Origin: an uncultured Bacteroidales bacterium
GTDB lineage: Bacteria > Bacteroidota > Bacteroidia > Bacteroidales > UBA932
Assembly: GCA_944322585.1 (NCBI GenBank)
Contig: CALUPB010000017.1
Span: forward strand, 1-59,331
Reading direction: 5' to 3'
Length of the DNA stretch: 59,331 nucleotides
The notes below the pieces were generated by a model. That model worked only from the letters and a program-made list of their open reading frames with translations. It was not told the origin of the DNA and did not search any database. A program made the position numbers and the translations under genes. The stretch's first letter is position 1, and each line of letters starts with the position of its first letter. Below are positions 1 through 59,331 of this stretch, in pieces.

Positions 1-458
1 CCTGCATCAGTGTCGTCGGTAAAATTCACTTCAGGATTGTGCGTACTGGCAGTGGCACCGGTGGCATAGAGGAAGTCGATGGCGGGCTGGTTCTGCTGCG
101 CCGTGGCATCGGTGGTGGCGGTCAGTGTCCCGCCGTCCGCATCGTAAGGATAGTAAGCGGAGAAGGTGGTCGGGTCGTCATCTTGGAAGAAGATAATGGT
201 TCCTGTCGGTGTGAACTTCCCGCTTTCCCACCGGTATGGCACGTTGGTGTAGCCGAAGCGGCTTTCGGAGATGCCTATCTCGTCACGTTCCGCCCAGGCG
301 GTTCCGCTGGCGCGGGTGGATACGGCATCTGAGACCTCGGCATTAATCACTGCGGCCACGGAATCATCGTTCAGGTTCTCGTTGTCGTTGGTGCAGGCGG
401 CCGCACAGAGGGCGAGCACTGCGATTGGAAGTAATCTGGTATTCATCGTATCTTTCAT
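1..458 (-). CDS. Fimbrillin family lipoprotein (3' end outside window)
   Basis: The reverse strand encodes about 152 residues before the window edge, with no stop reached. The N-terminus is a lipoprotein signal (hydrophobic stretch followed by LCAAAC, so the mature protein would begin at a lipidated Cys). It continues into a sequence with the fimbrillin-like pattern AWAERDEIGIS, then TPTGTIIFF, SAYYPY and PAIDFLYATG, which is typical of Bacteroidales Mfa1-like fimbrillins. These are exported as lipoproteins and matured into surface fimbriae. ATG codons occur at 458 and 446. I chose 458, but 446 lies nearer the hydrophobic core and is equally possible. It is the last visible gene of a three-gene fimbrial operon. 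The coding sequence is clearly more GC-rich than most of the window. Confidence 0.85.
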   Translation of the reverse strand, partial: MKDTMNTRLLPIAVLALCAAACTNDNENLNDDSVAAVINAEVSDAVSTRASGTAWAERDEIGISESRFGYTNVPYRWESGKFTPTGTIIFFQDDDPTTFSAYYPYDADGGTLTATTDATAQQNQPAIDFLYATGATASTHNPEVNFTDDTDA

Positions 459-499
459 TTATTGTTTCTTTCCCGTATTTCTTTTTCCATTGTTATTCT

Positions 500-1381
500 T
501 TAGATTTCGGCATCCACTCCGCCGCTGTCCACTGTTTCCCATCCGGTGATTTCACCGGTGAAGCCCGCCTCGTCTGGGGTCTCGGCCAAGGTGCCGCCGA
601 GGGTCAGGGGTGTGGTCTTGTCGTCGTTGAAGCCATCGAGGGCCGCCGTAAGGTCGCTATTGAGAGATGTAGGCTGCGGGTTGCCGTCCGTGTAGGTCAG
701 TGTGGCGGTGAGCCGCTGCGAGTTGCCCGCAATGCCGAGCAGCCGGACGGTTGCCATCCACTTGCCCACATCGTCGCCCTCAGTTATCTTCGTGAAGTGC
801 AGCTCCACCTCCGAGGGCGTACCGTGGGTGCCCGTGGCGAAGTCCAGCGTCCCTGCCGCTCCGCTCAGCGTGCCCTCGATGCTCTCGATACGGTCCGCTG
901 CATCGCCCGCAGGTTCAATCATGAGGGTAAGCTCACGCACCTGCTGATGCATCACAGCGGTCAGTTCGTAATCGGTATCGGCCTCTATCGCCACCTCCTG
1001 CACGGAAGTGAAGAGCCAGCCGGGAGTGTTGTCAATCAGTATTCCCGACGGGTCACTGTCTGCCTTTGCGACCGTAGCTGTCGTGCCGCTTATCGTAATG
1101 TCCTCAGGGATGTTGTATGCCGAAAGGGTATAGCTGCCCGGATTGAAAAGGTGGTCCGACGAATGGGTCGCACCGGTCTCCGTGCCTGTATAGCCGCCCA
1201 TTGTCACTGTCCACTCCGCAGGGATGTCCACTCCGTCGCCACGGTCAGCCCAGTCGGCGGTGACGGTGATCTTTCCCGTGTCGGGATGCGCCGTGTCGTG
1301 CAGTTCGTCCTTGACGCAGCCGCCAAGCGTGAGCAGCAGCGAGAAGGTAAGAATCGTTGTCGTATATCCTGTCGTTGTCAT
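500..1381 (-). CDS. FimB/Mfa2 family fimbrial subunit lipoprotein
   Basis: This 293-residue protein has a lipoprotein signal ending in LTLGGC and then the pattern CVKDELHDTAHPDTGKI, which I associate with FimB/Mfa2-type (or DUF5119-like) subunits of Bacteroidales fimbrial loci. The rest is a beta-rich, Thr/Gly/Ala-rich two-part protein with no enzyme motif. Members of this family anchor fimbriae in the outer membrane and limit their length. It lies 15 bases downstream of the DUF3575 gene and 42 bases upstream of the fimbrillin, which is the usual order in such operons. The family assignment comes from pattern memory and gene context, so a DUF5119 label would be an acceptable alternative. Confidence 0.75.
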   Translation of the reverse strand: MTTTGYTTTILTFSLLLTLGGCVKDELHDTAHPDTGKITVTADWADRGDGVDIPAEWTVTMGGYTGTETGATHSSDHLFNPGSYTLSAYNIPEDITISGTTATVAKADSDPSGILIDNTPGWLFTSVQEVAIEADTDYELTAVMHQQVRELTLMIEPAGDAADRIESIEGTLSGAAGTLDFATGTHGTPSEVELHFTKITEGDDVGKWMATVRLLGIAGNSQRLTATLTYTDGNPQPTSLNSDLTAALDGFNDDKTTPLTLGGTLAETPDEAGFTGEITGWETVDSGGVDAEI

Positions 1382-1396
1382 ATTCTCCTCCTTTCT

Positions 1397-2515
1397 CTAA
1401 AACAGCTTCCACACTAAGGTGACCCCCGCATTAACCGGGCCCCACCAGTTCTTCGTCTCCCTGCCGGCACGCACACGCACGCCGTCGATGACCTCATATT
1501 TCTCACAGTCCGCGTGCAGGCAGCCCACGGCTACATTGAAGTCCAGTGACAGGGCATCGCTGAGCCGCAGCTGATAGCCGCCGGTGATGCCGCCACCCAT
1601 CAGGTCGCCCTGCTTGCCTGTTTCGGAGAGCTTGTAGTTGAACTGTCCGGCCTTGAACATAGCACCCACATACCAGGCTTTCTTCTCACCCATATAGTAA
1701 CGTACTTCCGGAGCCACTTCCCAAAGGGCGTAGCGGCGGTCCTTGTCGTTCCAGCTCCATGAAGTCCACGAGCCGTTCACGGCTATGCCCACACTCGGGG
1801 TGATGCGCCACTCGATGCCGACATCTGGCGTGAGAGTCGCCCAACGCAGCAGGTTCGCACGCAGGGCAAAATGGTAAGGGATGGATGATTGGGATTCCGA
1901 CGGAGTGGCGGTTATTTCTTGTGGCTGTTCAGTTTGTCTTGCCGCCTGTTCTTTGGCAAGTCTGTCCGCTTCCTCTTTCCCGGCAGCGCGATGTGCTTCT
2001 TCAGCCTTGCGCCTTTCTTCAGCAGCTTTGCGTTCCTGTTCGGCCCGTCCGGCGGCAAGGCGTTCTTCCTCTGCATTTCCCGGCCCTTCCGGTTCAACGG
2101 CGGATGCTTCCGGTGCATGTACTGTCAGACGGACGATGACGAAATCACCGTCGGAAGTATGGTTCCTGGTGATGAAACATTCCTCTTTGATCCCGCAGCG
2201 CACGATAAGTTCCGACTTCACACGGTTGGAACGGATGGCCGCCATCCGCATGTTTTCCTTTTCGCTGTCAAGCGAGCTGCACCAGCCGTCCACATAGAGC
2301 GGAAGACTGCCGCCGAGTATGTCCTGCATGTTGCTTTCCACGCAATCCTGCAGCCGGGCTAGCTCCAGGCCGTTGCCGTTCCACGGTACATAGAACATGT
2401 CATCCTCCGGAACGAACCGGAATGTCCAGGTGGTGTCCGCCTGCCCCTGCGCTCCTGCCGGATGCAGCAGCAGTGGCAGCAGTGCGGCCGTAATCCATGT
2501 CTTCAATCCATTCAT
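1397..2515 (-). CDS. DUF3575 outer-membrane protein with coiled linker
   Basis: This 372-residue protein has a signal peptide (about residues 1-22, ending GAQG). An N-terminal periplasmic domain (about 25-135) has an OmpA-like look: YVDGWCSS, then RMAAIRSNRVKSELI. A charged Glu/Ala/Arg-rich helical linker (about 145-195) follows. The C-terminal DUF3575 domain (about 210-372) has the pattern FALRANLLRWATLTPDVG, then APEVRYYMG, and ends in an aromatic residue (WKLF), as outer-membrane barrels do. DUF3575 genes commonly lead fimbrillin operons in Bacteroides, but their exact role is not established. This is the first gene of the fimbrial operon. The start at 2515 gives a good signal peptide. Confidence 0.82.
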   Translation of the reverse strand: MNGLKTWITAALLPLLLHPAGAQGQADTTWTFRFVPEDDMFYVPWNGNGLELARLQDCVESNMQDILGGSLPLYVDGWCSSLDSEKENMRMAAIRSNRVKSELIVRCGIKEECFITRNHTSDGDFVIVRLTVHAPEASAVEPEGPGNAEEERLAAGRAEQERKAAEERRKAEEAHRAAGKEEADRLAKEQAARQTEQPQEITATPSESQSSIPYHFALRANLLRWATLTPDVGIEWRITPSVGIAVNGSWTSWSWNDKDRRYALWEVAPEVRYYMGEKKAWYVGAMFKAGQFNYKLSETGKQGDLMGGGITGGYQLRLSDALSLDFNVAVGCLHADCEKYEVIDGVRVRAGRETKNWWGPVNAGVTLVWKLF

Positions 2516-3000
2516 ATTCTTGTCTGTTATGTCGTTTCATCTTCTATGGGACGCCCGGGAAACCGACGGATGACTCCGCATACGCGCACGCCATTCCGCA
2601 CCGGCGGATGGTGACGGGGAAAAGAGGGCCGGTGCTCCGGGCAGGACGGACGTATTCGTGCGGCCCTCCCTGACACCCGTTGCCCGGACGCCCATTCCGG
2701 GGCGGGCGGGGGGCGGTGCCGCTGGCAGTGATGCGCCGGAAAGACACCTTGACGGCTGTGCTCAGAAGACAGGCCGCCGAAAGGGTATGGGGCGGCCCGG
2801 AAGTCATTCCACGTCCTGGCTTGTGGTGAAAAGGGGGAATACTCGCGAAACGGAAATATGGCCGGACACACGTGGCGCATGGACAGCTTACCCCAGCCCG
2901 ATCCCGGAATGGAGACGCCTGATGCGCCGGATGGATGGAATGCATGCCGGATCTCTCGTCTTGCGCCGTCTTGGCCCATAAGAATCTAATATACCACTTA

Positions 3001-3032
3001 CAAAAATATCAAATAAAATCTTTATCCGCAAA
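3001..3032 (-). promoter_or_regulatory. Bacteroidota-type promoter for the fimbrial operon
   Basis: On the minus strand TTTG (3032-3029) is followed after exactly 20 bases by TATTTTTG (3008-3001), a full match to TTTG-N19-21-TAnnTTTG. It is the only good promoter between the fimbrial operon and ComEC. Transcription would start near 2994 and run about 480 bases before the DUF3575 start codon. Confidence 0.6.
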
Positions 3033-3083
3033 CATGCATAATCTTCACATCACCAGTGCATCATCTTCGGGCGACATCATCAT

Positions 3084-3231
3084 CCCCGCCCGACCGCCAT
3101 GATATGCGCACCCGACCACCAATGCACGCTCCATGCGGCATCCCCACTGCGCATATCCCCCGACACAACCCGATGATATGCGCAGCAGACCATCAACATA
3201 CGCTCCCTGTGGCATCCTCGCTGCGCATATC
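3084..3231. repeat. Tandem imperfect 74-base repeat with terminal inverted 10-mers
   Basis: Two 57-base units (3101-3157 and 3175-3231) each start with GATATGCGCA and end with its exact reverse complement TGCGCATATC. Each is preceded by a similar 17-base C-rich spacer, so the period is 74. The interiors share ACGCTCC and GGCATCC. Each unit could fold into a hairpin or bind a dimeric protein. Confidence 0.7.
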
Positions 3232-3438
3232 CCCGACCTGTCTCCGGCCACCCTCCGCGTCCACCCTTCCCTCCACCCAAAAGGGCCGCGGAATTCATTG
3301 GGGCCTGGAGCACTCGCACGGAATGAGGAACGTTTGACGGATAGACAAATGACAATAATAAGGCAAATTCTCGTCGCGTCAATTCAAGAAGTTTTTTTTG
3401 GATGCTGTCCGGCCCGTCATAGCAGGGAATGGAAATTT

Positions 3439-4758
3439 TCACAGCGAGGCTATTGTATCCAGAATCCACGTCATGGTGCCGATCAGGAAAGCATCCGCAG
3501 CAATCAGGACATCCGGACATATGCCGGCGGCCTGAAGCGGCAGGATAATCATGGAAATCACCATGATTGCATTGCTTAGTGGGATGCACAGCAGGTTGGT
3601 GACCAGAAAATACTGCGGGAATGTCCCGAAATACAGCAGGACGGCAGGCGCCGTGGTTATCTGGCAGGATATCGAGAGGGCGCACATCGACCATATATGC
3701 CGCATGGCTGTCCCGACAAATCCGTTCCGGGATATTCCGGAGTCTTTCCCTCTTCCGGCTTGGCCGAACAGCAGCCCGTCATCTCCGTTTCCCGTCTGTC
3801 CGTCAGGCAGTTCCCCAATGCCGTTTCCCGTGCTTGCCCCGTATCCGTCATGGACTGCCACTCCGTCCGGAAATGTATTTCCTGTTCCGGTGTCTGCGGT
3901 CCGGCTTGCCTCTATCGCAAGGACGGCTTTCTCCCATATGTTGTCTATCGGCTTGTATAGCAGAAAAATACCGAGCATGGCAAGATACGATAGCTGGAAG
4001 CCGACGGAAGTGACCGTTTCTGGGGTGAGTGCGAGCTGGAGCAGCAGTGCCGTGGAGAATATATGGATATTGCCTGCGGTACGTCCCGTCATTGATGCGC
4101 ATTCGCGCAGAAGAATGAACAGGAACGCCCTGACAAGGGAAGGGACCGCTCCTGTCATGACGGTGAAGAACGCCGAGCCGGCAATTATGACGGCAGATCT
4201 GCAAAGTCTTGTCGCCGGTGCATTCCCGAAGACGGTCAGCATCCTGGAGATGACGAGATAGATTATGCTCAGATGCATCCCTGACAGGGCAAGCAGGTGG
4301 GATGCCCCGCTGTCCCGGAATGCGGTCCTGACATCATCTGTAAGGTCGCTCTGGTCTCCTGTCAGGAATGCCTTGACGAGGGCGTTGCATGAAGGGTCTC
4401 CGTATGGTATGCCGTCGATAAGCTGTTTCAGCGAGCCGGCGCACCGCATGGCGAAACCCTTTTCCTCTGCATTTGCCGTGACTGCCGGCACCGCGGACAT
4501 CATGGCAATGGCCGAACCTGCGAGGAACCATACAAGGGCTGCGAGGCATATGAATCTCCCGGCATGCCTCCTGAAATAACCGGATGCAGTTCCGGTACAC
4601 AGCAGCATGAGAAGGACAGTTACGGCGGAAAAGCCCAGTACCGAGGCTGTATCCGTTCCGGAACGTCCTATATGGAATATTTCAAGTGAATAACTTGTCG
4701 CTGCGACTCCTGCGACAAACGTCATGGCGATCCCCGCTGATGCTTTCCCCTCTTCCAT
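3439..4758 (-). CDS. comEC: ComEC/Rec2-family membrane protein (competence domain only)
   Basis: This is a 439-residue polytopic membrane protein. The ComEC competence-domain signature is clear at about residues 155-195: AFLTGDQSDL, then SGASHLLALSGMHLS. Several transmembrane helices follow. ComEC forms the inner-membrane channel for single-stranded DNA during natural transformation. Unlike full ComEC proteins of 650-800 residues, this one lacks both the N-terminal OB-fold (DUF4131) and the C-terminal metallo-beta-lactamase domain. A Gly/Asp-rich segment of about 70 residues (roughly 285-355) interrupts the membrane part. I start at the ATG at 4758; the frame stays open upstream to 4911, but that extension would overlap the divergent ackA gene and its promoter. 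Confidence 0.8.
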   Translation of the reverse strand: MEEGKASAGIAMTFVAGVAATSYSLEIFHIGRSGTDTASVLGFSAVTVLLMLLCTGTASGYFRRHAGRFICLAALVWFLAGSAIAMMSAVPAVTANAEEKGFAMRCAGSLKQLIDGIPYGDPSCNALVKAFLTGDQSDLTDDVRTAFRDSGASHLLALSGMHLSIIYLVISRMLTVFGNAPATRLCRSAVIIAGSAFFTVMTGAVPSLVRAFLFILLRECASMTGRTAGNIHIFSTALLLQLALTPETVTSVGFQLSYLAMLGIFLLYKPIDNIWEKAVLAIEASRTADTGTGNTFPDGVAVHDGYGASTGNGIGELPDGQTGNGDDGLLFGQAGRGKDSGISRNGFVGTAMRHIWSMCALSISCQITTAPAVLLYFGTFPQYFLVTNLLCIPLSNAIMVISMIILPLQAAGICPDVLIAADAFLIGTMTWILDTIASL

Positions 4759-4771
4759 TTGATTATTATTT

Positions 4772-4804
4772 TTTGCGAAAATAGTTATAAATTTTATAAC
4801 TTTG
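4772..4804 (+). promoter_or_regulatory. Promoter of the ackA-ptb-buk operon
   Basis: TTTG (4772-4775) and TAACTTTG (4797-4804) are separated by 21 bases, matching the Bacteroidota sigma-ABfr consensus. The predicted transcript starts about 40 bases before the ackA start codon at 4853. Confidence 0.65.
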
Positions 4805-4852
4805 CGCGTTGTGTCATAAAAATTAAAAGATTTCAAAAACGACGACTGAATT

Positions 4853-6073
4853 ATGATAATCCTTGTTTTGAACTGCGGAAGCTCATCTCTCAAGTACCAG
4901 CTTCTTGACATGAAGGGAGACGATATCTATGATCTTCTGGCAAAAGGCCTCGTGGAGAGGATAGGTATGGATGCAGGCTGCCTGAAGCATCAGGCTGCCG
5001 GGAAAGAGAAACTTGTCAGGGAGATGCAGATAGAAGACCATACCGTCGGCATCAGGGCAGTGCTTGACGCTCTTCTTGACAAGGAATACGGAGTGCTTTC
5101 GTCGCTGGAGGATATTGAGGCCGTAGGACACAGGGTGGTGCATGGAGGCGAGGAGTTCTTCTGCAGCAAGCTCATCGATGACCAGGTGATTGCCCGGATA
5201 GAGAAATGCTGCGAGATTGCGCCTCTCCACAATCCTGCCAATCTGCTCGGTATAAGGGCAGTCGCAAAAGTCCTTCCTACGGTGCCGCAGGTTGCCGTGT
5301 TCGATACGGCATTCCACCAGACAATGCCGTCGTATGCCTATATGTATGCACTTCCGTATGAATATTATGAGAAGTACAGGATCCGCAGGTACGGTTTCCA
5401 CGGCACGAGCCATAAGTACGTGTCCGCAAAGGGTGCGAAATTCACCGGTATCGAACTGAACAATTCCAAGATAATCACCTGCCATCTCGGCAACGGGAGT
5501 TCCATCGCGGCCATCGTGAACGGAAAATCCGTAGATACTTCAATGGGTTTCACTCCTCTCGAAGGCGTCATCATGGGGACCAGATGCGGATGCATAGACC
5601 CCGATGTCGTGACATATCTTCAGGAGAAGGAAGGTCTTACTCCAGGAGAGATGAGCAATGTAATGAACAAGAAGAGCGGATTTCTCGGTCTGTCATGCAT
5701 ATCTTCCGATGCGAGGGATCTCAACGATGCCGCCAATTCGGGGGATCCGAAAGCCAAGCTGACTCTCAAGAAACTGGTCTATGACGTGACCAAGTATATC
5801 GGAGCATATGCAGCTGTCATGAACGGGGTGGATCTGATTGTGTTCACCGGAGGAATAGGGGAGAACAACAGCCGCATGCGCCGCAGGATATGCGAGAACC
5901 TTTCGTATCTCGGTGTCAGGTTCGATTATGAAGCCAATGTGGCTACTGGAAAGGATACGCTTATCTCCCTGCCGGAGTCCAGGGTGAAGGTTGCCGTCAT
6001 CACGACCAACGAGGAGCTCGTGATAGCTCAGGATACCATGCACATAGTGATAAATGAAGAGGAGAACAATTAA
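4853..6073 (+). CDS. ackA: Acetate kinase
   Basis: This 406-residue protein has the normal length of acetate kinase, which interconverts acetate plus ATP and acetyl phosphate plus ADP in the cytoplasm. Visible motifs are the N-terminal LNCGSSSLK (Asn7), GHRVVHGGE, the substrate region FDTAFHQTMP, HLGNGSS, the GTR motif (Arg244) and the C-terminal FTGGIGENN. One oddity lies in GTRCGCIDP: position 247 is Cys, where most homologues have an acidic or Asn residue (GTRSGDIDP type). It is the first gene of an operon with ptb and buk. No classical phosphate acetyltransferase (Pta) is adjacent, so the downstream Ptb-like enzyme may supply the acyl phosphate. Confidence 0.95.
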   Translation: MIILVLNCGSSSLKYQLLDMKGDDIYDLLAKGLVERIGMDAGCLKHQAAGKEKLVREMQIEDHTVGIRAVLDALLDKEYGVLSSLEDIEAVGHRVVHGGEEFFCSKLIDDQVIARIEKCCEIAPLHNPANLLGIRAVAKVLPTVPQVAVFDTAFHQTMPSYAYMYALPYEYYEKYRIRRYGFHGTSHKYVSAKGAKFTGIELNNSKIITCHLGNGSSIAAIVNGKSVDTSMGFTPLEGVIMGTRCGCIDPDVVTYLQEKEGLTPGEMSNVMNKKSGFLGLSCISSDARDLNDAANSGDPKAKLTLKKLVYDVTKYIGAYAAVMNGVDLIVFTGGIGENNSRMRRRICENLSYLGVRFDYEANVATGKDTLISLPESRVKVAVITTNEELVIAQDTMHIVINEEENN

Positions 6074-6084
6074 ACCATAATATC

Positions 6085-6993
6085 ATGTTCACTAAATTCG
6101 AAGATATTTTTGCAGAACTCGCGAGTCGGGGAGCAAGGAAAAGAATGATTGCAGCCTGGGCTGTGGACGGTCATACCATAGCTGCTGCAAGCAAGGCAGT
6201 AGACCTCGGTATCGTAGATGCGACTCTTGTCGGTGACGAGGCGATGATAAAGGCTGAATGCGAGAAGGAAGGCATTGACGTAAACAAGTTTACGGTTATT
6301 CATAATCCGGTGGAGCTTCAGGCTGTCACACAGGCTGTCACAATGGTGAACCAGGGTATGGGGGATATCCTTATGAAAGGACTGTGCAGTACGGACAAGT
6401 TCATGAGGGCTATTCTTAACAAGGAGACCGGACTCCTGCCTCCGAAGGCTGTACTCAGCCATGTGTCCGTAATACAGAACCCGAATTATCATAAACTTAT
6501 TTTCCTCAGCGACATGGCTGTGATTCCTCTTCCTGACCTGGCTCAGAAGAAGGCGATGCTCGGGTATCTGGTGAATACCGCGCATGCCATGGGAATAGCC
6601 TGTCCTAAGGTCGCCCTGATTGCCGCAACGGAGCAGATGCTCGAGAAGATGCCGGCCTGCGTAGAGGCGGCTGTCCTTGCCAAGAAAGTGGAGAGGGGAG
6701 AGATAAAGGGCTGCATAGCGGACGGACCTCTTGCCCTTGATGTGGCTATCGATCAGGAATCTGTGGAGATCAAGCATCTTGTCAGCCCTGTCGCCGGAGA
6801 TGCCGACTGTCTTCTTTTCCCGAATATAGAGTCCGCGAATGTATTCTACAAGTGCAACTCCAAGCTTGCCGCCGATGTGAAGCAGGCCGGGATGGTCGTA
6901 GGGGCCAAGGTCCCTTGTGTGCTTTCAAGCCGTGCCGACAGTATCGACACCAAGCTCAATTCCATAGCCATAGCAGCTATGTCGGCTAAATAG
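6085..6993 (+). CDS. ptb: Phosphate butyryltransferase (Pta/Ptb family)
   Basis: This 302-residue protein belongs to the phosphate acetyl/butyryltransferase family. At about 300 residues, without extra domains, and followed directly by butyrate kinase, it fits Ptb (butyryl-CoA plus phosphate to butyryl phosphate plus CoA) better than Pta. Visible family motifs are GDILMKGLCSTDKFMRAIL (about 91-109), AVLSHVSV, and the C-terminal GAKVPCVLSSRADS, the phosphate/CoA-binding loop of this family. It starts 11 bases after ackA and is surely co-transcribed. Substrate choice (acetyl, butyryl, isobutyryl or isovaleryl) cannot be read from the sequence. Confidence 0.85.
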   Translation: MFTKFEDIFAELASRGARKRMIAAWAVDGHTIAAASKAVDLGIVDATLVGDEAMIKAECEKEGIDVNKFTVIHNPVELQAVTQAVTMVNQGMGDILMKGLCSTDKFMRAILNKETGLLPPKAVLSHVSVIQNPNYHKLIFLSDMAVIPLPDLAQKKAMLGYLVNTAHAMGIACPKVALIAATEQMLEKMPACVEAAVLAKKVERGEIKGCIADGPLALDVAIDQESVEIKHLVSPVAGDADCLLFPNIESANVFYKCNSKLAADVKQAGMVVGAKVPCVLSSRADSIDTKLNSIAIAAMSAK

Positions 6994-7017
6994 TGCCTGT
7001 CTGCCTTGCGTCTGGTT

Positions 7018-8136
7018 ATGAAAGGTAGAATACTTGTTATAAATACGGGGTCAACCTCCACCAAGATCGGATTTTTCGATGCCGGGGAACTGCTTTTCGA
7101 GCAGAATATTACCCTGAGTGCCGAAACTCTGGAGAAATATGAATCCGTAATGGCTCTCGAACTTCCTACACGGGATGCCATTACGGATTTTCTTGTGTCG
7201 AAAGGTATCAGCCTTGCCGACATAGACATCGTAATGGCAAGGGGAGGTCTCGTTACTCCTGTGGTTACCGGTGTCTACAGGGTCAATCAGGCCATGAGGG
7301 ATGCTCTTTCGGAAGGCCGGGAAGGTGCCCATGCATGCAACCTGAGTGCTATTGTCGCGGATGACATTGCCGCGGAGATCAATGAAGCAAGACGCTCAGT
7401 CGGGCTGCCCGAGACATGCGGAGCCTTCATTGCGGATCCTCCCATGGCCGATGAAATGCTTCCGGAACTGAAGATAGGGGGAAGGCCTGAGTTCCCGAGA
7501 AGGACACTTTTCCATGCCCTGAATTCAAGGGCCATGGTGAGAAGGTATTCCCGTAGTACAGGCAGGTCCATCGGAGAGATAACGGCCATAGTAGCGCATA
7601 TGGGAGGGGGCGTTTCCGTGTCATTGCACAGGCACGGACTTGTGATTGACACCAATGATGCCCTTGGCGGCGACGGTCCTGTTTCTGCCGGAAGGGCGGG
7701 AACCGTTCCTGCATTCCCTCTTATAGAGATGTGTTTCAGCGGAAAATATTCCAAGGAACAGATAAAGAAAATGATTGTGGGGGAAGGCGGGGCGATAGCA
7801 TGGTTCGGGACGAACGATTTCAGGGAAATTGCGGCAATGGCAAACGGAGGCAATGTCACGGCCGACCTTTTCCTGAAAGGCTACTGTGCAAGTGTCGCCA
7901 AGTATATAGGCTATTTTGCTCCTGTGGTGAGTGGAAAGGTAGATGTCATAATACTGACGGGCGGCATTGCGAACAATGAAGAGATAGTCAGGAGGGTAAG
8001 GGAAATGGTCGGCTTTATCGCTCCCGTAGAGGTATATCCGGGGGAAAATGAGCTCACTTCCCTCGCCGAGAACGGATACGGCATCCTTTCAGGCGAATTC
8101 GAGATCAGGGATTATGATCCTGACGGACTGCTTTGA
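7018..8136 (+). CDS. buk: Butyrate kinase (acetate kinase superfamily)
   Basis: This 372-residue protein matches butyrate/branched-chain fatty acid kinase, which makes ATP from butyryl phosphate. The ASKHA-fold motifs are INTGSTSTKIG near the N-terminus, MARGGL, AHMGGGVSV, ALGGDGPVSAGRAG and ILTGGIANNEE. I start at the ATG at 7018; the upstream TTG at 7006 is less likely. It closes the ackA-ptb-buk operon, and together with Ptb it would form the kinase route to butyrate or branched-chain acids. Its last 25 bases overlap the 3' end of the convergent serine hydrolase gene. Confidence 0.88.
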   Translation: MKGRILVINTGSTSTKIGFFDAGELLFEQNITLSAETLEKYESVMALELPTRDAITDFLVSKGISLADIDIVMARGGLVTPVVTGVYRVNQAMRDALSEGREGAHACNLSAIVADDIAAEINEARRSVGLPETCGAFIADPPMADEMLPELKIGGRPEFPRRTLFHALNSRAMVRRYSRSTGRSIGEITAIVAHMGGGVSVSLHRHGLVIDTNDALGGDGPVSAGRAGTVPAFPLIEMCFSGKYSKEQIKKMIVGEGGAIAWFGTNDFREIAAMANGGNVTADLFLKGYCASVAKYIGYFAPVVSGKVDVIILTGGIANNEEIVRRVREMVGFIAPVEVYPGENELTSLAENGYGILSGEFEIRDYDPDGLL

Positions 8137-9452
8137 GACCTTGTGTGTCCTGCGGTCAGGAACAGGTCCCGGTCAGGAAGGTACCTGCTGTAGGCTTCCC
8201 TGCATTTCCTGAACAGTGTAGAGACATGTTTCGTGAAGTACGGGCCCCGGTAGGTGCCCGTATTCGTTATCATTATCCAGCATTCCCCGTCAGGATAGCA
8301 TTTTACGAGCGCTGAAGTCCCTGAAAGGGTTCCTGTCCTTGTCCATTCCCCGTCCGGTTTGGTGTCGTTCCATCCTAAAGAGAATGTCTGCGGATCGAAA
8401 TATCCGGTCATCTCGGCCACGCTTTCTCCGCTGATTATGTCAGGTATTTCGGGCCGGCCGTCTATGCTGGCTACGAAACGGCACAGTTCAGCCGGAGAGC
8501 CGACCCAGGCTCCTGCTCCGGACAGTCCGGTTATATCGCTTCCTCCATAGCATTTTTCGACCATCCTGCCGCTGAGATTGTATTCCTCGCACGGAACAGA
8601 GCCGGCCTGCATGTAGTATTTTACTTCATTGGGATATCTTTCCTCGTAATAGTTGCGGGCGATATGCATGTCCCGGCATCCTGCCGGACCGAGGATATTT
8701 TCCTGTATGAACTTTTCGTAAGGCATTCCGGAAACCTTCTCTATGATCATCGACAGAAGCAGATAGCCGAAATTTGAATATTGCTGCGAGCTTCCCGGGG
8801 AAAACCCGAGCCATCTTGTGAGTTCGCACCTGACCAGTGTCCTGCTGTCCGGGGCTTCGTCGAGCCGGAACTGCCGTATCATGTCCTGCGACGAGAACAT
8901 GGGGTCGCCGTGTCCGGTCGTAAATCCTCCCTTGTGTCTCAGGAGCTGTTCGACCGTAATCCCGAATATCCGTCTGTCTCTTATTGAAGACGTGAACAGA
9001 GAGTCGTCAAGAATGCCTCCCGGCCCGAATACTGTATCCTCCAGCGAGAGAAGGTTTCTCTCCTTAAGATACATTATGCCGGTGGCCGTAATCAGTTTCG
9101 ATACTGAAGCCATCCTGAGAATATTGCCGGGCTCCATCCTGATGCTGTCTTCCATGTCAGCCCATCCGAATCCTTTTGCATATACAAGGGAATCATTCCT
9201 CATGATGGCGAGGGATGCACCGCGGATTTCCCATTTCTTCAGGAAGCCTGTGATGGACCTTTCCATTCCTTGCAGTTCCGGAATGTCGGACATTCCGTTG
9301 GTAAGAGTGTCATTCAGACCGGTCTGGACTACTGCGCACGAGTCCAGGATCGGCTTTGCAGTCCTGTCACGCCATCCGGAAGTGGAAGCGGAAGCTATGA
9401 TTATAGTAATGATGCATGTCAGCGCTATCGCCGGAACAATCCGTTTCTTCAT
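8112..9452 (-). CDS. Serine hydrolase, class C beta-lactamase/transpeptidase fold
   Basis: This 446-residue protein has an N-terminal membrane segment or signal (about residues 5-22). The beta-lactamase domain (about 60-420) shows the active-site tetrad SVSK (Ser116, Lys119) and the second motif YSN in QQYSNFGY. A small-residue motif (GTLSG, after TRT) is the likely third element. Family members include penicillin-binding proteins, D-aminopeptidases and esterases acting outside the cytoplasm. The substrate cannot be told. It lies 3 bases downstream of the cytidylate-kinase-like gene, so it is probably co-transcribed with it, and it runs into the buk tail. Confidence 0.85.
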   Translation of the reverse strand: MKKRIVPAIALTCIITIIIASASTSGWRDRTAKPILDSCAVVQTGLNDTLTNGMSDIPELQGMERSITGFLKKWEIRGASLAIMRNDSLVYAKGFGWADMEDSIRMEPGNILRMASVSKLITATGIMYLKERNLLSLEDTVFGPGGILDDSLFTSSIRDRRIFGITVEQLLRHKGGFTTGHGDPMFSSQDMIRQFRLDEAPDSRTLVRCELTRWLGFSPGSSQQYSNFGYLLLSMIIEKVSGMPYEKFIQENILGPAGCRDMHIARNYYEERYPNEVKYYMQAGSVPCEEYNLSGRMVEKCYGGSDITGLSGAGAWVGSPAELCRFVASIDGRPEIPDIISGESVAEMTGYFDPQTFSLGWNDTKPDGEWTRTGTLSGTSALVKCYPDGECWIMITNTGTYRGPYFTKHVSTLFRKCREAYSRYLPDRDLFLTAGHTRSQSSPSGS

Positions 9453-9455
9453 CCG

Positions 9456-10067
9456 TCAGACAAGCTTTCCTGCCCTCCGGGCGAATTCTATGATATATTC
9501 AGACGTCTTTTCTATTCCGAGGATTGAGGAATCGATGCACAGATCATAGTTGGAGGCCACTCCCCAGTTCCCGAACGTGAAATAGTTGTAGTATGTCTCT
9601 CTTTTCCTGTCGTTCCTGTGTATGATGTCTTCAGCCTTTTCTTCCGGAATTTCCATCCTTCCGGCCACCCTTTTTATCCTGTCTTCAAGCGGAGCGGTGA
9701 TGAATACATCCAATGTACACCCCCTGTCCCGTAGGATATAGTCTGCACACCTTCCTACGATGACGGCTGACTCATGTTCGGCAATATCCCGTATAACGTT
9801 GCTCTGTATCTTGAAGAGGGCGCTTTCGTCAATGCAGTTGCCGATCTGCCCGAAACCCTGCGGCGAGAAAAACGAGGAGAATGAGAATATGCTTCTTTTC
9901 TCGTCGTTTTTCATGAACAGTTCCGGACTGAAGCCGCTGGCTTCAGCAGCCTTGGATATCAGCTCGTTGTCGTAGACGTTTATCCCGAGCTGCCTGCCTA
10001 TTTCGAGAGCTACGAGTTTGCCTCCGCTCCCGAACTGTCTTCCTACGTTGATTATCAGTCCTTTCAT
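9456..10067 (-). CDS. Cytidylate kinase-like family protein
   Basis: This 203-residue P-loop protein belongs to the cytidylate kinase-like family (Pfam Cytidylate_kin2). Its nucleotide-binding loop is GRQFGSGG near residue 9. It also shows IVGRCADYIL (the position of the second nucleotide-binding strand), VFITAPLEDRIKR and a lid-like NDRKRETYYNYF. The NWG and YDLCIDSS pattern near the C-terminus is typical of this family in gut bacteria. True CMP kinases are larger and carry a different N-terminus, so the phosphate acceptor here is unknown. It sits between the MATE exporter and the serine hydrolase on the same strand. Confidence 0.85.
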   Translation of the reverse strand: MKGLIINVGRQFGSGGKLVALEIGRQLGINVYDNELISKAAEASGFSPELFMKNDEKRSIFSFSSFFSPQGFGQIGNCIDESALFKIQSNVIRDIAEHESAVIVGRCADYILRDRGCTLDVFITAPLEDRIKRVAGRMEIPEEKAEDIIHRNDRKRETYYNYFTFGNWGVASNYDLCIDSSILGIEKTSEYIIEFARRAGKLV

Positions 10068-10117
10068 GATATGCTTCCAGTTATATGTTTTGACTTTTCA
10101 TGGAAATACGGCACCTG

Positions 10118-11542
10118 TCAAATCTTGCTTCCGAGTATTGCCGGATCATCCCCGTCCTTGAGCCTGCGGAGCTTATGGACAAGCTGTATTATCAGTATTA
10201 CAGTCAGTATGGTCGCCACTGCATCGCTTATAGGGAAACTCCACCATATGCCGTCGGCCTCTATGGCAAGCGGCAGAAGATACAGAACGGGCAGCAGACA
10301 GAGAATCTGACGTGCAAGGGAAAGGAAAATGGATTTGTTTACCATCCCGAGACACTGGAACAGGTTGGTGGACACTATCTGGAAGCCTACGAACGGGAAT
10401 ACGATGTTCATTATCCTCAGTCCGTGGTTCGCCATTACGGTAAGTTCCTCATCGTCAGTGAATATCCGTGTCACGATATCCGGGAAGAAAACGGATACGA
10501 TGAAGCACAGTGAAGTGACCGCCGTTGCGTATATTACTGTTTTCCTGTATACTTCCTTCACCCGGCTGTATTTTCTCGCGCCGTAATTGTATCCTGCGAT
10601 AGGCTGCATCCCCTGGTTGAGTCCCATACAGATCATGATGAATATGAACGTCACCCTGTTGTCTATTCCGTAGGCCCCTATGCCGAGGTCCCCGCTGTAT
10701 TTGCTGAACTGCTGTACGATGAAGAGCGATACGAGACAGGCTGCCGAATTCATCAGGAAAGGCCCGAAACCGATGGCAAGCGAGTCCTTCGCTATTCTCC
10801 AGTTGAGTCTTATGATCCCTTTCTCGAAGTGTACGGCATTTGCAGGGTTGCTGAAATGTTTCATCGAAAAGCACAGGGATATTACCTGGGCTATCACAGT
10901 GGCAAGGGCTGCGCCTCTGATGCCCATGCCGAGCCAGAAAATGAATACGGGCGCCAGCGCAACATTCAGAACTACCGACAGAAGTGTCAGGAACATTGCC
11001 TTTTTCGGAGCTCCTGAAGCACGGAGTGCTGAATTGAGTCCGAAATACATATGTGTTATTATGTTTCCGTAAAGGATTACCTGCATGTATTCCCTTGCGT
11101 ATACTATCGTATTTTCACTGGCTCCGAAAAAGTAAAGGACAGGGTCGAGGAACAGCAGTACGGCAACTGTGAAGAGAAGACCTATTATGAGGTTGAGCGT
11201 CACTATGTTGCTTACGACCTTATTCGAGGCGGCATAGTTTTTCTGTCCGAGCAGTACCGAAAGTATCGTTGATCCGCCGACCCCTACGAGGGTTCCGAAT
11301 GCGCTGGACAGGTTCATCAGCGGAAATGTAAGGGCAAGTCCTGCAAGGGCAAGAGGTCCTACTCCATGACCGATGAATATGCTGTCTATCATGTTGTACA
11401 GCGATGACGCCGTCATCGCTATGATCGCAGGAAGTGCATATGCCTTGAGAAGTTTTCCGATCGGCTCGGTCCCGAGTTCGACCGGAACGGCACTGTCCGT
11501 GTGCCGCGTTTCCTGTACAGTCCGGTTCCCTGCCTCCATCAT
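10118..11542 (-). CDS. MATE family efflux transporter
   Basis: This 474-residue polytopic protein has the two-fold MATE layout of about twelve transmembrane helices. The family signature is SLYNMIDSIFIGHGVGPLAL-type sequence (about residues 47-66) and MNLSSAFGTLVGVGGST after it. The second half carries GMNQGMQP-like sequence (GLNQGMQPIAGYNYGARKY), a hallmark of the DinF/NorM-like subgroup. Such proteins expel cationic drugs or metabolites using Na+ or H+ gradients. Two ATGs are adjacent at 11542 and 11539. The start overlaps the stop of the FKBP-type lipoprotein gene, so the two are translationally coupled. Confidence 0.9.
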   Translation of the reverse strand: MMEAGNRTVQETRHTDSAVPVELGTEPIGKLLKAYALPAIIAMTASSLYNMIDSIFIGHGVGPLALAGLALTFPLMNLSSAFGTLVGVGGSTILSVLLGQKNYAASNKVVSNIVTLNLIIGLLFTVAVLLFLDPVLYFFGASENTIVYAREYMQVILYGNIITHMYFGLNSALRASGAPKKAMFLTLLSVVLNVALAPVFIFWLGMGIRGAALATVIAQVISLCFSMKHFSNPANAVHFEKGIIRLNWRIAKDSLAIGFGPFLMNSAACLVSLFIVQQFSKYSGDLGIGAYGIDNRVTFIFIMICMGLNQGMQPIAGYNYGARKYSRVKEVYRKTVIYATAVTSLCFIVSVFFPDIVTRIFTDDEELTVMANHGLRIMNIVFPFVGFQIVSTNLFQCLGMVNKSIFLSLARQILCLLPVLYLLPLAIEADGIWWSFPISDAVATILTVILIIQLVHKLRRLKDGDDPAILGSKI

Positions 11543-12774
11543 TCTTCTTCCTCCTGCTTCACGACCGTAATGTCGAATCTGAGCGGTGCATAGCCCGGAA
11601 TGGAGGAGCCGCTGCCGTTGTATCCGTATCCGAGGTTCGAATAGAATATGGCTACGGCGCTTTCTCCGTCGTTGCCTCCGTCTTTCCTTTCCTCTTCCCC
11701 TTCAGAGGCCGGCTCGTCGTTGCGGAGCTTCCCGATCATCGACTTGAAGCCCCCGATGATATCATCCGAGTCTCCGAGTGTTATTGCCGTAGTGTCGGAT
11801 GACCATTTTATCTCTACAGGCCCGTATGTGCGGGTAGTACTGTATATATTGTAGAACTTTGCCGTGTCTTCTATCGTAGTGTCGAACACCTGTCCGTTGA
11901 GAAGTCTTCCTGTATAGTTGATGTACAGGGTCGTATCATCCTTGAACTTCATTGCCGGACTGCCGTTGTCATCCTTTTCAGGCTGGTGCCTGAAATACTG
12001 CCTGAACCGGAATCCAGTATAGGTGGTGTCCCAGTGCGTAACGAACTGTTTCTTGTTCACATCTTCGTTGATGTCGAACTTCCCTCCATTGTCCGGAGTA
12101 TGTTCTGCCGCATTATAGTATCCTTCAGTGCCCTTGTGCGGACTTCCATTCTCGTATTCCCATCCCAGCCGGCGGTCCCAGTACAGTTCTATGGAGTCTG
12201 TCTGGTATCTGAGAATGTCATTGGTCGCATCGGCTATCTCCACTTCATATATCCTGTGGCTCCCGTCAGTCACGTTCGCAAGGAACTCCTCTTCAGAACC
12301 GTACCGGTTACTTGTATTGAGCCATGCCGGAATGACGGCTTTCCTCTTGCCTCCGACATGCATTCCGCTCAGAAGATCCTTTACGCCTACCGTGATGGCA
12401 AGGTCGGAGTTGACCCATACTGCCGGGCCGTAGTAGTGTGATTTGTCGTATCCCAGCTCCGCTTTCCGTACCGAGTCAGCCACATTGGTGGCCTGGATAT
12501 TTCCGTTGAGATCCGTATAGGTGTACATGACAAGGACATATGCGGAATCCGTAATCTCTTCCCGGTCGTCTTCCGGAATGGACGGTTCCGTATTCTCAAT
12601 GATATACAGTCCGTTCGCCGTCTTCGTCCATGTTTGTCCAGGGTCGTTTATCTGTATCCATGCATCGAAATATCTTTTCGCGTCCTCGTTGGTGCCCGCT
12701 TCAATTTCCTTGGCGCATCCTGCCAGAACCGATGCAGCCGTAAGTACGGCCGCTGCTGTAACAATACTTCTCAT
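11539..12774 (-). CDS. FKBP-type peptidyl-prolyl isomerase lipoprotein
   Basis: From the ATG at 12774 the protein is 411 residues with a lipoprotein signal (ASVLAGC), so it should be anchored in the cell envelope. A duplicated-looking N-terminal half precedes an FKBP domain at about 290-411, shown by LYINYTGRLLNGQVFD, then VEIKW, IGGFKSMIGKL and IPGYAPLRFDITVV. FKBP domains catalyse proline isomerisation or act as folding chaperones. The open frame extends to a start at 12798, but a promoter-like TATATTTG lies right there (12796-12803, minus strand), which favours 12774. The next gene downstream is the MATE exporter, overlapping by 4 bases. Confidence 0.82.
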   Translation of the reverse strand: MRSIVTAAAVLTAASVLAGCAKEIEAGTNEDAKRYFDAWIQINDPGQTWTKTANGLYIIENTEPSIPEDDREEITDSAYVLVMYTYTDLNGNIQATNVADSVRKAELGYDKSHYYGPAVWVNSDLAITVGVKDLLSGMHVGGKRKAVIPAWLNTSNRYGSEEEFLANVTDGSHRIYEVEIADATNDILRYQTDSIELYWDRRLGWEYENGSPHKGTEGYYNAAEHTPDNGGKFDINEDVNKKQFVTHWDTTYTGFRFRQYFRHQPEKDDNGSPAMKFKDDTTLYINYTGRLLNGQVFDTTIEDTAKFYNIYSTTRTYGPVEIKWSSDTTAITLGDSDDIIGGFKSMIGKLRNDEPASEGEEERKDGGNDGESAVAIFYSNLGYGYNGSGSSIPGYAPLRFDITVVKQEEEE

Positions 12775-12795
12775 TCCAATTTTCCGTTGAAACTG

Positions 12796-12803
12796 CAAAT
12801 ATA
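12796..12803 (-). promoter_or_regulatory. -7 element in front of FKBP lipoprotein gene
   Basis: The minus strand reads TATATTTG, a perfect TAnnTTTG box 22 bases before the start at 12774. The matching -33 TTTG is not obvious, so this would be a weak internal promoter for the FKBP-MATE pair. Confidence 0.4.
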
Positions 12804-12835
12804 ATAATAAATCCCGGGATTGCCGATACCGTCGC

Positions 12836-13618
12836 TTATTCCGTTACGCTTATCACCCATATCCGGTAGAGCAAGGCCGAATTTGCAGGAACCGTGCCTA
12901 ACGGCTTTTTCCCGAGACCGTATTTGCCGGAAAAAAGTATTTCGCAGACTTCCCCGGCCCTTACCCCTTCGAGCCCGGACTGCAGACCTTCTACCAGATC
13001 TCCGCTTCCGAGGTCTACCGTAACGGGAGTCCAGTCTCCTCCTGAAAGATTCCATCCTGACAGTAATGCCGTCTCGTAATGGTTTGTGGCGAAAAGCGAC
13101 AGTCCTGATGATGAACCGGAGCCTCCTATTTCCATTGTTACATTTCCAGTGGCCTCATCCTGTGAGGCCGACACTGTGAACTGACTGTATGGAGTGGAAG
13201 CCAGCCATGTGGCATCCCGTCCTTCAAGACTTATGTCCGTGATATCCGCGGCGGACGGCCCGGAAGTGAATACGTATCCTGCATAATAGACGGAAGCCGA
13301 ACCGGATGAAGTGAGCGGGGTGCCTTCGCCCGGAACTATCGTCAGTCTGGTGGCTCCTCCATTCTGTACTGACTGCGGGGTGAAGCTTTCTTCCACTGTC
13401 CTGCCGAAGACAGGATTCCCTTCATCGTCGAACATGGGGTTCCCGCTGTCGTCCTCCGTCTGACCGAGAGTGCACCGGGAAAACACGACCCCTGATGCGT
13501 AGTCTGCAATCTTCGTTTCCTGATTGTTGAAAGTCGTCTCAAGGCTCTGGTTGGAACACGATACGGATATGGCGGCACATGCAGCTGCCGCTGTCATATA
13601 TATTATAATAGTCCTCAT
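12836..13618 (-). CDS. FKBP-like lipoprotein
   Basis: This 260-residue protein has a lipoprotein signal (AAISVSC). Its C-terminal part reads LVEGLQSGLEGVRAGE, then EILFSGKYGLGKKPLG and LLYRIWVISV, which is the last half of an FKBP domain (GLxxGLxGMKxGExxxxxIPxxxGYG pattern). The middle SASVYYAGYVF with FTSGP corresponds to the domain's first strands. Several aromatic active-site residues of catalytic FKBPs are not evident, so it may be a chaperone-like or degenerate member. It overlaps the upstream NrnA-like gene by 4 bases and lies 61 bases before the second FKBP gene, so the two isomerase-like lipoproteins probably act together in the envelope. Confidence 0.75.
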   Translation of the reverse strand: MRTIIIYMTAAAACAAISVSCSNQSLETTFNNQETKIADYASGVVFSRCTLGQTEDDSGNPMFDDEGNPVFGRTVEESFTPQSVQNGGATRLTIVPGEGTPLTSSGSASVYYAGYVFTSGPSAADITDISLEGRDATWLASTPYSQFTVSASQDEATGNVTMEIGGSGSSSGLSLFATNHYETALLSGWNLSGGDWTPVTVDLGSGDLVEGLQSGLEGVRAGEVCEILFSGKYGLGKKPLGTVPANSALLYRIWVISVTE

Positions 13619-14664
13619 TGTCCTGTCATGAATGTATGTGTGACTTTTTTTATGTAGGAAGATGCCTGTCTTGAATTCCTGACATCGCCCGGAATCATGA
13701 GCCTGCCGCCTGAAGCCAGTTCGTGACCGCCTCCGTTAAAGTATTTCCTGGCGCAGAGATTGGCGGAAATGCCTTTCTTTGACCTTATGGATACACGGAA
13801 CCTGTCAGTGTCCTCTTTCAGGAATATGCTCATCCTTACGTCGCGTATTGCAAGCGGAATGTTTACGAAACCTTCTGTGTCTCCCTCCCGGATGCCGAAC
13901 TTCATTGCGGTCTTCCTGTCAAGAATCATATATGCCACTCCGTCTCCGGTGATTTTCAGACATTTGTCCAGCAGGTATCCCATCAGCCTTATTCTGGATT
14001 CTCCGTAGCTGTTGAACACATTTCCGATGATGCGCTCCCTGTCCACACCGGCCTCCAGAAGTTCGGAAGCCATGACAAGCGTGGTCGGAAAGACCGAGTT
14101 GGCGAAGTTGTTGGTGTCGGTTGTCATACCTGTCATGAGTGCCGTAGCCGTAAGGGAAGGCAGATTGTGTGCATCATGCCCTGTCTGCGGCATTTCCATC
14201 AGTATATGGTAGAGCAGTTCTGCCGTTGATGAGACTTCCGTGTCGGAAAAGCACAGGTTGAAGCATTCCCGGTCCGGATCCGGATGATGGTCGATAAGGA
14301 TCTTTTCCGCGGAGGAAGCAGACAGGACGGTGCAGGCATCTCCGGTCCTGGAGAATGAGTTGAAGTCCTGGCACAGTATGAGATCGCTGGAAAGAAGCCT
14401 TTCGGAGGCCTTGTCCGGGAAGTCTTCATATACGATCACCTTTCCCTGCACGTGTGGAGGGATAAGGAATGACAGTGTGGCCGGATATGTATCGGGGAGA
14501 ACGACTGCAGCGTCTTTTCCGAGGCTCTCCAGAAACGAGAGCATGGCGACTCCGCTTCCCACGGCATCCCCGTCGGGTTTCATGTGCCCGATTACCGTAA
14601 TCCTTGCCGCTCCGGCAATCAGACTGTCAAGTGATGCTATGTCGCGGAGATTGAGTCTGTTCAT
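13615..14664 (-). CDS. DHH/DHHA1 phosphoesterase, NrnA-like (oligoribonuclease/pAp phosphatase)
   Basis: This 349-residue cytoplasmic protein has the DHH motifs in order: HMKPDGDAVGS (about 27-37), a catalytic LCQDFN, the DHH core IDHHPDPD (about 125-132) and TGMTTDTNNF. The C-terminal DHHA1 nucleotide-binding loop is YFNGGGHELASGG, with the GGGH signature at about 314-317. NrnA-type enzymes degrade RNA dinucleotides and short oligoribonucleotides and can dephosphorylate pAp. The length is normal. It leads the minus-strand group with the two FKBP lipoproteins and the MATE exporter. Confidence 0.88.
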   Translation of the reverse strand: MNRLNLRDIASLDSLIAGAARITVIGHMKPDGDAVGSGVAMLSFLESLGKDAAVVLPDTYPATLSFLIPPHVQGKVIVYEDFPDKASERLLSSDLILCQDFNSFSRTGDACTVLSASSAEKILIDHHPDPDRECFNLCFSDTEVSSTAELLYHILMEMPQTGHDAHNLPSLTATALMTGMTTDTNNFANSVFPTTLVMASELLEAGVDRERIIGNVFNSYGESRIRLMGYLLDKCLKITGDGVAYMILDRKTAMKFGIREGDTEGFVNIPLAIRDVRMSIFLKEDTDRFRVSIRSKKGISANLCARKYFNGGGHELASGGRLMIPGDVRNSRQASSYIKKVTHTFMTGQ

Positions 14665-14687
14665 GTATATGCCTTATATTTTGGCTG

Positions 14688-14695
14688 CAAAATTA
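14688..14695 (-). promoter_or_regulatory. -7 element of the nrnA-like operon
   Basis: The minus strand reads TAATTTTG (TAnnTTTG), 24 bases before the nrnA-like start. The -33 region is only T-rich. It is back to back with the plus-strand promoter at 14704-14735. Confidence 0.45.
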
Positions 14696-14703
14696 CAAAT
14701 TAT

Positions 14704-14735
14704 ATTGCATTTGATAAATCAAATTTTTAACTTTG
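14704..14735 (+). promoter_or_regulatory. Promoter for the 14772-16493 operon
   Basis: ATTG (14704-14707), 20 bases, then TAACTTTG (14728-14735) fit the Bacteroidota promoter pattern with one mismatch in the -33 box. Confidence 0.5.
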
Positions 14736-14771
14736 TCCGGAATTTGGAATAAATAAAAAACGCATACATAA

Positions 14772-15476
14772 ATGGTCAAGAAACTTTTTTCCTATCTGAT
14801 TCTCCCTATCGTAATAATAGGGCTGGTCTATCTCATTGTCGAAAGCGTCATGCAGCCTGTGAGGTTCAACAACGCCAAGGACTACCGGGAAGGTATCGCC
14901 ATCCAGAGACTCATGGACATCCGTGACCTGCAGGTGGCCTACAAGAACTCGACGGGGCATTTCACGTCTTCCGTGGATTCTCTCAAGAATTTCTACAATA
15001 CCGGCAAGATCAGGGTCGTGATGCAGATCGGTTCCAATGACGACTCGCTTGCAGTGGCCAATACTGAGAAGATAAGGAAGCGTAATCCGAGGATTACCAA
15101 CCGTCAGCTCTATGAACTGTACCAGCAGGGCGAGCACCTTGTGTTTTCGGTTGAGAATGACATACCGGTCAAGGATACCCTTTTCAACAGGAGAAACACT
15201 ACCAATCCGGCTGTCAAGGAGTATTTCAACATAGATTCCCTTGCATTCATTCCGTTCTGCGGAGATTCCATAATCATGGAATCCGCTGTCAAGAAAGTGT
15301 CAGGTGTGGATGTACCTCTTTTCGAGGCCAGCATGCCATATAAGTCACTGCTTCAGGGACTTGACAATCAGTTGAGAATCAATCTCGATGCAGAGAGACG
15401 CGATACCGGACGCTATCCAGGGCTGAAAGTCGGAAGTGTCACTGCTCCTAACAACAATGCCGGAAACTGGGAGTAG
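14772..15476 (+). CDS. Conserved Bacteroidales membrane-anchored protein of unknown function
   Basis: This 234-residue protein has one N-terminal membrane helix (about residues 6-25) and then a soluble domain, probably periplasmic. The segment RLMDIRDLQVAYKNSTGHF (about 46-64) loosely resembles the conserved helix and loop of pseudopilins, but there is no prepilin-peptidase cleavage motif. I do not recognise a named family. It is the first gene of an operon with the DUF3822-like protein and rsmD, and its 3' end overlaps the next gene by 20 bases. Confidence 0.7.
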   Translation: MVKKLFSYLILPIVIIGLVYLIVESVMQPVRFNNAKDYREGIAIQRLMDIRDLQVAYKNSTGHFTSSVDSLKNFYNTGKIRVVMQIGSNDDSLAVANTEKIRKRNPRITNRQLYELYQQGEHLVFSVENDIPVKDTLFNRRNTTNPAVKEYFNIDSLAFIPFCGDSIIMESAVKKVSGVDVPLFEASMPYKSLLQGLDNQLRINLDAERRDTGRYPGLKVGSVTAPNNNAGNWE

Positions 15477-15948
15477 CAGCAGATTGTTTACAGGCAGATG
15501 CGCCCTCGTCCCTGCACAGTTCTTTGAACCGGGCTCGGCGAGGGCAATGCTTGTGGAAGTGTCCGAGGTAGATGATGCAGAGACTGTATCTTCGGTCGCC
15601 ATACCATATTACGATGCGGTTCTTGTATATGCCCATCAGGCAGGCGAGACAGCCTTGCCGGAACTGTATCATCTGCTGAAGGCATCGGAAAGCATATCCG
15701 ACCACAACAGGATACTGGCTTCCTACCATGAAGGAAGGCTTTATCTCGTAGTGGTGGAGGACAGAAGTCTGAAGATATGCAATTCGTTTGCAGCCATGGA
15801 TTTCGTAACTGCGGAATATTTTCTGTTCATGGTATTGAAGCGTTTGCAGATGAATCCCGAGATTTCCTCCGTCCATTTCATGACTCCGCTGACGGGCGGG
15901 CAGAAGATGTCCCTTTACCGTTATTTCAAATCCGTGGAGCAGTTATGA
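15457..15948 (+). CDS. DUF3822-like protein (short form)
   Basis: This protein has about 163 residues. The segment IPYYDAVLVYA, then LPELYHLLKA, LASYHEGRLYLVVVEDRSLKICNSF-like sequence and TAEYFLFMVLKRL match DUF3822, a Bacteroidota family with an actin-like ATPase fold that is usually near 250-270 residues. Here the N-terminal half seems to be missing, and no alternative frame supplies it. A GTG at 15436 is another possible start. It overlaps the upstream gene by 20 bases and rsmD by 4 bases (ATGA), which is the gene order I expect for DUF3822 in this phylum. Confidence 0.7.
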   Translation: MPETGSSSRLFTGRCALVPAQFFEPGSARAMLVEVSEVDDAETVSSVAIPYYDAVLVYAHQAGETALPELYHLLKASESISDHNRILASYHEGRLYLVVVEDRSLKICNSFAAMDFVTAEYFLFMVLKRLQMNPEISSVHFMTPLTGGQKMSLYRYFKSVEQL

Positions 15949-16493
15949 GGATTATTGGCGGAAGCCTTCGCGGCAAGACAATACCGGTTCCTGCAGGATA
16001 TAGGGCAAGACCTACAACCGATTTCGCAAAGGAGGGACTTTTCAATATACTCGACAATGAGTATGACTTCACGGATCTCTCTGTACTGGATCTGTTCGGG
16101 GGTACCGGTGCCATATCGTATGAATTCGCCTCAAGGGGGGCGGGAAAGGTCCACTGTGTGGAGATGCTGCCGCGGAATGCGGATTTCATCAGATCCCAGG
16201 CGGCGCGGCTGGGGCTCGGGGACCGGATCACTGTGGTGAGGCATAACGTGTTCGATTTCATAGGCATATGCAGGCTGGGCTTTGACATCGTGTTTGCTGA
16301 TCCTCCCTATGCGATGGAGGGAGTGGATACGCTGCCGGACAGGGTGCTTTCATCCGGACTTCTGTATCCAGGATGTTATTTTATCCTGGAACATTCAGGG
16401 GAATATTCATTCGGGGAACATCCGTCCTTTGTAAAGGAGAGACGTTACGGGAATGTCCATTTCACTTTCTTCTCTCAGGCGGACGGACATTGA
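15945..16493 (+). CDS. rsmD: 16S rRNA (guanine-966-N2)-methyltransferase RsmD
   Basis: This 182-residue class I methyltransferase begins MRIIGGSLRGK, typical of RsmD. It has the SAM-binding motif LDLFGGTGAISYE (about 43-55) and the catalytic ADPPY (NPPY type) at about residue 118. The enzyme methylates G966 in the 30S subunit using S-adenosylmethionine. The start at 15945 overlaps the DUF3822 stop (ATGA), which fixes the start. The frame is open further upstream, but that part has no RsmD similarity. Confidence 0.93.
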   Translation: MRIIGGSLRGKTIPVPAGYRARPTTDFAKEGLFNILDNEYDFTDLSVLDLFGGTGAISYEFASRGAGKVHCVEMLPRNADFIRSQAARLGLGDRITVVRHNVFDFIGICRLGFDIVFADPPYAMEGVDTLPDRVLSSGLLYPGCYFILEHSGEYSFGEHPSFVKERRYGNVHFTFFSQADGH

Positions 16494-16505
16494 AATTTCA
16501 GGAAT

Positions 16506-17411
16506 ATGGAGACAGCAGGTAACAGGGAAAAGAGAATAATGAAGGTCACGCTTGCCGGACTTGTGGTCAATGTCATTCTTTCGGCAGGAAAGATAGCAGC
16601 GGGAGTATTCGGACGGAGTGCCGCCATGGTGGCGGACGGGGTGCATTCCCTGTCGGATCTTCTCAGCGACATCGTGGTCCTGGTGTTTGTCAGGGTTTCC
16701 TCAAGGGGCAGGGACAAGGATCATGAGTTCGGACACGGTAAGTTCGAGACTCTTGCGACACTGATAGTAAGTCTGATACTTATTGTCGTGGCGGCACAGA
16801 TGATGGTTTCCGGACTGAAGTCCATAATGGAGGTCCTGCACGGGGGGACTATACCGCGGCCCGGGTACGTGGCGCTTGCGGCCGCCGCAGTATCCATACT
16901 TGCCAAGGAAGTGCTTTACAGGTACACAATTCATGTGGGAAAGGCAGTCGACAGTCCAGCGGTGGTGGCCAATGCGTGGCATCACCGTTCGGATGCATTC
17001 TCTTCCATCGGCTCCCTTGTCGGCATAGCGGGAGCTATTTTCCTGGGCGACAGGTGGGTGATACTTGACCCTCTTGTGTGCTGCTGCATAAGTATCGCCA
17101 TACTGGTGGTGGCTGTGAAGATGGCGGGACCGTCCCTGAAGGAGCTGATGGATGCCTCTCTTCCCGAGGATGTTGAAAAGGAGATAGTCGCACTGGCAAT
17201 GTCGGTAGACGGGGTAAGGAATGTGCATGAACTGAAGACTCGCCGCAATGGAATATCCATTATAATCGAGGCTCATATGGTAGTGGATCCGAATATTACG
17301 GTTGAGAAGGCACATGACATCGTGACGGCTGTGGAAGATGTGCTGAGACGGAGATACGGTGACGGAACCCAGATTTCGATACACATCGAACCGTCGGAGC
17401 AGGCGCAGTAG
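16506..17411 (+). CDS. Cation diffusion facilitator (CDF) family metal exporter
   Basis: This 301-residue inner-membrane protein has the CDF layout: six transmembrane helices and a cytoplasmic metal-binding C-terminal domain (about 215-298). The transport-site residues sit in ADGVHSLSDLLSD (Asp44, Asp51) and HHRSDAFSS (His159, Asp163). It would export Zn2+, Fe2+, Mn2+ or similar ions in exchange for protons; the exact metal cannot be told. The gene starts 12 bases after rsmD and may be co-transcribed with it. Confidence 0.9.
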   Translation: METAGNREKRIMKVTLAGLVVNVILSAGKIAAGVFGRSAAMVADGVHSLSDLLSDIVVLVFVRVSSRGRDKDHEFGHGKFETLATLIVSLILIVVAAQMMVSGLKSIMEVLHGGTIPRPGYVALAAAAVSILAKEVLYRYTIHVGKAVDSPAVVANAWHHRSDAFSSIGSLVGIAGAIFLGDRWVILDPLVCCCISIAILVVAVKMAGPSLKELMDASLPEDVEKEIVALAMSVDGVRNVHELKTRRNGISIIIEAHMVVDPNITVEKAHDIVTAVEDVLRRRYGDGTQISIHIEPSEQAQ

Positions 17412-17477
17412 GCTGTCCGGACAGATTTCGTAAGATTGGATATAGCGGTCAAGCCGCGTTACGTTAAATCATTGTAT

Positions 17478-18350
17478 ATGAAAAGAAAAGTTTACATAGT
17501 GCTGGCTGTGGCAGTGCCGCTGTCCCTGTTTACGGGGCATGAGGCTGTTTCACAGACTGCAAAGAGCCTTTTCTGGAAGTCTGACGGAGTGCAGGTGGAG
17601 GAAATTGTCTCGGAAGAGGCGGACCAGTACCGCAATGTCGGGCATCATGGTCCGGCCGTCGAGAATTCCCATATGGCGCTGAGGATATATTTCAATGACA
17701 GCGGTGCGATTGATGTGTATTCGAAGAGCGGCAGAGGCATGGATCTGGAAAAATACAGATGGTATCCCGATTCTCTCGCCCGGGCTGACTATGGAGCCGG
17801 ATGCGACGAGTATGTCGTGGGAAAGACTGTAGGACTTGGAGGAATAGCTCTTTGGGACGGTGAGAAAGAGGTGAAGCTCGTCGCAACGGAAGGGCGTACT
17901 GCACGCGTCGGCGATACGGGAAAAGGAGCATATGCGGAGATGATAGCATACGGGGTCCCCTATAACGGAGATACTCTTGATGTTTCGATACGGATTGATG
18001 TCAGGGACAGATCCCGGGAAGCATGGGTTACGGCATCTGTGCTGGACGGGACGCGCGTTCAGTTTCTCACGGGAGTAAACTGGCATGAAGGAGCGCGGGT
18101 CCAGTCCGGTGACGGCTATATTTCCGTGTGGGGAGTCCATCCTGCCGATGTGTCGGCGGTTCCGGTGCCTGTGGGTGCCGGCATGTTTTTCAGCAAGGGC
18201 GTCTTTTCCGCTCCGGAAAAGACAGAGGATATGGTACGTATCATTTCCAGACCGTCATCCAGGATCAGCACCAGGATTGTCGCCGCTTCCACAAAGGAGG
18301 CGGAACTCAACACTGCAAAGCGCTTCGAGGCCTACATGCAGGGCGACTGA
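17478..18350 (+). CDS. DUF4861 family secreted protein
   Basis: This protein of about 290 residues has a signal peptide (residues 1-26, ending EAVSQ). The family pattern is HHGPAVENSHMALRIYFND, then IDVYSKSG, RWYPDSLARADYGAG and LGGIALWDG, which I recognise as DUF4861, a family found with carbohydrate-degrading genes in Bacteroidota. Its activity is not established. I chose the ATG at 17478 because it begins the signal peptide; the frame is open from a TTG at 17436. Some family members carry a second part, but at this length only the single domain is present. Confidence 0.75.
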   Translation: MKRKVYIVLAVAVPLSLFTGHEAVSQTAKSLFWKSDGVQVEEIVSEEADQYRNVGHHGPAVENSHMALRIYFNDSGAIDVYSKSGRGMDLEKYRWYPDSLARADYGAGCDEYVVGKTVGLGGIALWDGEKEVKLVATEGRTARVGDTGKGAYAEMIAYGVPYNGDTLDVSIRIDVRDRSREAWVTASVLDGTRVQFLTGVNWHEGARVQSGDGYISVWGVHPADVSAVPVPVGAGMFFSKGVFSAPEKTEDMVRIISRPSSRISTRIVAASTKEAELNTAKRFEAYMQGD

Positions 18351-18387
18351 TGCTTGACAAGTGACCGTAATCAGACATTTCCGGATA

Positions 18388-18873
18388 ATGAAACTTCAGA
18401 AGACAAATGCTGCCCGCCTGTTGGACAAGGCCGGTATCCTGTATGAACTGATACAATATGAGGTGGACGAGAATGACCTTGCAGCCGGGCATATCGCCGC
18501 ACAACTGGGGGAGCCGGTTGAGCGAGTGTTCAAGACGCTCGTCCTCGAAGGTGACAGGACCGGGCATTTCGTCTGTGTCCTTCCGGGCGACTGCGAAGTC
18601 GATCTGAAGGCGGCGGCAAGAGTGTCCGGAAACAAGAAATGCGACCTCATCCCCGTGAAGGAACTGCTTCCTCTGACAGGTTATATAAGGGGAGGATGTT
18701 CTCCTGTCGGGATGAAAAAGCCGTTCCCGACATGGTTCCATTCGACAGCACTGCTTTATGACTATATATATGTGAGTGCCGGAGTCCGCGGCCTGCAGTT
18801 CAGGCTTTCTCCGAAGGATATCATCAGCTATACCAGGGCTTCGGTGGCAGACATAGCCGTCCCCATGCGATAG
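18388..18873 (+). CDS. ybaK: Cys-tRNA(Pro) deacylase, YbaK/EbsC family
   Basis: This 161-residue protein shows the YbaK/ProX fold motifs: NAARLLDKAGI at the N-terminus, VFKTLVLEGD, KAAARVSGNKKCDL, and the C-terminal YIRGGCSPVGMKK loop, which is diagnostic for YbaK. It hydrolyses Cys-tRNA(Pro) formed by mischarging by ProRS. The conserved catalytic Lys is in FKTL. The start at the ATG 18388 gives normal length; the GTG at 18361 is less likely. It lies 37 bases after the DUF4861 gene and convergently to the CoA-transferase gene. Confidence 0.92.
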   Translation: MKLQKTNAARLLDKAGILYELIQYEVDENDLAAGHIAAQLGEPVERVFKTLVLEGDRTGHFVCVLPGDCEVDLKAAARVSGNKKCDLIPVKELLPLTGYIRGGCSPVGMKKPFPTWFHSTALLYDYIYVSAGVRGLQFRLSPKDIISYTRASVADIAVPMR

Positions 18874-18943
18874 TCAGTGTCATTACCCGTGAACGGACGG
18901 CTCGGGCGGGGACATTTGCCTGCGGGACATGCCCCGGCAAGGT

Positions 18944-20245
18944 TCAGAATGCGTAGTAGTGTGGGCCGAACCTTTCGAATGCGGCACGGTCAAGGGCTTC
19001 ACGATGGTCAGGATGGGCGATACCGGTTAGCAGTCTGGCCCGTTCCTGCATAGATCGGCCATACAGGTTTACTGCTCCGTATTCGGTTACGACCCAGTGT
19101 ACATGTGCCCTCGATGTGACGACTCCTGCCCCTTCCATAATGGTAGGGGCGATTTTGCTTACGCCCTTCTTAGTGCATGAAGGCATGGCGATGATGGCCT
19201 TCCCTCCGCTTGACAGGGACGCTCCGTATATGAAATCCACCTGTCCTCCTGTACCGGAATAGAATTTCGTACCTATTGAATCTGCGCATACCTGTCCTGT
19301 CAGGTCAATCTGGACGGCGGAGTTGATGGCGGTCATTTTCGGGTTCCGGGAAATGACGTACGGATCGTTGGTGTATCCTACATCCATCATGGCCACCATC
19401 GGATTGTCATCTATGAAATCATAGACCTGCTGCGAGCCCATCAGGAATGTGGATACCAGCTTGCCTTTGTCAGTGACCTTGTTGCGTCCCGTTATTACCC
19501 CGCTCTTCACAAGATCCAGCACTCCGTCGGCAAACATTTCCGTATGGATGCCAAGATCCCTGTGTCCTCCGAGCTGTGCCAGCACGGCATTCGGTATTGC
19601 CCCTATTCCCATCTGGAGACATGCTCCGTCTTCTATGAGTTCTGCGCAGTTTTTCCCGATAGCAGTCTCTATTTCGTCCGGTCGGGTAAATCTGGCTTCC
19701 TTCAACGGAGTGTTGTCTTCTACGAAGATGTCTATCATGTCCATGGGTATCATGGCCTGTCCCCATGCCCGCGGTACATTGCTGTTCACGACTGCTATGA
19801 CCGTCTTGGCGCATTCGATGGCGGCAAGGGTAGCGTCAACCGATGTCCCAAGGGACACGAAGCCGTGCTTGTCCGGAGGACAGACCTGTATCATGGCGAC
19901 ATCGCATTTCAGAGCTCCGCAGCGGTAAAGTTTCTGGGTCTCGCTCAGGAAGACGGGAATATAGTCCGAGTAGCCGTCCTGGACGCTCGGACGGACATTC
20001 GCCCCGATGAAAAATCCCTGATGGAAGAAAATGCCGCTGAATTCGGGATCTGAATACGGCGCAGGTCCTTCCGTATGCAGATGATGTATCCTGACGTCCT
20101 TGAGTTCCCCGGCCCTGCCTCTGCGGCATAGAGCCTCTATCAGTACTTGGGGGGCACTGGCCACGCTGCTTAAATGGACATGGTCTCCGGACTTTACAAC
20201 CTTTACGGCTTCATCTGCCGATACGAAATGCATCTCTTTTTTCAT
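18944..20245 (-). CDS. Acetyl-CoA hydrolase/4-hydroxybutyrate CoA-transferase family protein
   Basis: This 433-residue protein matches the Cat2/AbfT/Ach1 family, which swaps CoA between acyl groups through a glutamyl-CoA intermediate. The catalytic glutamate is Glu236 in LGIHTEMFADGVLDL, and the CoA/oxyanion motif is FYSGTGGQVDFIYGA. Likely reactions are acetate with butyryl-CoA or with 4-hydroxybutyryl-CoA, or succinyl-CoA:acetate transfer; the sequence does not decide. It starts at the ATG at 20245; a TTG six bases upstream is less likely. It stands alone on the minus strand. With ackA-ptb-buk in the same window it adds a second route from acyl-CoA to free acid. Confidence 0.88.
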   Translation of the reverse strand: MKKEMHFVSADEAVKVVKSGDHVHLSSVASAPQVLIEALCRRGRAGELKDVRIHHLHTEGPAPYSDPEFSGIFFHQGFFIGANVRPSVQDGYSDYIPVFLSETQKLYRCGALKCDVAMIQVCPPDKHGFVSLGTSVDATLAAIECAKTVIAVVNSNVPRAWGQAMIPMDMIDIFVEDNTPLKEARFTRPDEIETAIGKNCAELIEDGACLQMGIGAIPNAVLAQLGGHRDLGIHTEMFADGVLDLVKSGVITGRNKVTDKGKLVSTFLMGSQQVYDFIDDNPMVAMMDVGYTNDPYVISRNPKMTAINSAVQIDLTGQVCADSIGTKFYSGTGGQVDFIYGASLSSGGKAIIAMPSCTKKGVSKIAPTIMEGAGVVTSRAHVHWVVTEYGAVNLYGRSMQERARLLTGIAHPDHREALDRAAFERFGPHYYAF

Positions 20246-20263
20246 CTGCAATTATTTTGAAGC

Positions 20264-20271
20264 CAAATATA
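20264..20271 (-). promoter_or_regulatory. -7 element of the CoA-transferase gene
   Basis: TATATTTG on the minus strand lies 18 bases before the start codon. The -33 box is not clear. Confidence 0.4.
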
Positions 20272-20284
20272 GTGATTTATTTTT

Positions 20285-20316
20285 ATTGTAGGAGAAGTTA
20301 AAAAATGATACCTTTG
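20285..20316 (+). promoter_or_regulatory. Promoter for mazG-tcdA
   Basis: ATTG (20285-20288), 20 bases, then TACCTTTG (20309-20316). The leader to the mazG start at 20453 would be about 130 bases. Confidence 0.5.
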
Positions 20317-20452
20317 TCTTCCGGAACAGGAACCGGAGCATGTACCTGGTTGTGGACACTGTCCGTGCGTGGGGAAACGGTTTGGCAAGCCGCACAACCC
20401 CATTGATATCGGTACGATTATGAATTTGCGAAACTTGAGTAGGAATCATACG

Positions 20453-21274
20453 ATGAAGACAAGAGAGGAAAAGCTGGAGGCATTCGGACGTATACTTGAT
20501 ATTCTGGATGAACTTCGTGTCAAATGCCCGTGGGACCGCAAGCAGACCACGGAATCCCTGAGACCGCAGACTATAGAGGAAGTATATGAACTCAGTGATG
20601 CCATACTGAAGAAGGACAGCAGAAACATATCCAAGGAATTGGGGGATGTGCTGCTGCATGTCCTTTTCTATGCGAAGATAGGGGAGGAGACCGGAGAATA
20701 TGACATAGTGGATGTCATCGATTTCCTGTGCGACAAGCTGATATACCGGCATCCCCATGTGTTCTCTACCGCGAAGGTCGCGGATGCCGAAGAGGTTATG
20801 CGGAACTGGGAAATGCTCAAGACAAAGGAAAAGGACGGCAACAGAAGGATACTTTCCGGCGTGCCGGATGCTCTTCCTCCGCTTCTGAAAGCCTACAGGA
20901 TGCAGGACAAGGCAAGAGGAGTGGGATTCGACTGGGAGGAGAAATCACAGGTATGGGACAAGGTCAGGGAGGAGATGAAAGAATATCAGGCTGAGCTGGA
21001 CGCCATGGAGACGGCAGGAGAGGATGCGGAGGCAAAGAAGGCTGCTTTCGGCCGTGCGGAAGAGGAACTCGGGGATTTCCTGTTCGCTGTCGTGAACGCC
21101 GCACGTCTGTACGGACTCAATCCTGACACTGCCCTCGAACGTACGTGCGCGAAATTCAGACGCCGTTTTACCTATCTTGAAGAGCATACTATCCGTCAGG
21201 GACGCAATCTCAGCGACATGACACTCTCCGAGATGGATGCCATATGGGACGAAGCCAAGGCCAAAGGACTGTAA
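20453..21274 (+). CDS. mazG: Nucleoside triphosphate pyrophosphohydrolase MazG
   Basis: This 273-residue protein carries two MazG domains, as in E. coli MazG. The N-terminal one has CPWDRKQTTESLRP, then EEVYELSDAI and ELGDVLLHVLFYAKIGEE; the C-terminal one has EEELGDFLFAVVNAARLYG. The ExxE and ExxD side chains bind Mg2+. It hydrolyses (d)NTPs to NMP and pyrophosphate, cleaning damaged nucleotides. The ATG at 20453 gives the normal start MKTREEKLEAF; earlier in-frame ATGs at 20369 and 20420 add an unconserved stretch. It is followed after 5 bases by tcdA. Confidence 0.93.
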   Translation: MKTREEKLEAFGRILDILDELRVKCPWDRKQTTESLRPQTIEEVYELSDAILKKDSRNISKELGDVLLHVLFYAKIGEETGEYDIVDVIDFLCDKLIYRHPHVFSTAKVADAEEVMRNWEMLKTKEKDGNRRILSGVPDALPPLLKAYRMQDKARGVGFDWEEKSQVWDKVREEMKEYQAELDAMETAGEDAEAKKAAFGRAEEELGDFLFAVVNAARLYGLNPDTALERTCAKFRRRFTYLEEHTIRQGRNLSDMTLSEMDAIWDEAKAKGL

Positions 21275-21279
21275 ATGTA

Positions 21280-22041
21280 ATGGAAGACTGGAAGTCAAGG
21301 ACGCGGATGCTTGTAGGGCAGAACGGTCTCGACAGGCTGGAACAGGCTTCGGTAGTCGTGGCGGGTATCGGCGGAGTGGGCGCGTATGCGGCGGAAATGC
21401 TTGTCCGTGCAGGCGTAGGTCACATCTCCATTATCGACAGCGATGAAGTTTCCGTTACAAACAGGAACAGGCAGCTCATAGCCCTGGATTCCACTGTCGG
21501 CCGCCCGAAATGTGAAGTGATGGCGTCGAGGCTTATGGATATCAATCCCGGGCTTGACCTGAAGCTGCTTCAGACCTATATCCTGCCTTCGGTAAAATCC
21601 GACGGATCTCCGTGCAATGAAGGCAGCGGGTCTGTTCCGGAAGCCCTTTTGGCCGGCATGCACATTGATTTCGTTGTAGACGCCATCGACACTCTTGCCC
21701 CCAAGCTGTCGCTTATAAAATATTGTGTGGAGGCAGGTATCCCGATAGTGTCGTCTATGGGAGCCGGGGCGAAATACGATGTCACAAAGGTACGGATAGC
21801 CGACATTTCGAAGTCTTTCAACTGCCCTCTTGCCTATATCGTGCGCAAACGTCTCAGGCACATGGGCATATCCAAAGGAGTCCAGACCGTCTTTTCCGAG
21901 GAGCTTTCTGACCGGAACGCATTCGTACCATGCGATGAACCCAACAAGAAATCCCAGGTGGGCACGGTATCATATCTTCCGGCCGTGTTCGGATGCGCCT
22001 GCGCCCAGGCGGTCCTGCAGCATCTGCTCGGCATGAAATGA
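21280..22041 (+). CDS. tcdA: tRNA threonylcarbamoyladenosine dehydratase (TcdA/CsdL)
   Basis: This 253-residue E1-like protein has the ATP-binding motif GIGGVGAYAAEML (about 29-41), then IIDSDEVSVTNRNRQ, and VVDAIDTLAPK, all standard for TcdA. It converts t6A37 in tRNAs to the cyclic form ct6A using ATP. The C-terminal region with DEPNKKSQVGTVSYLP and GCACAQAVL is typical of the family. The start at 21280 lies 5 bases after the mazG stop, so the two are an operon. Confidence 0.93.
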   Translation: MEDWKSRTRMLVGQNGLDRLEQASVVVAGIGGVGAYAAEMLVRAGVGHISIIDSDEVSVTNRNRQLIALDSTVGRPKCEVMASRLMDINPGLDLKLLQTYILPSVKSDGSPCNEGSGSVPEALLAGMHIDFVVDAIDTLAPKLSLIKYCVEAGIPIVSSMGAGAKYDVTKVRIADISKSFNCPLAYIVRKRLRHMGISKGVQTVFSEELSDRNAFVPCDEPNKKSQVGTVSYLPAVFGCACAQAVLQHLLGMK

Positions 22042-22071
22042 CGGGTGCAGTGTATGGACATGATTATTTTT

Positions 22072-22104
22072 CTTGGAGTATTCCATAGCTTTTACGTATC
22101 TTTG
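22072..22104 (+). promoter_or_regulatory. Promoter for the GNAT-like gene and prfA
   Basis: CTTG (22072-22075), 21 bases, then TATCTTTG (22097-22104), 58 bases before the ATG at 22163. Confidence 0.5.
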
Positions 22105-22162
22105 CAGGATGATGTGCCGTACAGGTCCGTCAAGTGTAGAGTTGTACCAAAAACAGACATTC

Positions 22163-23332
22163 ATGGCTGACTATAAAGTAGTTGAAGTTCAGACGAAAAA
22201 GGATCTGATGAAATTCGTCAGGTTTCCGGATATCCTTTACAGGGATTGCCCGCAGTATGTGCCTGCTCTCCATTCCGACCAGGTGAAGTCGCTTACGACA
22301 GTGTCCACTGCCAGATACTGTCCCCACAGGATGTGGATGGTCATGGATGGCAAAAAGGTCGTCGGACGTATCTGCGCTATGGTCAATCCCCGTTATAACG
22401 AGCGGTATGGCAAGGAAAGGGCGCGTTTCGGGTGGTTCGACACCATAAACGACATGGAAGTGGCATCGCTTCTTATCGGTACTGCGGAGGAATGGGCCAG
22501 GTCTCAGGGAATGACGGAAATACACGGGCCTCTTTATTACAATACACTCGGCAAACAGGGAATGCTCGTGGAGGGCTTCGAGAATGTCCCTCCGTTCAAC
22601 TGCTATTACAATTACCCTTATTACAATGACCTCGTGACTGCTCTCGGTTATGTCAAGGAATGCGACTGGCTCCAGTACAAGATGGCTGCGGACCAGGAAG
22701 TGCCGGAAAAGATGCAGAACATAGCCATGAGGCTCATGGAGAGATACAGGCTTGTCGAGGGCGATATCGATTCCCTGAAGCATGACAGAAAACTCGTCAG
22801 GAAATTTTTCGAGATATACAATGAAAGCTTTGCCGAATCCGTGTATAATTTTGTCCCTTTCACGGATGAGGAGATAGAGGAGGAGACCGAACAGACCATC
22901 GGACTTCTGGACAAGCGCCTGTGCTGTTTCCTTCTGGATGAGAACGGGGAGATAGTCGCGTTCGGCATATCTTTCCCTTCAATATCCGGGGCGCTACAGA
23001 AGGCGAAGGGGTCTATGTTCCCGTTCGGATGGATACATTTCCTGAAGGCACTCAGGAATTTCACGGTACTGGATCTGATGATCAACGGTGCGGCACCGAA
23101 ATGGCAGCGAAGCGGGGTGTCATCCGTCTATCACTGCATCATGGCGAAGAAATACCGTGAGTGCGGGGCGAAATGGGCCATTGCCAATCCGCAGATTGAG
23201 ACCAATACTGCCGTGAATGTATGGGACAGGTATGAACATGAACTTTATATGCGCCGCCGGTGCTATATCAAGTCTCTTGTTCCGCAGGAGGACTGCAATG
23301 AAGAAGACAAACAGATAACAAACGGAGAATAG
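22163..23332 (+). CDS. GNAT-fold N-acetyltransferase-like protein
   Basis: This 389-residue cytoplasmic protein matches a Bacteroidota family annotated as N-acetyltransferase or GNAT-like. The N-terminal half has FVRFPDILYRDCPQYVP, then VGRICAMVNPRYNE and ARFGWFDTINDMEVA, and TEIHGPLYYNTLGKQG. The second half has FGISFPSISGALQKAKG and AKWAIANPQIETNTAVN, consistent with two acetyltransferase-fold halves. The substrate is not known. The ATG at 22163 begins the conserved part; an upstream extension to 22073 would overlap the promoter. Its stop codon is directly followed by the prfA start, so it is coupled to translation termination only by position. Confidence 0.7.
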   Translation: MADYKVVEVQTKKDLMKFVRFPDILYRDCPQYVPALHSDQVKSLTTVSTARYCPHRMWMVMDGKKVVGRICAMVNPRYNERYGKERARFGWFDTINDMEVASLLIGTAEEWARSQGMTEIHGPLYYNTLGKQGMLVEGFENVPPFNCYYNYPYYNDLVTALGYVKECDWLQYKMAADQEVPEKMQNIAMRLMERYRLVEGDIDSLKHDRKLVRKFFEIYNESFAESVYNFVPFTDEEIEEETEQTIGLLDKRLCCFLLDENGEIVAFGISFPSISGALQKAKGSMFPFGWIHFLKALRNFTVLDLMINGAAPKWQRSGVSSVYHCIMAKKYRECGAKWAIANPQIETNTAVNVWDRYEHELYMRRRCYIKSLVPQEDCNEEDKQITNGE

Positions 23333-24415
23333 ATGTCAGAAAATTCACTTTTGGAGAAGGTTCTTGGCCTTCAGGAGAAATATGCTTCGCTTCAGGAACA
23401 GCTTTCCGATCCTGAAGTGGTATCGGATATGAAGAAATATGTACAGCTTAACAAGGAATACAAGGAGCTGGCACCGATAATCAAGGCAGGGAACGAATAC
23501 AGGAAAATGCTTGAGGACTACGATAATGCGAAGGATATCCTGGCCAATGAGAAAGATGAGGAACTGAGGGAAATGGCCAAGGAGGAAATTGCTGCAATCG
23601 AACCTGAAATACCGGTTATGGAGCAGAATATCAAGCTGATGCTTATACCTGCCGATCCCCAGGACGGCAAGAACGCCATTCTGGAGATAAGGGGAGGTAC
23701 CGGAGGCGACGAAGCTGCGATATTTGCCGGCGATCTTCTCAGAATGTACAGTAAATACTGCGAAAGGAAGGGCTGGAAGATGGAAATAACCAACCAGTCG
23801 GAAGGCGCTGCTGGAGGATTCAAGGAAGTGGTGTGCAAGGTTTCCGGAGAAGGGGTCTACGGAGTCCTGAAATACGAGTCCGGTGTGCACAGGGTGCAGA
23901 GAGTGCCGCAGACAGAGACACAGGGAAGGGTGCATACTTCCGCGGCATCCGTGGCTGTACTTCCGGAGGCGGACGAGTTCGATATAGAGCTTAACATGAA
24001 TGATATCAGGAAGGATACTTTCTGTTCTTCAGGTCCGGGCGGTCAGTCGGTGAACACCACCTATTCCGCTATTCGTCTGACGCATATCCCGTCTGGTATC
24101 GTGGTACAGTGCCAGGACGAGAAATCCCAGCTGAAGAATTTCGACAAGGCCCTCTCTGAACTCCGGACGAGGCTCTATAATATGGAATACGAGAAATATC
24201 TCAATGAAATATCCGCGAAACGCAAGACAATGGTGTCGACAGGCGACCGTTCGGCCAAGATACGTACCTACAACTATCCGCAGTCGAGGGTGACGGATCA
24301 CCGCATCAATTATACAATGTACAATCTTCCGGCATTCATGGACGGGGATATCCAGGAGGTGCTTGACCAGCTGCAGATAGCCGAGAATGCAGAGCGTCTG
24401 AAAGCAGCCGAATGA
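23333..24415 (+). CDS. prfA: Peptide chain release factor 1
   Basis: This 360-residue protein is class I release factor RF1, which recognises UAA and UAG and triggers peptidyl-tRNA hydrolysis. The catalytic GGQ motif lies in [15 protein letters not shown] (about residues 232-246). The tripeptide recognition loop is in [18 protein letters not shown]; it reads PQT where E. coli RF1 has PAT. The N-terminal coiled-coil domain and normal length are present. The start ATG follows the GNAT-like stop with no gap. Confidence 0.95.
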
Positions 24416-24471
24416 TATGGCATGCCGGCGTGCATGTCCGGGCATACGCAAACGGCGGGCACGAAGAAAAT

Positions 24472-24501
24472 TTTGCAGTTTCGGAAAAAATGCCTATCTT
24501 G
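24472..24501 (+). promoter_or_regulatory. Promoter upstream of tRNA-Ala and thrA
   Basis: TTTG (24472-24475), 19 bases, then TATCTTG (24495-24501), a near match to TAnnTTTG, about 70 bases before the tRNA. Confidence 0.45.
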
Positions 24502-24571
24502 CTGTCTCTTTCGGTCGTTTCGACTTCGTCGGCTGACCGGTGAAGACCGGGAGGCATGACCGGATGACAAT

Positions 24572-24645
<74 letters not shown>

Positions 24646-24709
24646 CCCCTTATGATGGCACCGGATGTCCGGCCATCGTGAAACGGACTTAATTTATCCC
24701 TGTAATCCC

Positions 24710-27145
24710 ATGAGAGTTCTGAAGTTCGGCGGTACGTCTGTCGGCTCTGCTGAAGGTCTTCTGCAGGCCAAGAAAGTCATCGAATCCTGTTCTGACGATG
24801 TCATTGTAGTCGTATCTGCGTTGGGCGGCATTACAGACCAGCTGCTTTCTACGGCCAGGGCGGCTGCATCCGGAGATTCTTCGTATGAGGAGCAGATGGA
24901 GTCCATCATGCGAAGACATTTTATCCAGGCGGAGCAGACTGTCATGCCCGAGATGAAGGAAATTGTCACTAACAGGATATCGGAGCTCCTCGGTGAACTT
25001 TCCAATATTTTCCGGGGCGTTTACCTTATCAAGGATCTTTCCGGCAAGACGTCCGATGCGATAGTCAGTTACGGGGAGAGGCTTTCTTCTGTCATTGTAC
25101 ATGGCACGGTCAGGAATTCAGTCCTCTACGATTCGAGGGAATTCATCAGGACAAGACCGTATTTCGGGAAGCATATAGTGGATTTTCCGGAGACCGACAG
25201 TCTGATACTCAAGACATTCGCTGATCTGCCCCATATTTCGATAGTCCCAGGTTTCATAAGTTCGGACATGGAAAGCGGGGATGTCACTAACCTCGGCAGG
25301 GGAGGATCGGATTATACGGCATCTATTCTTGCATCGGCTCTCAATGCCGATACGCTTGAGATTTGGACTGATGTCGACGGGTTCATGACTGCGGATCCGA
25401 AAATCATCGGCAACGCGTACACTATCGAACATCTCACTTTCGTGGAAGCGATGGAATTGTGCAATTTCGGCGCGAAAGTGGTGTATCCTCCTACGATATT
25501 CCCTACCTACCATAAGAATATACCGATAAAGATAAAGAATACCTTCAATCCGTCTTCTCCGGGAACATTCATTTCCCGGGAGGCGAAGATGGACCAGACA
25601 AGGGCTATCAAGGGCATATCCTCTATCAATGATACCTGCCTGATAACGGTGCAGGGACTCGGCATGGTCGGGGTAATCGGAGTCAATTACCGTATATTCA
25701 AGACACTGGCCAAGTCCGGAATAAGCGTTTTCATGGTTTCCCAGGCATCATCGGAGAACACTACATCCATAGGAGTCAGGAATGCCGATGCCGATCTGGC
25801 TGTGCAGGTGCTTTCGGAAGAATTCTCCCGGGAGATTCGGATGGGAGAAATCAACGGCATCAAGCAGGAACGCAATCTGGCCACTGTCGCCATTGTCGGA
25901 GAGAATATGAAGCATACTCCTGGTATTGCCGGAAAGCTGTTCGGTACACTGGGAAAGAACGGCATTAATGTCATAGCCTGTGCGCAGGGGGCGTCGGAGA
26001 CCAATATTTCTTTCGTGATATCTCTGGACAGTCTGAAGAAGGCTCTGAATGTCATACACGATTCGTTCTTCCTTTCCGACTATCAGGTGCTCAATGTCTT
26101 CCTGGCCGGGACCGGGCTTGTCGGGAGCAATCTCATATCCCAGATTAAACTTCAGCAGGAGAAGCTGATGAAGGAGAAGTCCCTGCAGTTGAGGATAATA
26201 GGCGTTACCAATTCACGCCGCTATATAATTGACAGGGAGGGCATCGATCTTGACTCATATGCGGAACGTCTGGAGGCTTCTGAAAATGTCGCGTCTCCTG
26301 AGATGTTCAGGGATGAGATAATATCCATGAACATGTTCAATTCGGTGTTCGTGGACTGTACGGCCAGCGCGGACATAGCAAGGATTTACAAGAGCCTTCT
26401 GGAGCACAATGTGTCCGTAGTGGCCGCAAACAAGATTGCGGCATCTTCGGATTACGGGAACTATCTCGACCTGAAGGAGACGGCTCTCAAAAAAGGGGTC
26501 AAATACCTTTTCGAGACAAACGTCGGTGCGGGATTGCCTATAATCAACACGATCAATGCTCTGATCAACAGCGGAGACAGGATCCTGAAGATAGAGGCTG
26601 TCGTTTCAGGTACCCTTAATTACATTTTCAACGAGATGAATGAGGATATTCCGTTCAGCAAGGCTGTCATGATGGCGAAGGAGTCCGGATATGCCGAGCC
26701 TGATCCGAGGATTGACCTCAGCGGTACGGATGTCATAAGGAAGCTCGTCATACTTTCACGTGAGGCGGGCTATCATGTAGAGCAGAGTGATGTGGAGAAG
26801 CATCTGTTCATTCCGGACAAATATTTCAAGGGAACGATAGACGAATTCTGGAAGACTGTCCCTGAACTGGATGCGGAATTTGAAGAGAAACGGAGGACGC
26901 TGGTCACACAGGGCCGGCGATGGAGATTTATTGCTACGATGGATAACGGAAAGACGGAGGTCGGCCTTAAGGCTGTGGATAAGGAGAGTCCGTTCTATCA
27001 TCTCGCAGGCAGCAACAATGTCATTCTGATTACGACGGAAAGATATAAGGAGTACCCGATGCAGATTAAAGGTTACGGAGCAGGGGCAAGTGTAACCGCA
27101 GCAGGAGTGTTTGCCGATATAATAAGCATAGCGAATATCCGCTGA
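24710..27145 (+). CDS. thrA: Bifunctional aspartokinase/homoserine dehydrogenase
   Basis: This 811-residue fusion catalyses the first step (aspartate phosphorylation) and the third step (aspartate semialdehyde to homoserine) of threonine synthesis. The aspartokinase domain (about 1-290) begins MRVLKFGGTSVGS and has GRGGSDYTAS and WTDVDGFMTADP. Two ACT-type regulatory domains lie at about 310-455 (VQGLGMVG, VAIVGEN). The homoserine dehydrogenase begins near 464 with the NAD(P) loop LAGTGLVGSNL and has AANKIAAS, FETNVGAGLP and SGTLNYIFNEM. The ATG at 24710 is chosen because it begins the conserved strand. Feedback inhibition by threonine through the ACT domains is expected from the family. Confidence 0.96.
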   Translation: MRVLKFGGTSVGSAEGLLQAKKVIESCSDDVIVVVSALGGITDQLLSTARAAASGDSSYEEQMESIMRRHFIQAEQTVMPEMKEIVTNRISELLGELSNIFRGVYLIKDLSGKTSDAIVSYGERLSSVIVHGTVRNSVLYDSREFIRTRPYFGKHIVDFPETDSLILKTFADLPHISIVPGFISSDMESGDVTNLGRGGSDYTASILASALNADTLEIWTDVDGFMTADPKIIGNAYTIEHLTFVEAMELCNFGAKVVYPPTIFPTYHKNIPIKIKNTFNPSSPGTFISREAKMDQTRAIKGISSINDTCLITVQGLGMVGVIGVNYRIFKTLAKSGISVFMVSQASSENTTSIGVRNADADLAVQVLSEEFSREIRMGEINGIKQERNLATVAIVGENMKHTPGIAGKLFGTLGKNGINVIACAQGASETNISFVISLDSLKKALNVIHDSFFLSDYQVLNVFLAGTGLVGSNLISQIKLQQEKLMKEKSLQLRIIGVTNSRRYIIDREGIDLDSYAERLEASENVASPEMFRDEIISMNMFNSVFVDCTASADIARIYKSLLEHNVSVVAANKIAASSDYGNYLDLKETALKKGVKYLFETNVGAGLPIINTINALINSGDRILKIEAVVSGTLNYIFNEMNEDIPFSKAVMMAKESGYAEPDPRIDLSGTDVIRKLVILSREAGYHVEQSDVEKHLFIPDKYFKGTIDEFWKTVPELDAEFEEKRRTLVTQGRRWRFIATMDNGKTEVGLKAVDKESPFYHLAGSNNVILITTERYKEYPMQIKGYGAGASVTAAGVFADIISIANIR

Positions 27146-27163
27146 CAGTTTCTGACTGATTTC

Positions 27164-27188
27164 AAGGCCCCGGTACAGGGGCTTTTTT
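27164..27188 (+). terminator. Rho-independent terminator after thrA
   Basis: An 8-pair stem (27164-27171 with 27178-27185, core GCCCC/GGGGC) and a 6-base loop run into six or more T residues. It lies 19 bases after thrA, so expression of the next two genes may be reduced relative to thrA or rely on read-through. Confidence 0.7.
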
Positions 27189-27239
27189 ATTGTCATCCTG
27201 TAACGGGAAAGGAGAACAGACAATATAAATGTACATGCC

Positions 27240-28514
27240 ATGAAGTATCTTGTCATACTCGGTGATGGAATGGCTGACAGGCCTGTGCAGTCTCTTGGGG
27301 GAAAGACCCCTCTCCAGGCTGCGGACATTCCGGAAATGGACTGGCTCGCGGAACATGGATGCAACGGGCTGCTCGCGACTGTGCCCGACGGCTATGCTCC
27401 CGGAAGCGAGATTGCGCATCTTGCAATTTTCGGATATGACCTTGACAGGGTGTTCGAGGGACGGGGTGCCCTTGAAGCGGCGAGCATGGGCGTTCCGATA
27501 GAGGAGGGCGAGATGGCCATGCGATGCAATCTCGTAACCGTTGAGGATGGGAGGATACTCAATCATTCAGCCGGACAGATAAGTACGGAAGAGGCTTCCG
27601 TACTGATGTCTTTTCTGCAGGATAATCTCGGAGGAGATGGATTCAGTTTCCATACCGGGGTCTCGTACAGACATCTTCTCAAGATGAAGGGCGGCAACAA
27701 GCATATTGTCTGTACACCTCCGCATGATATCGCCGGGCAGCCGTATGCCGGTTATATGATAAGGCCGGAACCGGAAACATCTGTCTTTCCGCAGACAGCG
27801 CCTGCGGTATTGTCTTCCGCAGAATTGGCCGGACGTGCCGAAACAGCCCGGAAACTGAATGAATTGATATTGAAGTCGATGGAGATTCTTTCTTCACATC
27901 CTGTCAATATCGCCAGAGCCAGGGCGGGGAAATGCATGGCTTCCAGTATCTGGCCATGGTCTCCTGGTTACAGGCCAATGATGGAGCCCCTGTCGGAGCG
28001 GTATCCGCAGCTGCGTAAAGGCTCGGTAATTTCGGCCGTGGATCTTATAAAGGGAATAGGCGTGTATGCAGGTCTTGTCCCGGTGAAGGTGGAAGGAGCT
28101 ACCGGACTGTATGATACCAATTATGAAGGCAAGGCGGAGGCTGCGCTGAAGGCTCTTGAGGATGAGGATTTCGTTTTCCTGCATGTGGAGGCGAGCGACG
28201 AGGCCGGGCATGACGGGGATCCCCGGCTCAAGGTAAGGACGATAGAGTATCTTAACGACCGTATAGTGCGTCCGGTTCTGGACAGGATACTGAAATGGGA
28301 CTGTCCTGTTTCAGTAGCCCTGCTTCCCGATCATCCGACACCATGTTCCATAAGGACTCATACGGCTGATCCGGTGCCTTTCACTATATTCAGAACGTCA
28401 GGATGCGGGGCCGACGGAGTGAGGGAATTCGATGAATTTTCCGCCGCGAAAGGATGTTACGGTACTCTTCCGGCCAGCCGTTTTATGGATCTTTTCATTG
28501 AGCAGCAGTTATGA
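27240..28514 (+). CDS. ApgM-type phosphoglycerate mutase family protein, likely the homoserine kinase substitute
   Basis: This 424-residue protein belongs to the archaeal-type cofactor-independent phosphoglycerate mutase family (alkaline phosphatase superfamily). Metal-site motifs are LGDGMADRP at the N-terminus, PGSEIAHLAIFGYD, and the C-terminal HVEASDEAGHDGDP and LLPDHPTPCSIRTHT. It sits between thrA and thrC, where thrB (homoserine kinase) is expected, and overlaps thrC by 4 bases. No GHMP-type ThrB is present in the window. Comparative genomics has proposed members of this family as a non-homologous homoserine kinase in Bacteroidota; that role is inferred here from position. A glycolytic mutase role remains possible. 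Confidence 0.8.
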   Translation: MKYLVILGDGMADRPVQSLGGKTPLQAADIPEMDWLAEHGCNGLLATVPDGYAPGSEIAHLAIFGYDLDRVFEGRGALEAASMGVPIEEGEMAMRCNLVTVEDGRILNHSAGQISTEEASVLMSFLQDNLGGDGFSFHTGVSYRHLLKMKGGNKHIVCTPPHDIAGQPYAGYMIRPEPETSVFPQTAPAVLSSAELAGRAETARKLNELILKSMEILSSHPVNIARARAGKCMASSIWPWSPGYRPMMEPLSERYPQLRKGSVISAVDLIKGIGVYAGLVPVKVEGATGLYDTNYEGKAEAALKALEDEDFVFLHVEASDEAGHDGDPRLKVRTIEYLNDRIVRPVLDRILKWDCPVSVALLPDHPTPCSIRTHTADPVPFTIFRTSGCGADGVREFDEFSAAKGCYGTLPASRFMDLFIEQQL

Positions 28515-29824
28515 AATATTATAGTACGAACAGACAGACACCGCCGGTTTCCCTTGCTGAAGCCGTGAAAAACGGACTTGCTCCCGACAGGGGACTCTAT
28601 ATGCCTGAAAGGATTCCGCGCCTGCCCGGGGAATTCTTCGACAGGATAGCCGACATGGATTTCATAAGTATGTCGTCGGTGGTGGCCCGGGCTTTTTTCG
28701 GAGAGGACATTCCCGCTGATGATATAGACAGAATAGTCCGCGACACCCTTTCTTTCGATACGCCTCTTGTAGAGGTGGAGGACGGTATCCGGTCCCTTGA
28801 ACTGTTCCATGGTCCGACGATGGCGTTCAAGGATGTCGGAGGCAGGTTCATGGCGAGGATGCTCTCCTGTTTCATAGGGGATGGCGGTACCGGCAAAGTG
28901 ACGGTCCTTGTCGCTACTTCAGGTGATACCGGCAGTGCGGTGGCGAACGGATTTCTCGGGGTGGAAGGTATAGATGTGGTAGTGCTTTACCCGTCGGGAA
29001 AGGTCAGTGAGATCCAGGAGAAGCAGTTCACGACTCTTGGGCGGAACATAACCGCCATAGAAGTCATGGGAACTTTCGACGATTGCCAGAGGATTGTCAA
29101 GACGGCTTTCCTTGACAGTGATCTGAATGGCAAGTTCACCCTTACTTCGGCGAATTCCATCAATGTGGCCCGTTTCCTTCCGCAGACCTTCTACTATTTC
29201 AACGCATTCGCGCAGTTGAAAAGGCTCGGTATCGGCGATGCTCCCGTATTCTGCGTTCCGAGCGGCAATTTCGGCAATCTTACGGCCGGACTTGTTGCAG
29301 CGAGGATGGGTCTTCCGGTGAAGAGGTTCGTGGCAGCCAACAATATCAACGATGTATTTCTGGAATATCTCAGGACAGGGACATACAGACCGAGACCGTC
29401 TGTAAGGACATTGGCGAATGCCATGGATGTCGGGGATCCGAGCAATTTCGCCAGGATTCTCGACATGTACGGCGGTTCTGTCGAATCCATAAGGCATGAT
29501 ATAGTCGGATGCAGATATACGGATGACGATATCAGGAGGACAGTCAGGGATGTCTATGAACGGACAGGCTATCTCCTCGACCCTCACGGGGCATGTGCAT
29601 ACAGCGGCCTTAAGGACAGTCTGTGCCCTGGCGAGACGGGTATTTTCCTTGAAACGGCGCATCCTGCAAAATTCAGGGAAACTGTCAGCGGTATAATCGG
29701 TGCGCCGGTCCCTGTTCCGGATAATCTCAGGAAATTCATGTCCGGAGAGAAAAAGACTGTGATTATAGGGAACACTTTCGGTGAGTTCAAATGTTATATG
29801 CAGTCCGGAAAGTGTGCCGGTTGA
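28511..29824 (+). CDS. thrC: Threonine synthase
   Basis: This 437-residue PLP enzyme converts O-phosphohomoserine to threonine. It begins with the typical KYYSTNRQTPPVSLAEAV and has the PLP-lysine segment HGPTMAFKDVGGRF (Lys at about residue 107), then VLVATSGDTGSAVANGF, the phosphate-binding SGNFGNLTAGL and the C-terminal ETAHPAKF. The start overlaps the upstream stop as ATGA, so it is translationally coupled to the PGM-like gene. Length is normal. Confidence 0.95.
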   Translation: MKYYSTNRQTPPVSLAEAVKNGLAPDRGLYMPERIPRLPGEFFDRIADMDFISMSSVVARAFFGEDIPADDIDRIVRDTLSFDTPLVEVEDGIRSLELFHGPTMAFKDVGGRFMARMLSCFIGDGGTGKVTVLVATSGDTGSAVANGFLGVEGIDVVVLYPSGKVSEIQEKQFTTLGRNITAIEVMGTFDDCQRIVKTAFLDSDLNGKFTLTSANSINVARFLPQTFYYFNAFAQLKRLGIGDAPVFCVPSGNFGNLTAGLVAARMGLPVKRFVAANNINDVFLEYLRTGTYRPRPSVRTLANAMDVGDPSNFARILDMYGGSVESIRHDIVGCRYTDDDIRRTVRDVYERTGYLLDPHGACAYSGLKDSLCPGETGIFLETAHPAKFRETVSGIIGAPVPVPDNLRKFMSGEKKTVIIGNTFGEFKCYMQSGKCAG

Positions 29825-29900
29825 AAGATTGATATGATACGACCGTCTCATGGATCTTACGTCAAAATACAAGACAGCAGGGATTTAAATATTTTCAGAA

Positions 29901-30758
29901 ATGAACACTATAAGAAAAGTGACCGTTATCGGAGCAGGCAATATGGGCGGGGCGATTGCATGCGGCATGGCCAAAGGCTCTGTCATCAGGCCTGAAGACA
30001 TAACCGTAACGGCAAGAACACCGGCCTCACTTGACAGGATAAGGGCCGTATATCCAGAAATTACGGTCTTTACCGACAACAGGACCGCTGTCGGCGGCGC
30101 CGATCTGATCATCATTGCCGTCAAGCCATGGCAGATAGAGTCCGTCGTGGAGGAGATAAGGGGCTGTGTCGAGCCCGGCAGGACTGTCATAGCTTCGGTC
30201 GTGGCCGGTGTCGCATTCCGGCAGCTGTCGTCAATGTTTTACCCGGTTTTGGCTGAGGAGGATGCCGGCGGATCCGGACGACAGAATGCACAGGAAAGAC
30301 TTCCTATGTACAGGATTATTCCCAATACGGCGGTCTCCATAGGGTGCAGTACCACTTTTATAGCATCTGAAGCCGGTCCTGACTGTGCCGGGGATGCCAT
30401 AGGGCGGCAGATAGACGCCATTTTCAGGGAAATGGGAGATGTGCTGTGGGTTGAAGAGAATATGCTCGATGCAGGTATGGCTCTGGCTTCGTGCGGGATA
30501 GCATATGCTCTGAAATACATGGAAGCATCCATACGGGGCGGCATCGGACTCGGATTTACGGAAGAGGAGGCGCGAAGAGCGGTCATCGGTACGGTGGAAG
30601 GGGCGGTTTCCCTCCTGAAGTCGGAAGGTTCCATGCCGGCCCGGGAGATCGACAAGGTGACGACTCCGGGAGGCTATACATTCAAAGGACTGAAGGCAAT
30701 GGAAGATAATGGATTCTCGGAATCGGTCATTGCCGGTCTCAATGCTTCATGCAAATGA
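29901..30758 (+). CDS. proC: Pyrroline-5-carboxylate reductase
   Basis: This 285-residue protein catalyses the last step of proline synthesis with NAD(P)H. The Rossmann loop is VIGAGNMGGAIACGM (about 10-24), followed by IIAVKPWQ, VASVVAGVAFRQL, MYRIIPNTAVSIG and the C-terminal VTTPGGYTFKGLKAME. An insertion of about 22 residues (YPVLAEEDAGGSG onwards, near 114-135) separates the AGV and PNT motifs, which are close together in most ProC proteins. It begins the proC-proB-proA cluster. Confidence 0.93.
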   Translation: MNTIRKVTVIGAGNMGGAIACGMAKGSVIRPEDITVTARTPASLDRIRAVYPEITVFTDNRTAVGGADLIIIAVKPWQIESVVEEIRGCVEPGRTVIASVVAGVAFRQLSSMFYPVLAEEDAGGSGRQNAQERLPMYRIIPNTAVSIGCSTTFIASEAGPDCAGDAIGRQIDAIFREMGDVLWVEENMLDAGMALASCGIAYALKYMEASIRGGIGLGFTEEEARRAVIGTVEGAVSLLKSEGSMPAREIDKVTTPGGYTFKGLKAMEDNGFSESVIAGLNASCK

Positions 30759-30796
30759 CAGCGGTAACCTGTTTTTGAAGATATGGATTACATGTT

Positions 30797-31618
30797 ATGA
30801 TGGATTACAGATTTGACAGAGTCGTCATCAAGGTCGGGAGCAATGTCCTTACCCGTGGTGACGGAAGACTTGACATTGCGAGGATGGCCGAGATTGTAAG
30901 CCAGATCGCCGCTCTCAGGGAGCATGGAGTGGAGGTTATCCTTGTCTCTTCCGGGGCAGTGGCTTCCGGCAGGGGAGTCCTTCCTGTGTCGGAGCATCTT
31001 GACGAGGTTTCCGAGCGGCAGCTGTATTCGGCTGTCGGGCAGGCAAGGCTTATCAACAGATACTATGACTTTTTCTCCAGTTACGGTATCGTCTGCGGAC
31101 AGGTGCTGACGACCAAGGAGAGCCTGATGCTCGAAGACCATTACCTCAATCAGCGCAACTGCATGTCGGTAATGCTTGAACATGGGGTGATACCTGTGAT
31201 AAACGAGAATGACACGGTTTCGGTCACGGAACTGATGTTTACCGACAATGACGAACTTTCAGGGCTGGTGGCTTCGATGATGCAGGCACGGTGTCTTGTC
31301 CTGTTGAGCAATGTGGACGGAGTATATGACGGTTCTCCGGACAGTCCCGGAAGCCGTCTGTTGCGGGAGGTCGTGCCGGGAGAGGATCTGTCCGGATATA
31401 TAGGAGAGACAAAGTCATCTTTCGGAAGAGGAGGTATGCTGGCCAAATGCAGGATAGCTATCCAGACTGCTTCCAAGGGGATAGAGACTGTCATAGCGAA
31501 CGGAAGACGGGAAAATATCATACTGTCCGTACTTTCGGACTCCTATGCGGATGTCCCGTGCACCCGTTTCCTTCCGGCAGAGTCCGGCTATTCATCCTTA
31601 CAGTCAGGAACCTGTTAA
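30797..31618 (+). CDS. proB: Glutamate 5-kinase
   Basis: This 273-residue amino-acid kinase phosphorylates glutamate as the first step of proline synthesis. Motifs are [40 protein letters not shown] with [12 protein letters not shown], and [16 protein letters not shown]. The C-terminal PUA domain of the E. coli enzyme is absent, as in many Bacteroidota. Feedback inhibition by proline is expected from the family. It lies 38 bases after proC and 16 bases before proA. Confidence 0.94.
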
Positions 31619-31634
31619 ACTTGAGAAATCAAAT

Positions 31635-32885
31635 ATGAATACCGAAAATATTTTTTCAAAGGCACGTGCCGCATCCGTATCCCTGTCTCTCATGTCGGAA
31701 GAGCAGATAAATTCCATCCTTCTCAGGCTTGCAGACATGCTGCTGGACGGGGCAGATGGAATCCTCGCGGCCAACCGGCTTGATCTCGGAAGGATGTCTC
31801 CCGACAATCCGATGTACGACAGGCTTCTGCTTGACAGAAACCGTCTTGAAGGTATAGCTGCCGACATCAGGAATGTGGCTGCCCTTCCGTCTCCTCTCGG
31901 GATAACGCTCGACAGCAGAGTCAGGCCGAACGGGATGGAAATCAGAAAAGTCAGTGTCCCTTTCGGAGTAATCGGCATCATATATGAAGCGAGGCCCAAT
32001 GTGGGATTCGATGTCTTTTCCCTGTGCCTTAAGTCTGGTAATGCATGCATTCTGAAAGGCGGGTCGGATGCCGCCTGTTCGAATGATGCGATAGTCTTGC
32101 TCATCAGATCCTGTCTCGAAGAATGCGGCGCTGACATGAACACCGTTACGATGATGCCGGCGGGCAGGGAATCGACCGCGGAGCTTCTCAATGCCACGGG
32201 CTATGTGGATCTCATTATCCCGAGGGGAGGCAGAGGGCTTATCGACTATGTCAGACAGAATGCGAAAGTACCTGTCATAGAGACAGGTGCCGGTATCTGC
32301 CATACCTATTTCGACAAGGACGGGGATGTAGTCAAGGGTGAGGCCATAATCACGAATGCGAAGACACGCAGAGTCAGTGTATGCAACGCCCTCGACTGTC
32401 TGATTGTCCACAAGGACAGGCTTGCCGATCTGCCCGCTCTCTGCAGCGGCCTTGTCGCGCACAATGTCATAATCTATGCTGACGCCCGGGCCTATGATGC
32501 TCTTGAGGGCCATTATCCTCAGGCACTTCTGCAGCATGCGGACGAACACAGTTTCGGGACTGAATTCCTTTCCTACAGGATGGCGGTGCGGACCGTGGAC
32601 AGCCCGGACGATGCCATCTCCCATATCTCAAGATACACGTCCCATCACAGTGAGGCCATAATTTCGGAGAATCCGGATACGGTATCCCTGTTCCAGAAAA
32701 TGGTGGATGCAGCCTGTGTCTATGCCAATGTGTCGACGGCCTTTACCGACGGCGCACAGTTCGGTCTCGGAGCGGAAATCGGTATCAGTACCCAGAAACT
32801 CCATGCCCGCGGCCCGATGGCTCTACGCGAACTCACCACCTATAAATACCTTATTACCGGCTCAGGCCAGACCCGCCCCGTTTAG
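31635..32885 (+). CDS. proA: Glutamate-5-semialdehyde dehydrogenase (gamma-glutamyl phosphate reductase)
   Basis: This 416-residue aldehyde-dehydrogenase-fold enzyme reduces gamma-glutamyl phosphate with NADPH. Motifs are [52 protein letters not shown]-type sequence, the catalytic Cys region [13 protein letters not shown], and the C-terminal [17 protein letters not shown]. The ATG at 31635 gives the normal start; the frame extends upstream into proB. It converges on queF. Confidence 0.95.
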
Positions 32886-32939
32886 ACATCCGAATCCATA
32901 ATAATGGTAAATTCTGCCCGGCCGGCCATTGCCGTGCCG

Positions 32940-33395
32940 TTACTGATGTGAGGCGAAACGTGTTTCTGCGAGGCGCTCGTATTTCGTGCCGGGACGTCCG
33001 TAGTTGGCATACGGCCAGATGGAAATGCCGCCGCGCGGGGTGAATATTCCCGTGACTTCGATATATTTCGGATCCATCAGACGGATAAGGTCTTTCATTA
33101 TGGTGTTGACACAGTCTTCGTGGAAGTCTCCATGGTTGCGGAAACTGAAAAGATACAGTTTCAGACTCTTGCTTTCCACCATCCGCACGTCGGGTATGTA
33201 GCTTATGCGTATTTCCGCAAAGTCGGGCTGGCCGGTGATCGGGCAAAGGCTCGTGAATTCAGGACAGTTGAACCGTACCCAATAGTCGTTGTCCTGGTGC
33301 CTGTTCTCGAATGTTTCAAGCACTTCCGGAGCATAGTCGCTCCTGTATCCGGTCTTTTTCCCTAAAGACTGTAGATTATCGTTTGTCCTGTCCAT
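32940..33395 (-). CDS. queF: NADPH-dependent preQ0 reductase QueF
   Basis: This 151-residue protein is the short (unimodular) QueF, which reduces the nitrile of 7-cyano-7-deazaguanine to preQ1 for queuosine synthesis. The catalytic Cys51 is in [13 protein letters not shown], the nucleotide-binding motif is [20 protein letters not shown] starting at Glu74, and the C-terminus has [14 protein letters not shown]. It is the last gene of a queuosine operon behind the transporter and queC, 11 bases after queC. Confidence 0.96.
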
Positions 33396-33406
33396 ATTTT
33401 CGTTGC

Positions 33407-34093
33407 TTAGAAAGTATCCGCAGATGACTGTCCGGAGAGAGTCCTGCTGTTTGAATATTTCTTCAGTCCTTCATTGCGCAGACGGCAGGCAGGGCAGTGT
33501 CCGCATCCGTCTCCCGGAATGCCGTTGTAGCAGGTAAGGGTGTGCTCCCTGACAATGTCGAATACCCCGAGACTGTCGGCAAGAGCCCATGTCTGCGCCT
33601 TATCTATCCACATCAGCGGGGTGTGGATGACGAACTGTGCGTCCATTGCGAGATTGAGTGTTACGTTCAGGGAGCGGATGAACGAGTCCCTGCAGTCCGG
33701 GTATCCGCTGAAATCGGTCTGGGATACGCCCGTCACGATGTCATGGATGCCGAGCTCTCTTGCATATACTGCGGCTATGCTTATGAAAAAGAGGTTGCGC
33801 CCCGGGACGAATGTGTTGGGACAGCCTTCTGCCGGTTTTTCTCTGTCCATCCCTATGGAACTGTCCGTAAGGGAGTTCTTTCCTATCGAAGCGACTGATG
33901 TGATGTCGATCAGGTGAAAATCCACCCCTGCCATGCCGGCGATTTTCCTTGCCGCTTCCACTTCCGCACTGTGTTTCTGTCCGTATGTGAAGGTGATCGT
34001 GTGCACTTCACTGAACTGTCGGAGAGCCCAGTACAGGCATGTGGTGGAGTCCTGTCCTCCGCTGAACACTACTATAGCCTTGTTCCTTTCCAT
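33407..34093 (-). CDS. queC: 7-cyano-7-deazaguanine synthase QueC
   Basis: This 228-residue protein converts 7-carboxy-7-deazaguanine to preQ0 using ATP and ammonia. The N-type ATP pyrophosphatase loop is [11 protein letters not shown] (about 8-18). The Zn2+-binding cysteines are in CYNG and [17 protein letters not shown] near the C-terminus. The ATG at 34093 is chosen because the motif begins right after it; the frame extends to 34204 inside the transporter gene, which is not plausible. QueD and QueE are not in the window. Confidence 0.95.
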
Positions 34094-34145
34094 TTCTTTC
34101 GGATTTCTGTGTGTAACGTGAAATGTGCCCCTATGGATACGGTAT

Positions 34146-34841
34146 TCACAGGTCGAAGACTTTGAACGGGTTATAGGAAATTCCACCGTCGAATGTGTCC
34201 ACACCCTCGAATTCCTTGAGTTTCCGGACGACTATGTTGGTTACGGGGAGTATTATCACTTCGTACATTGTCTTGAGCACTATCTGTGTAGCCATCAGCT
34301 GAAGCATTTCCGTGACACCGAGCCCCCAGAAAGCTATCGGGAAGAAAATGAGCGAGTCGACGGTCTCTCCTCCTATCGAGGATACTATTGCCCTTAGAGA
34401 GAATCTCTTTCCGTGCGAAGCAACTTTCATCCTGCTCATTATCCATGCATTGACCGTGGAACCGCACAGGAATGCCATCATCGAGGCTAATGTCACACGT
34501 GGCGCCATGGCGAAGACATAGTCGAAATGGGGACCTCCGTCCCAAAATGGGACAGCCGGCAACAGTCTGACTATCTGGGCCATGGCCACGACGAAAAAAT
34601 TCATGACGAACCCTGTCCAGATGACGAGACGGGCCTTCCTATATCCCCATACTTCGACAAGGCAGTCATTTATTATATAGGAAATCGGGAAAATGATTAC
34701 TCCTCCGGTCAGGGCTATCGGACCTGCCATAAAGAGTTTGGTTTCGAAAAGGTTCGATGCTATCAGGCACACGTTGAATACGACGGCCATCAGCAGAAAG
34801 GATACAGACAGTTTCTGTCTGCCGTTGTTCTGATTGTCCAT
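34146..34841 (-). CDS. Queuosine precursor transporter, YhhQ (VUT) family
   Basis: This 231-residue inner-membrane protein has about six transmembrane helices. Family features are [35 protein letters not shown] (start about 51), and [18 protein letters not shown]. YhhQ-type proteins import preQ0 or preQ1 (or queuine). Its position ahead of queC and queF supports that substrate. It starts 91 bases after the predicted transcription start, behind a leader with competing hairpins. Confidence 0.9.
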
Positions 34842-34849
34842 ATGTCCTT

Positions 34850-34932
34850 GTTTTGATTGTTACGGGTGGTTACCAAGCACACCCGGCTTCCTCGGAACGG
34901 CGCCCGTGCGGACGTAGCCGTTTCAGCGGCTG
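34850..34932 (-). promoter_or_regulatory. Structured leader of the queuosine operon, candidate riboswitch
   Basis: On the minus strand the leader contains GCCG-CTGAAA-CGGC (34930-34917), an overlapping alternative pairing ACGGC with GCCGT further on, and a 6-pair stem CGGGTG/CACCCG (34885-34863) close to the start codon. Mutually exclusive pairings before a queuosine operon suggest ligand control. It does not show the preQ1-I consensus that I know. Confidence 0.4.
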
Positions 34933-34964
34933 CAAAGGTATATAAGATATTCCGTATTCCCAAA
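34933..34964 (-). promoter_or_regulatory. Promoter of the queuosine operon
   Basis: On the minus strand TTTG (34964-34961), 20 bases, then TACCTTTG (34940-34933) match the Bacteroidota consensus perfectly. Confidence 0.65.
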
Positions 34965-35024
34965 TCCAGTGCGGGAAATTGAGGGTTCCAGGACAGGAAT
35001 CACCACAAATGACATAAAAAGAAA

Positions 35025-35091
35025 CGACCCAAAAGGAGGAATTTCAAGGCTTGCGAAGCAAGCGTAACGCAGAAATTACCCTTTTGAGTCG
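35025..35091 (-). terminator. Long palindrome, probable terminator of the fab operon
   Basis: Arms of about 20 bases (35025-35045 and 35072-35091) pair with few mismatches around an inner hairpin CTTGC-GAA-GCAAG (35050-35062). On the minus strand the structure is followed by TTTCTTTTT, as expected for an intrinsic terminator 31 bases after fabZ. Its size and two-tier shape are unusual for a simple terminator and it may be an interspersed palindromic repeat. Confidence 0.6.
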
Positions 35092-35121
35092 ACCTCTGTA
35101 AAGTTATGTGTCCGGCAGCCG

Positions 35122-35532
35122 CTATATAAGGGCAAAGGAAAGATTCCCCTTGCAGCAGAGTTTGCCGTCTACCTTGAGATTAGCCTCGCAGAAGAACATC
35201 ATCCCTCTCTGGCTGAGCAGCTTCGCTGTAATCTCGCAGGTGTCCCCAGGGCGCACTATATTCTTGAATCTTACATTGTCTATACCGCTGTAGAGAGTGG
35301 TGTGACCCTTGATGAGATCCTTTACGAGGAGGGCGCAGCTCTGGGCCATGATCTCGCACTGGATGACTCCCGGGACTATCGGGTTGCCCGGAAAGTGTCC
35401 GCGGCAGAAAAATTCGTCATCGCGGATAGTATATTTCGCATGTGCGATCCCTTCCTCGTCGATATCGATTTCATCCACGAGCAGCATCGGTTCGCGGTGT
35501 GGAAGATATTCCTTAAGTTCTTCTCTGTTCAT
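35122..35532 (-). CDS. fabZ: 3-hydroxyacyl-ACP dehydratase FabZ
   Basis: This 136-residue hot-dog-fold protein removes water from 3-hydroxyacyl-ACP in fatty acid elongation. The N-terminus LPHREPMLLVDEI and the catalytic HFPGNPIVPGVIQCE (His46, Glu60) are textbook FabZ. It is the last gene of the fabH-fabK-fabF-fabZ operon, 39 bases after fabF, and is followed by a large palindromic terminator. It could also supply the dehydratase step for the ketosynthase cluster at 41-55 kb, which has none. Confidence 0.94.
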   Translation of the reverse strand: MNREELKEYLPHREPMLLVDEIDIDEEGIAHAKYTIRDDEFFCRGHFPGNPIVPGVIQCEIMAQSCALLVKDLIKGHTTLYSGIDNVRFKNIVRPGDTCEITAKLLSQRGMMFFCEANLKVDGKLCCKGNLSFALI

Positions 35533-35571
35533 ATACGTTATTTAAAAGGTTCAGGTTTCAGTATTATCGGT

Positions 35572-36828
35572 TCAGTATTTTCTGAATGCTACGCATCCGT
35601 TGTGTCCGCCGAATCCGAGAGAATCGGAAATGGCAATAGTCAGGTCTGTCTTTACAGGCTTGTTCGGTGTATAGTCAAGGTCGCATTCAGGATCAGGTGC
35701 ATCCAGGTTGATTGTAGGAGGTACAATCCCGTTTTTGAGGGCAAGGACGCATGCAATCGCCTCTACAGCTCCGGTTGCTCCGAGCATATGTCCTGTCACG
35801 GATTTGGTGGAGCTGATATGCGCCTTGTATGCAGCCTCTTCTCCCAGGGCCAGTTTGAATGATCTGGTCTCAGAAGCATCGTTGAGGGCTGTTCCTGTCC
35901 CGTGCGCGTTGATATAGAGATTGTCCTTTGACGCATCGAATCCGGCCTGTTCCACGGCCATCCTGATTGCGGCCGCCTGGGTTGTACCGTCCGGCCTCGG
36001 GGCTGTGACGTGATATGCATCGCAGGTATTGCCGTATCCGCATATTTCGGCAAGGATGTTGGCTCCGCGTGCTACGGCATGTTCATATTCTTCAAGGACC
36101 AGCATACCGGCTCCTTCCGCCATTACGAAACCGCCTCTGTTGGCGTTGAACGGAAGGGATGCGTATTTCGGATCTTCAGCCTTGGAAAGAGCCTTGGCAT
36201 TGGCGAAACCGGCAATCCCGAGCGGAATTGTAGCAGCCTCGGCTCCTCCGGCAATGATTGCATCGGCGTATCCGTACATTATGGCCCTGTAGGCTTCACC
36301 TACAGTGTGCGTCGATGTGGCGCAGGCAGTCACAACAGGTACGCATGGACCGCATGCGTGGTTCCTTATGGCTATGTTGCCTGCCGCCATATTGGAGATC
36401 ATCGTAGGGATGAAGTTGGGTGAAATCCATTTGGCACCGTCCTTTATCATTTTTTCCGTCTCCTTGTACTGTACGGCGAAACCGCCGATACCGGAGCCTA
36501 CGTATACTCCGAGCCTGAACGGATCTATGTTTCCGCCTTCGCCGGCGTTGAGTCCTGCCTCCTGCATTGCCTGCCAGGCCGCAGCGACGGCAAACACCGA
36601 GAATTTATCCTGCTTTCTTGCGAATGCCGGCTCAATGCCGTAGTCTGCAGGATTGAAATCCTTTACTTCTCCGGCAATCTTTACCGGAAGCTCGTCTGTC
36701 GGAAATTCCGTTATGAAATCTATTCCGCAGACTCCGTCAAGCAGATTCTTCCAGAAAGTCCCGACATTGTTGCCTACTGGAGTAACGACGCCTGTACCCG
36801 TTACTACTACTCGTCTCTTATTGTCCAT
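35572..36828 (-). CDS. fabF: 3-oxoacyl-ACP synthase II
   Basis: This 418-residue elongating ketosynthase condenses malonyl-ACP with acyl-ACP. The Cys-His-His triad is Cys169 (VVTACATSTH), His309 (NAHGTGTALND) and His347 with Lys342 (TKSVTGHMLGATG). Length and sequence are those of housekeeping FabF. No acpP gene stands next to it, unlike the common acpP-fabF arrangement. It lies 19 bases after fabK. Confidence 0.95.
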   Translation of the reverse strand: MDNKRRVVVTGTGVVTPVGNNVGTFWKNLLDGVCGIDFITEFPTDELPVKIAGEVKDFNPADYGIEPAFARKQDKFSVFAVAAAWQAMQEAGLNAGEGGNIDPFRLGVYVGSGIGGFAVQYKETEKMIKDGAKWISPNFIPTMISNMAAGNIAIRNHACGPCVPVVTACATSTHTVGEAYRAIMYGYADAIIAGGAEAATIPLGIAGFANAKALSKAEDPKYASLPFNANRGGFVMAEGAGMLVLEEYEHAVARGANILAEICGYGNTCDAYHVTAPRPDGTTQAAAIRMAVEQAGFDASKDNLYINAHGTGTALNDASETRSFKLALGEEAAYKAHISSTKSVTGHMLGATGAVEAIACVLALKNGIVPPTINLDAPDPECDLDYTPNKPVKTDLTIAISDSLGFGGHNGCVAFRKY

Positions 36829-36847
36829 GTGTATTCAGTTTTAAGTT

Positions 36848-37795
36848 TTATTCAAGATATTTTGAGGATGCTTCCCTAAGGATTTTTTCCGCACCGAGCA
36901 TGAGGTCTTCGACTATGGCCCTGGCCGGTTCGATTCTTTTCACAAGGCCGGAGGACTCTCCTGCCATATAGCTTCCGTCCGGATCCCCTTCCTTTACGGC
37001 TTTCCGGAGAGCGCCTGTCCCGAATGAAAGTATTTCTTCCGATGTCACTTCCGGATTGGCTTCCATCTTCGCGAAAGTCATCGAGAAAGGTGTCTTGAGC
37101 GAGCGGACAGGATGGCCGAGGGTCTTTCCCGTCACAATGGTTGAAATGTCAGTAGCCTTGATTATCCGTTCCTTGTAATTCATGTGTACGGAGCATTCTT
37201 CAGCGGCAAGGAACCTTGTCCCGACCTGTACGGCGTCTGCGCCGAGAATGAATGCTGCCGCAGCTTCTCTCGGATCCGCTATGCCGCCCGCACCTATGAC
37301 GGGAATGTCTACCGCGTCCGCCACCTGGGGAAGAAGGGTCATCGTATGCAGTTCTCCTACATGACCTCCCGATTCAGCCCCTTCCGCTATTACGGCCGTA
37401 GCTCCGAGAGCCTGGACCTTGAGGGCAAGGGCTACCGAAGCTATGACGGGTATTACCTTTATGCCGGCCTCTTTCCACATTTCCATGTACGGAGCAGGTG
37501 AGCCCGCTCCGGTAGTGACGATTTTCACGCCTTCTTCAACGACCAGACGCGCAATCTCTCCCGCATTGGGGGCCTGTAGCATTATGTTGACGCCGAATGG
37601 CTTGTCCGTGAGTTCTTTGCACTTCCGGATCTCATCCCTGACAGCCTCTGTCCCGGCATTCACGGATGAAATAAGTCCGAGACCTCCTGCATTCGATACC
37701 GCAGAAGCGAGAGAAGCATCGGCAATCCATGCCATGCCTCCCTGGATCACAGGGTATCTGATACCGAGTATTCCGCAAATTCTACTTTTTATCAT
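36848..37795 (-). CDS. fabK: Enoyl-ACP reductase FabK (FMN-dependent, nitronate monooxygenase fold)
   Basis: This 315-residue TIM-barrel flavoprotein has the FabK/2-nitropropane dioxygenase motifs IRYPVIQGGMAWIAD, SNAGGLGLISS, GAGSPAPYM, AEGAESGGHVGEL and GAGGIADPREAAAAFILGADAVQVGTRF-type sequence. FabK reduces enoyl-ACP with NADH and FMN and replaces FabI. The position between fabH and fabF supports FabK over nitronate monooxygenase. The ATG at 37795 is used; a TTG at 37819 is less likely. Confidence 0.88.
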   Translation of the reverse strand: MIKSRICGILGIRYPVIQGGMAWIADASLASAVSNAGGLGLISSVNAGTEAVRDEIRKCKELTDKPFGVNIMLQAPNAGEIARLVVEEGVKIVTTGAGSPAPYMEMWKEAGIKVIPVIASVALALKVQALGATAVIAEGAESGGHVGELHTMTLLPQVADAVDIPVIGAGGIADPREAAAAFILGADAVQVGTRFLAAEECSVHMNYKERIIKATDISTIVTGKTLGHPVRSLKTPFSMTFAKMEANPEVTSEEILSFGTGALRKAVKEGDPDGSYMAGESSGLVKRIEPARAIVEDLMLGAEKILREASSKYLE

Positions 37796-37822
37796 GGTAT
37801 GATGCTGCAAATTTAACAAAAT

Positions 37823-38770
37823 TTACCATTCCAGAATGACTGCTCCTGAAATGAATCCGGCACCGAATGCACTCAGCGCAAGTATGTCGCCCGGCTTGAA
37901 GAGCCCTTTCCTGTTGCATTCGTCAAGAAGGATCGGACAGCTGGCCGATGATGAATTGCCGTGGCTTTCCACATTTGTAGGGAACTTTTCCTCCGGCTGT
38001 CCGAGAAAGTCGCGTATGGAATTGATTATTCGCATGTTCGCCTGATGGAGAAGGTACCACTTTACGTCTCCGGCATCCATTCCGAGTTTGTCGAGCAGAT
38101 ATTTTATGTCTCCTGAAGAAGCCTTTACCGCGAACTTGAACACGTCCTGTCCCTTCATCTGGAGCGGTACGTTTTCCTCTTCCTTGGCCACATAAGGGGT
38201 AGGTTCGAGGATTCTCTTTTCATAGAGCTTGTCGGTCGCGCTTGCGGCAGACAGCTTGATGCCCTTGATGTTGTCGCCTTCGGTAAGGACAGCTGCTCCT
38301 GCACCGTCCCCGAAGAGGACGCATACGCTGCGGTCTTTCCAGCTTGTCATCCTGGACGGTTCTTCCGCGCAGACTACAAGGACATTCTTTACCTTTCCTG
38401 CCTTGAAGTGGCTTTCCGCAATGTCGAGAGCGTATATGAAACCTGCGCATGCGCAGTTGATGTCAAGGCACGGACAGGTAGCTCCTATGGCTCCCTGTAC
38501 AATGCAGCTCAGGGATGGTGTCACGTATTCATTCACGACATTCGAGCAGATGATCATGTCAAGGTCCTCCGCTTTAATTCCTGCATTTTCAAGTGCCTTG
38601 ACCGAGGCTTCTGCAGCCATGTCTTCAAGCTTCTCGTCCGAAATGACATGCCTGTACCTGATGCCTGTCCTCGGATAGATCCATGCATCGCTCGTGTCCA
38701 GAAATTCGGACAGCATGTCGTTGGTCACAATCTTCTTTGGAAGTACGCTTCCTGTTCCTGTTATTTTCAT
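37823..38770 (-). CDS. fabH: 3-oxoacyl-ACP synthase III
   Basis: This 315-residue protein starts fatty acid synthesis by condensing an acyl-CoA with malonyl-ACP. The triad is Cys108 (NCACAGFIYAL), His242 (LLHQANMRI) and Asn272 (ESHGNSSSAS). GDGAGAAVL is the usual loop. The starter (acetyl, or branched acyl-CoA for iso fatty acids common in Bacteroidota) cannot be read off. It leads the operon and starts 27 bases before fabK's ATG region ends. Confidence 0.94.
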   Translation of the reverse strand: MKITGTGSVLPKKIVTNDMLSEFLDTSDAWIYPRTGIRYRHVISDEKLEDMAAEASVKALENAGIKAEDLDMIICSNVVNEYVTPSLSCIVQGAIGATCPCLDINCACAGFIYALDIAESHFKAGKVKNVLVVCAEEPSRMTSWKDRSVCVLFGDGAGAAVLTEGDNIKGIKLSAASATDKLYEKRILEPTPYVAKEEENVPLQMKGQDVFKFAVKASSGDIKYLLDKLGMDAGDVKWYLLHQANMRIINSIRDFLGQPEEKFPTNVESHGNSSSASCPILLDECNRKGLFKPGDILALSAFGAGFISGAVILEW

Positions 38771-38792
38771 ATGACTTGCATTAAAAACCGGG

Positions 38793-38824
38793 CAAAATTA
38801 CGTCTCATAATCGGAAAGGAAAAA
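38793..38824 (-). promoter_or_regulatory. Promoter of the fab operon
   Basis: On the minus strand TAATTTTG (38800-38793) is preceded by TTTT at 20 bases spacing. It is 22 bases before the fabH start. Confidence 0.45.
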
Positions 38825-38871
38825 TATTTGTGGCAATAAGTTATCGTATGGGGTGTCTGCGGTGGCGAATT

Positions 38872-38902
38872 TTTGATATATGTGGTAAAATCATTATATT
38901 TG
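38872..38902 (+). promoter_or_regulatory. Promoter of the LytTR gene
   Basis: TTTG (38872-38875), 19 bases, then TATATTTG (38895-38902) match the consensus fully, 18 bases before the start codon. Confidence 0.65.
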
Positions 38903-38920
38903 CAATCCGTATGACTGACT

Positions 38921-39799
38921 ATGAACAAGAAATTGCCGGAATATTTTCTTGAAAAGACACAGCTTATCGGGACTGTCACTTTTGCCGTCCTGTTTGCAGT
39001 CGTATTCCTCAACATATATATACCGTTTTCCGATACGGCATGGTTCCGGCTCGGGAATTCGGTGCTTTTCCTGTCCACTGCCGGCTTTGCGGCCTTGTCG
39101 ATATGTATTCTGGTAGTAAGCAGGGTGTTGATGTACCATTCGAAGAAATGGTTCTGCATGACTTATCTGGAATATGTCCTCTGGTGCTTTGCGGAGGTCT
39201 TCCTGATCTGCACTTTCTACACTTTCGTCACGATGGATGTCCAGAGGCCGCAGGACGTGTCCGCGCTGAGGATATTCTCACGGGCTCTTCCGTATGGGGT
39301 GATATGCCTGATCATACCATATATCATAGCGGGGATGTATTTTGCGATAGTCGACAAGAACAGGACTATCCGTCTGATGAGTTCCCGGGGTTTCGTCTCT
39401 GACCAGGAACCTTTCCACGGGGCGGAAAGCCAGATAACGCTTTTCGACAACAGCGGGGCCCTGAAGCTTTCCGTCAAGTCTTCCAATCTGTACTATATCG
39501 AATCGGACGACAATTATATCAAGGTATGGTACACCGACAGCAAGGGTGTCCTGAAGATGTACATGCTGCGGTGCCGGCTCAAGACTGTCGAGGAAAGTTT
39601 CAGAGGCACTTCCCTGATAAGGTGTCACAGGAAATACATTGTCAATACGGAGAAAGTCAAGGTGCTCCGCAAGGAAAGCGAAGGATATCTGCTTGATCTC
39701 GACAATGAGGAGATACCTCCGATAATGGTTACCAGAACATATGCGGACAATGTCCTTTCCAGATTTGCGCCTCAGAGGGAATCTTCTTCTGAAGCCTGA
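38921..39799 (+). CDS. Membrane-bound LytTR family transcriptional regulator
   Basis: This 292-residue protein has about four N-terminal transmembrane helices (roughly 14-33, 44-66, 82-104 and 118-140). A cytoplasmic linker follows, then a LytTR DNA-binding domain at about 180-285: VKSSNLYYIESDDNYIKVWY, then LKTVEESF and IRCHRKYIVNTEKV. LytTR domains bind direct repeats upstream of target genes. It has no receiver domain, so the membrane part probably senses a signal directly. It is transcribed alone. The biosynthetic cluster starting 1.4 kb downstream is a possible but unproven target. Confidence 0.88.
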   Translation: MNKKLPEYFLEKTQLIGTVTFAVLFAVVFLNIYIPFSDTAWFRLGNSVLFLSTAGFAALSICILVVSRVLMYHSKKWFCMTYLEYVLWCFAEVFLICTFYTFVTMDVQRPQDVSALRIFSRALPYGVICLIIPYIIAGMYFAIVDKNRTIRLMSSRGFVSDQEPFHGAESQITLFDNSGALKLSVKSSNLYYIESDDNYIKVWYTDSKGVLKMYMLRCRLKTVEESFRGTSLIRCHRKYIVNTEKVKVLRKESEGYLLDLDNEEIPPIMVTRTYADNVLSRFAPQRESSSEA

Positions 39800-39824
39800 C
39801 CGGGAAGTCCTCCCGCACGGTCAG
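39796..39824. terminator. Bidirectional hairpin spanning two convergent stop codons
   Basis: CTGACCG (39796-39802) and CGGTCAG (39818-39824) are exact inverted copies with an inner GGA/TCC pairing. The hairpin covers the stop codons of the LytTR gene (39797-39799) and of the DUF4293 gene (39821-39823). It has no T-run, so it may act as a read-through barrier rather than a classical terminator. Confidence 0.45.
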
Positions 39825-40270
39825 CGCAGGCCGTCCTGTCTGCCGTGCCGTTTTCTGGCACCGCGCAGATGCGAGGCGGCCCTCACCATTGCCTCGTCAA
39901 GGAAGATATTCCTTGCGGCCATCAGGTCGAGTATCATCGCTATTGCCGGGAATACGGCAGTGAATGAGAATGTCATTTCTTCCCGGTTCCTTACCATGTC
40001 CACTCCGAGCCATATCTGGAATGCGAGAAGGAGAATGGATGCAAGTATGCATATTCTCATTTGAAGCATTCTCGCCTTGAATGTCCCTAAGGCTATTACA
40101 TTGGCTGTCACCAACATCAGAAGAAAAAGCAGATACGGCAGGTATTCTCCGTATCCTATGGTGGATTCAGATCCTTCATTCCCCGGAATTACAGCGAAAT
40201 TGCAGAAGAACATCGAAGCGATGAGGACTGTCGCTATTCCGAGATACAGTGTCTGTACTCTTTGCCACAT
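39821..40270 (-). CDS. DUF4293 family membrane protein
   Basis: This protein of about 149 residues begins MWQRVQTLYLGIATVLIAS, the characteristic start of DUF4293 (a Bacteroidota family with four transmembrane helices). Helices lie at about 8-26, 44-64, 74-94 and 105-125, and the C-terminal tail is Arg-rich. Function is unknown. I start at the ATG at 40270; the frame extends to 40336, which would overlap the promoter-like TATTTTTG on this strand (40303-40296). Confidence 0.82.
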   Translation of the reverse strand: MWQRVQTLYLGIATVLIASMFFCNFAVIPGNEGSESTIGYGEYLPYLLFLLMLVTANVIALGTFKARMLQMRICILASILLLAFQIWLGVDMVRNREEMTFSFTAVFPAIAMILDLMAARNIFLDEAMVRAASHLRGARKRHGRQDGLR

Positions 40271-40324
40271 ATCATTGATGTTTATTTGCAGAGCGCAAAA
40301 ATAGGAAAATTCATCATAAAAACC

Positions 40325-40332
40325 TAACTTTG
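40325..40332 (+). promoter_or_regulatory. -7 element before the uridine phosphorylase-like gene
   Basis: TAACTTTG is a perfect TAnnTTTG box 39 bases before the start at 40372. A TTTG box at the right distance was not found. Confidence 0.4.
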
Positions 40333-40371
40333 ACAATTGACATGTCCTGACGGACGAAATCGGATATTATT

Positions 40372-41235
40372 ATGAAAATAGCGGAATCAGAACTTATAAT
40401 CAATCCGGACGGGTCGGTGTTCCATCTGCATCTGAAGCCGGATGAACTGGCTGACAATGTGATCCTGGTCGGAGACCCCGGCCGGGTGGACATGATAACT
40501 GAATACCTTGCTGATATCGAGTACAGACATCAGTCCAGGGAATTCGTTTCGGTGACGGGAAAATACCGGGGAAAGAGAATCACGGTCCTGTCCACCGGTA
40601 TAGGCACTGACAATATAGACATCGTGATGAACGAACTGGATGCCCTTGCGAACATTGATTTCCGGACCAGGGAAATACGTGAGACCAGACGTTCGCTCAA
40701 TATTCTCCGGATAGGCACTTCGGGTGCGATACAGCCCGATATCCCTATCGGCTCCTTCGTCTTTTCACATATATCCGTAGGGTGCGACGGCCTTCTGAAC
40801 TGGTATGCGGACAGGGAGAGCATTGTCGTGCCGGGCATGGAGGAGGCTTTCATGGAGCATACCGGTTGGGACAGGCATCTTCCCGTGCCGTATTTCGTCA
40901 GGGCCGGCAAGGCCATGACGGAAAAGTTTTCGGACTGTACGCTAAAAGGGATGACGGTTGCCGCTTCCGGGTTCTACGGTCCTCAGGGCAGGGTACTGAG
41001 GATGCCTCTTGCTATGCCGGACATGCTCCGGACATTCGAGACTTTCAGGTACGGTGACTGGAGGCTTACGAATTTCGAAATGGAAGGGTCTGCCATTGCC
41101 GGAATAGCCGCACATCTCGGTCATAATGCAGGCACTGTATGCTGTATTATAGCGAACAGGCATCAGAAAACGAGTTCACCGGACTACAAGCCGATGGTGC
41201 GAAGTCTTGTTGAACTGGTTTTGGACAGAATTTAG
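40372..41235 (+). CDS. Nucleoside phosphorylase, uridine phosphorylase-like
   Basis: This 287-residue protein belongs to the PNP/UDP family, which splits nucleosides with phosphate. Motifs are VILVGDPGRVDMI (phosphate-binding loop), VLSTGIGTDNIDIVMNEL, ILRIGTSGAIQPDIPIGSF and the ribose/base site TNFEMEGSAIAGIAAHLGH. The FEMEGSA motif with an extra C-terminal NRHQKTSSPDY suits uridine phosphorylase-like enzymes of Bacteroidales. The exact base preference is not certain. Its 3' end overlaps the promoter of the biosynthetic cluster. Confidence 0.85.
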   Translation: MKIAESELIINPDGSVFHLHLKPDELADNVILVGDPGRVDMITEYLADIEYRHQSREFVSVTGKYRGKRITVLSTGIGTDNIDIVMNELDALANIDFRTREIRETRRSLNILRIGTSGAIQPDIPIGSFVFSHISVGCDGLLNWYADRESIVVPGMEEAFMEHTGWDRHLPVPYFVRAGKAMTEKFSDCTLKGMTVAASGFYGPQGRVLRMPLAMPDMLRTFETFRYGDWRLTNFEMEGSAIAGIAAHLGHNAGTVCCIIANRHQKTSSPDYKPMVRSLVELVLDRI

Positions 41236-41243
41236 TATCTTTG
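41236..41243 (+). promoter_or_regulatory. -7 element at the head of the ketosynthase cluster
   Basis: TATCTTTG begins on the base after the upstream stop codon and lies 30 bases before the first ACP gene. The -33 region has only GTTG at 23 bases, so strength is uncertain. It is the only promoter-like site ahead of the cluster. Confidence 0.45.
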
Positions 41244-41272
41244 CGGCCGTGACCGATAATTTTGTTGATATA

Positions 41273-41518
41273 ATGGAAAGGGATAGTCTGGCAGAGAAGG
41301 CAGGTGATATTCTTGCAGAGGAATTCGAGGTGGACAGGGCTCTCATTACGGAAGATGCCCCGTTGATGTCAACACTCGATCTGGACAGTCTGGATATTGT
41401 GGATATGGTGGTACTCGTAGAGAAGCATTTCGGTGTCAGAATGGCAAAGGAGGACTTCTCAAGGATAAGGACATTTGCCGATCTGTATGATATGATTGCC
41501 GGCAGGACAGCACTTTGA
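41273..41518 (+). CDS. Acyl carrier protein (cluster ACP 1)
   Basis: This 81-residue protein has the acyl carrier fold with the phosphopantetheine attachment Ser39 in TLDLDSLDIVDMV. It carries growing or starter acyl groups as thioesters. The DSLDIVD variant (in place of DSLDTVE) is common in ACPs of aryl polyene-type clusters. The ATG at 41273 gives the expected length; a GTG at 41249 is possible. It is the first gene of the twelve-gene cluster, 3 bases ahead of the acyltransferase gene. Confidence 0.9.
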   Translation: MERDSLAEKAGDILAEEFEVDRALITEDAPLMSTLDLDSLDIVDMVVLVEKHFGVRMAKEDFSRIRTFADLYDMIAGRTAL

Positions 41519-41521
41519 CCT

Positions 41522-42424
41522 ATGGGACGGAAGTGGGAAGGCAGGACGCGGGGAGGCCCGTTCGGATACATGTTCTTCATCCTGCTTGTCAGGATAGCCG
41601 GTATATGGGCGGCATATGCTTTCCTGAGCCTTGTCGTCCTGTATTTCATCCCCTTTGCCCCGTCGCAGACGCGCAGCTGTCGGATGTATGCAAGACGTAT
41701 CCTGGGAATGGGAAAGTTCCGGGCGGTCCTGTTTCCCGTACGTTCGTATTATGCTTTCGGGCAGTCCATCATTGACAGGGTGGTGTCTTCCATGGGGATG
41801 CGGGATCGGTTCGGATACAGTTTTGACGGCCACGGGAAAATCATGGAATATGTCCGCAGCGGCACAGGCTGTATCGTAATCGGGGCCCATGTAGGTTCAT
41901 GGCAGATGGGGGCGCAGTTCTTTGCCCCTAACGGTGCGAAGGTGAATGTCGTCATGTATGACAATGAATACCGGAATATAAAGAAAGTTCTCGAAAGGAA
42001 TACGGACCAGTGTCAGTTCAATGTCATCCCTGTCAATGAGGAGGACTGGTCATTCCTGATATCGATTACTTCTGCAGTGAGGAACGGTGAACTCGTCTGT
42101 TTCCAGGGGGACCGGTATATGAAGGAGGACAGGGTGTTCAGGGCAGAATTTCTCGGACATGAGGCTGAGTTCCCGGCCGGACCGTTCATTCTTGCCGCAA
42201 GACTCGGGTGTCCGGTGGTATTCTATTATGCCATGAGGGGCAGGGGAAGGAATTACAGGTTTATTTTCAGGACTCCCGGGATGGAGCTTGCTGACAGAGG
42301 AGACATGAAGGAGGAGGAATATATTTTCCGGGCGTACGTGGCTTCTCTGGAGTCGGTGGTCCGGGAATACCCGGAACAGTGGTTCAATTACTATGATTTC
42401 TGGAATTTATATTCGTCGAGATGA
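41522..42424 (+). CDS. LpxL/HtrB-like acyltransferase
   Basis: This 300-residue membrane-associated protein belongs to the lipid A acyltransferase superfamily. A hydrophobic N-terminal segment (about 15-45) precedes VIGAHVGSWQMGAQFF, the equivalent of the HX4(D/E) active site. Here the motif is His123-VGSW-Gln128: the acidic residue is replaced by Gln. Later motifs are CFQGDRYM (about residues 197-204) and EFPAGPFILAARLGCPVVF. Such proteins move acyl chains from ACP to a lipid or aryl acceptor, and homologues are standard in aryl polyene and flexirubin clusters. It overlaps the methyltransferase gene by 4 bases. Confidence 0.83.
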   Translation: MGRKWEGRTRGGPFGYMFFILLVRIAGIWAAYAFLSLVVLYFIPFAPSQTRSCRMYARRILGMGKFRAVLFPVRSYYAFGQSIIDRVVSSMGMRDRFGYSFDGHGKIMEYVRSGTGCIVIGAHVGSWQMGAQFFAPNGAKVNVVMYDNEYRNIKKVLERNTDQCQFNVIPVNEEDWSFLISITSAVRNGELVCFQGDRYMKEDRVFRAEFLGHEAEFPAGPFILAARLGCPVVFYYAMRGRGRNYRFIFRTPGMELADRGDMKEEEYIFRAYVASLESVVREYPEQWFNYYDFWNLYSSR

Positions 42425-43503
42425 TACACGGGAAATATCGGAAAGACCACCTGCCTGCACGGATAGCGCAGGAGCTGGCACATGTCATAGCATTCGGCCC
42501 CGTAATCTTCCAGGTGACAAGGGTGATGCTTTCCAGAGGCATCTTCCGGCTGATGAGGGACCGGTCAGACGGGATTACGCCGGCCGAAGCCGCGGAGAAG
42601 TCCGGACTGTCTGAATATGCGGCCAAGATCCTTCTGGAGTCTTCTCTGACTCTCGGAACCGTTCTGTACAATGAGGGACGTTATTCTCTGTCCAAGGTAG
42701 GATGGTCCATACTTGCCGATCCGATGGTGAAGGTAAATATGGACTTCAACCATGACATCAACTATAAGGGGATGTACCATCTGGAGGAAGCGCTCTGCAG
42801 CGGACGTCCGGAAGGTCTTGCGGAACTCGGACCGTGGAAGACGATCTACGAGGGTCTTCCATATCTTACGGAACGCCAGAAGGAGAGCTGGTTCGGCTTC
42901 GATCATTTCTATTCGGATTCCGCTTTTGACCAGGCTCTTCCGATAGTGTTTGCCGGCAGACCGTCCAGGATTATGGATATTGGAGGCAATACCGGCAGGT
43001 GGGCTATGAAATGCGTCTCGTATGATCCTGATGTGAGGGTGACCGTGGCGGATCTCCCGGGACAGGTGGCGATGATGGGAGAGCAGACTGCCGGATGCCC
43101 GGGCGCGGAACGCATAGATGCTTTCGGTACGGATATCCTTTCCGGTACCGATACTTTGCCGTCCGGTTATGACGTGGTCTGGATGAGCCAGTTTCTGGAC
43201 TGTTTTTCCGATACCCAGGTTGTGGATATACTTGAAAGGGCTGCTGCCGCGCTGGTTCCGGGAGGACGCATATTCATAATGGAGACCGTATGGGACAGGC
43301 AGAAATATTCTGCGGCATCTTTTGATCTTGCGCAGACAAGCGTATATTTTACTGTCATGGCCAACGGCAACAGCAGGATGTTCAATGCGGAAGATCTGGA
43401 TCGCCATATCTGTGCGGCCGGACTCGAGACGGTGGCAGTGACTGACGGACTCGGATATGCACACAGCCTGTATGAATGCAGACCGGCGGTGCCGGACAGA
43501 TAA
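42421..43503 (+). CDS. SAM-dependent methyltransferase with winged-helix N-terminus
   Basis: This 360-residue protein has an N-terminal helical dimerisation region like plant-type O-methyltransferases (GITPAEAAEKSGLSEYAAKIL, about 50-70). A Rossmann methyltransferase domain follows, with the SAM motif IMDIGGNTGRWAMK (about 182-195), VTVADLPGQ and the catalytic-region WMSQFLDCFSD. O-methyltransferases of this class (PF00891) methylate phenolic hydroxyls, which would fit an aromatic head group. The usual catalytic His of this class is not evident at WMSQFLDCF (often LKH.LHDW), so its activity may differ. It overlaps the acyltransferase stop as ATGA. Confidence 0.8.
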   Translation: MIHGKYRKDHLPARIAQELAHVIAFGPVIFQVTRVMLSRGIFRLMRDRSDGITPAEAAEKSGLSEYAAKILLESSLTLGTVLYNEGRYSLSKVGWSILADPMVKVNMDFNHDINYKGMYHLEEALCSGRPEGLAELGPWKTIYEGLPYLTERQKESWFGFDHFYSDSAFDQALPIVFAGRPSRIMDIGGNTGRWAMKCVSYDPDVRVTVADLPGQVAMMGEQTAGCPGAERIDAFGTDILSGTDTLPSGYDVVWMSQFLDCFSDTQVVDILERAAAALVPGGRIFIMETVWDRQKYSAASFDLAQTSVYFTVMANGNSRMFNAEDLDRHICAAGLETVAVTDGLGYAHSLYECRPAVPDR

Positions 43504-43523
43504 TTCATCAGAACGGAGGGAAA

Positions 43524-45308
43524 ATGAAAATATATGTTACAGGAGAAGGTATGGTGACGGCTCTCGGCAGGGGAGTGGACATGAATGTGAAGGCCATACG
43601 TGCAGGAAGGTCCGGTGTCGCCATGCATACGGGGCTGCTCAGGGACGGGGACGGCAGGGAGCTTCCCGTAATGTGCGGGATGGTTCCGGAGGATGTCATG
43701 CGGGAAATAAGTGAAGAGTATCCGTCAGGGAACGGGACTTATACGAGACTGGAGTTGCTTGCTGCGGCGGCTCTCGGCGAGGCCCTCGGCGAAGCCGGGA
43801 AAAAGGACAGGATAGGTTCCCGCCGCAGGAAAGCCATGATATTTTCTTCGACCAAAGGAAATACGGGCATCCTGACGGCAGAGTCATTGGATACGGAACT
43901 TCCCGACGATGTATTCATTGATGTTACGGCAAAGAAAACCGGCCGGATTTTCGGCTATTCTCCGGAAGATGTGTATACAGTCTCGAATGCCTGCATATCC
44001 GGAATTTCTGCACTCGTAGTGGCAAGAAGGCTTATTGGGTACGGACGGTATGATGAGGTGGCGGTAGTGGGGGTTGATGTTCTTTCGGAATTCATAGTCA
44101 GCGGGTTCGCTTCATTCAGATCCCTTAGCCCGGAACTGTGCCGTCCCTATGACAAGGAGAGGTGCGGATTGAATCTCGGGGAGGCTGCGGGAGCCGTAGT
44201 GCTCGCTTCCGGTCCGGAATACATGCCGTCCTGCGCTGTCATTTCCGGAGGTTCAATAAGTGACGATGCCAACCATATTTCCGGACCTTCCCGTACGGGT
44301 GATGCTCTTTATTTCGCCATGCGTGATGCAATGGAGGAGGCCGGTACCTCTCCTTCGGATGTGTCTTTTGTCAGTCTGCACGGGACGGCCACAGTCTACA
44401 ATGACGAGATGGAATCCAAGGCCGTATCCCTTGCCGGCCTTTCAGGGACACCGGTACAGAGTCTGAAACCGTATATCGGACATACTCTCGGAGCGAGCGG
44501 AGTGGTGGAGAGTATACTGTGCATAAGACAGCTGTTGTCAGGGGAAGTCTGGGGAACTCCCGGCTATAATGAGTCCGGTGTGCCTTTGCCTCTTGACGTA
44601 AGCGACTGTACAAGACAGGTTGCGATGAGGCATTGTGTCAAGACTGCGTCCGGTTTCGGCGGATGCAATGCGGCAGCGGTGTTCAGTCTTCCTGAATACG
44701 CCTCGGATACCTGTATCGGGAAACCTGCGGGATATGCCGTAATCCGTCATGTACGGCTCGACGGGCAGTCCCTTTTCCATGCATCGTCAGGTGCAGGGGA
44801 TTTTCATTCGGCAATCAGGGAAAAGTACAGGTCCATGGGGCTTGATGACATGAAGTTCTACAAGATGGACGACATGAGCAAGCTCGGGTACATAGCCTGC
44901 CATATGCTTTTGGAGGGACTGCAGTTCGCGCCTGAGGAAATGGCTGTAATTCTTCAGAACAGGAACGCATCCCTCGATTCCGACCTGAAGCATCTCTCCA
45001 ATATAACCCGGGGAGCCGGAGCAAGTCCGGCCGTATTCGTGTACACGCTGCCGAATGTGGCGTCGGGCGAGATTTCCATCCGGCATCGGATAAAGGGAGA
45101 GAACACTTTCTTCATTTCTGACCGTTACAGTAAGGTGAAGATGGAGGATTATGCGGCCATGGTGCTGTCGTCTTCGCATGCGAAGTACTGTATCGTAGGC
45201 TGGCTCGATTTCCTCAGAGGCACTTTCCTCGCTGATTTCGAGCTCCTTGAAAAGACTTCGGACAGCCCGCAGGAAGTCTCCCGAAACCGGCGTGAAGGGG
45301 AATTGTAA
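43524..45308 (+). CDS. Beta-ketoacyl synthase fused to a Cys-less chain-length-factor-like domain
   Basis: This 594-residue protein has a complete ketosynthase (about 1-395) with Cys157 (VSNACISGISAL), His286 (SLHGTATVYND) and Lys315/His320 (LKPYIGHTLGASG). The extra C-terminal part (about 405-594) reads MLLEGLQFAPEEMAVILQN, then SPAVFVYTLPNVASGEISIR and YCIVGWLDF. It looks like the half-ketosynthase (Ketoacyl-synt_2, chain length factor-like) domain and is similar to the free protein at 46842-47501, but with the Cys position lost (DRYSK region). This suggests a built-in KS/CLF pair that extends and measures a chain. The ATG at 43524 is chosen; the frame opens earlier inside the methyltransferase gene. 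Confidence 0.82.
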   Translation: MKIYVTGEGMVTALGRGVDMNVKAIRAGRSGVAMHTGLLRDGDGRELPVMCGMVPEDVMREISEEYPSGNGTYTRLELLAAAALGEALGEAGKKDRIGSRRRKAMIFSSTKGNTGILTAESLDTELPDDVFIDVTAKKTGRIFGYSPEDVYTVSNACISGISALVVARRLIGYGRYDEVAVVGVDVLSEFIVSGFASFRSLSPELCRPYDKERCGLNLGEAAGAVVLASGPEYMPSCAVISGGSISDDANHISGPSRTGDALYFAMRDAMEEAGTSPSDVSFVSLHGTATVYNDEMESKAVSLAGLSGTPVQSLKPYIGHTLGASGVVESILCIRQLLSGEVWGTPGYNESGVPLPLDVSDCTRQVAMRHCVKTASGFGGCNAAAVFSLPEYASDTCIGKPAGYAVIRHVRLDGQSLFHASSGAGDFHSAIREKYRSMGLDDMKFYKMDDMSKLGYIACHMLLEGLQFAPEEMAVILQNRNASLDSDLKHLSNITRGAGASPAVFVYTLPNVASGEISIRHRIKGENTFFISDRYSKVKMEDYAAMVLSSSHAKYCIVGWLDFLRGTFLADFELLEKTSDSPQEVSRNRREGEL

Positions 45309-45339
45309 CCGTATAAGGACAGAATAATTTCGTTATATT

Positions 45340-45597
45340 ATGGAAGAACTGACAGAAAAACTGAAAGCGCAGATTATAGAGGCGCTGAATCTCGAAGACA
45401 TCCGGCCGGAGGACATCGATACGGATGCCCCGCTGTTCGGAGCGTCAGGCTTGGGATTGGATTCCATAGATGCACTGGAACTGATCCTCATTCTCGAGAG
45501 AGACTACGGGATAAAGATGTCTAATCCGGGAGAGGGCAGGAAAATCCTTACCAGTGTCAGATCGATGGCAGACTATATCCAGGCCCACGGGAAATGA
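45340..45597 (+). CDS. Acyl carrier protein (cluster ACP 2)
   Basis: This 85-residue protein is an acyl carrier protein with attachment Ser42 in GLGLDSIDALELILILE. The pattern LFGASGLGLDSIDALEL is the one typical of polyene-cluster ACPs and differs strongly from ACP 1, so the two carriers probably serve different partners (for example starter loading and elongation). It overlaps the following ketosynthase by 4 bases, which suggests stoichiometric production with it. Confidence 0.92.
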   Translation: MEELTEKLKAQIIEALNLEDIRPEDIDTDAPLFGASGLGLDSIDALELILILERDYGIKMSNPGEGRKILTSVRSMADYIQAHGK

Positions 45598-46796
45598 ATG
45601 TCAGGATTCTTGTGACAGGTCTCGGGACTGTTTCTGCTGCAGGTCTGTCCCTTCATGACAATATTGTTGTTCTGGATTCTGGCAGGAGGGCCCTGTCTGC
45701 ATGTCCGTCATTTCTGGATACGGTGCTGCAGGTGCCTGTAGGCGAGGTCCGTGCAGACAATGCCGTGCTGAAGGAAAGGCTCGGTCTGCCGGAGGGCAGG
45801 ACAGTTACGCGTACCGCCCTGCTTGCGGCCCTTGCCGCTTCGGAGGCGGTACGTGATGCAGGGCTTGACCGTGGAATGCTTTCAGGGGGACGGACCGGCC
45901 TTATTGTCGGCACCAGCGTGGGAGGCATGGATCTGAGCGAAGAGTTCTATGGGGAATTCAGGAAAGACGGCGGGGGTGATACGGATCTGATAAGGATGCA
46001 CGACTGCGGAGCCACGACATCATTTGTCGCGGATTACCTCGGCATGACCGGTTTCCGCACTACGGTCAGTACTGCCTGTTCTTCATCCGGGAATGCGATA
46101 ATGCTCGGAGCAAGGATGATACGGGCAGGTCTGCTCGATACAGTGGTGGCAGGGGGGGCCGATGCCCTGAGCCGGTTTACCGTCAACGGGTTCAATTCGC
46201 TCAGGATACTGTCTTCATCTCCGTGCAGGCCGTTCGATGTTTCCCGCGACGGTCTCAATCTCGGAGAAGGCGCCGGTTTCATTGTCCTCAGAAAGGATTC
46301 TCCGGGTTCTGTCGGAGGGCATGAGCCGTACTGTATCCTGACAGGCTGGTCGAATACTGACGAGGCTTTCCATCAGACAGGAAGTTCCGCTTCCGGTGAA
46401 GGGGCGTTTTCCGCAATGTCGGAGGCCATGTCTGCTGCAGGACTGGAGCCGGATGACATAGATTATGTAAACGCCCACGGTACGGCGACTCCAGGCAATG
46501 ATCTTTCCGAAGGAACTGCAATAGGAAGGCTGTTCGGGAAAAGCGCGGTCTTCGGTTCATTCAAAGGGTATATCGGCCATACTCTTGCCGCATCGGAGGG
46601 TATCGAGGCCGCATTCTGCGCCATATCGGTAAGGGACGGTGTACTGTGGCCGAGTGCCGGCTTTTCGGAGGAGGATCCTGAAATAGGCATGTCACCCATG
46701 TGTGCATTACGGAGAGGATGCAGACTGAGGCATGTGGTTTCCAACAGCTTCGGCTTTGGAGGCAACAATTCCTCCCTCGTCTTTTCGGGACTTTGA
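45594..46796 (+). CDS. Beta-ketoacyl-ACP synthase (FabF-like, cluster KS 2)
   Basis: This 400-residue ketosynthase has the intact triad: Cys162 (VSTACSSSGNAI), His295 (NAHGTATPGND) and Lys324/His329 (FKGYIGHTLAASEG). It is a secondary-metabolism-type KS rather than housekeeping FabF: the N-terminus is divergent and shorter, and NHGT/KxxGH motifs carry Tyr as in the first cluster KS (GYIGH, PYIGH). It probably catalyses chain extension with ACP 2, to which it is coupled (ATGA). It is followed by the free half-ketosynthase gene. Confidence 0.9.
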   Translation: MNVRILVTGLGTVSAAGLSLHDNIVVLDSGRRALSACPSFLDTVLQVPVGEVRADNAVLKERLGLPEGRTVTRTALLAALAASEAVRDAGLDRGMLSGGRTGLIVGTSVGGMDLSEEFYGEFRKDGGGDTDLIRMHDCGATTSFVADYLGMTGFRTTVSTACSSSGNAIMLGARMIRAGLLDTVVAGGADALSRFTVNGFNSLRILSSSPCRPFDVSRDGLNLGEGAGFIVLRKDSPGSVGGHEPYCILTGWSNTDEAFHQTGSSASGEGAFSAMSEAMSAAGLEPDDIDYVNAHGTATPGNDLSEGTAIGRLFGKSAVFGSFKGYIGHTLAASEGIEAAFCAISVRDGVLWPSAGFSEEDPEIGMSPMCALRRGCRLRHVVSNSFGFGGNNSSLVFSGL

Positions 46797-46841
46797 AATG
46801 AACGGTCGTATACATTATAACATTTGATTGCACACCCGGGT

Positions 46842-47501
46842 ATGATTATAAGAGCAGCATACAGGATATGTCCGTCTGAAGGACAGGAACCGGATTACCG
46901 TGAGACAATTCCCGACGCCAACACCCGACGCAGAATGAGCCGTATTGTGAAGATGGGAGTGGCGTCCGCCCTCGGATGTCTTGATATGGTTCCGGGAACG
47001 GAACCGGAGGCCGTCATTACAGCCACGGCTCTCGGCTGCCTTGCAGATACGGAGAAATTCCTGATTGAAATCGGCGACAGGAAAGAAACGATGCTCAATC
47101 CGTCTCCGTTCATCTATTCCACATTCAATACGGTTGCAGGTCAGATTGCACTTGTCAGAGGCATTCGGGCGTACAATATGACATATGTGAACGGCGGATG
47201 CAGTTTCAATGACGCGATGCGTGATGCCGCCCTCTGCATTGCGGAAGGTATGGACAATATCCTTGTCGTCGCCTACGACGAGAATACGCCGACCGCGGAA
47301 ACTGTCATGCGACGTATTGGCAGGGAATATATCGGCGATGCCGTGTCAGTGGCGTTCCTGTTGTCGGGGGATCTGCCCGGAACGCACCGTATTCCGGATT
47401 CTTTCATCTGCGGGGCGGGGATTGACCCGGAGGACATGTCGGGCAATATCCGGGAGGCGGAGCGCCTTTACCGGTTTTATATGGAGGATGACGGGAAATG
47501 A
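46842..47501 (+). CDS. Free half-ketosynthase (Ketoacyl-synt_2, chain length factor-like)
   Basis: This 219-residue protein covers only the N-terminal half of the thiolase fold. NPSPFIYSTFNTVAGQIALV (about 86-105) and YVNGGCSFNDAMRDAA align with the SPT..NA.AG and nucleophile regions of ketosynthases, with Cys120 in the nucleophile position. The second half, with both active-site histidines, is absent. Such proteins (PF13723) are found in aryl polyene clusters as partners of full ketosynthases. The ATG at 46842 is preferred to the TTG at 46824. It overlaps the deacetylase by 4 bases. Confidence 0.78.
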   Translation: MIIRAAYRICPSEGQEPDYRETIPDANTRRRMSRIVKMGVASALGCLDMVPGTEPEAVITATALGCLADTEKFLIEIGDRKETMLNPSPFIYSTFNTVAGQIALVRGIRAYNMTYVNGGCSFNDAMRDAALCIAEGMDNILVVAYDENTPTAETVMRRIGREYIGDAVSVAFLLSGDLPGTHRIPDSFICGAGIDPEDMSGNIREAERLYRFYMEDDGK

Positions 47502-48259
47502 CAGTCTGTGTATTCATCGTATTTCCGGTCCTGGTGGCTGCCGGCCTTGTTTTTCTTGTATGGTCCTGTGCTTCCGTAAGTTCGGGAGTCTGGACAAAGA
47601 CCGTCTGCAACAATCTTGAACCTGGGAAGACAGTGCTGACTTTCGATGACGGTCCGGATCCGTCGGCGACGCCCCGGATATTGGATATTCTGAAAGAGAA
47701 TAATGTACATGCATATTTCTTCGTGACGGGGGACAGGGCGGTCCGGTATCCGGAACTTATACGGAGAATGGTGCTGGAAGGGCATACGGTCGGGAACCAT
47801 ACGTTCCATCATTCACCGCTTTTCCCCCTTTCGGGAGTCCCGTGCATGGTGGCTGAACTTCAAGCCTGCGATTCAGCGGTTTCATCGGCTCTTGAAGGCG
47901 CAGACGTGCCGTCAGGAGTCCTTCCCGGTGCCCGTAAGGAAGACCATCCTGCGGCAAAGAGCGGGCAGAAACTGTTCAGACCGCCTTTCGGTGTCACGAA
48001 TCCGGATGTGGCAAGGGCTCTCGTAAAGACGGGACACACGGCCGTGGGTTGGGATATCCGCAGCTACGATACGATAATGATTAAAGACGGAATGTCTCCT
48101 GAAAAGGCCGGAAAGGCAGTCCGTAAATGTGTCAGGAGGATATTGCGCAGGATGCATCCCGGGGCGGTGGTACTTCTGCATGACCGTCTTGAATATTCTC
48201 CGATGCTTCTCCGGGAGCTTATGGACGGGCTCAGGAAGGGAGAATGGAAACTTGCATAG
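47498..48259 (+). CDS. Polysaccharide deacetylase (NodB) family protein
   Basis: This 253-residue protein has an N-terminal membrane anchor (about 4-24) and a NodB domain. Catalytic and metal-site motifs are TFDDGPDPSATP (Asp50, Asp51), HTVGNHTFHH (His101, His105), FRPPFG and VLLHDR. Members remove N- or O-acetyl groups from glycans and act in the periplasm. An insertion (about 125-155) separates the middle motifs. In this cluster it may process a sugar attached to the product. It is coupled to the half-ketosynthase (ATGA). Confidence 0.85.
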   Translation: MTVCVFIVFPVLVAAGLVFLVWSCASVSSGVWTKTVCNNLEPGKTVLTFDDGPDPSATPRILDILKENNVHAYFFVTGDRAVRYPELIRRMVLEGHTVGNHTFHHSPLFPLSGVPCMVAELQACDSAVSSALEGADVPSGVLPGARKEDHPAAKSGQKLFRPPFGVTNPDVARALVKTGHTAVGWDIRSYDTIMIKDGMSPEKAGKAVRKCVRRILRRMHPGAVVLLHDRLEYSPMLLRELMDGLRKGEWKLA

Positions 48260-48297
48260 CTTTTTGCAGATACTTGCAGTTAATTTGCTATTTTTGC
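48252..48297 (+). promoter_or_regulatory. Phased TTGC motifs and promoter-like site before lolA
   Basis: Five TTGC motifs start at 48252, 48264, 48274, 48285 and 48294, about one helical turn apart. The last lies in a TATTTTTG box (48289-48296), with TTTG (48263-48266) 22 bases upstream. This may be an internal promoter with an operator array, or chance. Confidence 0.35.
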
Positions 48298-48311
48298 AGA
48301 CGTTTAAGGTA

Positions 48312-48911
48312 ATGCGAAGAAGTCTTGTAGCCATATCGTTATTCTTGTCCGCCGCGGTTACGATGGCGGTGGGACAGGAGTGGAAGCATGTCGGTGATGC
48401 TTCTGCTGTCATAGAGGCGTTCAATGAGGCGAATTCGAAAGTGACATCCATAGAATGCAGTTTCAGACAGGAAAAATATGTGGATGTCCTTGTGGAGAAA
48501 TCCGTTTCGGAAGGGTTCTACGGTTTTTATGCTCCCGACAGTGTCGTCATACGGTATCTTGTCCCTGAAGAATATTCCATAACCGTGTCAGGCGGTGTCA
48601 TGAGGTTCGTTTCAGCCGGAAAGACGTCCGAAACGGAGATTGCTTCTGACAGAAGGTTTGCGCAGCTGACGGAAATCATCCGTTCCGGAGGTATCCCTTC
48701 CGTCCGGCAGATACAGGATTACAAGATAGATGCTTACAGTGACGGAAAGTCCTACCGGCTTGTTCTGGCTCCTCTGCGGCGCAAGTCAGGCTGTATAGAG
48801 GCGGTGATCGATGCCGGCGACATGTCCCTCGCTTCTTTCAGGATAATGGAGGGAGGTCAGGACTATACGGAATTCATTTTCACGGACAAGCGGATAAAGG
48901 TACATGAATAA
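48312..48911 (+). CDS. LolA-like outer membrane lipoprotein carrier
   Basis: This 199-residue protein has a signal peptide (MRRSLVAISLFLSAAVTMAVG) and a LolA-type beta-sheet fold: VTSIECSFRQEKY, YGFYAPDSVVIRYLVPEEY, IDAYSDGKSYRLVLAPL and a final EFIFTDKRI. LolA carries lipoproteins across the periplasm; cluster-encoded LolA homologues in polyene loci are thought to carry the aryl-lipid product. It starts 52 bases after the deacetylase and overlaps the glycosyltransferase gene by 8 bases. The ATG at 48312 begins the signal peptide. Confidence 0.82.
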   Translation: MRRSLVAISLFLSAAVTMAVGQEWKHVGDASAVIEAFNEANSKVTSIECSFRQEKYVDVLVEKSVSEGFYGFYAPDSVVIRYLVPEEYSITVSGGVMRFVSAGKTSETEIASDRRFAQLTEIIRSGGIPSVRQIQDYKIDAYSDGKSYRLVLAPLRRKSGCIEAVIDAGDMSLASFRIMEGGQDYTEFIFTDKRIKVHE

Positions 48912-50187
48912 GGTAATGAGCCCGCGTGAGTGCAAGGAGCATTTGGAGGAATTGGGTGCCCTTGTCGTTGTCCCGACATACAACAATGCCGGGACAATAG
49001 GTACTCTTATGGCCGGGCTGATAAAATATGCTTCGGATATTCTCGTCGTAGATGACGGATGCACCGATGTCACCGGAGAGATACTGTCCACATTCGGGTT
49101 CAGGGAACTTCATGATACCGGTATCCGGATGAAAGGCGCCGGGAGGGAATTCCGATCTGTTTCCGGACAGGTTCCGGAACAGGCGGTCCTGTCCGGAAGG
49201 ACTGTCCTGAAGCATCCGTCCAATATGGGGAAAGGGCGTGCCCTCAAGGATGCTCTGGTGCTTGCATCGGCGACGGGATGGAAATATGTGGTTACCATCG
49301 ATGCGGACGGCCAGCATTTCCCGTCCGATATACCTGCATTTGTGGATGCTTTACTTGCCGGGCCGGACTCTCTTTATGTCGGGAGCAGAAATCTCAGAAG
49401 CGAGAATATGCCCCGGAGAAACACTTTTGCCAACAGGTTTTCCAATTTCTGGTACAGGGTGGAGACAGGTATCCGCCTTGATGATACGCAGTGCGGATTC
49501 AGAGTGTATCCTCTCGGCAGGGCAGACTATTCGGGGTGGTATTATACTTCGTTGTATGAATTCGAACTGGAAGCGATTGTGTATGCCGCATGGTCCGGAA
49601 CCGAAGTGCGCAATGTACCTGTGAATATCCATTATCCTCCGGAGGGGGAGAGAGTGTCGCATTTCAGACCGGTGCGGGATTTTACGCGCATCAGCCTTCT
49701 GAACACCGTCCTTGTGCTGGTCTGCCTGTTTTATGTCTGGCCAAGGAATCTGTGCAGGAAACTCTCTTGGAGGAAAATCAGGAAGTTCTTTGACGACAAT
49801 CTTTTCCATGTCAGGGATTCCAATCTGAAACTGACCCTTTCCTTCTGGCTCGGCATCTTCATAGGCCTGCTGCCTTTCGGCGGTTACCATTTCGTGACCG
49901 CCGTCTTCCTGGCTCATGTGCTGAAGCTGAATACTCTTGTCGCGGGGGCGTTCACCCTTATCAGCATTGCTCCGATGATGCCTTTCATCATATTCTGCAG
50001 TTGTTGGACAGGCAGCCTGCTGCTCGGGCATCCCATACCTTTTTCCGGATTCGTGATGTCGTTTGAGGATGTCGGCAATATGCTGGCAGACTACATAATA
50101 GGAGGAATCGTGTTTGCTGCCGCGGCAAGTTCCCTGTGTGCGGGCATATGTGCGGTCCTGCTTTCAGTGTTGAGGAGGAGAAGATGA
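48904..50187 (+). CDS. Glycosyltransferase family 2 fused to DUF2062
   Basis: This 427-residue protein has a GT-A domain at about 17-255: VVVPTYNNAGTI, VVDDGCTD, NMGKGRALKDAL and the metal-binding IDADGQH (133-137). An insertion of about 35 residues lies between the first two strands' loops (about 65-100). The C-terminal DUF2062 region (about 290-425) holds three or more membrane helices (LGIFIGLLPFGGYHF). This fusion is well known in Bacteroidota flexirubin and aryl polyene clusters and would glycosylate a lipid-linked product at the inner membrane. It overlaps both neighbours. Confidence 0.88.
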   Translation: MNKVMSPRECKEHLEELGALVVVPTYNNAGTIGTLMAGLIKYASDILVVDDGCTDVTGEILSTFGFRELHDTGIRMKGAGREFRSVSGQVPEQAVLSGRTVLKHPSNMGKGRALKDALVLASATGWKYVVTIDADGQHFPSDIPAFVDALLAGPDSLYVGSRNLRSENMPRRNTFANRFSNFWYRVETGIRLDDTQCGFRVYPLGRADYSGWYYTSLYEFELEAIVYAAWSGTEVRNVPVNIHYPPEGERVSHFRPVRDFTRISLLNTVLVLVCLFYVWPRNLCRKLSWRKIRKFFDDNLFHVRDSNLKLTLSFWLGIFIGLLPFGGYHFVTAVFLAHVLKLNTLVAGAFTLISIAPMMPFIIFCSCWTGSLLLGHPIPFSGFVMSFEDVGNMLADYIIGGIVFAAAASSLCAGICAVLLSVLRRRR

Positions 50188-53100
50188 CGGGGATGTTTGT
50201 CAGTATATACCGTTTTTTCAGGAAGCACAGTGTACTGATGTATTTCCTGCTGGGGCTGTCCGTGGTACTCATGGGGCTGTCTCTTGTCAGACTGAAGTTC
50301 GACGAGAATATAATGTCTTTCCTTCCGGAGACCGGAGACGCCCGTCAGATGACAGAAGTCTTCAACAATCTGAAAGTCAGTGACAGGTTTGTCGTAATGT
50401 TCAGCCAGACCTGTGGAGAGCCGGACTATGACCTGCTCGGAGAGGCGGCAGACGCCTTTGTCTCTGCCGTCCTTTACGGGGATGGGGCGGATCTGGTAAG
50501 CGATACCGTCGTGTCGGTGGATGATGAGGCAGTATCGCATGCTGCCGGATTCATTTTTGACCATCTTCCCGTCTTTCTTGATGAAAAGGCATATTCAAGG
50601 TTGGATTCTCTCATGACTCCGTCTGCTATGGAAAGGCAGATGGAGGACATCAGGGATGCGCTTCTTTCTCCGGCAGGAGCTTTCATCAAGGATTATGTCA
50701 TGCGCGATCCTCTCGGGATAGCCGTTCCTGTGCTGTCATCATTGTCGGACATGGATACGGACGGCGGTTATCGGATGGCCGGTGACTGGATACTGTCCCC
50801 TGACGGGAATACCCTGCTGTGTTTCCTGACCCCACGCTTCGGTACAGGTGAGACCGGACATAATGACAGGCTCGTCTCAATCGTGGAGGATGCCATAGAG
50901 TCATTGTCAGTGCAGTATCCGTCAGTGACTGCAGAATATTTTGCGGGGCCTGCCGTCGGGGTATACAATGCCCGCCAGATCAAGAAGGATACATTCATGA
51001 CTTCAGCATTTGCAGTAGTGCTCATAGCGGTCTTTGTCTTTCTCGCGTTCAGGAGGCGCGGCTCTGTCCTGCTCATTTTTCTCCCGGTAGTGTACGGGAT
51101 CCTGTTTTCCCTTTCTGCCGTAAGTCTGCTGAAAGGGTGTATTTCAGCGATAGCGGTGGGGACAGGTGCAGTGGTTTTGGGAATAGCCCTGAGCTATTCG
51201 ATACACGTCATCGTTCACCAGATGCATGTCAGGACCGTGGAACAGCTCGTGAGGGAACTGGCTTTCCCTCTGACAGTGGGAAGCATGACTACGATAGGTG
51301 CGTTCGTCGGGCTCCTGTTCACTTCTTCTTCCCTGCTGAAGGATTTCGGTCTGTTCGCTTCCCTTGCACTTGTGGGGACCACTCTTTTCACCCTTGTGTT
51401 CCTGCCGCATTTCCTCCGGCCTATGTCGGATGTCCCTGAGACTCCGATAATGAAGGGCATAGGAAAAATCAACGGTTACGGTTATGACAGGAACATGTGG
51501 GTTATCGCCGTCATCGTGCTGCTGTTCATTGTCAGCCTGTTCACTTCCCGTAATGTGGGCTTCAACGCCGACATGATGAGTATCAATTACATGCCTGAAC
51601 ATCTCAGGGCAGCCCAGGAGAAACTCGAGACCATGTCGGGAGACTCGTCGGAGACTGTGCTTTTTGTCAGTACGGGCAAGGATCTTCCTTCGGCAGTGAG
51701 TGTATATGCAGAGACCGGCAATATGCTTGACAGTCTTCTGACAGCGGGCCTGATAAGGCATTTCTCGTCTGCGGAGAGGTTTGTAGTCCCTTATGACGTC
51801 CAAAGGGAAAGGGTGGAGGTATGGAATTCTTACTGGACCGTGGACAGGATACGTGCTGTGACTGAACTGGTCGGCAGGGAAGCGGCCGATGCCGGTTTCA
51901 GGACAGGGGTCTTCAGCAAAGGCCTTGAAGATATGCTGTCAAGGGAATACGGCATCATGGACTATTCGGCGGAAAGTGTCCCTCCTCTGCTTTCAGACAT
52001 GGTCTGTTGCTCCGATTCCCTCGTCATGCTGGTGTCGGCCGTGTCCCTCGGACCTGAAATGAAAGCCGGGGTATATCCATTCTTCAACGGTACCGGTACT
52101 GTAATTTACGACAGAAGCTGGTTCGCCGGTTCTGCAGTAAGATCGATGTCGGAAGATCTTGACCTGATACTCTGGATCTCATCCATGATCGTGTTTCTCG
52201 GCCTCTGGCTGTCTTACCGCAGGCTCGAACTTGCCCTGCTGAGCTTCCTCCCGATGCTTGTCACATGGGTGATGATAGTCGGACTCATGGGACTGACAGG
52301 CATGGAGTTCAATATAGTCAACATCGTCATATCCACATTCATATTCGGCATAGGCGATGATTTCAGCATATTCATTACAGACGGACTGTCCAGACGATAT
52401 GCTACCGGAAAGGACATGCTTGCCGCGCACAGGACTGCCATATTCTTCTCCGCATTCACAATCGTTGCCGGGATGGGGGCGATGATAGCGGCAGGTCATC
52501 CGGCACTGCATTCCGTGGGGGCCATATCCCTTGTCGGGATGCTGGCGGTCCTGCTGGTCGCCTATACACTGCAGCCGCTTCTGTTCAGGCTTTTCGTTAC
52601 AGGGCCGGTCTCGGAAGGAGGTCATCCGTATACCATCGCGGGTATTCTGATGTCCGCTCTCCTGTGGCTTGAGTTCCTTGCAGCCTGTCTTGTGACCATT
52701 CTGGCTGTGCTTGTCCTGCTTCCTGTTCCTGTTTCCCGTTTCAGAAAACAGGTCATCGTGAGGTATATGGCCTGTATCGGCTGCCGCTGCGTGCTCTTCA
52801 CTGCGCCTATTGCAAAAGCCAGGTTGCGCAATGTCTGTGGGGAGGACTTTTCCAGACCGGCAGTGGTGGTGGGCAACCATCAGTCATTTCTTGACATAGT
52901 GTGGATGATGGCGCTGAGTCCGAAACTGCTCATAGTGGCCAAAGGCTGGGTCCGCAAGGTTCCTGTCTTCTATCCTGTCGCACGTTTTCTCGGATTTTAT
53001 TATACTGACAGCGGATATGATTCCATTACGGAGGAGTTCGGGAAAAGGCTCGGCGAAGGCTGGAGCCTGGCCGTCTTCCCGGAAGGGACGAGAGAGACTG

Positions 53101-53789
53101 ACGGCAAGATACACCGGTTCCACAAGGGCGCGTTCTATATTGCGGAAAGGCTCGGGATAGACATAGTACCTGTCGTTATGTACGGGAACGGTCTGATATT
53201 CCCTAAAAATGCTCCTCTCAATATGGCAGAAGGCGTATCGGTTACGGAAATCCTTCCGAGAGTGCAGACCGGAGCAGTGCCGTACAGGGAACTGGCCCGG
53301 AATGTCCGGGAGCTGATAAGGGAAAGATATTCTGCAATCGGACAGGAATTTGCGACCGTTTCGAATCCGTATTATTCATGGGCGCTGCGCAGGAGTATGA
53401 TGTACAGGGGGACAGAGGCTGAACGTTCGACGAAAGCCATGCTGCGCTGCACTGACATGGCGGCTTTGGATGCGGGCCTTCCGCGCAACGGCAGGATCCT
53501 GCATCTCGGATGCGGGATGGGTCAGGCAGATATCCTGTTGAAAATGCTTGCTCCCGGCAGGATGATCACGGCCGTGGATGCCGATGCGGAAATTATGGAT
53601 ATGGCACGCCATAATTATCTGTGTACACAGGGTCTGGAATTCATATGTGCCGATCCGGATACGTTTCCGGCTGAAGGATATGACGCCGTCATATACGGAA
53701 GCTGTCCTGTATCATTCGGCTCCGGCGGAAATTCCGGAACGCCATTCCCCGGGCAGCCGTCCTCCTGCCATTCAAGATATACGAAATAA
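50184..53789 (+). CDS. RND/MMPL exporter fused to a PlsC-type acyltransferase and a methyltransferase-like C-terminus
   Basis: This 1201-residue protein has three parts. Residues about 1-815 are an MMPL/RND exporter with two halves, each with a membrane helix, a large periplasmic domain and a helix bundle (GTGAVVLGIALSYSIHV in the first, FIFGIGDDFSIFITDG in the second). Residues about 870-1085 are a PlsC acyltransferase with NHQSFLD near 897 and FPEGTRETDG. The rest is a short methyltransferase-like Rossmann start with ILHLGCGMGQADI near 1104 and TAVDADAEIMDMA. It ends after about four strands, so a full methyltransferase is not present. The start overlaps the previous stop (ATGA). Confidence 0.85.
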   Translation: MTGMFVSIYRFFRKHSVLMYFLLGLSVVLMGLSLVRLKFDENIMSFLPETGDARQMTEVFNNLKVSDRFVVMFSQTCGEPDYDLLGEAADAFVSAVLYGDGADLVSDTVVSVDDEAVSHAAGFIFDHLPVFLDEKAYSRLDSLMTPSAMERQMEDIRDALLSPAGAFIKDYVMRDPLGIAVPVLSSLSDMDTDGGYRMAGDWILSPDGNTLLCFLTPRFGTGETGHNDRLVSIVEDAIESLSVQYPSVTAEYFAGPAVGVYNARQIKKDTFMTSAFAVVLIAVFVFLAFRRRGSVLLIFLPVVYGILFSLSAVSLLKGCISAIAVGTGAVVLGIALSYSIHVIVHQMHVRTVEQLVRELAFPLTVGSMTTIGAFVGLLFTSSSLLKDFGLFASLALVGTTLFTLVFLPHFLRPMSDVPETPIMKGIGKINGYGYDRNMWVIAVIVLLFIVSLFTSRNVGFNADMMSINYMPEHLRAAQEKLETMSGDSSETVLFVSTGKDLPSAVSVYAETGNMLDSLLTAGLIRHFSSAERFVVPYDVQRERVEVWNSYWTVDRIRAVTELVGREAADAGFRTGVFSKGLEDMLSREYGIMDYSAESVPPLLSDMVCCSDSLVMLVSAVSLGPEMKAGVYPFFNGTGTVIYDRSWFAGSAVRSMSEDLDLILWISSMIVFLGLWLSYRRLELALLSFLPMLVTWVMIVGLMGLTGMEFNIVNIVISTFIFGIGDDFSIFITDGLSRRYATGKDMLAAHRTAIFFSAFTIVAGMGAMIAAGHPALHSVGAISLVGMLAVLLVAYTLQPLLFRLFVTGPVSEGGHPYTIAGILMSALLWLEFLAACLVTILAVLVLLPVPVSRFRKQVIVRYMACIGCRCVLFTAPIAKARLRNVCGEDFSRPAVVVGNHQSFLDIVWMMALSPKLLIVAKGWVRKVPVFYPVARFLGFYYTDSGYDSITEEFGKRLGEGWSLAVFPEGTRETDGKIHRFHKGAFYIAERLGIDIVPVVMYGNGLIFPKNAPLNMAEGVSVTEILPRVQTGAVPYRELARNVRELIRERYSAIGQEFATVSNPYYSWALRRSMMYRGTEAERSTKAMLRCTDMAALDAGLPRNGRILHLGCGMGQADILLKMLAPGRMITAVDADAEIMDMARHNYLCTQGLEFICADPDTFPAEGYDAVIYGSCPVSFGSGGNSGTPFPGQPSSCHSRYTK

Positions 53790-53801
53790 ACCGATAATAT
53801 C

Positions 53802-55106
53802 ATGAAATTCATACCAGATCCGAAAATCCAGTTCGGTACGGCCGGACAGATAAGGGCCTTTCAGGAAGAGAGACTGGCTGAAACTGTGGAATATCTTGCC
53901 TGTAATTCGGCCTTTTACCGCAGAATGTTTGCAGACAAGGGAATAGACCCGCATTCCATAAGAAAGACAGAGGATCTGCTCTCCCTGCCTCTGACCTCGA
54001 AGGATGACCTTCAGAGATACAGCGAAGATTTCATATGCGTTCCGAAAGACAGTATAGTGGATTATGTGACAACTTCCGGCACTCTCGGTGATCCGGTCAC
54101 TTTTGCCCTCACGGATGCGGACCTGGAACGTCTTGCATACAATGAATGGCTCTCGTTTTCCACGTCCGGATGCACCGGCTCCGACATAATGCAGCTTATG
54201 ACGACCATAGACCGGCGTTTCATGGCAGGACTCGCATATTTTCTCGGGGCGAGGAAGATGGGGATGGGCGTCGTCAGGGTCGGGAACGGCATACCGGAAC
54301 TGCAATGGGACACCATACGCCGTATCCGGCCCGACTGCTGCATGGTTGTGCCGTCATTCCTGATGAAATTGGTGCAGTATGCAAAGGAGAACGGTATCGA
54401 TTATCGGGGAAGCTCCCTGAAAAAGGCGATCTGTATCGGCGAAGCGTTGAGGAAACCGGATACATTCGGACTCAGTACTCTCGGAGAACGTATCCACGAA
54501 GTCTGGCCGGAGCTGGAACTGTATTCTACCTATGCTTCAACTGAAATGCAGTCATCCTTTACCGAGTGTGCCTGCCACAAGGGGTGCCATATTCCGGTAG
54601 ACCTTATAATAGTAGAGCTTCTGGATCAGGAGGGCAATCCGGTTCCGGACGGGGAACCGGGGGAAGTGACGATAACCACACTCGGAGTGGAAGGCATGCC
54701 TCTGTTGAGATTCCGGACGGGAGACATTTGCATCCGGTATGAAGGACAGTGCGGCTGCGGGAGGAATTCGGCCCGTCTGAGTTCCGTCATAGGGCGACGC
54801 AGCCAGATGATCAAGTTCAAGGGAACGACTCTTTATCCTCCTGCACTGTTCGATGTCCTGGACAATATACCTGAAATAACCAACTATATCGTCGAGGTCT
54901 ATACGAATGACCTCGGAACGGATGAGGTGCTTGTGCGGATAGGCTGCAATGACCATAGCGATGCTTTTCTGAAGAAAGTGAAGGACATGTTCCGTTCGAG
55001 GGTGAGAGTGGCACCGTCCGTCAGTTTCGAAAGTATCGGGTATATAGCCAAGCTGCAGATGCCTCCGATGTCCCGCAAGGCGGTGAAATTCATCGATATG
55101 AGATGA
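53802..55106 (+). CDS. Phenylacetate-CoA ligase-like adenylate-forming enzyme
   Basis: This 434-residue protein belongs to the PaaK/F390 synthetase group of AMP-forming ligases. Motifs are VTTSGTLGDPVTF (P-loop, about 89-101), YASTEMQ (about 243-249), FRTGDIC (about 303) and the linker IGRRSQMIKFKG. Cys residues in ECACHKGCH and QCGCGR form a metal-like site often seen in this group. It would activate an aromatic or other acid as acyl-AMP and pass it to CoA or to an ACP. It is the last gene of the cluster; the next gene has its own promoter. Confidence 0.88.
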   Translation: MKFIPDPKIQFGTAGQIRAFQEERLAETVEYLACNSAFYRRMFADKGIDPHSIRKTEDLLSLPLTSKDDLQRYSEDFICVPKDSIVDYVTTSGTLGDPVTFALTDADLERLAYNEWLSFSTSGCTGSDIMQLMTTIDRRFMAGLAYFLGARKMGMGVVRVGNGIPELQWDTIRRIRPDCCMVVPSFLMKLVQYAKENGIDYRGSSLKKAICIGEALRKPDTFGLSTLGERIHEVWPELELYSTYASTEMQSSFTECACHKGCHIPVDLIIVELLDQEGNPVPDGEPGEVTITTLGVEGMPLLRFRTGDICIRYEGQCGCGRNSARLSSVIGRRSQMIKFKGTTLYPPALFDVLDNIPEITNYIVEVYTNDLGTDEVLVRIGCNDHSDAFLKKVKDMFRSRVRVAPSVSFESIGYIAKLQMPPMSRKAVKFIDMR

Positions 55107-55188
55107 GCAGGCCGATGAATGTGCAGGACAGGGGCTGCCTGAAGAAGAAATTATACGCATGACCTGTCCTCCATGTCATATAAAATGT

Positions 55189-55196
55189 TATCTTTG
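55189..55196 (+). promoter_or_regulatory. -7 element of galM
   Basis: TATCTTTG lies 86 bases before the galM start. The -33 box is not clear. It is preceded by about 80 bases after the ligase stop. Confidence 0.4.
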
Positions 55197-55282
55197 CTAT
55201 CATGTACCCGATGTCATGGCACGGGTGTACTTTATCGGTACCGTCATGGCATTCTGTTGACAGTTTAATAATTGGACCATAT

Positions 55283-56410
55283 ATGAAAAAAACATTGTTT
55301 ATCATTGCTGCGGCTGCTGTCATGGCCGGCTGTGCAGCAGACAGGAACGGAGTGCAGCTGATCCCTGCCGCGAATTTCGATACAGTAGTGGACGGCAAGC
55401 CGGTGGCACTCTACACTCTCAGGAACGGGGATCTCATCATGCAGGTAACCAATTTCGGAGGAAGGGTCGTAAGTCTTTGGGTTCCGGACAGAGACGGCAA
55501 TTATGCCGATGTAGAGCTCGGTTATGACAATATTGACAACTATATCGACAATCCTGGGGAACGCTTCCTCGGAGCGGTTGTCGGACCATATGCCAACAGG
55601 ATAGCCGGAGGACGCTTCGTCCTTGACGGCAAGGAATACAATCTCCCTAAAAACAACAACGGACAAACCCTTCACGGCGGACTCAAGGGCGTTGACATGG
55701 TCGTATGGGACGTGGTTTCCTCCAACGACAGTACCCTTGTCCTTTCGTATCTGCATCCTGACGGACAGGACGGGTTCCCAGGCAATGTCAGGATTGACAT
55801 GACATATTCCCTTACATCCGACAATGAGTTCAAGGTGGAATATGCCGCCACGACTGACGCTCCTACCTTTTTCAACATCTCACATCACTCTTTCTTCAAC
55901 CTCAAGGGGCAGGGTAACGGGACGATACTTGACAATGTGATGGTTATCAATGCAAGCCACACTACACCGGTGGACAGTGTCCTGATCCCTACGGGCGAGA
56001 TTGCGGATGTTACGGGTACTCCGTTCGATTTCCGCGAACCGCATACCATCGGGGAGAGAATCAATGACGATAACGAGCAGCTTGAAAACGGAGGAGGTTA
56101 TGACCATAACTGGGTGCTCGACCGCAAGACGCCTGACGGCATCGAGTTCGCGGCTTCTGTCTATGAGCCTGCCAGCGGCAGATATATGGAAGTTTTCACT
56201 GACCAGCCTGCAATGCAGTTCTACAGCGGCAACTTCTTTGACGGCACTACGGTAGGCAAGTACGGCAAGACCCTGAACTACCGGGAAACTCTTGCTTTGG
56301 AGACACAGAAGTATCCGGATTCCCCGAATCATCCGAATTTCCCTTCCACACGTCTTGATCCGGGACAGACATATACACATACCTGCGTATACAGGTTCAG
56401 CGTGAAATAA
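55283..56410 (+). CDS. galM: Aldose 1-epimerase lipoprotein
   Basis: This 375-residue protein has a lipoprotein signal (AAAAVMAGCAAD), so it is probably periplasmic or surface-anchored. The GalM domain has NFGGRVVSLWVPDRDG, VVGPYANRIAGGRF, TLHGGLKG, the catalytic-His region FNISHHSFFNLKG and the C-terminal LALETQKYPDSPNHPNFP with the catalytic Glu. It interconverts alpha and beta anomers of sugars such as glucose or galactose. The ATG at 55283 begins the signal. It has its own promoter-like site and is not part of the ketosynthase cluster. Confidence 0.92.
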   Translation: MKKTLFIIAAAAVMAGCAADRNGVQLIPAANFDTVVDGKPVALYTLRNGDLIMQVTNFGGRVVSLWVPDRDGNYADVELGYDNIDNYIDNPGERFLGAVVGPYANRIAGGRFVLDGKEYNLPKNNNGQTLHGGLKGVDMVVWDVVSSNDSTLVLSYLHPDGQDGFPGNVRIDMTYSLTSDNEFKVEYAATTDAPTFFNISHHSFFNLKGQGNGTILDNVMVINASHTTPVDSVLIPTGEIADVTGTPFDFREPHTIGERINDDNEQLENGGGYDHNWVLDRKTPDGIEFAASVYEPASGRYMEVFTDQPAMQFYSGNFFDGTTVGKYGKTLNYRETLALETQKYPDSPNHPNFPSTRLDPGQTYTHTCVYRFSVK

Positions 56411-56497
56411 TGCGGCCGTGCCGGTCCTGTCCGGGAGGCTGTAAAAATGTCATCCGACGGCAACTTCCTGAACAGAAAAGCATTCAGTCAGGCATTA

Positions 56498-56527
56498 TGA
56501 CAAAATGTCAGCCCTTTCGGGCTGGCA
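56498..56527 (+). promoter_or_regulatory. Palindrome and hairpin between galM and groES
   Basis: TGACA-AAA-TGTCA (56498-56510) is a perfect inverted repeat. It overlaps a 9-pair hairpin TGTCAGCCC/GGGCTGGCA (56506-56527) followed by a T-rich run. It is either the galM terminator, or a control element of the chaperonin operon, or both. Confidence 0.45.
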
Positions 56528-56614
56528 TTTGTTTTGTCTGATGTCTGTCTGCGTTCCTGATGACATGATCAGGGGCGGATGGAGAACAACAATAACATTT
56601 AAAATTATAGAATT

Positions 56615-56881
56615 ATGATCAGACCATTGTCAGACAGAGTACTGGTTGAGCCTAAAGAGGCGGAGACCAAGACGGCGGCCGGAATCTATATCCCGGACAC
56701 AGCAAAGGAAAAACCACAGCAGGGAACAGTTCTCGCAGCAGGCCCTGGCAAGAAAGACGAGCCTATGGAGGTGAAGGAAGGCGATTCCGTACTGTACGGG
56801 AAATATGCAGGTACGGAAGTTACATATGAAGGCAAGACATACCTTATAATGAAACAGACAGACATATTGGCAATACTTTAA
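56615..56881 (+). CDS. groES: Co-chaperonin GroES
   Basis: This 88-residue protein is the 10 kDa lid of the GroEL cage. It starts [34 protein letters not shown]-type sequence, has the mobile loop [10 protein letters not shown], and the Gly-rich [14 protein letters not shown]. Length is slightly shorter than E. coli GroES (97), as in other Bacteroidota. It is followed after 20 bases by groEL. Confidence 0.97.
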
Positions 56882-56889
56882 TTTTATAG

Positions 56890-58530
<1,641 letters not shown>

Positions 58531-58555
58531 GATTTTCCCAGGATAATATAATAGG

Positions 58556-58583
58556 GCGTGGCCGGTATGGTCACGCTTTTTTT
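58556..58583 (+). terminator. Rho-independent terminator of groES-groEL
   Basis: An 8-pair stem GCGTGGCC/GGTCACGC (58556-58563 with 58569-58576, one G-T pair) with a 5-base loop runs into seven T residues, 25 bases after the groEL stop. Confidence 0.85.
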
Positions 58584-58726
58584 ATTATTGTCAAGAGACA
58601 TGTTCCCATACTGTCCTGTCCGTCCGGCTGGCACTATTTATGATATGTCCATCCGGATGCAGTGCTCCGAGTCTCGAATTCAGGTCTGTACGCTGCGATT
58701 ACGATGAAGAGACTGCCCGATTGATC

Positions 58727-58734
58727 AAAGGAGG
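58727..58734 (+). promoter_or_regulatory. Strong Shine-Dalgarno of the DUF4251 gene
   Basis: AAAGGAGG lies 5 bases before the ATG at 58740. Most starts in the window have no such site, so this gene may be translated by a different rule or be recently rearranged. Confidence 0.6.
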
Positions 58735-58739
58735 TTATT

Positions 58740-59225
58740 ATGAAAACGTTTTTTATCATTATGTTGACGGCAATGTTGTCAGTTCCGTCATTTGCCCAGT
58801 CCCGGACAGAACGCAGGGAAGCCGAGGCTGCCAGGATAATGGAAATGGTCAGTGATACCGTATATACAATAAGTGTTTCATCAGCCCTTCCTATGGGCTG
58901 GAAAACGGTCAATCTGACATCGGTATACACGCTTGAGGTGGCAAAAGACTCCATCATTTCGCATCTGCCTTATTTCGGAAGGGCATATTCCATTCCGTAC
59001 GGAGGCGGCAAGGGGCTTATGTTCGAGGGGAAGGCAAAAGACTATTCAGTCAGTGATGCCAAGGGCGGAGGAAAGGATATCGAATTCTCTGTCATGAATG
59101 AGGAGGACAATTATACCTTTAATGTTACCGTATATCCTAACGGATCCGCATATGTCAATGTCAATTCGAACAGAAGACAGCCGATCTCCTATATAGGTCG
59201 GATAGAGAAGTCGGATGACAGATAG
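58740..59225 (+). CDS. DUF4251 family secreted protein
   Basis: This 161-residue protein has a signal peptide (MKTFFIIMLTAMLSVPSFAQ). The mature part reads SRTERREAEAARIMEMV, then VNLTSVYTLEVAKDSIISHLPYFGRAY-type sequence and ending in NVNSNRRQPISYIGRI, the pattern of DUF4251, a Bacteroidota periplasmic beta-sheet family of unknown role. It is preceded by an unusually perfect Shine-Dalgarno (AAAGGAGG at 58727-58734, 5 bases before the ATG), rare in this phylum. A short hairpin (59230-59244) followed by T residues lies just downstream. Confidence 0.88.
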   Translation: MKTFFIIMLTAMLSVPSFAQSRTERREAEAARIMEMVSDTVYTISVSSALPMGWKTVNLTSVYTLEVAKDSIISHLPYFGRAYSIPYGGGKGLMFEGKAKDYSVSDAKGGGKDIEFSVMNEEDNYTFNVTVYPNGSAYVNVNSNRRQPISYIGRIEKSDDR

Positions 59226-59229
59226 CCAT

Positions 59230-59260
59230 CGTGAGATATTCACGAGTCATCAGTTTTTTT
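59230..59260 (+). terminator. Weak terminator-like hairpin after DUF4251 gene
   Basis: CGTGA-GATAT-TCACG (59230-59244) is followed eight bases later by eight T residues. The stem is short, so this is a low-confidence terminator. The final bases to 59331 show nothing recognisable. Confidence 0.4.
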
Positions 59261-59331
59261 TGAGGGGAAAACTCTGGAGATTCAGTCAGTATTTTAACTG
59301 TCGTACAGTCAGAGGTTTAAGATTGCGGGAT

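Follow-up and report, generated by a model that had tools for sequence, protein, structure and literature searches.

A putative flexirubin-type aryl polyene pathway divided between two distant loci in an uncultured Bacteroidales genome

A twelve-gene operon and a five-gene satellite operon on a different contig of the same genome probably encode, together, one flexirubin-type aryl polyene pathway. The twelve genes lie in the window analysed here, a stretch of 59331 bases that is contig C17 in full, and their last base is 4.2 kb short of its right end. Judged from its sequence, this main operon is the elongation and export half of the pathway. What looks like an incomplete cluster would have most of its missing steps encoded at another place in the genome, in an operon that seems to come from a different lineage.

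The main operon

All twelve genes are on one strand, overlapping or with gaps that never exceed a few tens of bases, and all twelve frames are open across 13.9 kb (Table 1). A preliminary description of this DNA had claimed a set of domains for the operon, and family scans recovered the whole set: two acyl carrier proteins (ACPs), two ketosynthases, a half-ketosynthase, an LpxL-type acyltransferase and a methyltransferase, together with a polysaccharide deacetylase, a LolA-like protein, a GT2-DUF2062 protein, an MMPL protein and a PaaK-like ligase. The operon was also correctly described as free of tailoring genes: domain scans assigned none of its 12 proteins to a family of ketoreductases, dehydratases, thioesterases or ammonia-lyases. 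We see a ketosynthase with a half-ketosynthase chain-length factor and two ACPs, as expected for an aryl polyene (APE) cluster, and the acyltransferase, LolA and MMPL proteins of the APE outer-membrane delivery set. Assignment to the aryl polyene/flexirubin kind is further borne out by FlxY here and FlxB at the satellite, which both score over curated cutoffs.

Promoters had been implied at the start of the operon and after its end, and TAnnTTTG, which we take to be a Bacteroidales promoter element, is found at both places, with another copy at 41257. The motif occurs 22 times in the window over both strands (approximately 0.19 per kb per strand), so the internal copy at 48289 may be due to chance.

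Table 1. Features of the window around and within the main operon.
Feature	Position	Strand	Evidence
FabZ-like, FabF, NMO/FabK-like and FabH genes	35122-38770	minus	domain scan
TATCTTTG, Bacteroidales-type promoter motif preceding the operon	41236..41243	+	motif search
Acyl carrier protein 1, Ser in DSL	41273..41518	+	PF00550
LpxL-type acyltransferase (ApeD-like)	41522..42424	+	PF03279
FlxJ-like methyltransferase	42421..43503	+	NF053543, 525 bits, under cutoff 560
Ketosynthase A (KS_A, ApeO-like) with C-terminal half-ketosynthase/CLF-like domain	43524..45308	+	best solved structure 6qsp_A
Acyl carrier protein 2	45340..45597	+	PF00550; NF006617, 82.5 bits, cutoff 70
Ketosynthase B (KS_B), complete Cys-His-His	45594..46796	+	domain scans, motif comparison
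Half-ketosynthase, chain-length-factor (ApeC) homologue	46824..47501	+	PF13723
Polysaccharide deacetylase family protein	47498..48259	+	PF01522, motifs
TATTTTTG, possible internal promoter preceding lolA	48289..48296	+	motif search; count not above chance
LolA2-like periplasmic carrier	48312..48911	+	NF053544, 95.4 bits, under cutoff 125; no Pfam match
GT2 glycosyltransferase with DUF2062	48904..50187	+	PF00535, PF09835
MMPL exporter also carrying a PlsC-type acyltransferase domain and a shortened methyltransferase domain	50184..53789	+	domain scans
FlxY acyl-CoA ligase (4-coumarate-CoA ligase family)	53802..55106	+	NF053551, 681.7 bits, cutoff 520
TATCTTTG, promoter motif ahead of the following aldose epimerase gene (PF01263)	55189..55196	+	motif search

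Motif comparison indicates that the ketosynthase triads and ACP serines are intact, and the FlxJ-like methyltransferase retains its SAM motif. The C-terminal domain of KS_A is half-ketosynthase-like according to hhalign, which carries this assignment because the Pfam match is weak (E 0.031) and was obtained for one of five members; as a profile against solved structures, the domain gave nothing relevant. The separate half-ketosynthase found 7f28_A at E 0.0025 in a single-sequence search and, as a profile, 7f28_A at E 1.5e-11 and 6qsp_B at E 2.9e-7, with 6qsp presumably being ApeO:ApeC. For KS_B the top solved relatives are ordinary FabF enzymes, and 6qsp_A ranks eighth. The acyltransferase carries HX4Q where the 11 other compared sequences have HX4E, and the methyltransferase domain of the MMPL protein ends early, leaving the protein approximately 80 residues shorter than its counterparts in the genomes G013 and G056. 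No match to the DUF3261 (LolB-like) protein of G056 was found among the window proteins.

The satellite operon and the source of reduction and dehydration

A search for ketoreductase and dehydratase genes elsewhere in the genome had been proposed, and both were found in a five-gene operon on contig C3 (G000:C3:171186-175870, minus strand), unlinked to the main operon and at least 84 kb from it. The satellite encodes a ketosynthase (KS_C), a pair of hotdog dehydratases, a FAD oxidoreductase resembling CrtI and the ketoreductase FlxB, which scores 407.6 bits against an NCBIfam cutoff of 340. Dedicated candidates for the APE ketoreductase and the two dehydratases are present in the genome, outside the main operon. 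Of the three enzymes whose discovery next to the operon would have spoken against the preliminary description, ketoreductase and dehydratase are present but distant, and the ammonia-lyase was not found in the genome. The catalytic residues of the ketoreductase are intact, and the dehydratase motifs are kept, with the GHFPG His in one hotdog protein and the ExxAQ Glu in the other. Against solved structures, the first dehydratase gave nothing relevant apart from one hotdog protein (E 1), the second gave FabZ/FabA-type matches (6qsr_A, E 0.0086), and the FAD oxidoreductase gave a single partial match (3ka7_A, E 5.8e-8).

The earlier suggestion that housekeeping fatty-acid enzymes such as the neighbouring FabZ perform reduction and dehydration can point to the FabZ/FabF/FabK/FabH genes 2.5-6 kb upstream of the operon and to a FabG-like protein at C23:26394-27110, although the latter, at 225 bits, falls below the FlxB cutoff. 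As the satellite supplies an over-cutoff FlxB, a dehydratase pair and a further ketosynthase, all in a second operon of dedicated candidates, the housekeeping genes are not needed, and we consider their involvement very improbable.

In G056 (locus L027), KS_C, the ketoreductase and both dehydratases have homologues inside the main block, with identities of 61% for KS_C, 63% for the ketoreductase, and 41% and 39% for the dehydratases DH1 and DH2, respectively. Among the named relatives, many were assembled from rumen or gut material. In quick trees the main operon and the satellite fall in different cluster lineages, which leaves room for another role of the satellite; the FlxJ tree, which joins long branches, was left out of this placement. 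The window end branches in the quick trees are 0.99 for KS_B, 1.07 for the methyltransferase and 1.15 for the acyltransferase, against medians of 0.19, 0.20 and 0.37. Such branch lengths, HX4Q in the acyltransferase and the early end of the methyltransferase domain could reflect drift or decay.

If the main operon were decaying, having lost its lyase, ketoreductase, dehydratases and thioesterase, no polyene would be made and the satellite would serve another, smaller pathway. The three features just named are compatible with this, as is locus L093, where a KS_C-ACP-FAD module adjoins a cluster having its own KS_C and ketoreductase. Decay is nevertheless unlikely in our estimation, given that every frame is open and the core catalytic residues are intact, that a similar operon and a similar satellite are kept in G013 (albeit with the KS_A frame broken in the assembly), and that the genome has just one KS_C and one over-cutoff FlxB, both in the satellite.

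Starter, proposed steps and product

No PF00221 match, as expected of an aromatic ammonia-lyase of the FlxA type, was found in the genome, which is 93.5% complete, so the gene could be unassembled. PF00221 is absent from 10 of the 30 genomes that have an over-cutoff FlxB, the window's own counted. Chorismate lyase (UbiC, PF04345) was rejected as a starter source, with matches in none of the six genomes searched, including this one. The FAD oxidoreductase is not favoured as a stand-in for the lyase because lyase-bearing genomes such as G016, G039, G056 and G105 have it too. The window's FabH is the sole PF08541 protein in the genome, and neither a second ketosynthase III nor the DarB-type ketosynthase III of the dialkylresorcinol half, which we assume to carry PF08541, was found there. 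No close ApeK-like cluster thioesterase was found either: when the genome was compared with the cluster thioesterase of G056, the best match, on C6, had 28% identity.

A plain polyenoyl or acyl lipid with a fatty acyl starter, the ligase and methyltransferase acting on other substrates, would suit a genome in which neither lyase was found and an operon whose proteins are on long branches. The FlxY match is far above its cutoff, however, and an FlxJ-type methyltransferase is kept, SAM motif included, which makes a non-aryl product improbable.

In the aryl polyene pathway that we propose, FlxY would activate an aryl acid. As no ammonia-lyase was found, the likeliest candidate for this acid is 4-coumarate or another hydroxycinnamate like it, perhaps imported from the surroundings. 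By analogy with ApeR, KS_C may start the chain, and KS_A and KS_B with the chain-length-factor halves would elongate it with malonyl units on the two ACPs. In each round FlxB would reduce and the two hotdog proteins dehydrate, giving a conjugated polyene, which the CrtI-like flavoenzyme may adjust. The FlxJ-type methyltransferase would methylate the ring, and the acyltransferases, GT2-DUF2062, LolA and MMPL proteins would join the acid to a lipid and deliver it to the outer membrane.

The product is most likely an aryl polyene acid or ester. A different product had been allowed for by the preliminary description; this now narrows to one that probably differs from a standard flexirubin started from tyrosine, because no ammonia-lyase and only one ketosynthase III, FabH, were found. 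More tentatively, the tyrosine ammonia-lyase may have been lost in some Bacteroidales, and their aryl polyene pathway reassembled at two loci out of two cluster lineages, with a pigment that needs environmental hydroxycinnamates. If true, this would mean an outer-membrane pigment with a diet-derived ring, for example from hydroxycinnamates released from plant food in the gut. The case makes it testable that lyase-less clusters may import their aromatic starter. No description of a split lyase-less cluster was found in the part of the aryl polyene and flexirubin literature, chiefly open-access, that was covered here.

Comparison with known systems

The flxA-flxY cluster of Chitinophaga pinensis includes a deacetylase, a glycosyltransferase, an exporter and several ketosynthases, as here; its FlxA is described as a tyrosine ammonia-lyase and its FlxY as a 4-coumarate-CoA ligase (PMC3992019). 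FlxY and FlxB of the window genome exceed their NCBIfam cutoffs and the FlxJ-like and LolA2-like proteins are under theirs, whereas an FlxA-type lyase and a second ketosynthase III were not found in this genome. In C. pinensis the split described is between polyene and dialkylresorcinol genes (PMC3992019), but here the polyene core itself is spread over two distant loci.

With apeA-R of E. coli (PMC8253772) there are in common two ACPs, a ketosynthase and half-ketosynthase, an LpxL-type acyltransferase, LolA, an RND/MMPL exporter, a ketoreductase and two dehydratases. For the E. coli polyene the predicted starter is 4-hydroxybenzoate, with UbiC as its source and ApeH as the activating enzyme (PMC8253772); UbiC was not found in the window genome.

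The aryl polyene clusters of Phocaeicola vulgatus and Bacteroides (L042, L046, L049) have the main genes in the same order as here, with main-operon proteins 45-71% identical over best segments. These clusters hold the lyase, ketoreductase, KS_C, dehydratases and thioesterase within the block, whereas in the window genome C3 carries the ketoreductase, KS_C and two dehydratases, and neither a lyase nor a close cluster thioesterase was found. In P. vulgatus ATCC 8482 (L042) a single row runs lyase, ketoreductase, KS_C, ACP, acyltransferase, methyltransferase, DH1, thioesterase and KS_A, and continues with ACP, KS_B, half-ketosynthase, deacetylase, LolA, DUF3261 and DH2. The LpxL homologue BVU_1014 of B. 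vulgatus is said to belong to an aryl polyene cluster (PMC5850320). Finally, the arylpolyene-type cluster of Bacteroides xylanisolvens, described as resembling the flexirubin cluster of C. pinensis (PMC12940132), comes from a gut member of the Bacteroidales and is by that description, like the present one, of the flexirubin kind.

The satellite operon and the missing genes

Domain scans bore out the gene and domain list that the preliminary description gave for the twelve-gene main operon. Family searches further identified its final gene as FlxY (NF053551, 681.7 bits against a cutoff of 520); the methyltransferase is FlxJ-like (525 bits, below the cutoff of 560) and the LolA protein LolA2-like (95.4 bits, below the cutoff of 125). 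Fatty-acid genes (FabZ-like, FabF, NMO/FabK-like and FabH) lie shortly upstream of the pigment operon, on the minus strand at 35122-38770 of the window.

The window is the complete contig C17 of its genome (G000), whose named relatives place it in the Bacteroidales. When G000 was searched for ketosynthases, four matches came up; one lies on contig C3, where reading of the contig revealed a five-gene satellite operon. C3 is 256,627 bases long, which puts the satellite no less than 80 kb from each contig end and 84 kb or more from the main operon. G+C is similar in the two loci (main operon 0.528, satellite 0.532), and a TATATTTG motif is found upstream of the satellite ketosynthase, KS_C. Both hotdog proteins match in-cluster dehydratases of a compared genome, G056: the 185-residue protein at 41% (E 6e-29, ExxAQ-type motif kept), with no Pfam match, and the 172-residue protein at 39% (E 4e-17, GHFPG-type motif kept), with a Pfam match right at the cutoff (23.6 bits against 23). 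The observation of a polyene-like cluster without its usual tailoring genes stands, and the main riddle, that of the missing genes, is answered by this second locus; the earlier interpretation of the cluster is supported in part.

Features of the main and satellite operons
Feature	Location	Strand	Remarks
Main operon	window 41273-55106	plus	12 genes that overlap or are separated by a few tens of bases
Satellite operon	C3:171186-175870	minus	five genes, from reading C3
KS_C	C3	minus	ketosynthase
First hotdog protein, 185 residues	C3	minus	dehydratase match in G056
Second hotdog protein, 172 residues	C3	minus	dehydratase match in G056
FAD oxidoreductase	C3	minus	CrtI/CrtD-like
FlxB	C3	minus	reductase, 407.6 bits against a cutoff of 340

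Starter supply and chain assembly

In the G000 assembly (2.87 Mb, 33 contigs, 93.5% complete, 0.11% contamination) no aromatic amino acid lyase (PF00221) was found, nor a second ketosynthase III as a candidate for DarB, nor a close cluster thioesterase, for which the top match (28% identity) lies at another place. One phosphopantetheinyl transferase is present, and chorismate lyase was found in none of six genomes searched, G000 included. Counting G000 itself, 78 of 120 genomes contain PF00221. FlxB scored above its cutoff in 30 of the 120; PF00221 gave no match in 10 of these, matched only above 600 bits in 7, and matched at 510-550 bits in 13. This division by score is our own and does not test substrate. 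The 510-550-bit gene adjoins FlxB or other cluster genes in 10 of the 13, as a piece only in G117; this was not seen for G005, G061 and G118. Four of the ten lyase-free genomes are more than 90% complete (G000, G013, G053 and G060).

According to PMC3992019, FlxA of C. pinensis converts tyrosine to 4-coumarate, which FlxY then activates, along with cinnamate, indoleacrylate, indolepropionate, 3-chlorocinnamate and phenylpropionate. Because FlxY is kept and a lyase was not found, the starter is likely an aryl acid from outside the cell. Elongation, reduction and dehydration would then proceed by the aryl polyene scheme, as set out in PMC8253772.

The satellite FAD oxidoreductase resembles carotenoid desaturases/isomerases, with scores far below the family cutoffs. 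Matches at E <= 1e-25 occur in 25 of the 120 genomes, G000 included, and pieces of the gene in G003, G005, G061, G088 and G093. It is a usual partner of flexirubin/aryl polyene clusters, and for that reason is not likely to replace the lyase; as to its role, we would guess at a polyene isomerase or desaturase.

Cys-His-His is complete in both main-operon ketosynthases, KS_A and KS_B, and both ACPs have their serine. The top solved-structure relative of KS_A is 6qsp_A, which ranks eighth for KS_B, behind ordinary FabF enzymes at the top. The free half-ketosynthase matched 7f28_A as a single sequence (E 0.0025), and a six-sequence profile matched 7f28_A (E 1.5e-11) and 6qsp_B (E 2.9e-7); we take 6qsp to be the ApeO:ApeC pair. 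The C-terminal 196 residues of KS_A align with half-ketosynthases (hhalign probability 94.5%, E 7.4e-8), so that two ketosynthase/half-ketosynthase pairs appear to be present, one of them fused; in relatives, G039 and G037 among them, counterparts of this segment are standalone genes. ApeC is described in PMC8253772 as the chain-length factor partnering ApeO.

The main-operon proteins of G000 and of G013, from the same genus, form long branches in the trees. In the window the acyltransferase HX4E motif reads HX4Q, unique among 12 compared, and the MMPL-methyltransferase protein stops within the methyltransferase domain, shorter by some 80 residues than its G013 and G056 counterparts; core polyene residues are intact. 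This state fits either a molecule with an altered end or attachment steps in early decay.

Gene content and ancestry among relatives

Named genomes were scanned with a FlxJ alignment, giving at least 565 confirmed relatives, of which the best 80 were analysed; all are labelled as Bacteroidota except one given only as an uncultured bacterium. Among these 80 loci, with those ending at contig ends included, the ketoreductase (KR) is present in 47, KS_C in 49, the first dehydratase in 61, the thioesterase in 50, the lyase in 25 and the FAD oxidoreductase in 12. The corresponding counts for the 33 of the 80 that span at least 21,000 bases and contain KS_A are KR 26, KS_C 27, first dehydratase 27, thioesterase 25 and lyase 14; three lack both KR and KS_C, and none lacks all five genes together. 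From these counts among the best 80, the window's stripped operon is judged unusual. A deacetylase, as in the window, occurs in 8 of the 80, seven of them with lyase, KS_C and thioesterase; the eighth, L116, lacks every gene tested and has no ketosynthases either. L116 carries an AT-FlxJ-ACP-deacetylase-LolA-GT2-MMPL block at 3900-9000, with no ketosynthase match in the 16 kb of that locus examined.

The stripped operon recurs in G013, with the satellite on a separate contig; there, contig ends lie as near as roughly 10 kb and 2 kb, which leaves the distance between the two loci unproven. Between the MMPL gene and FlxY, G013 encodes an AAT-family (acyl-CoA:6-APA acyltransferase) protein of 551 aa (L034, 15442-17097); the window has no gene at that place. 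In G053, of a different family, flexirubin-type genes are spread over four contigs (C8, C5, C18 and C9; L119, L118, L032 and L120): KS_C and an ACP share one, FAD oxidoreductase, KR and a LolA-like gene share a second, and the main genes and FlxY occupy the remaining two. KS_C-ACP-dehydratase-thioesterase-MMPL-FAD oxidoreductase-KR modules in G025 (L127, 6627-13835) and G091 (L134, 9480-16741) are apparently an extended satellite form with its own exporter. A KS_C (81%)-ACP-FAD oxidoreductase module at L093, 3530-8714, stands immediately upstream of a cluster with its own KR and KS_C (57%).

Lineages were compared in quick trees that involve long branches and in which groups were named after the trees were seen. 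In the 65-row KS_C tree, an 18-row clade (SH-aLRT 100) contains the satellite copies from G000, G013 and G053; it is made up mainly of modules from the window's genus and is separate from P. vulgatus and Bacteroides; the 64-row KR tree is concordant (17-row clade, support 95). In the 65-row KS_B tree, G000, G013 and G053 have their main genes in an 11-row clade (100) that also takes in P. vulgatus, Bacteroides, Parabacteroides and G056, and the 82-row acyltransferase tree places G000 and G013 in a 16-row set (100) with P. vulgatus and Bacteroides among the nearest rows. Swapping the arrangements between genes was rejected, for groups named post hoc (p-AU 1.3e-8 for KS_C, 4.8e-63 for KS_B). The simplest reading of these trees is a pathway assembled from two cluster lineages. 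In kind the system is ordinary; it is unusual for its split layout, its apparently mixed ancestry and, to judge from the assembly, its lack of a lyase.
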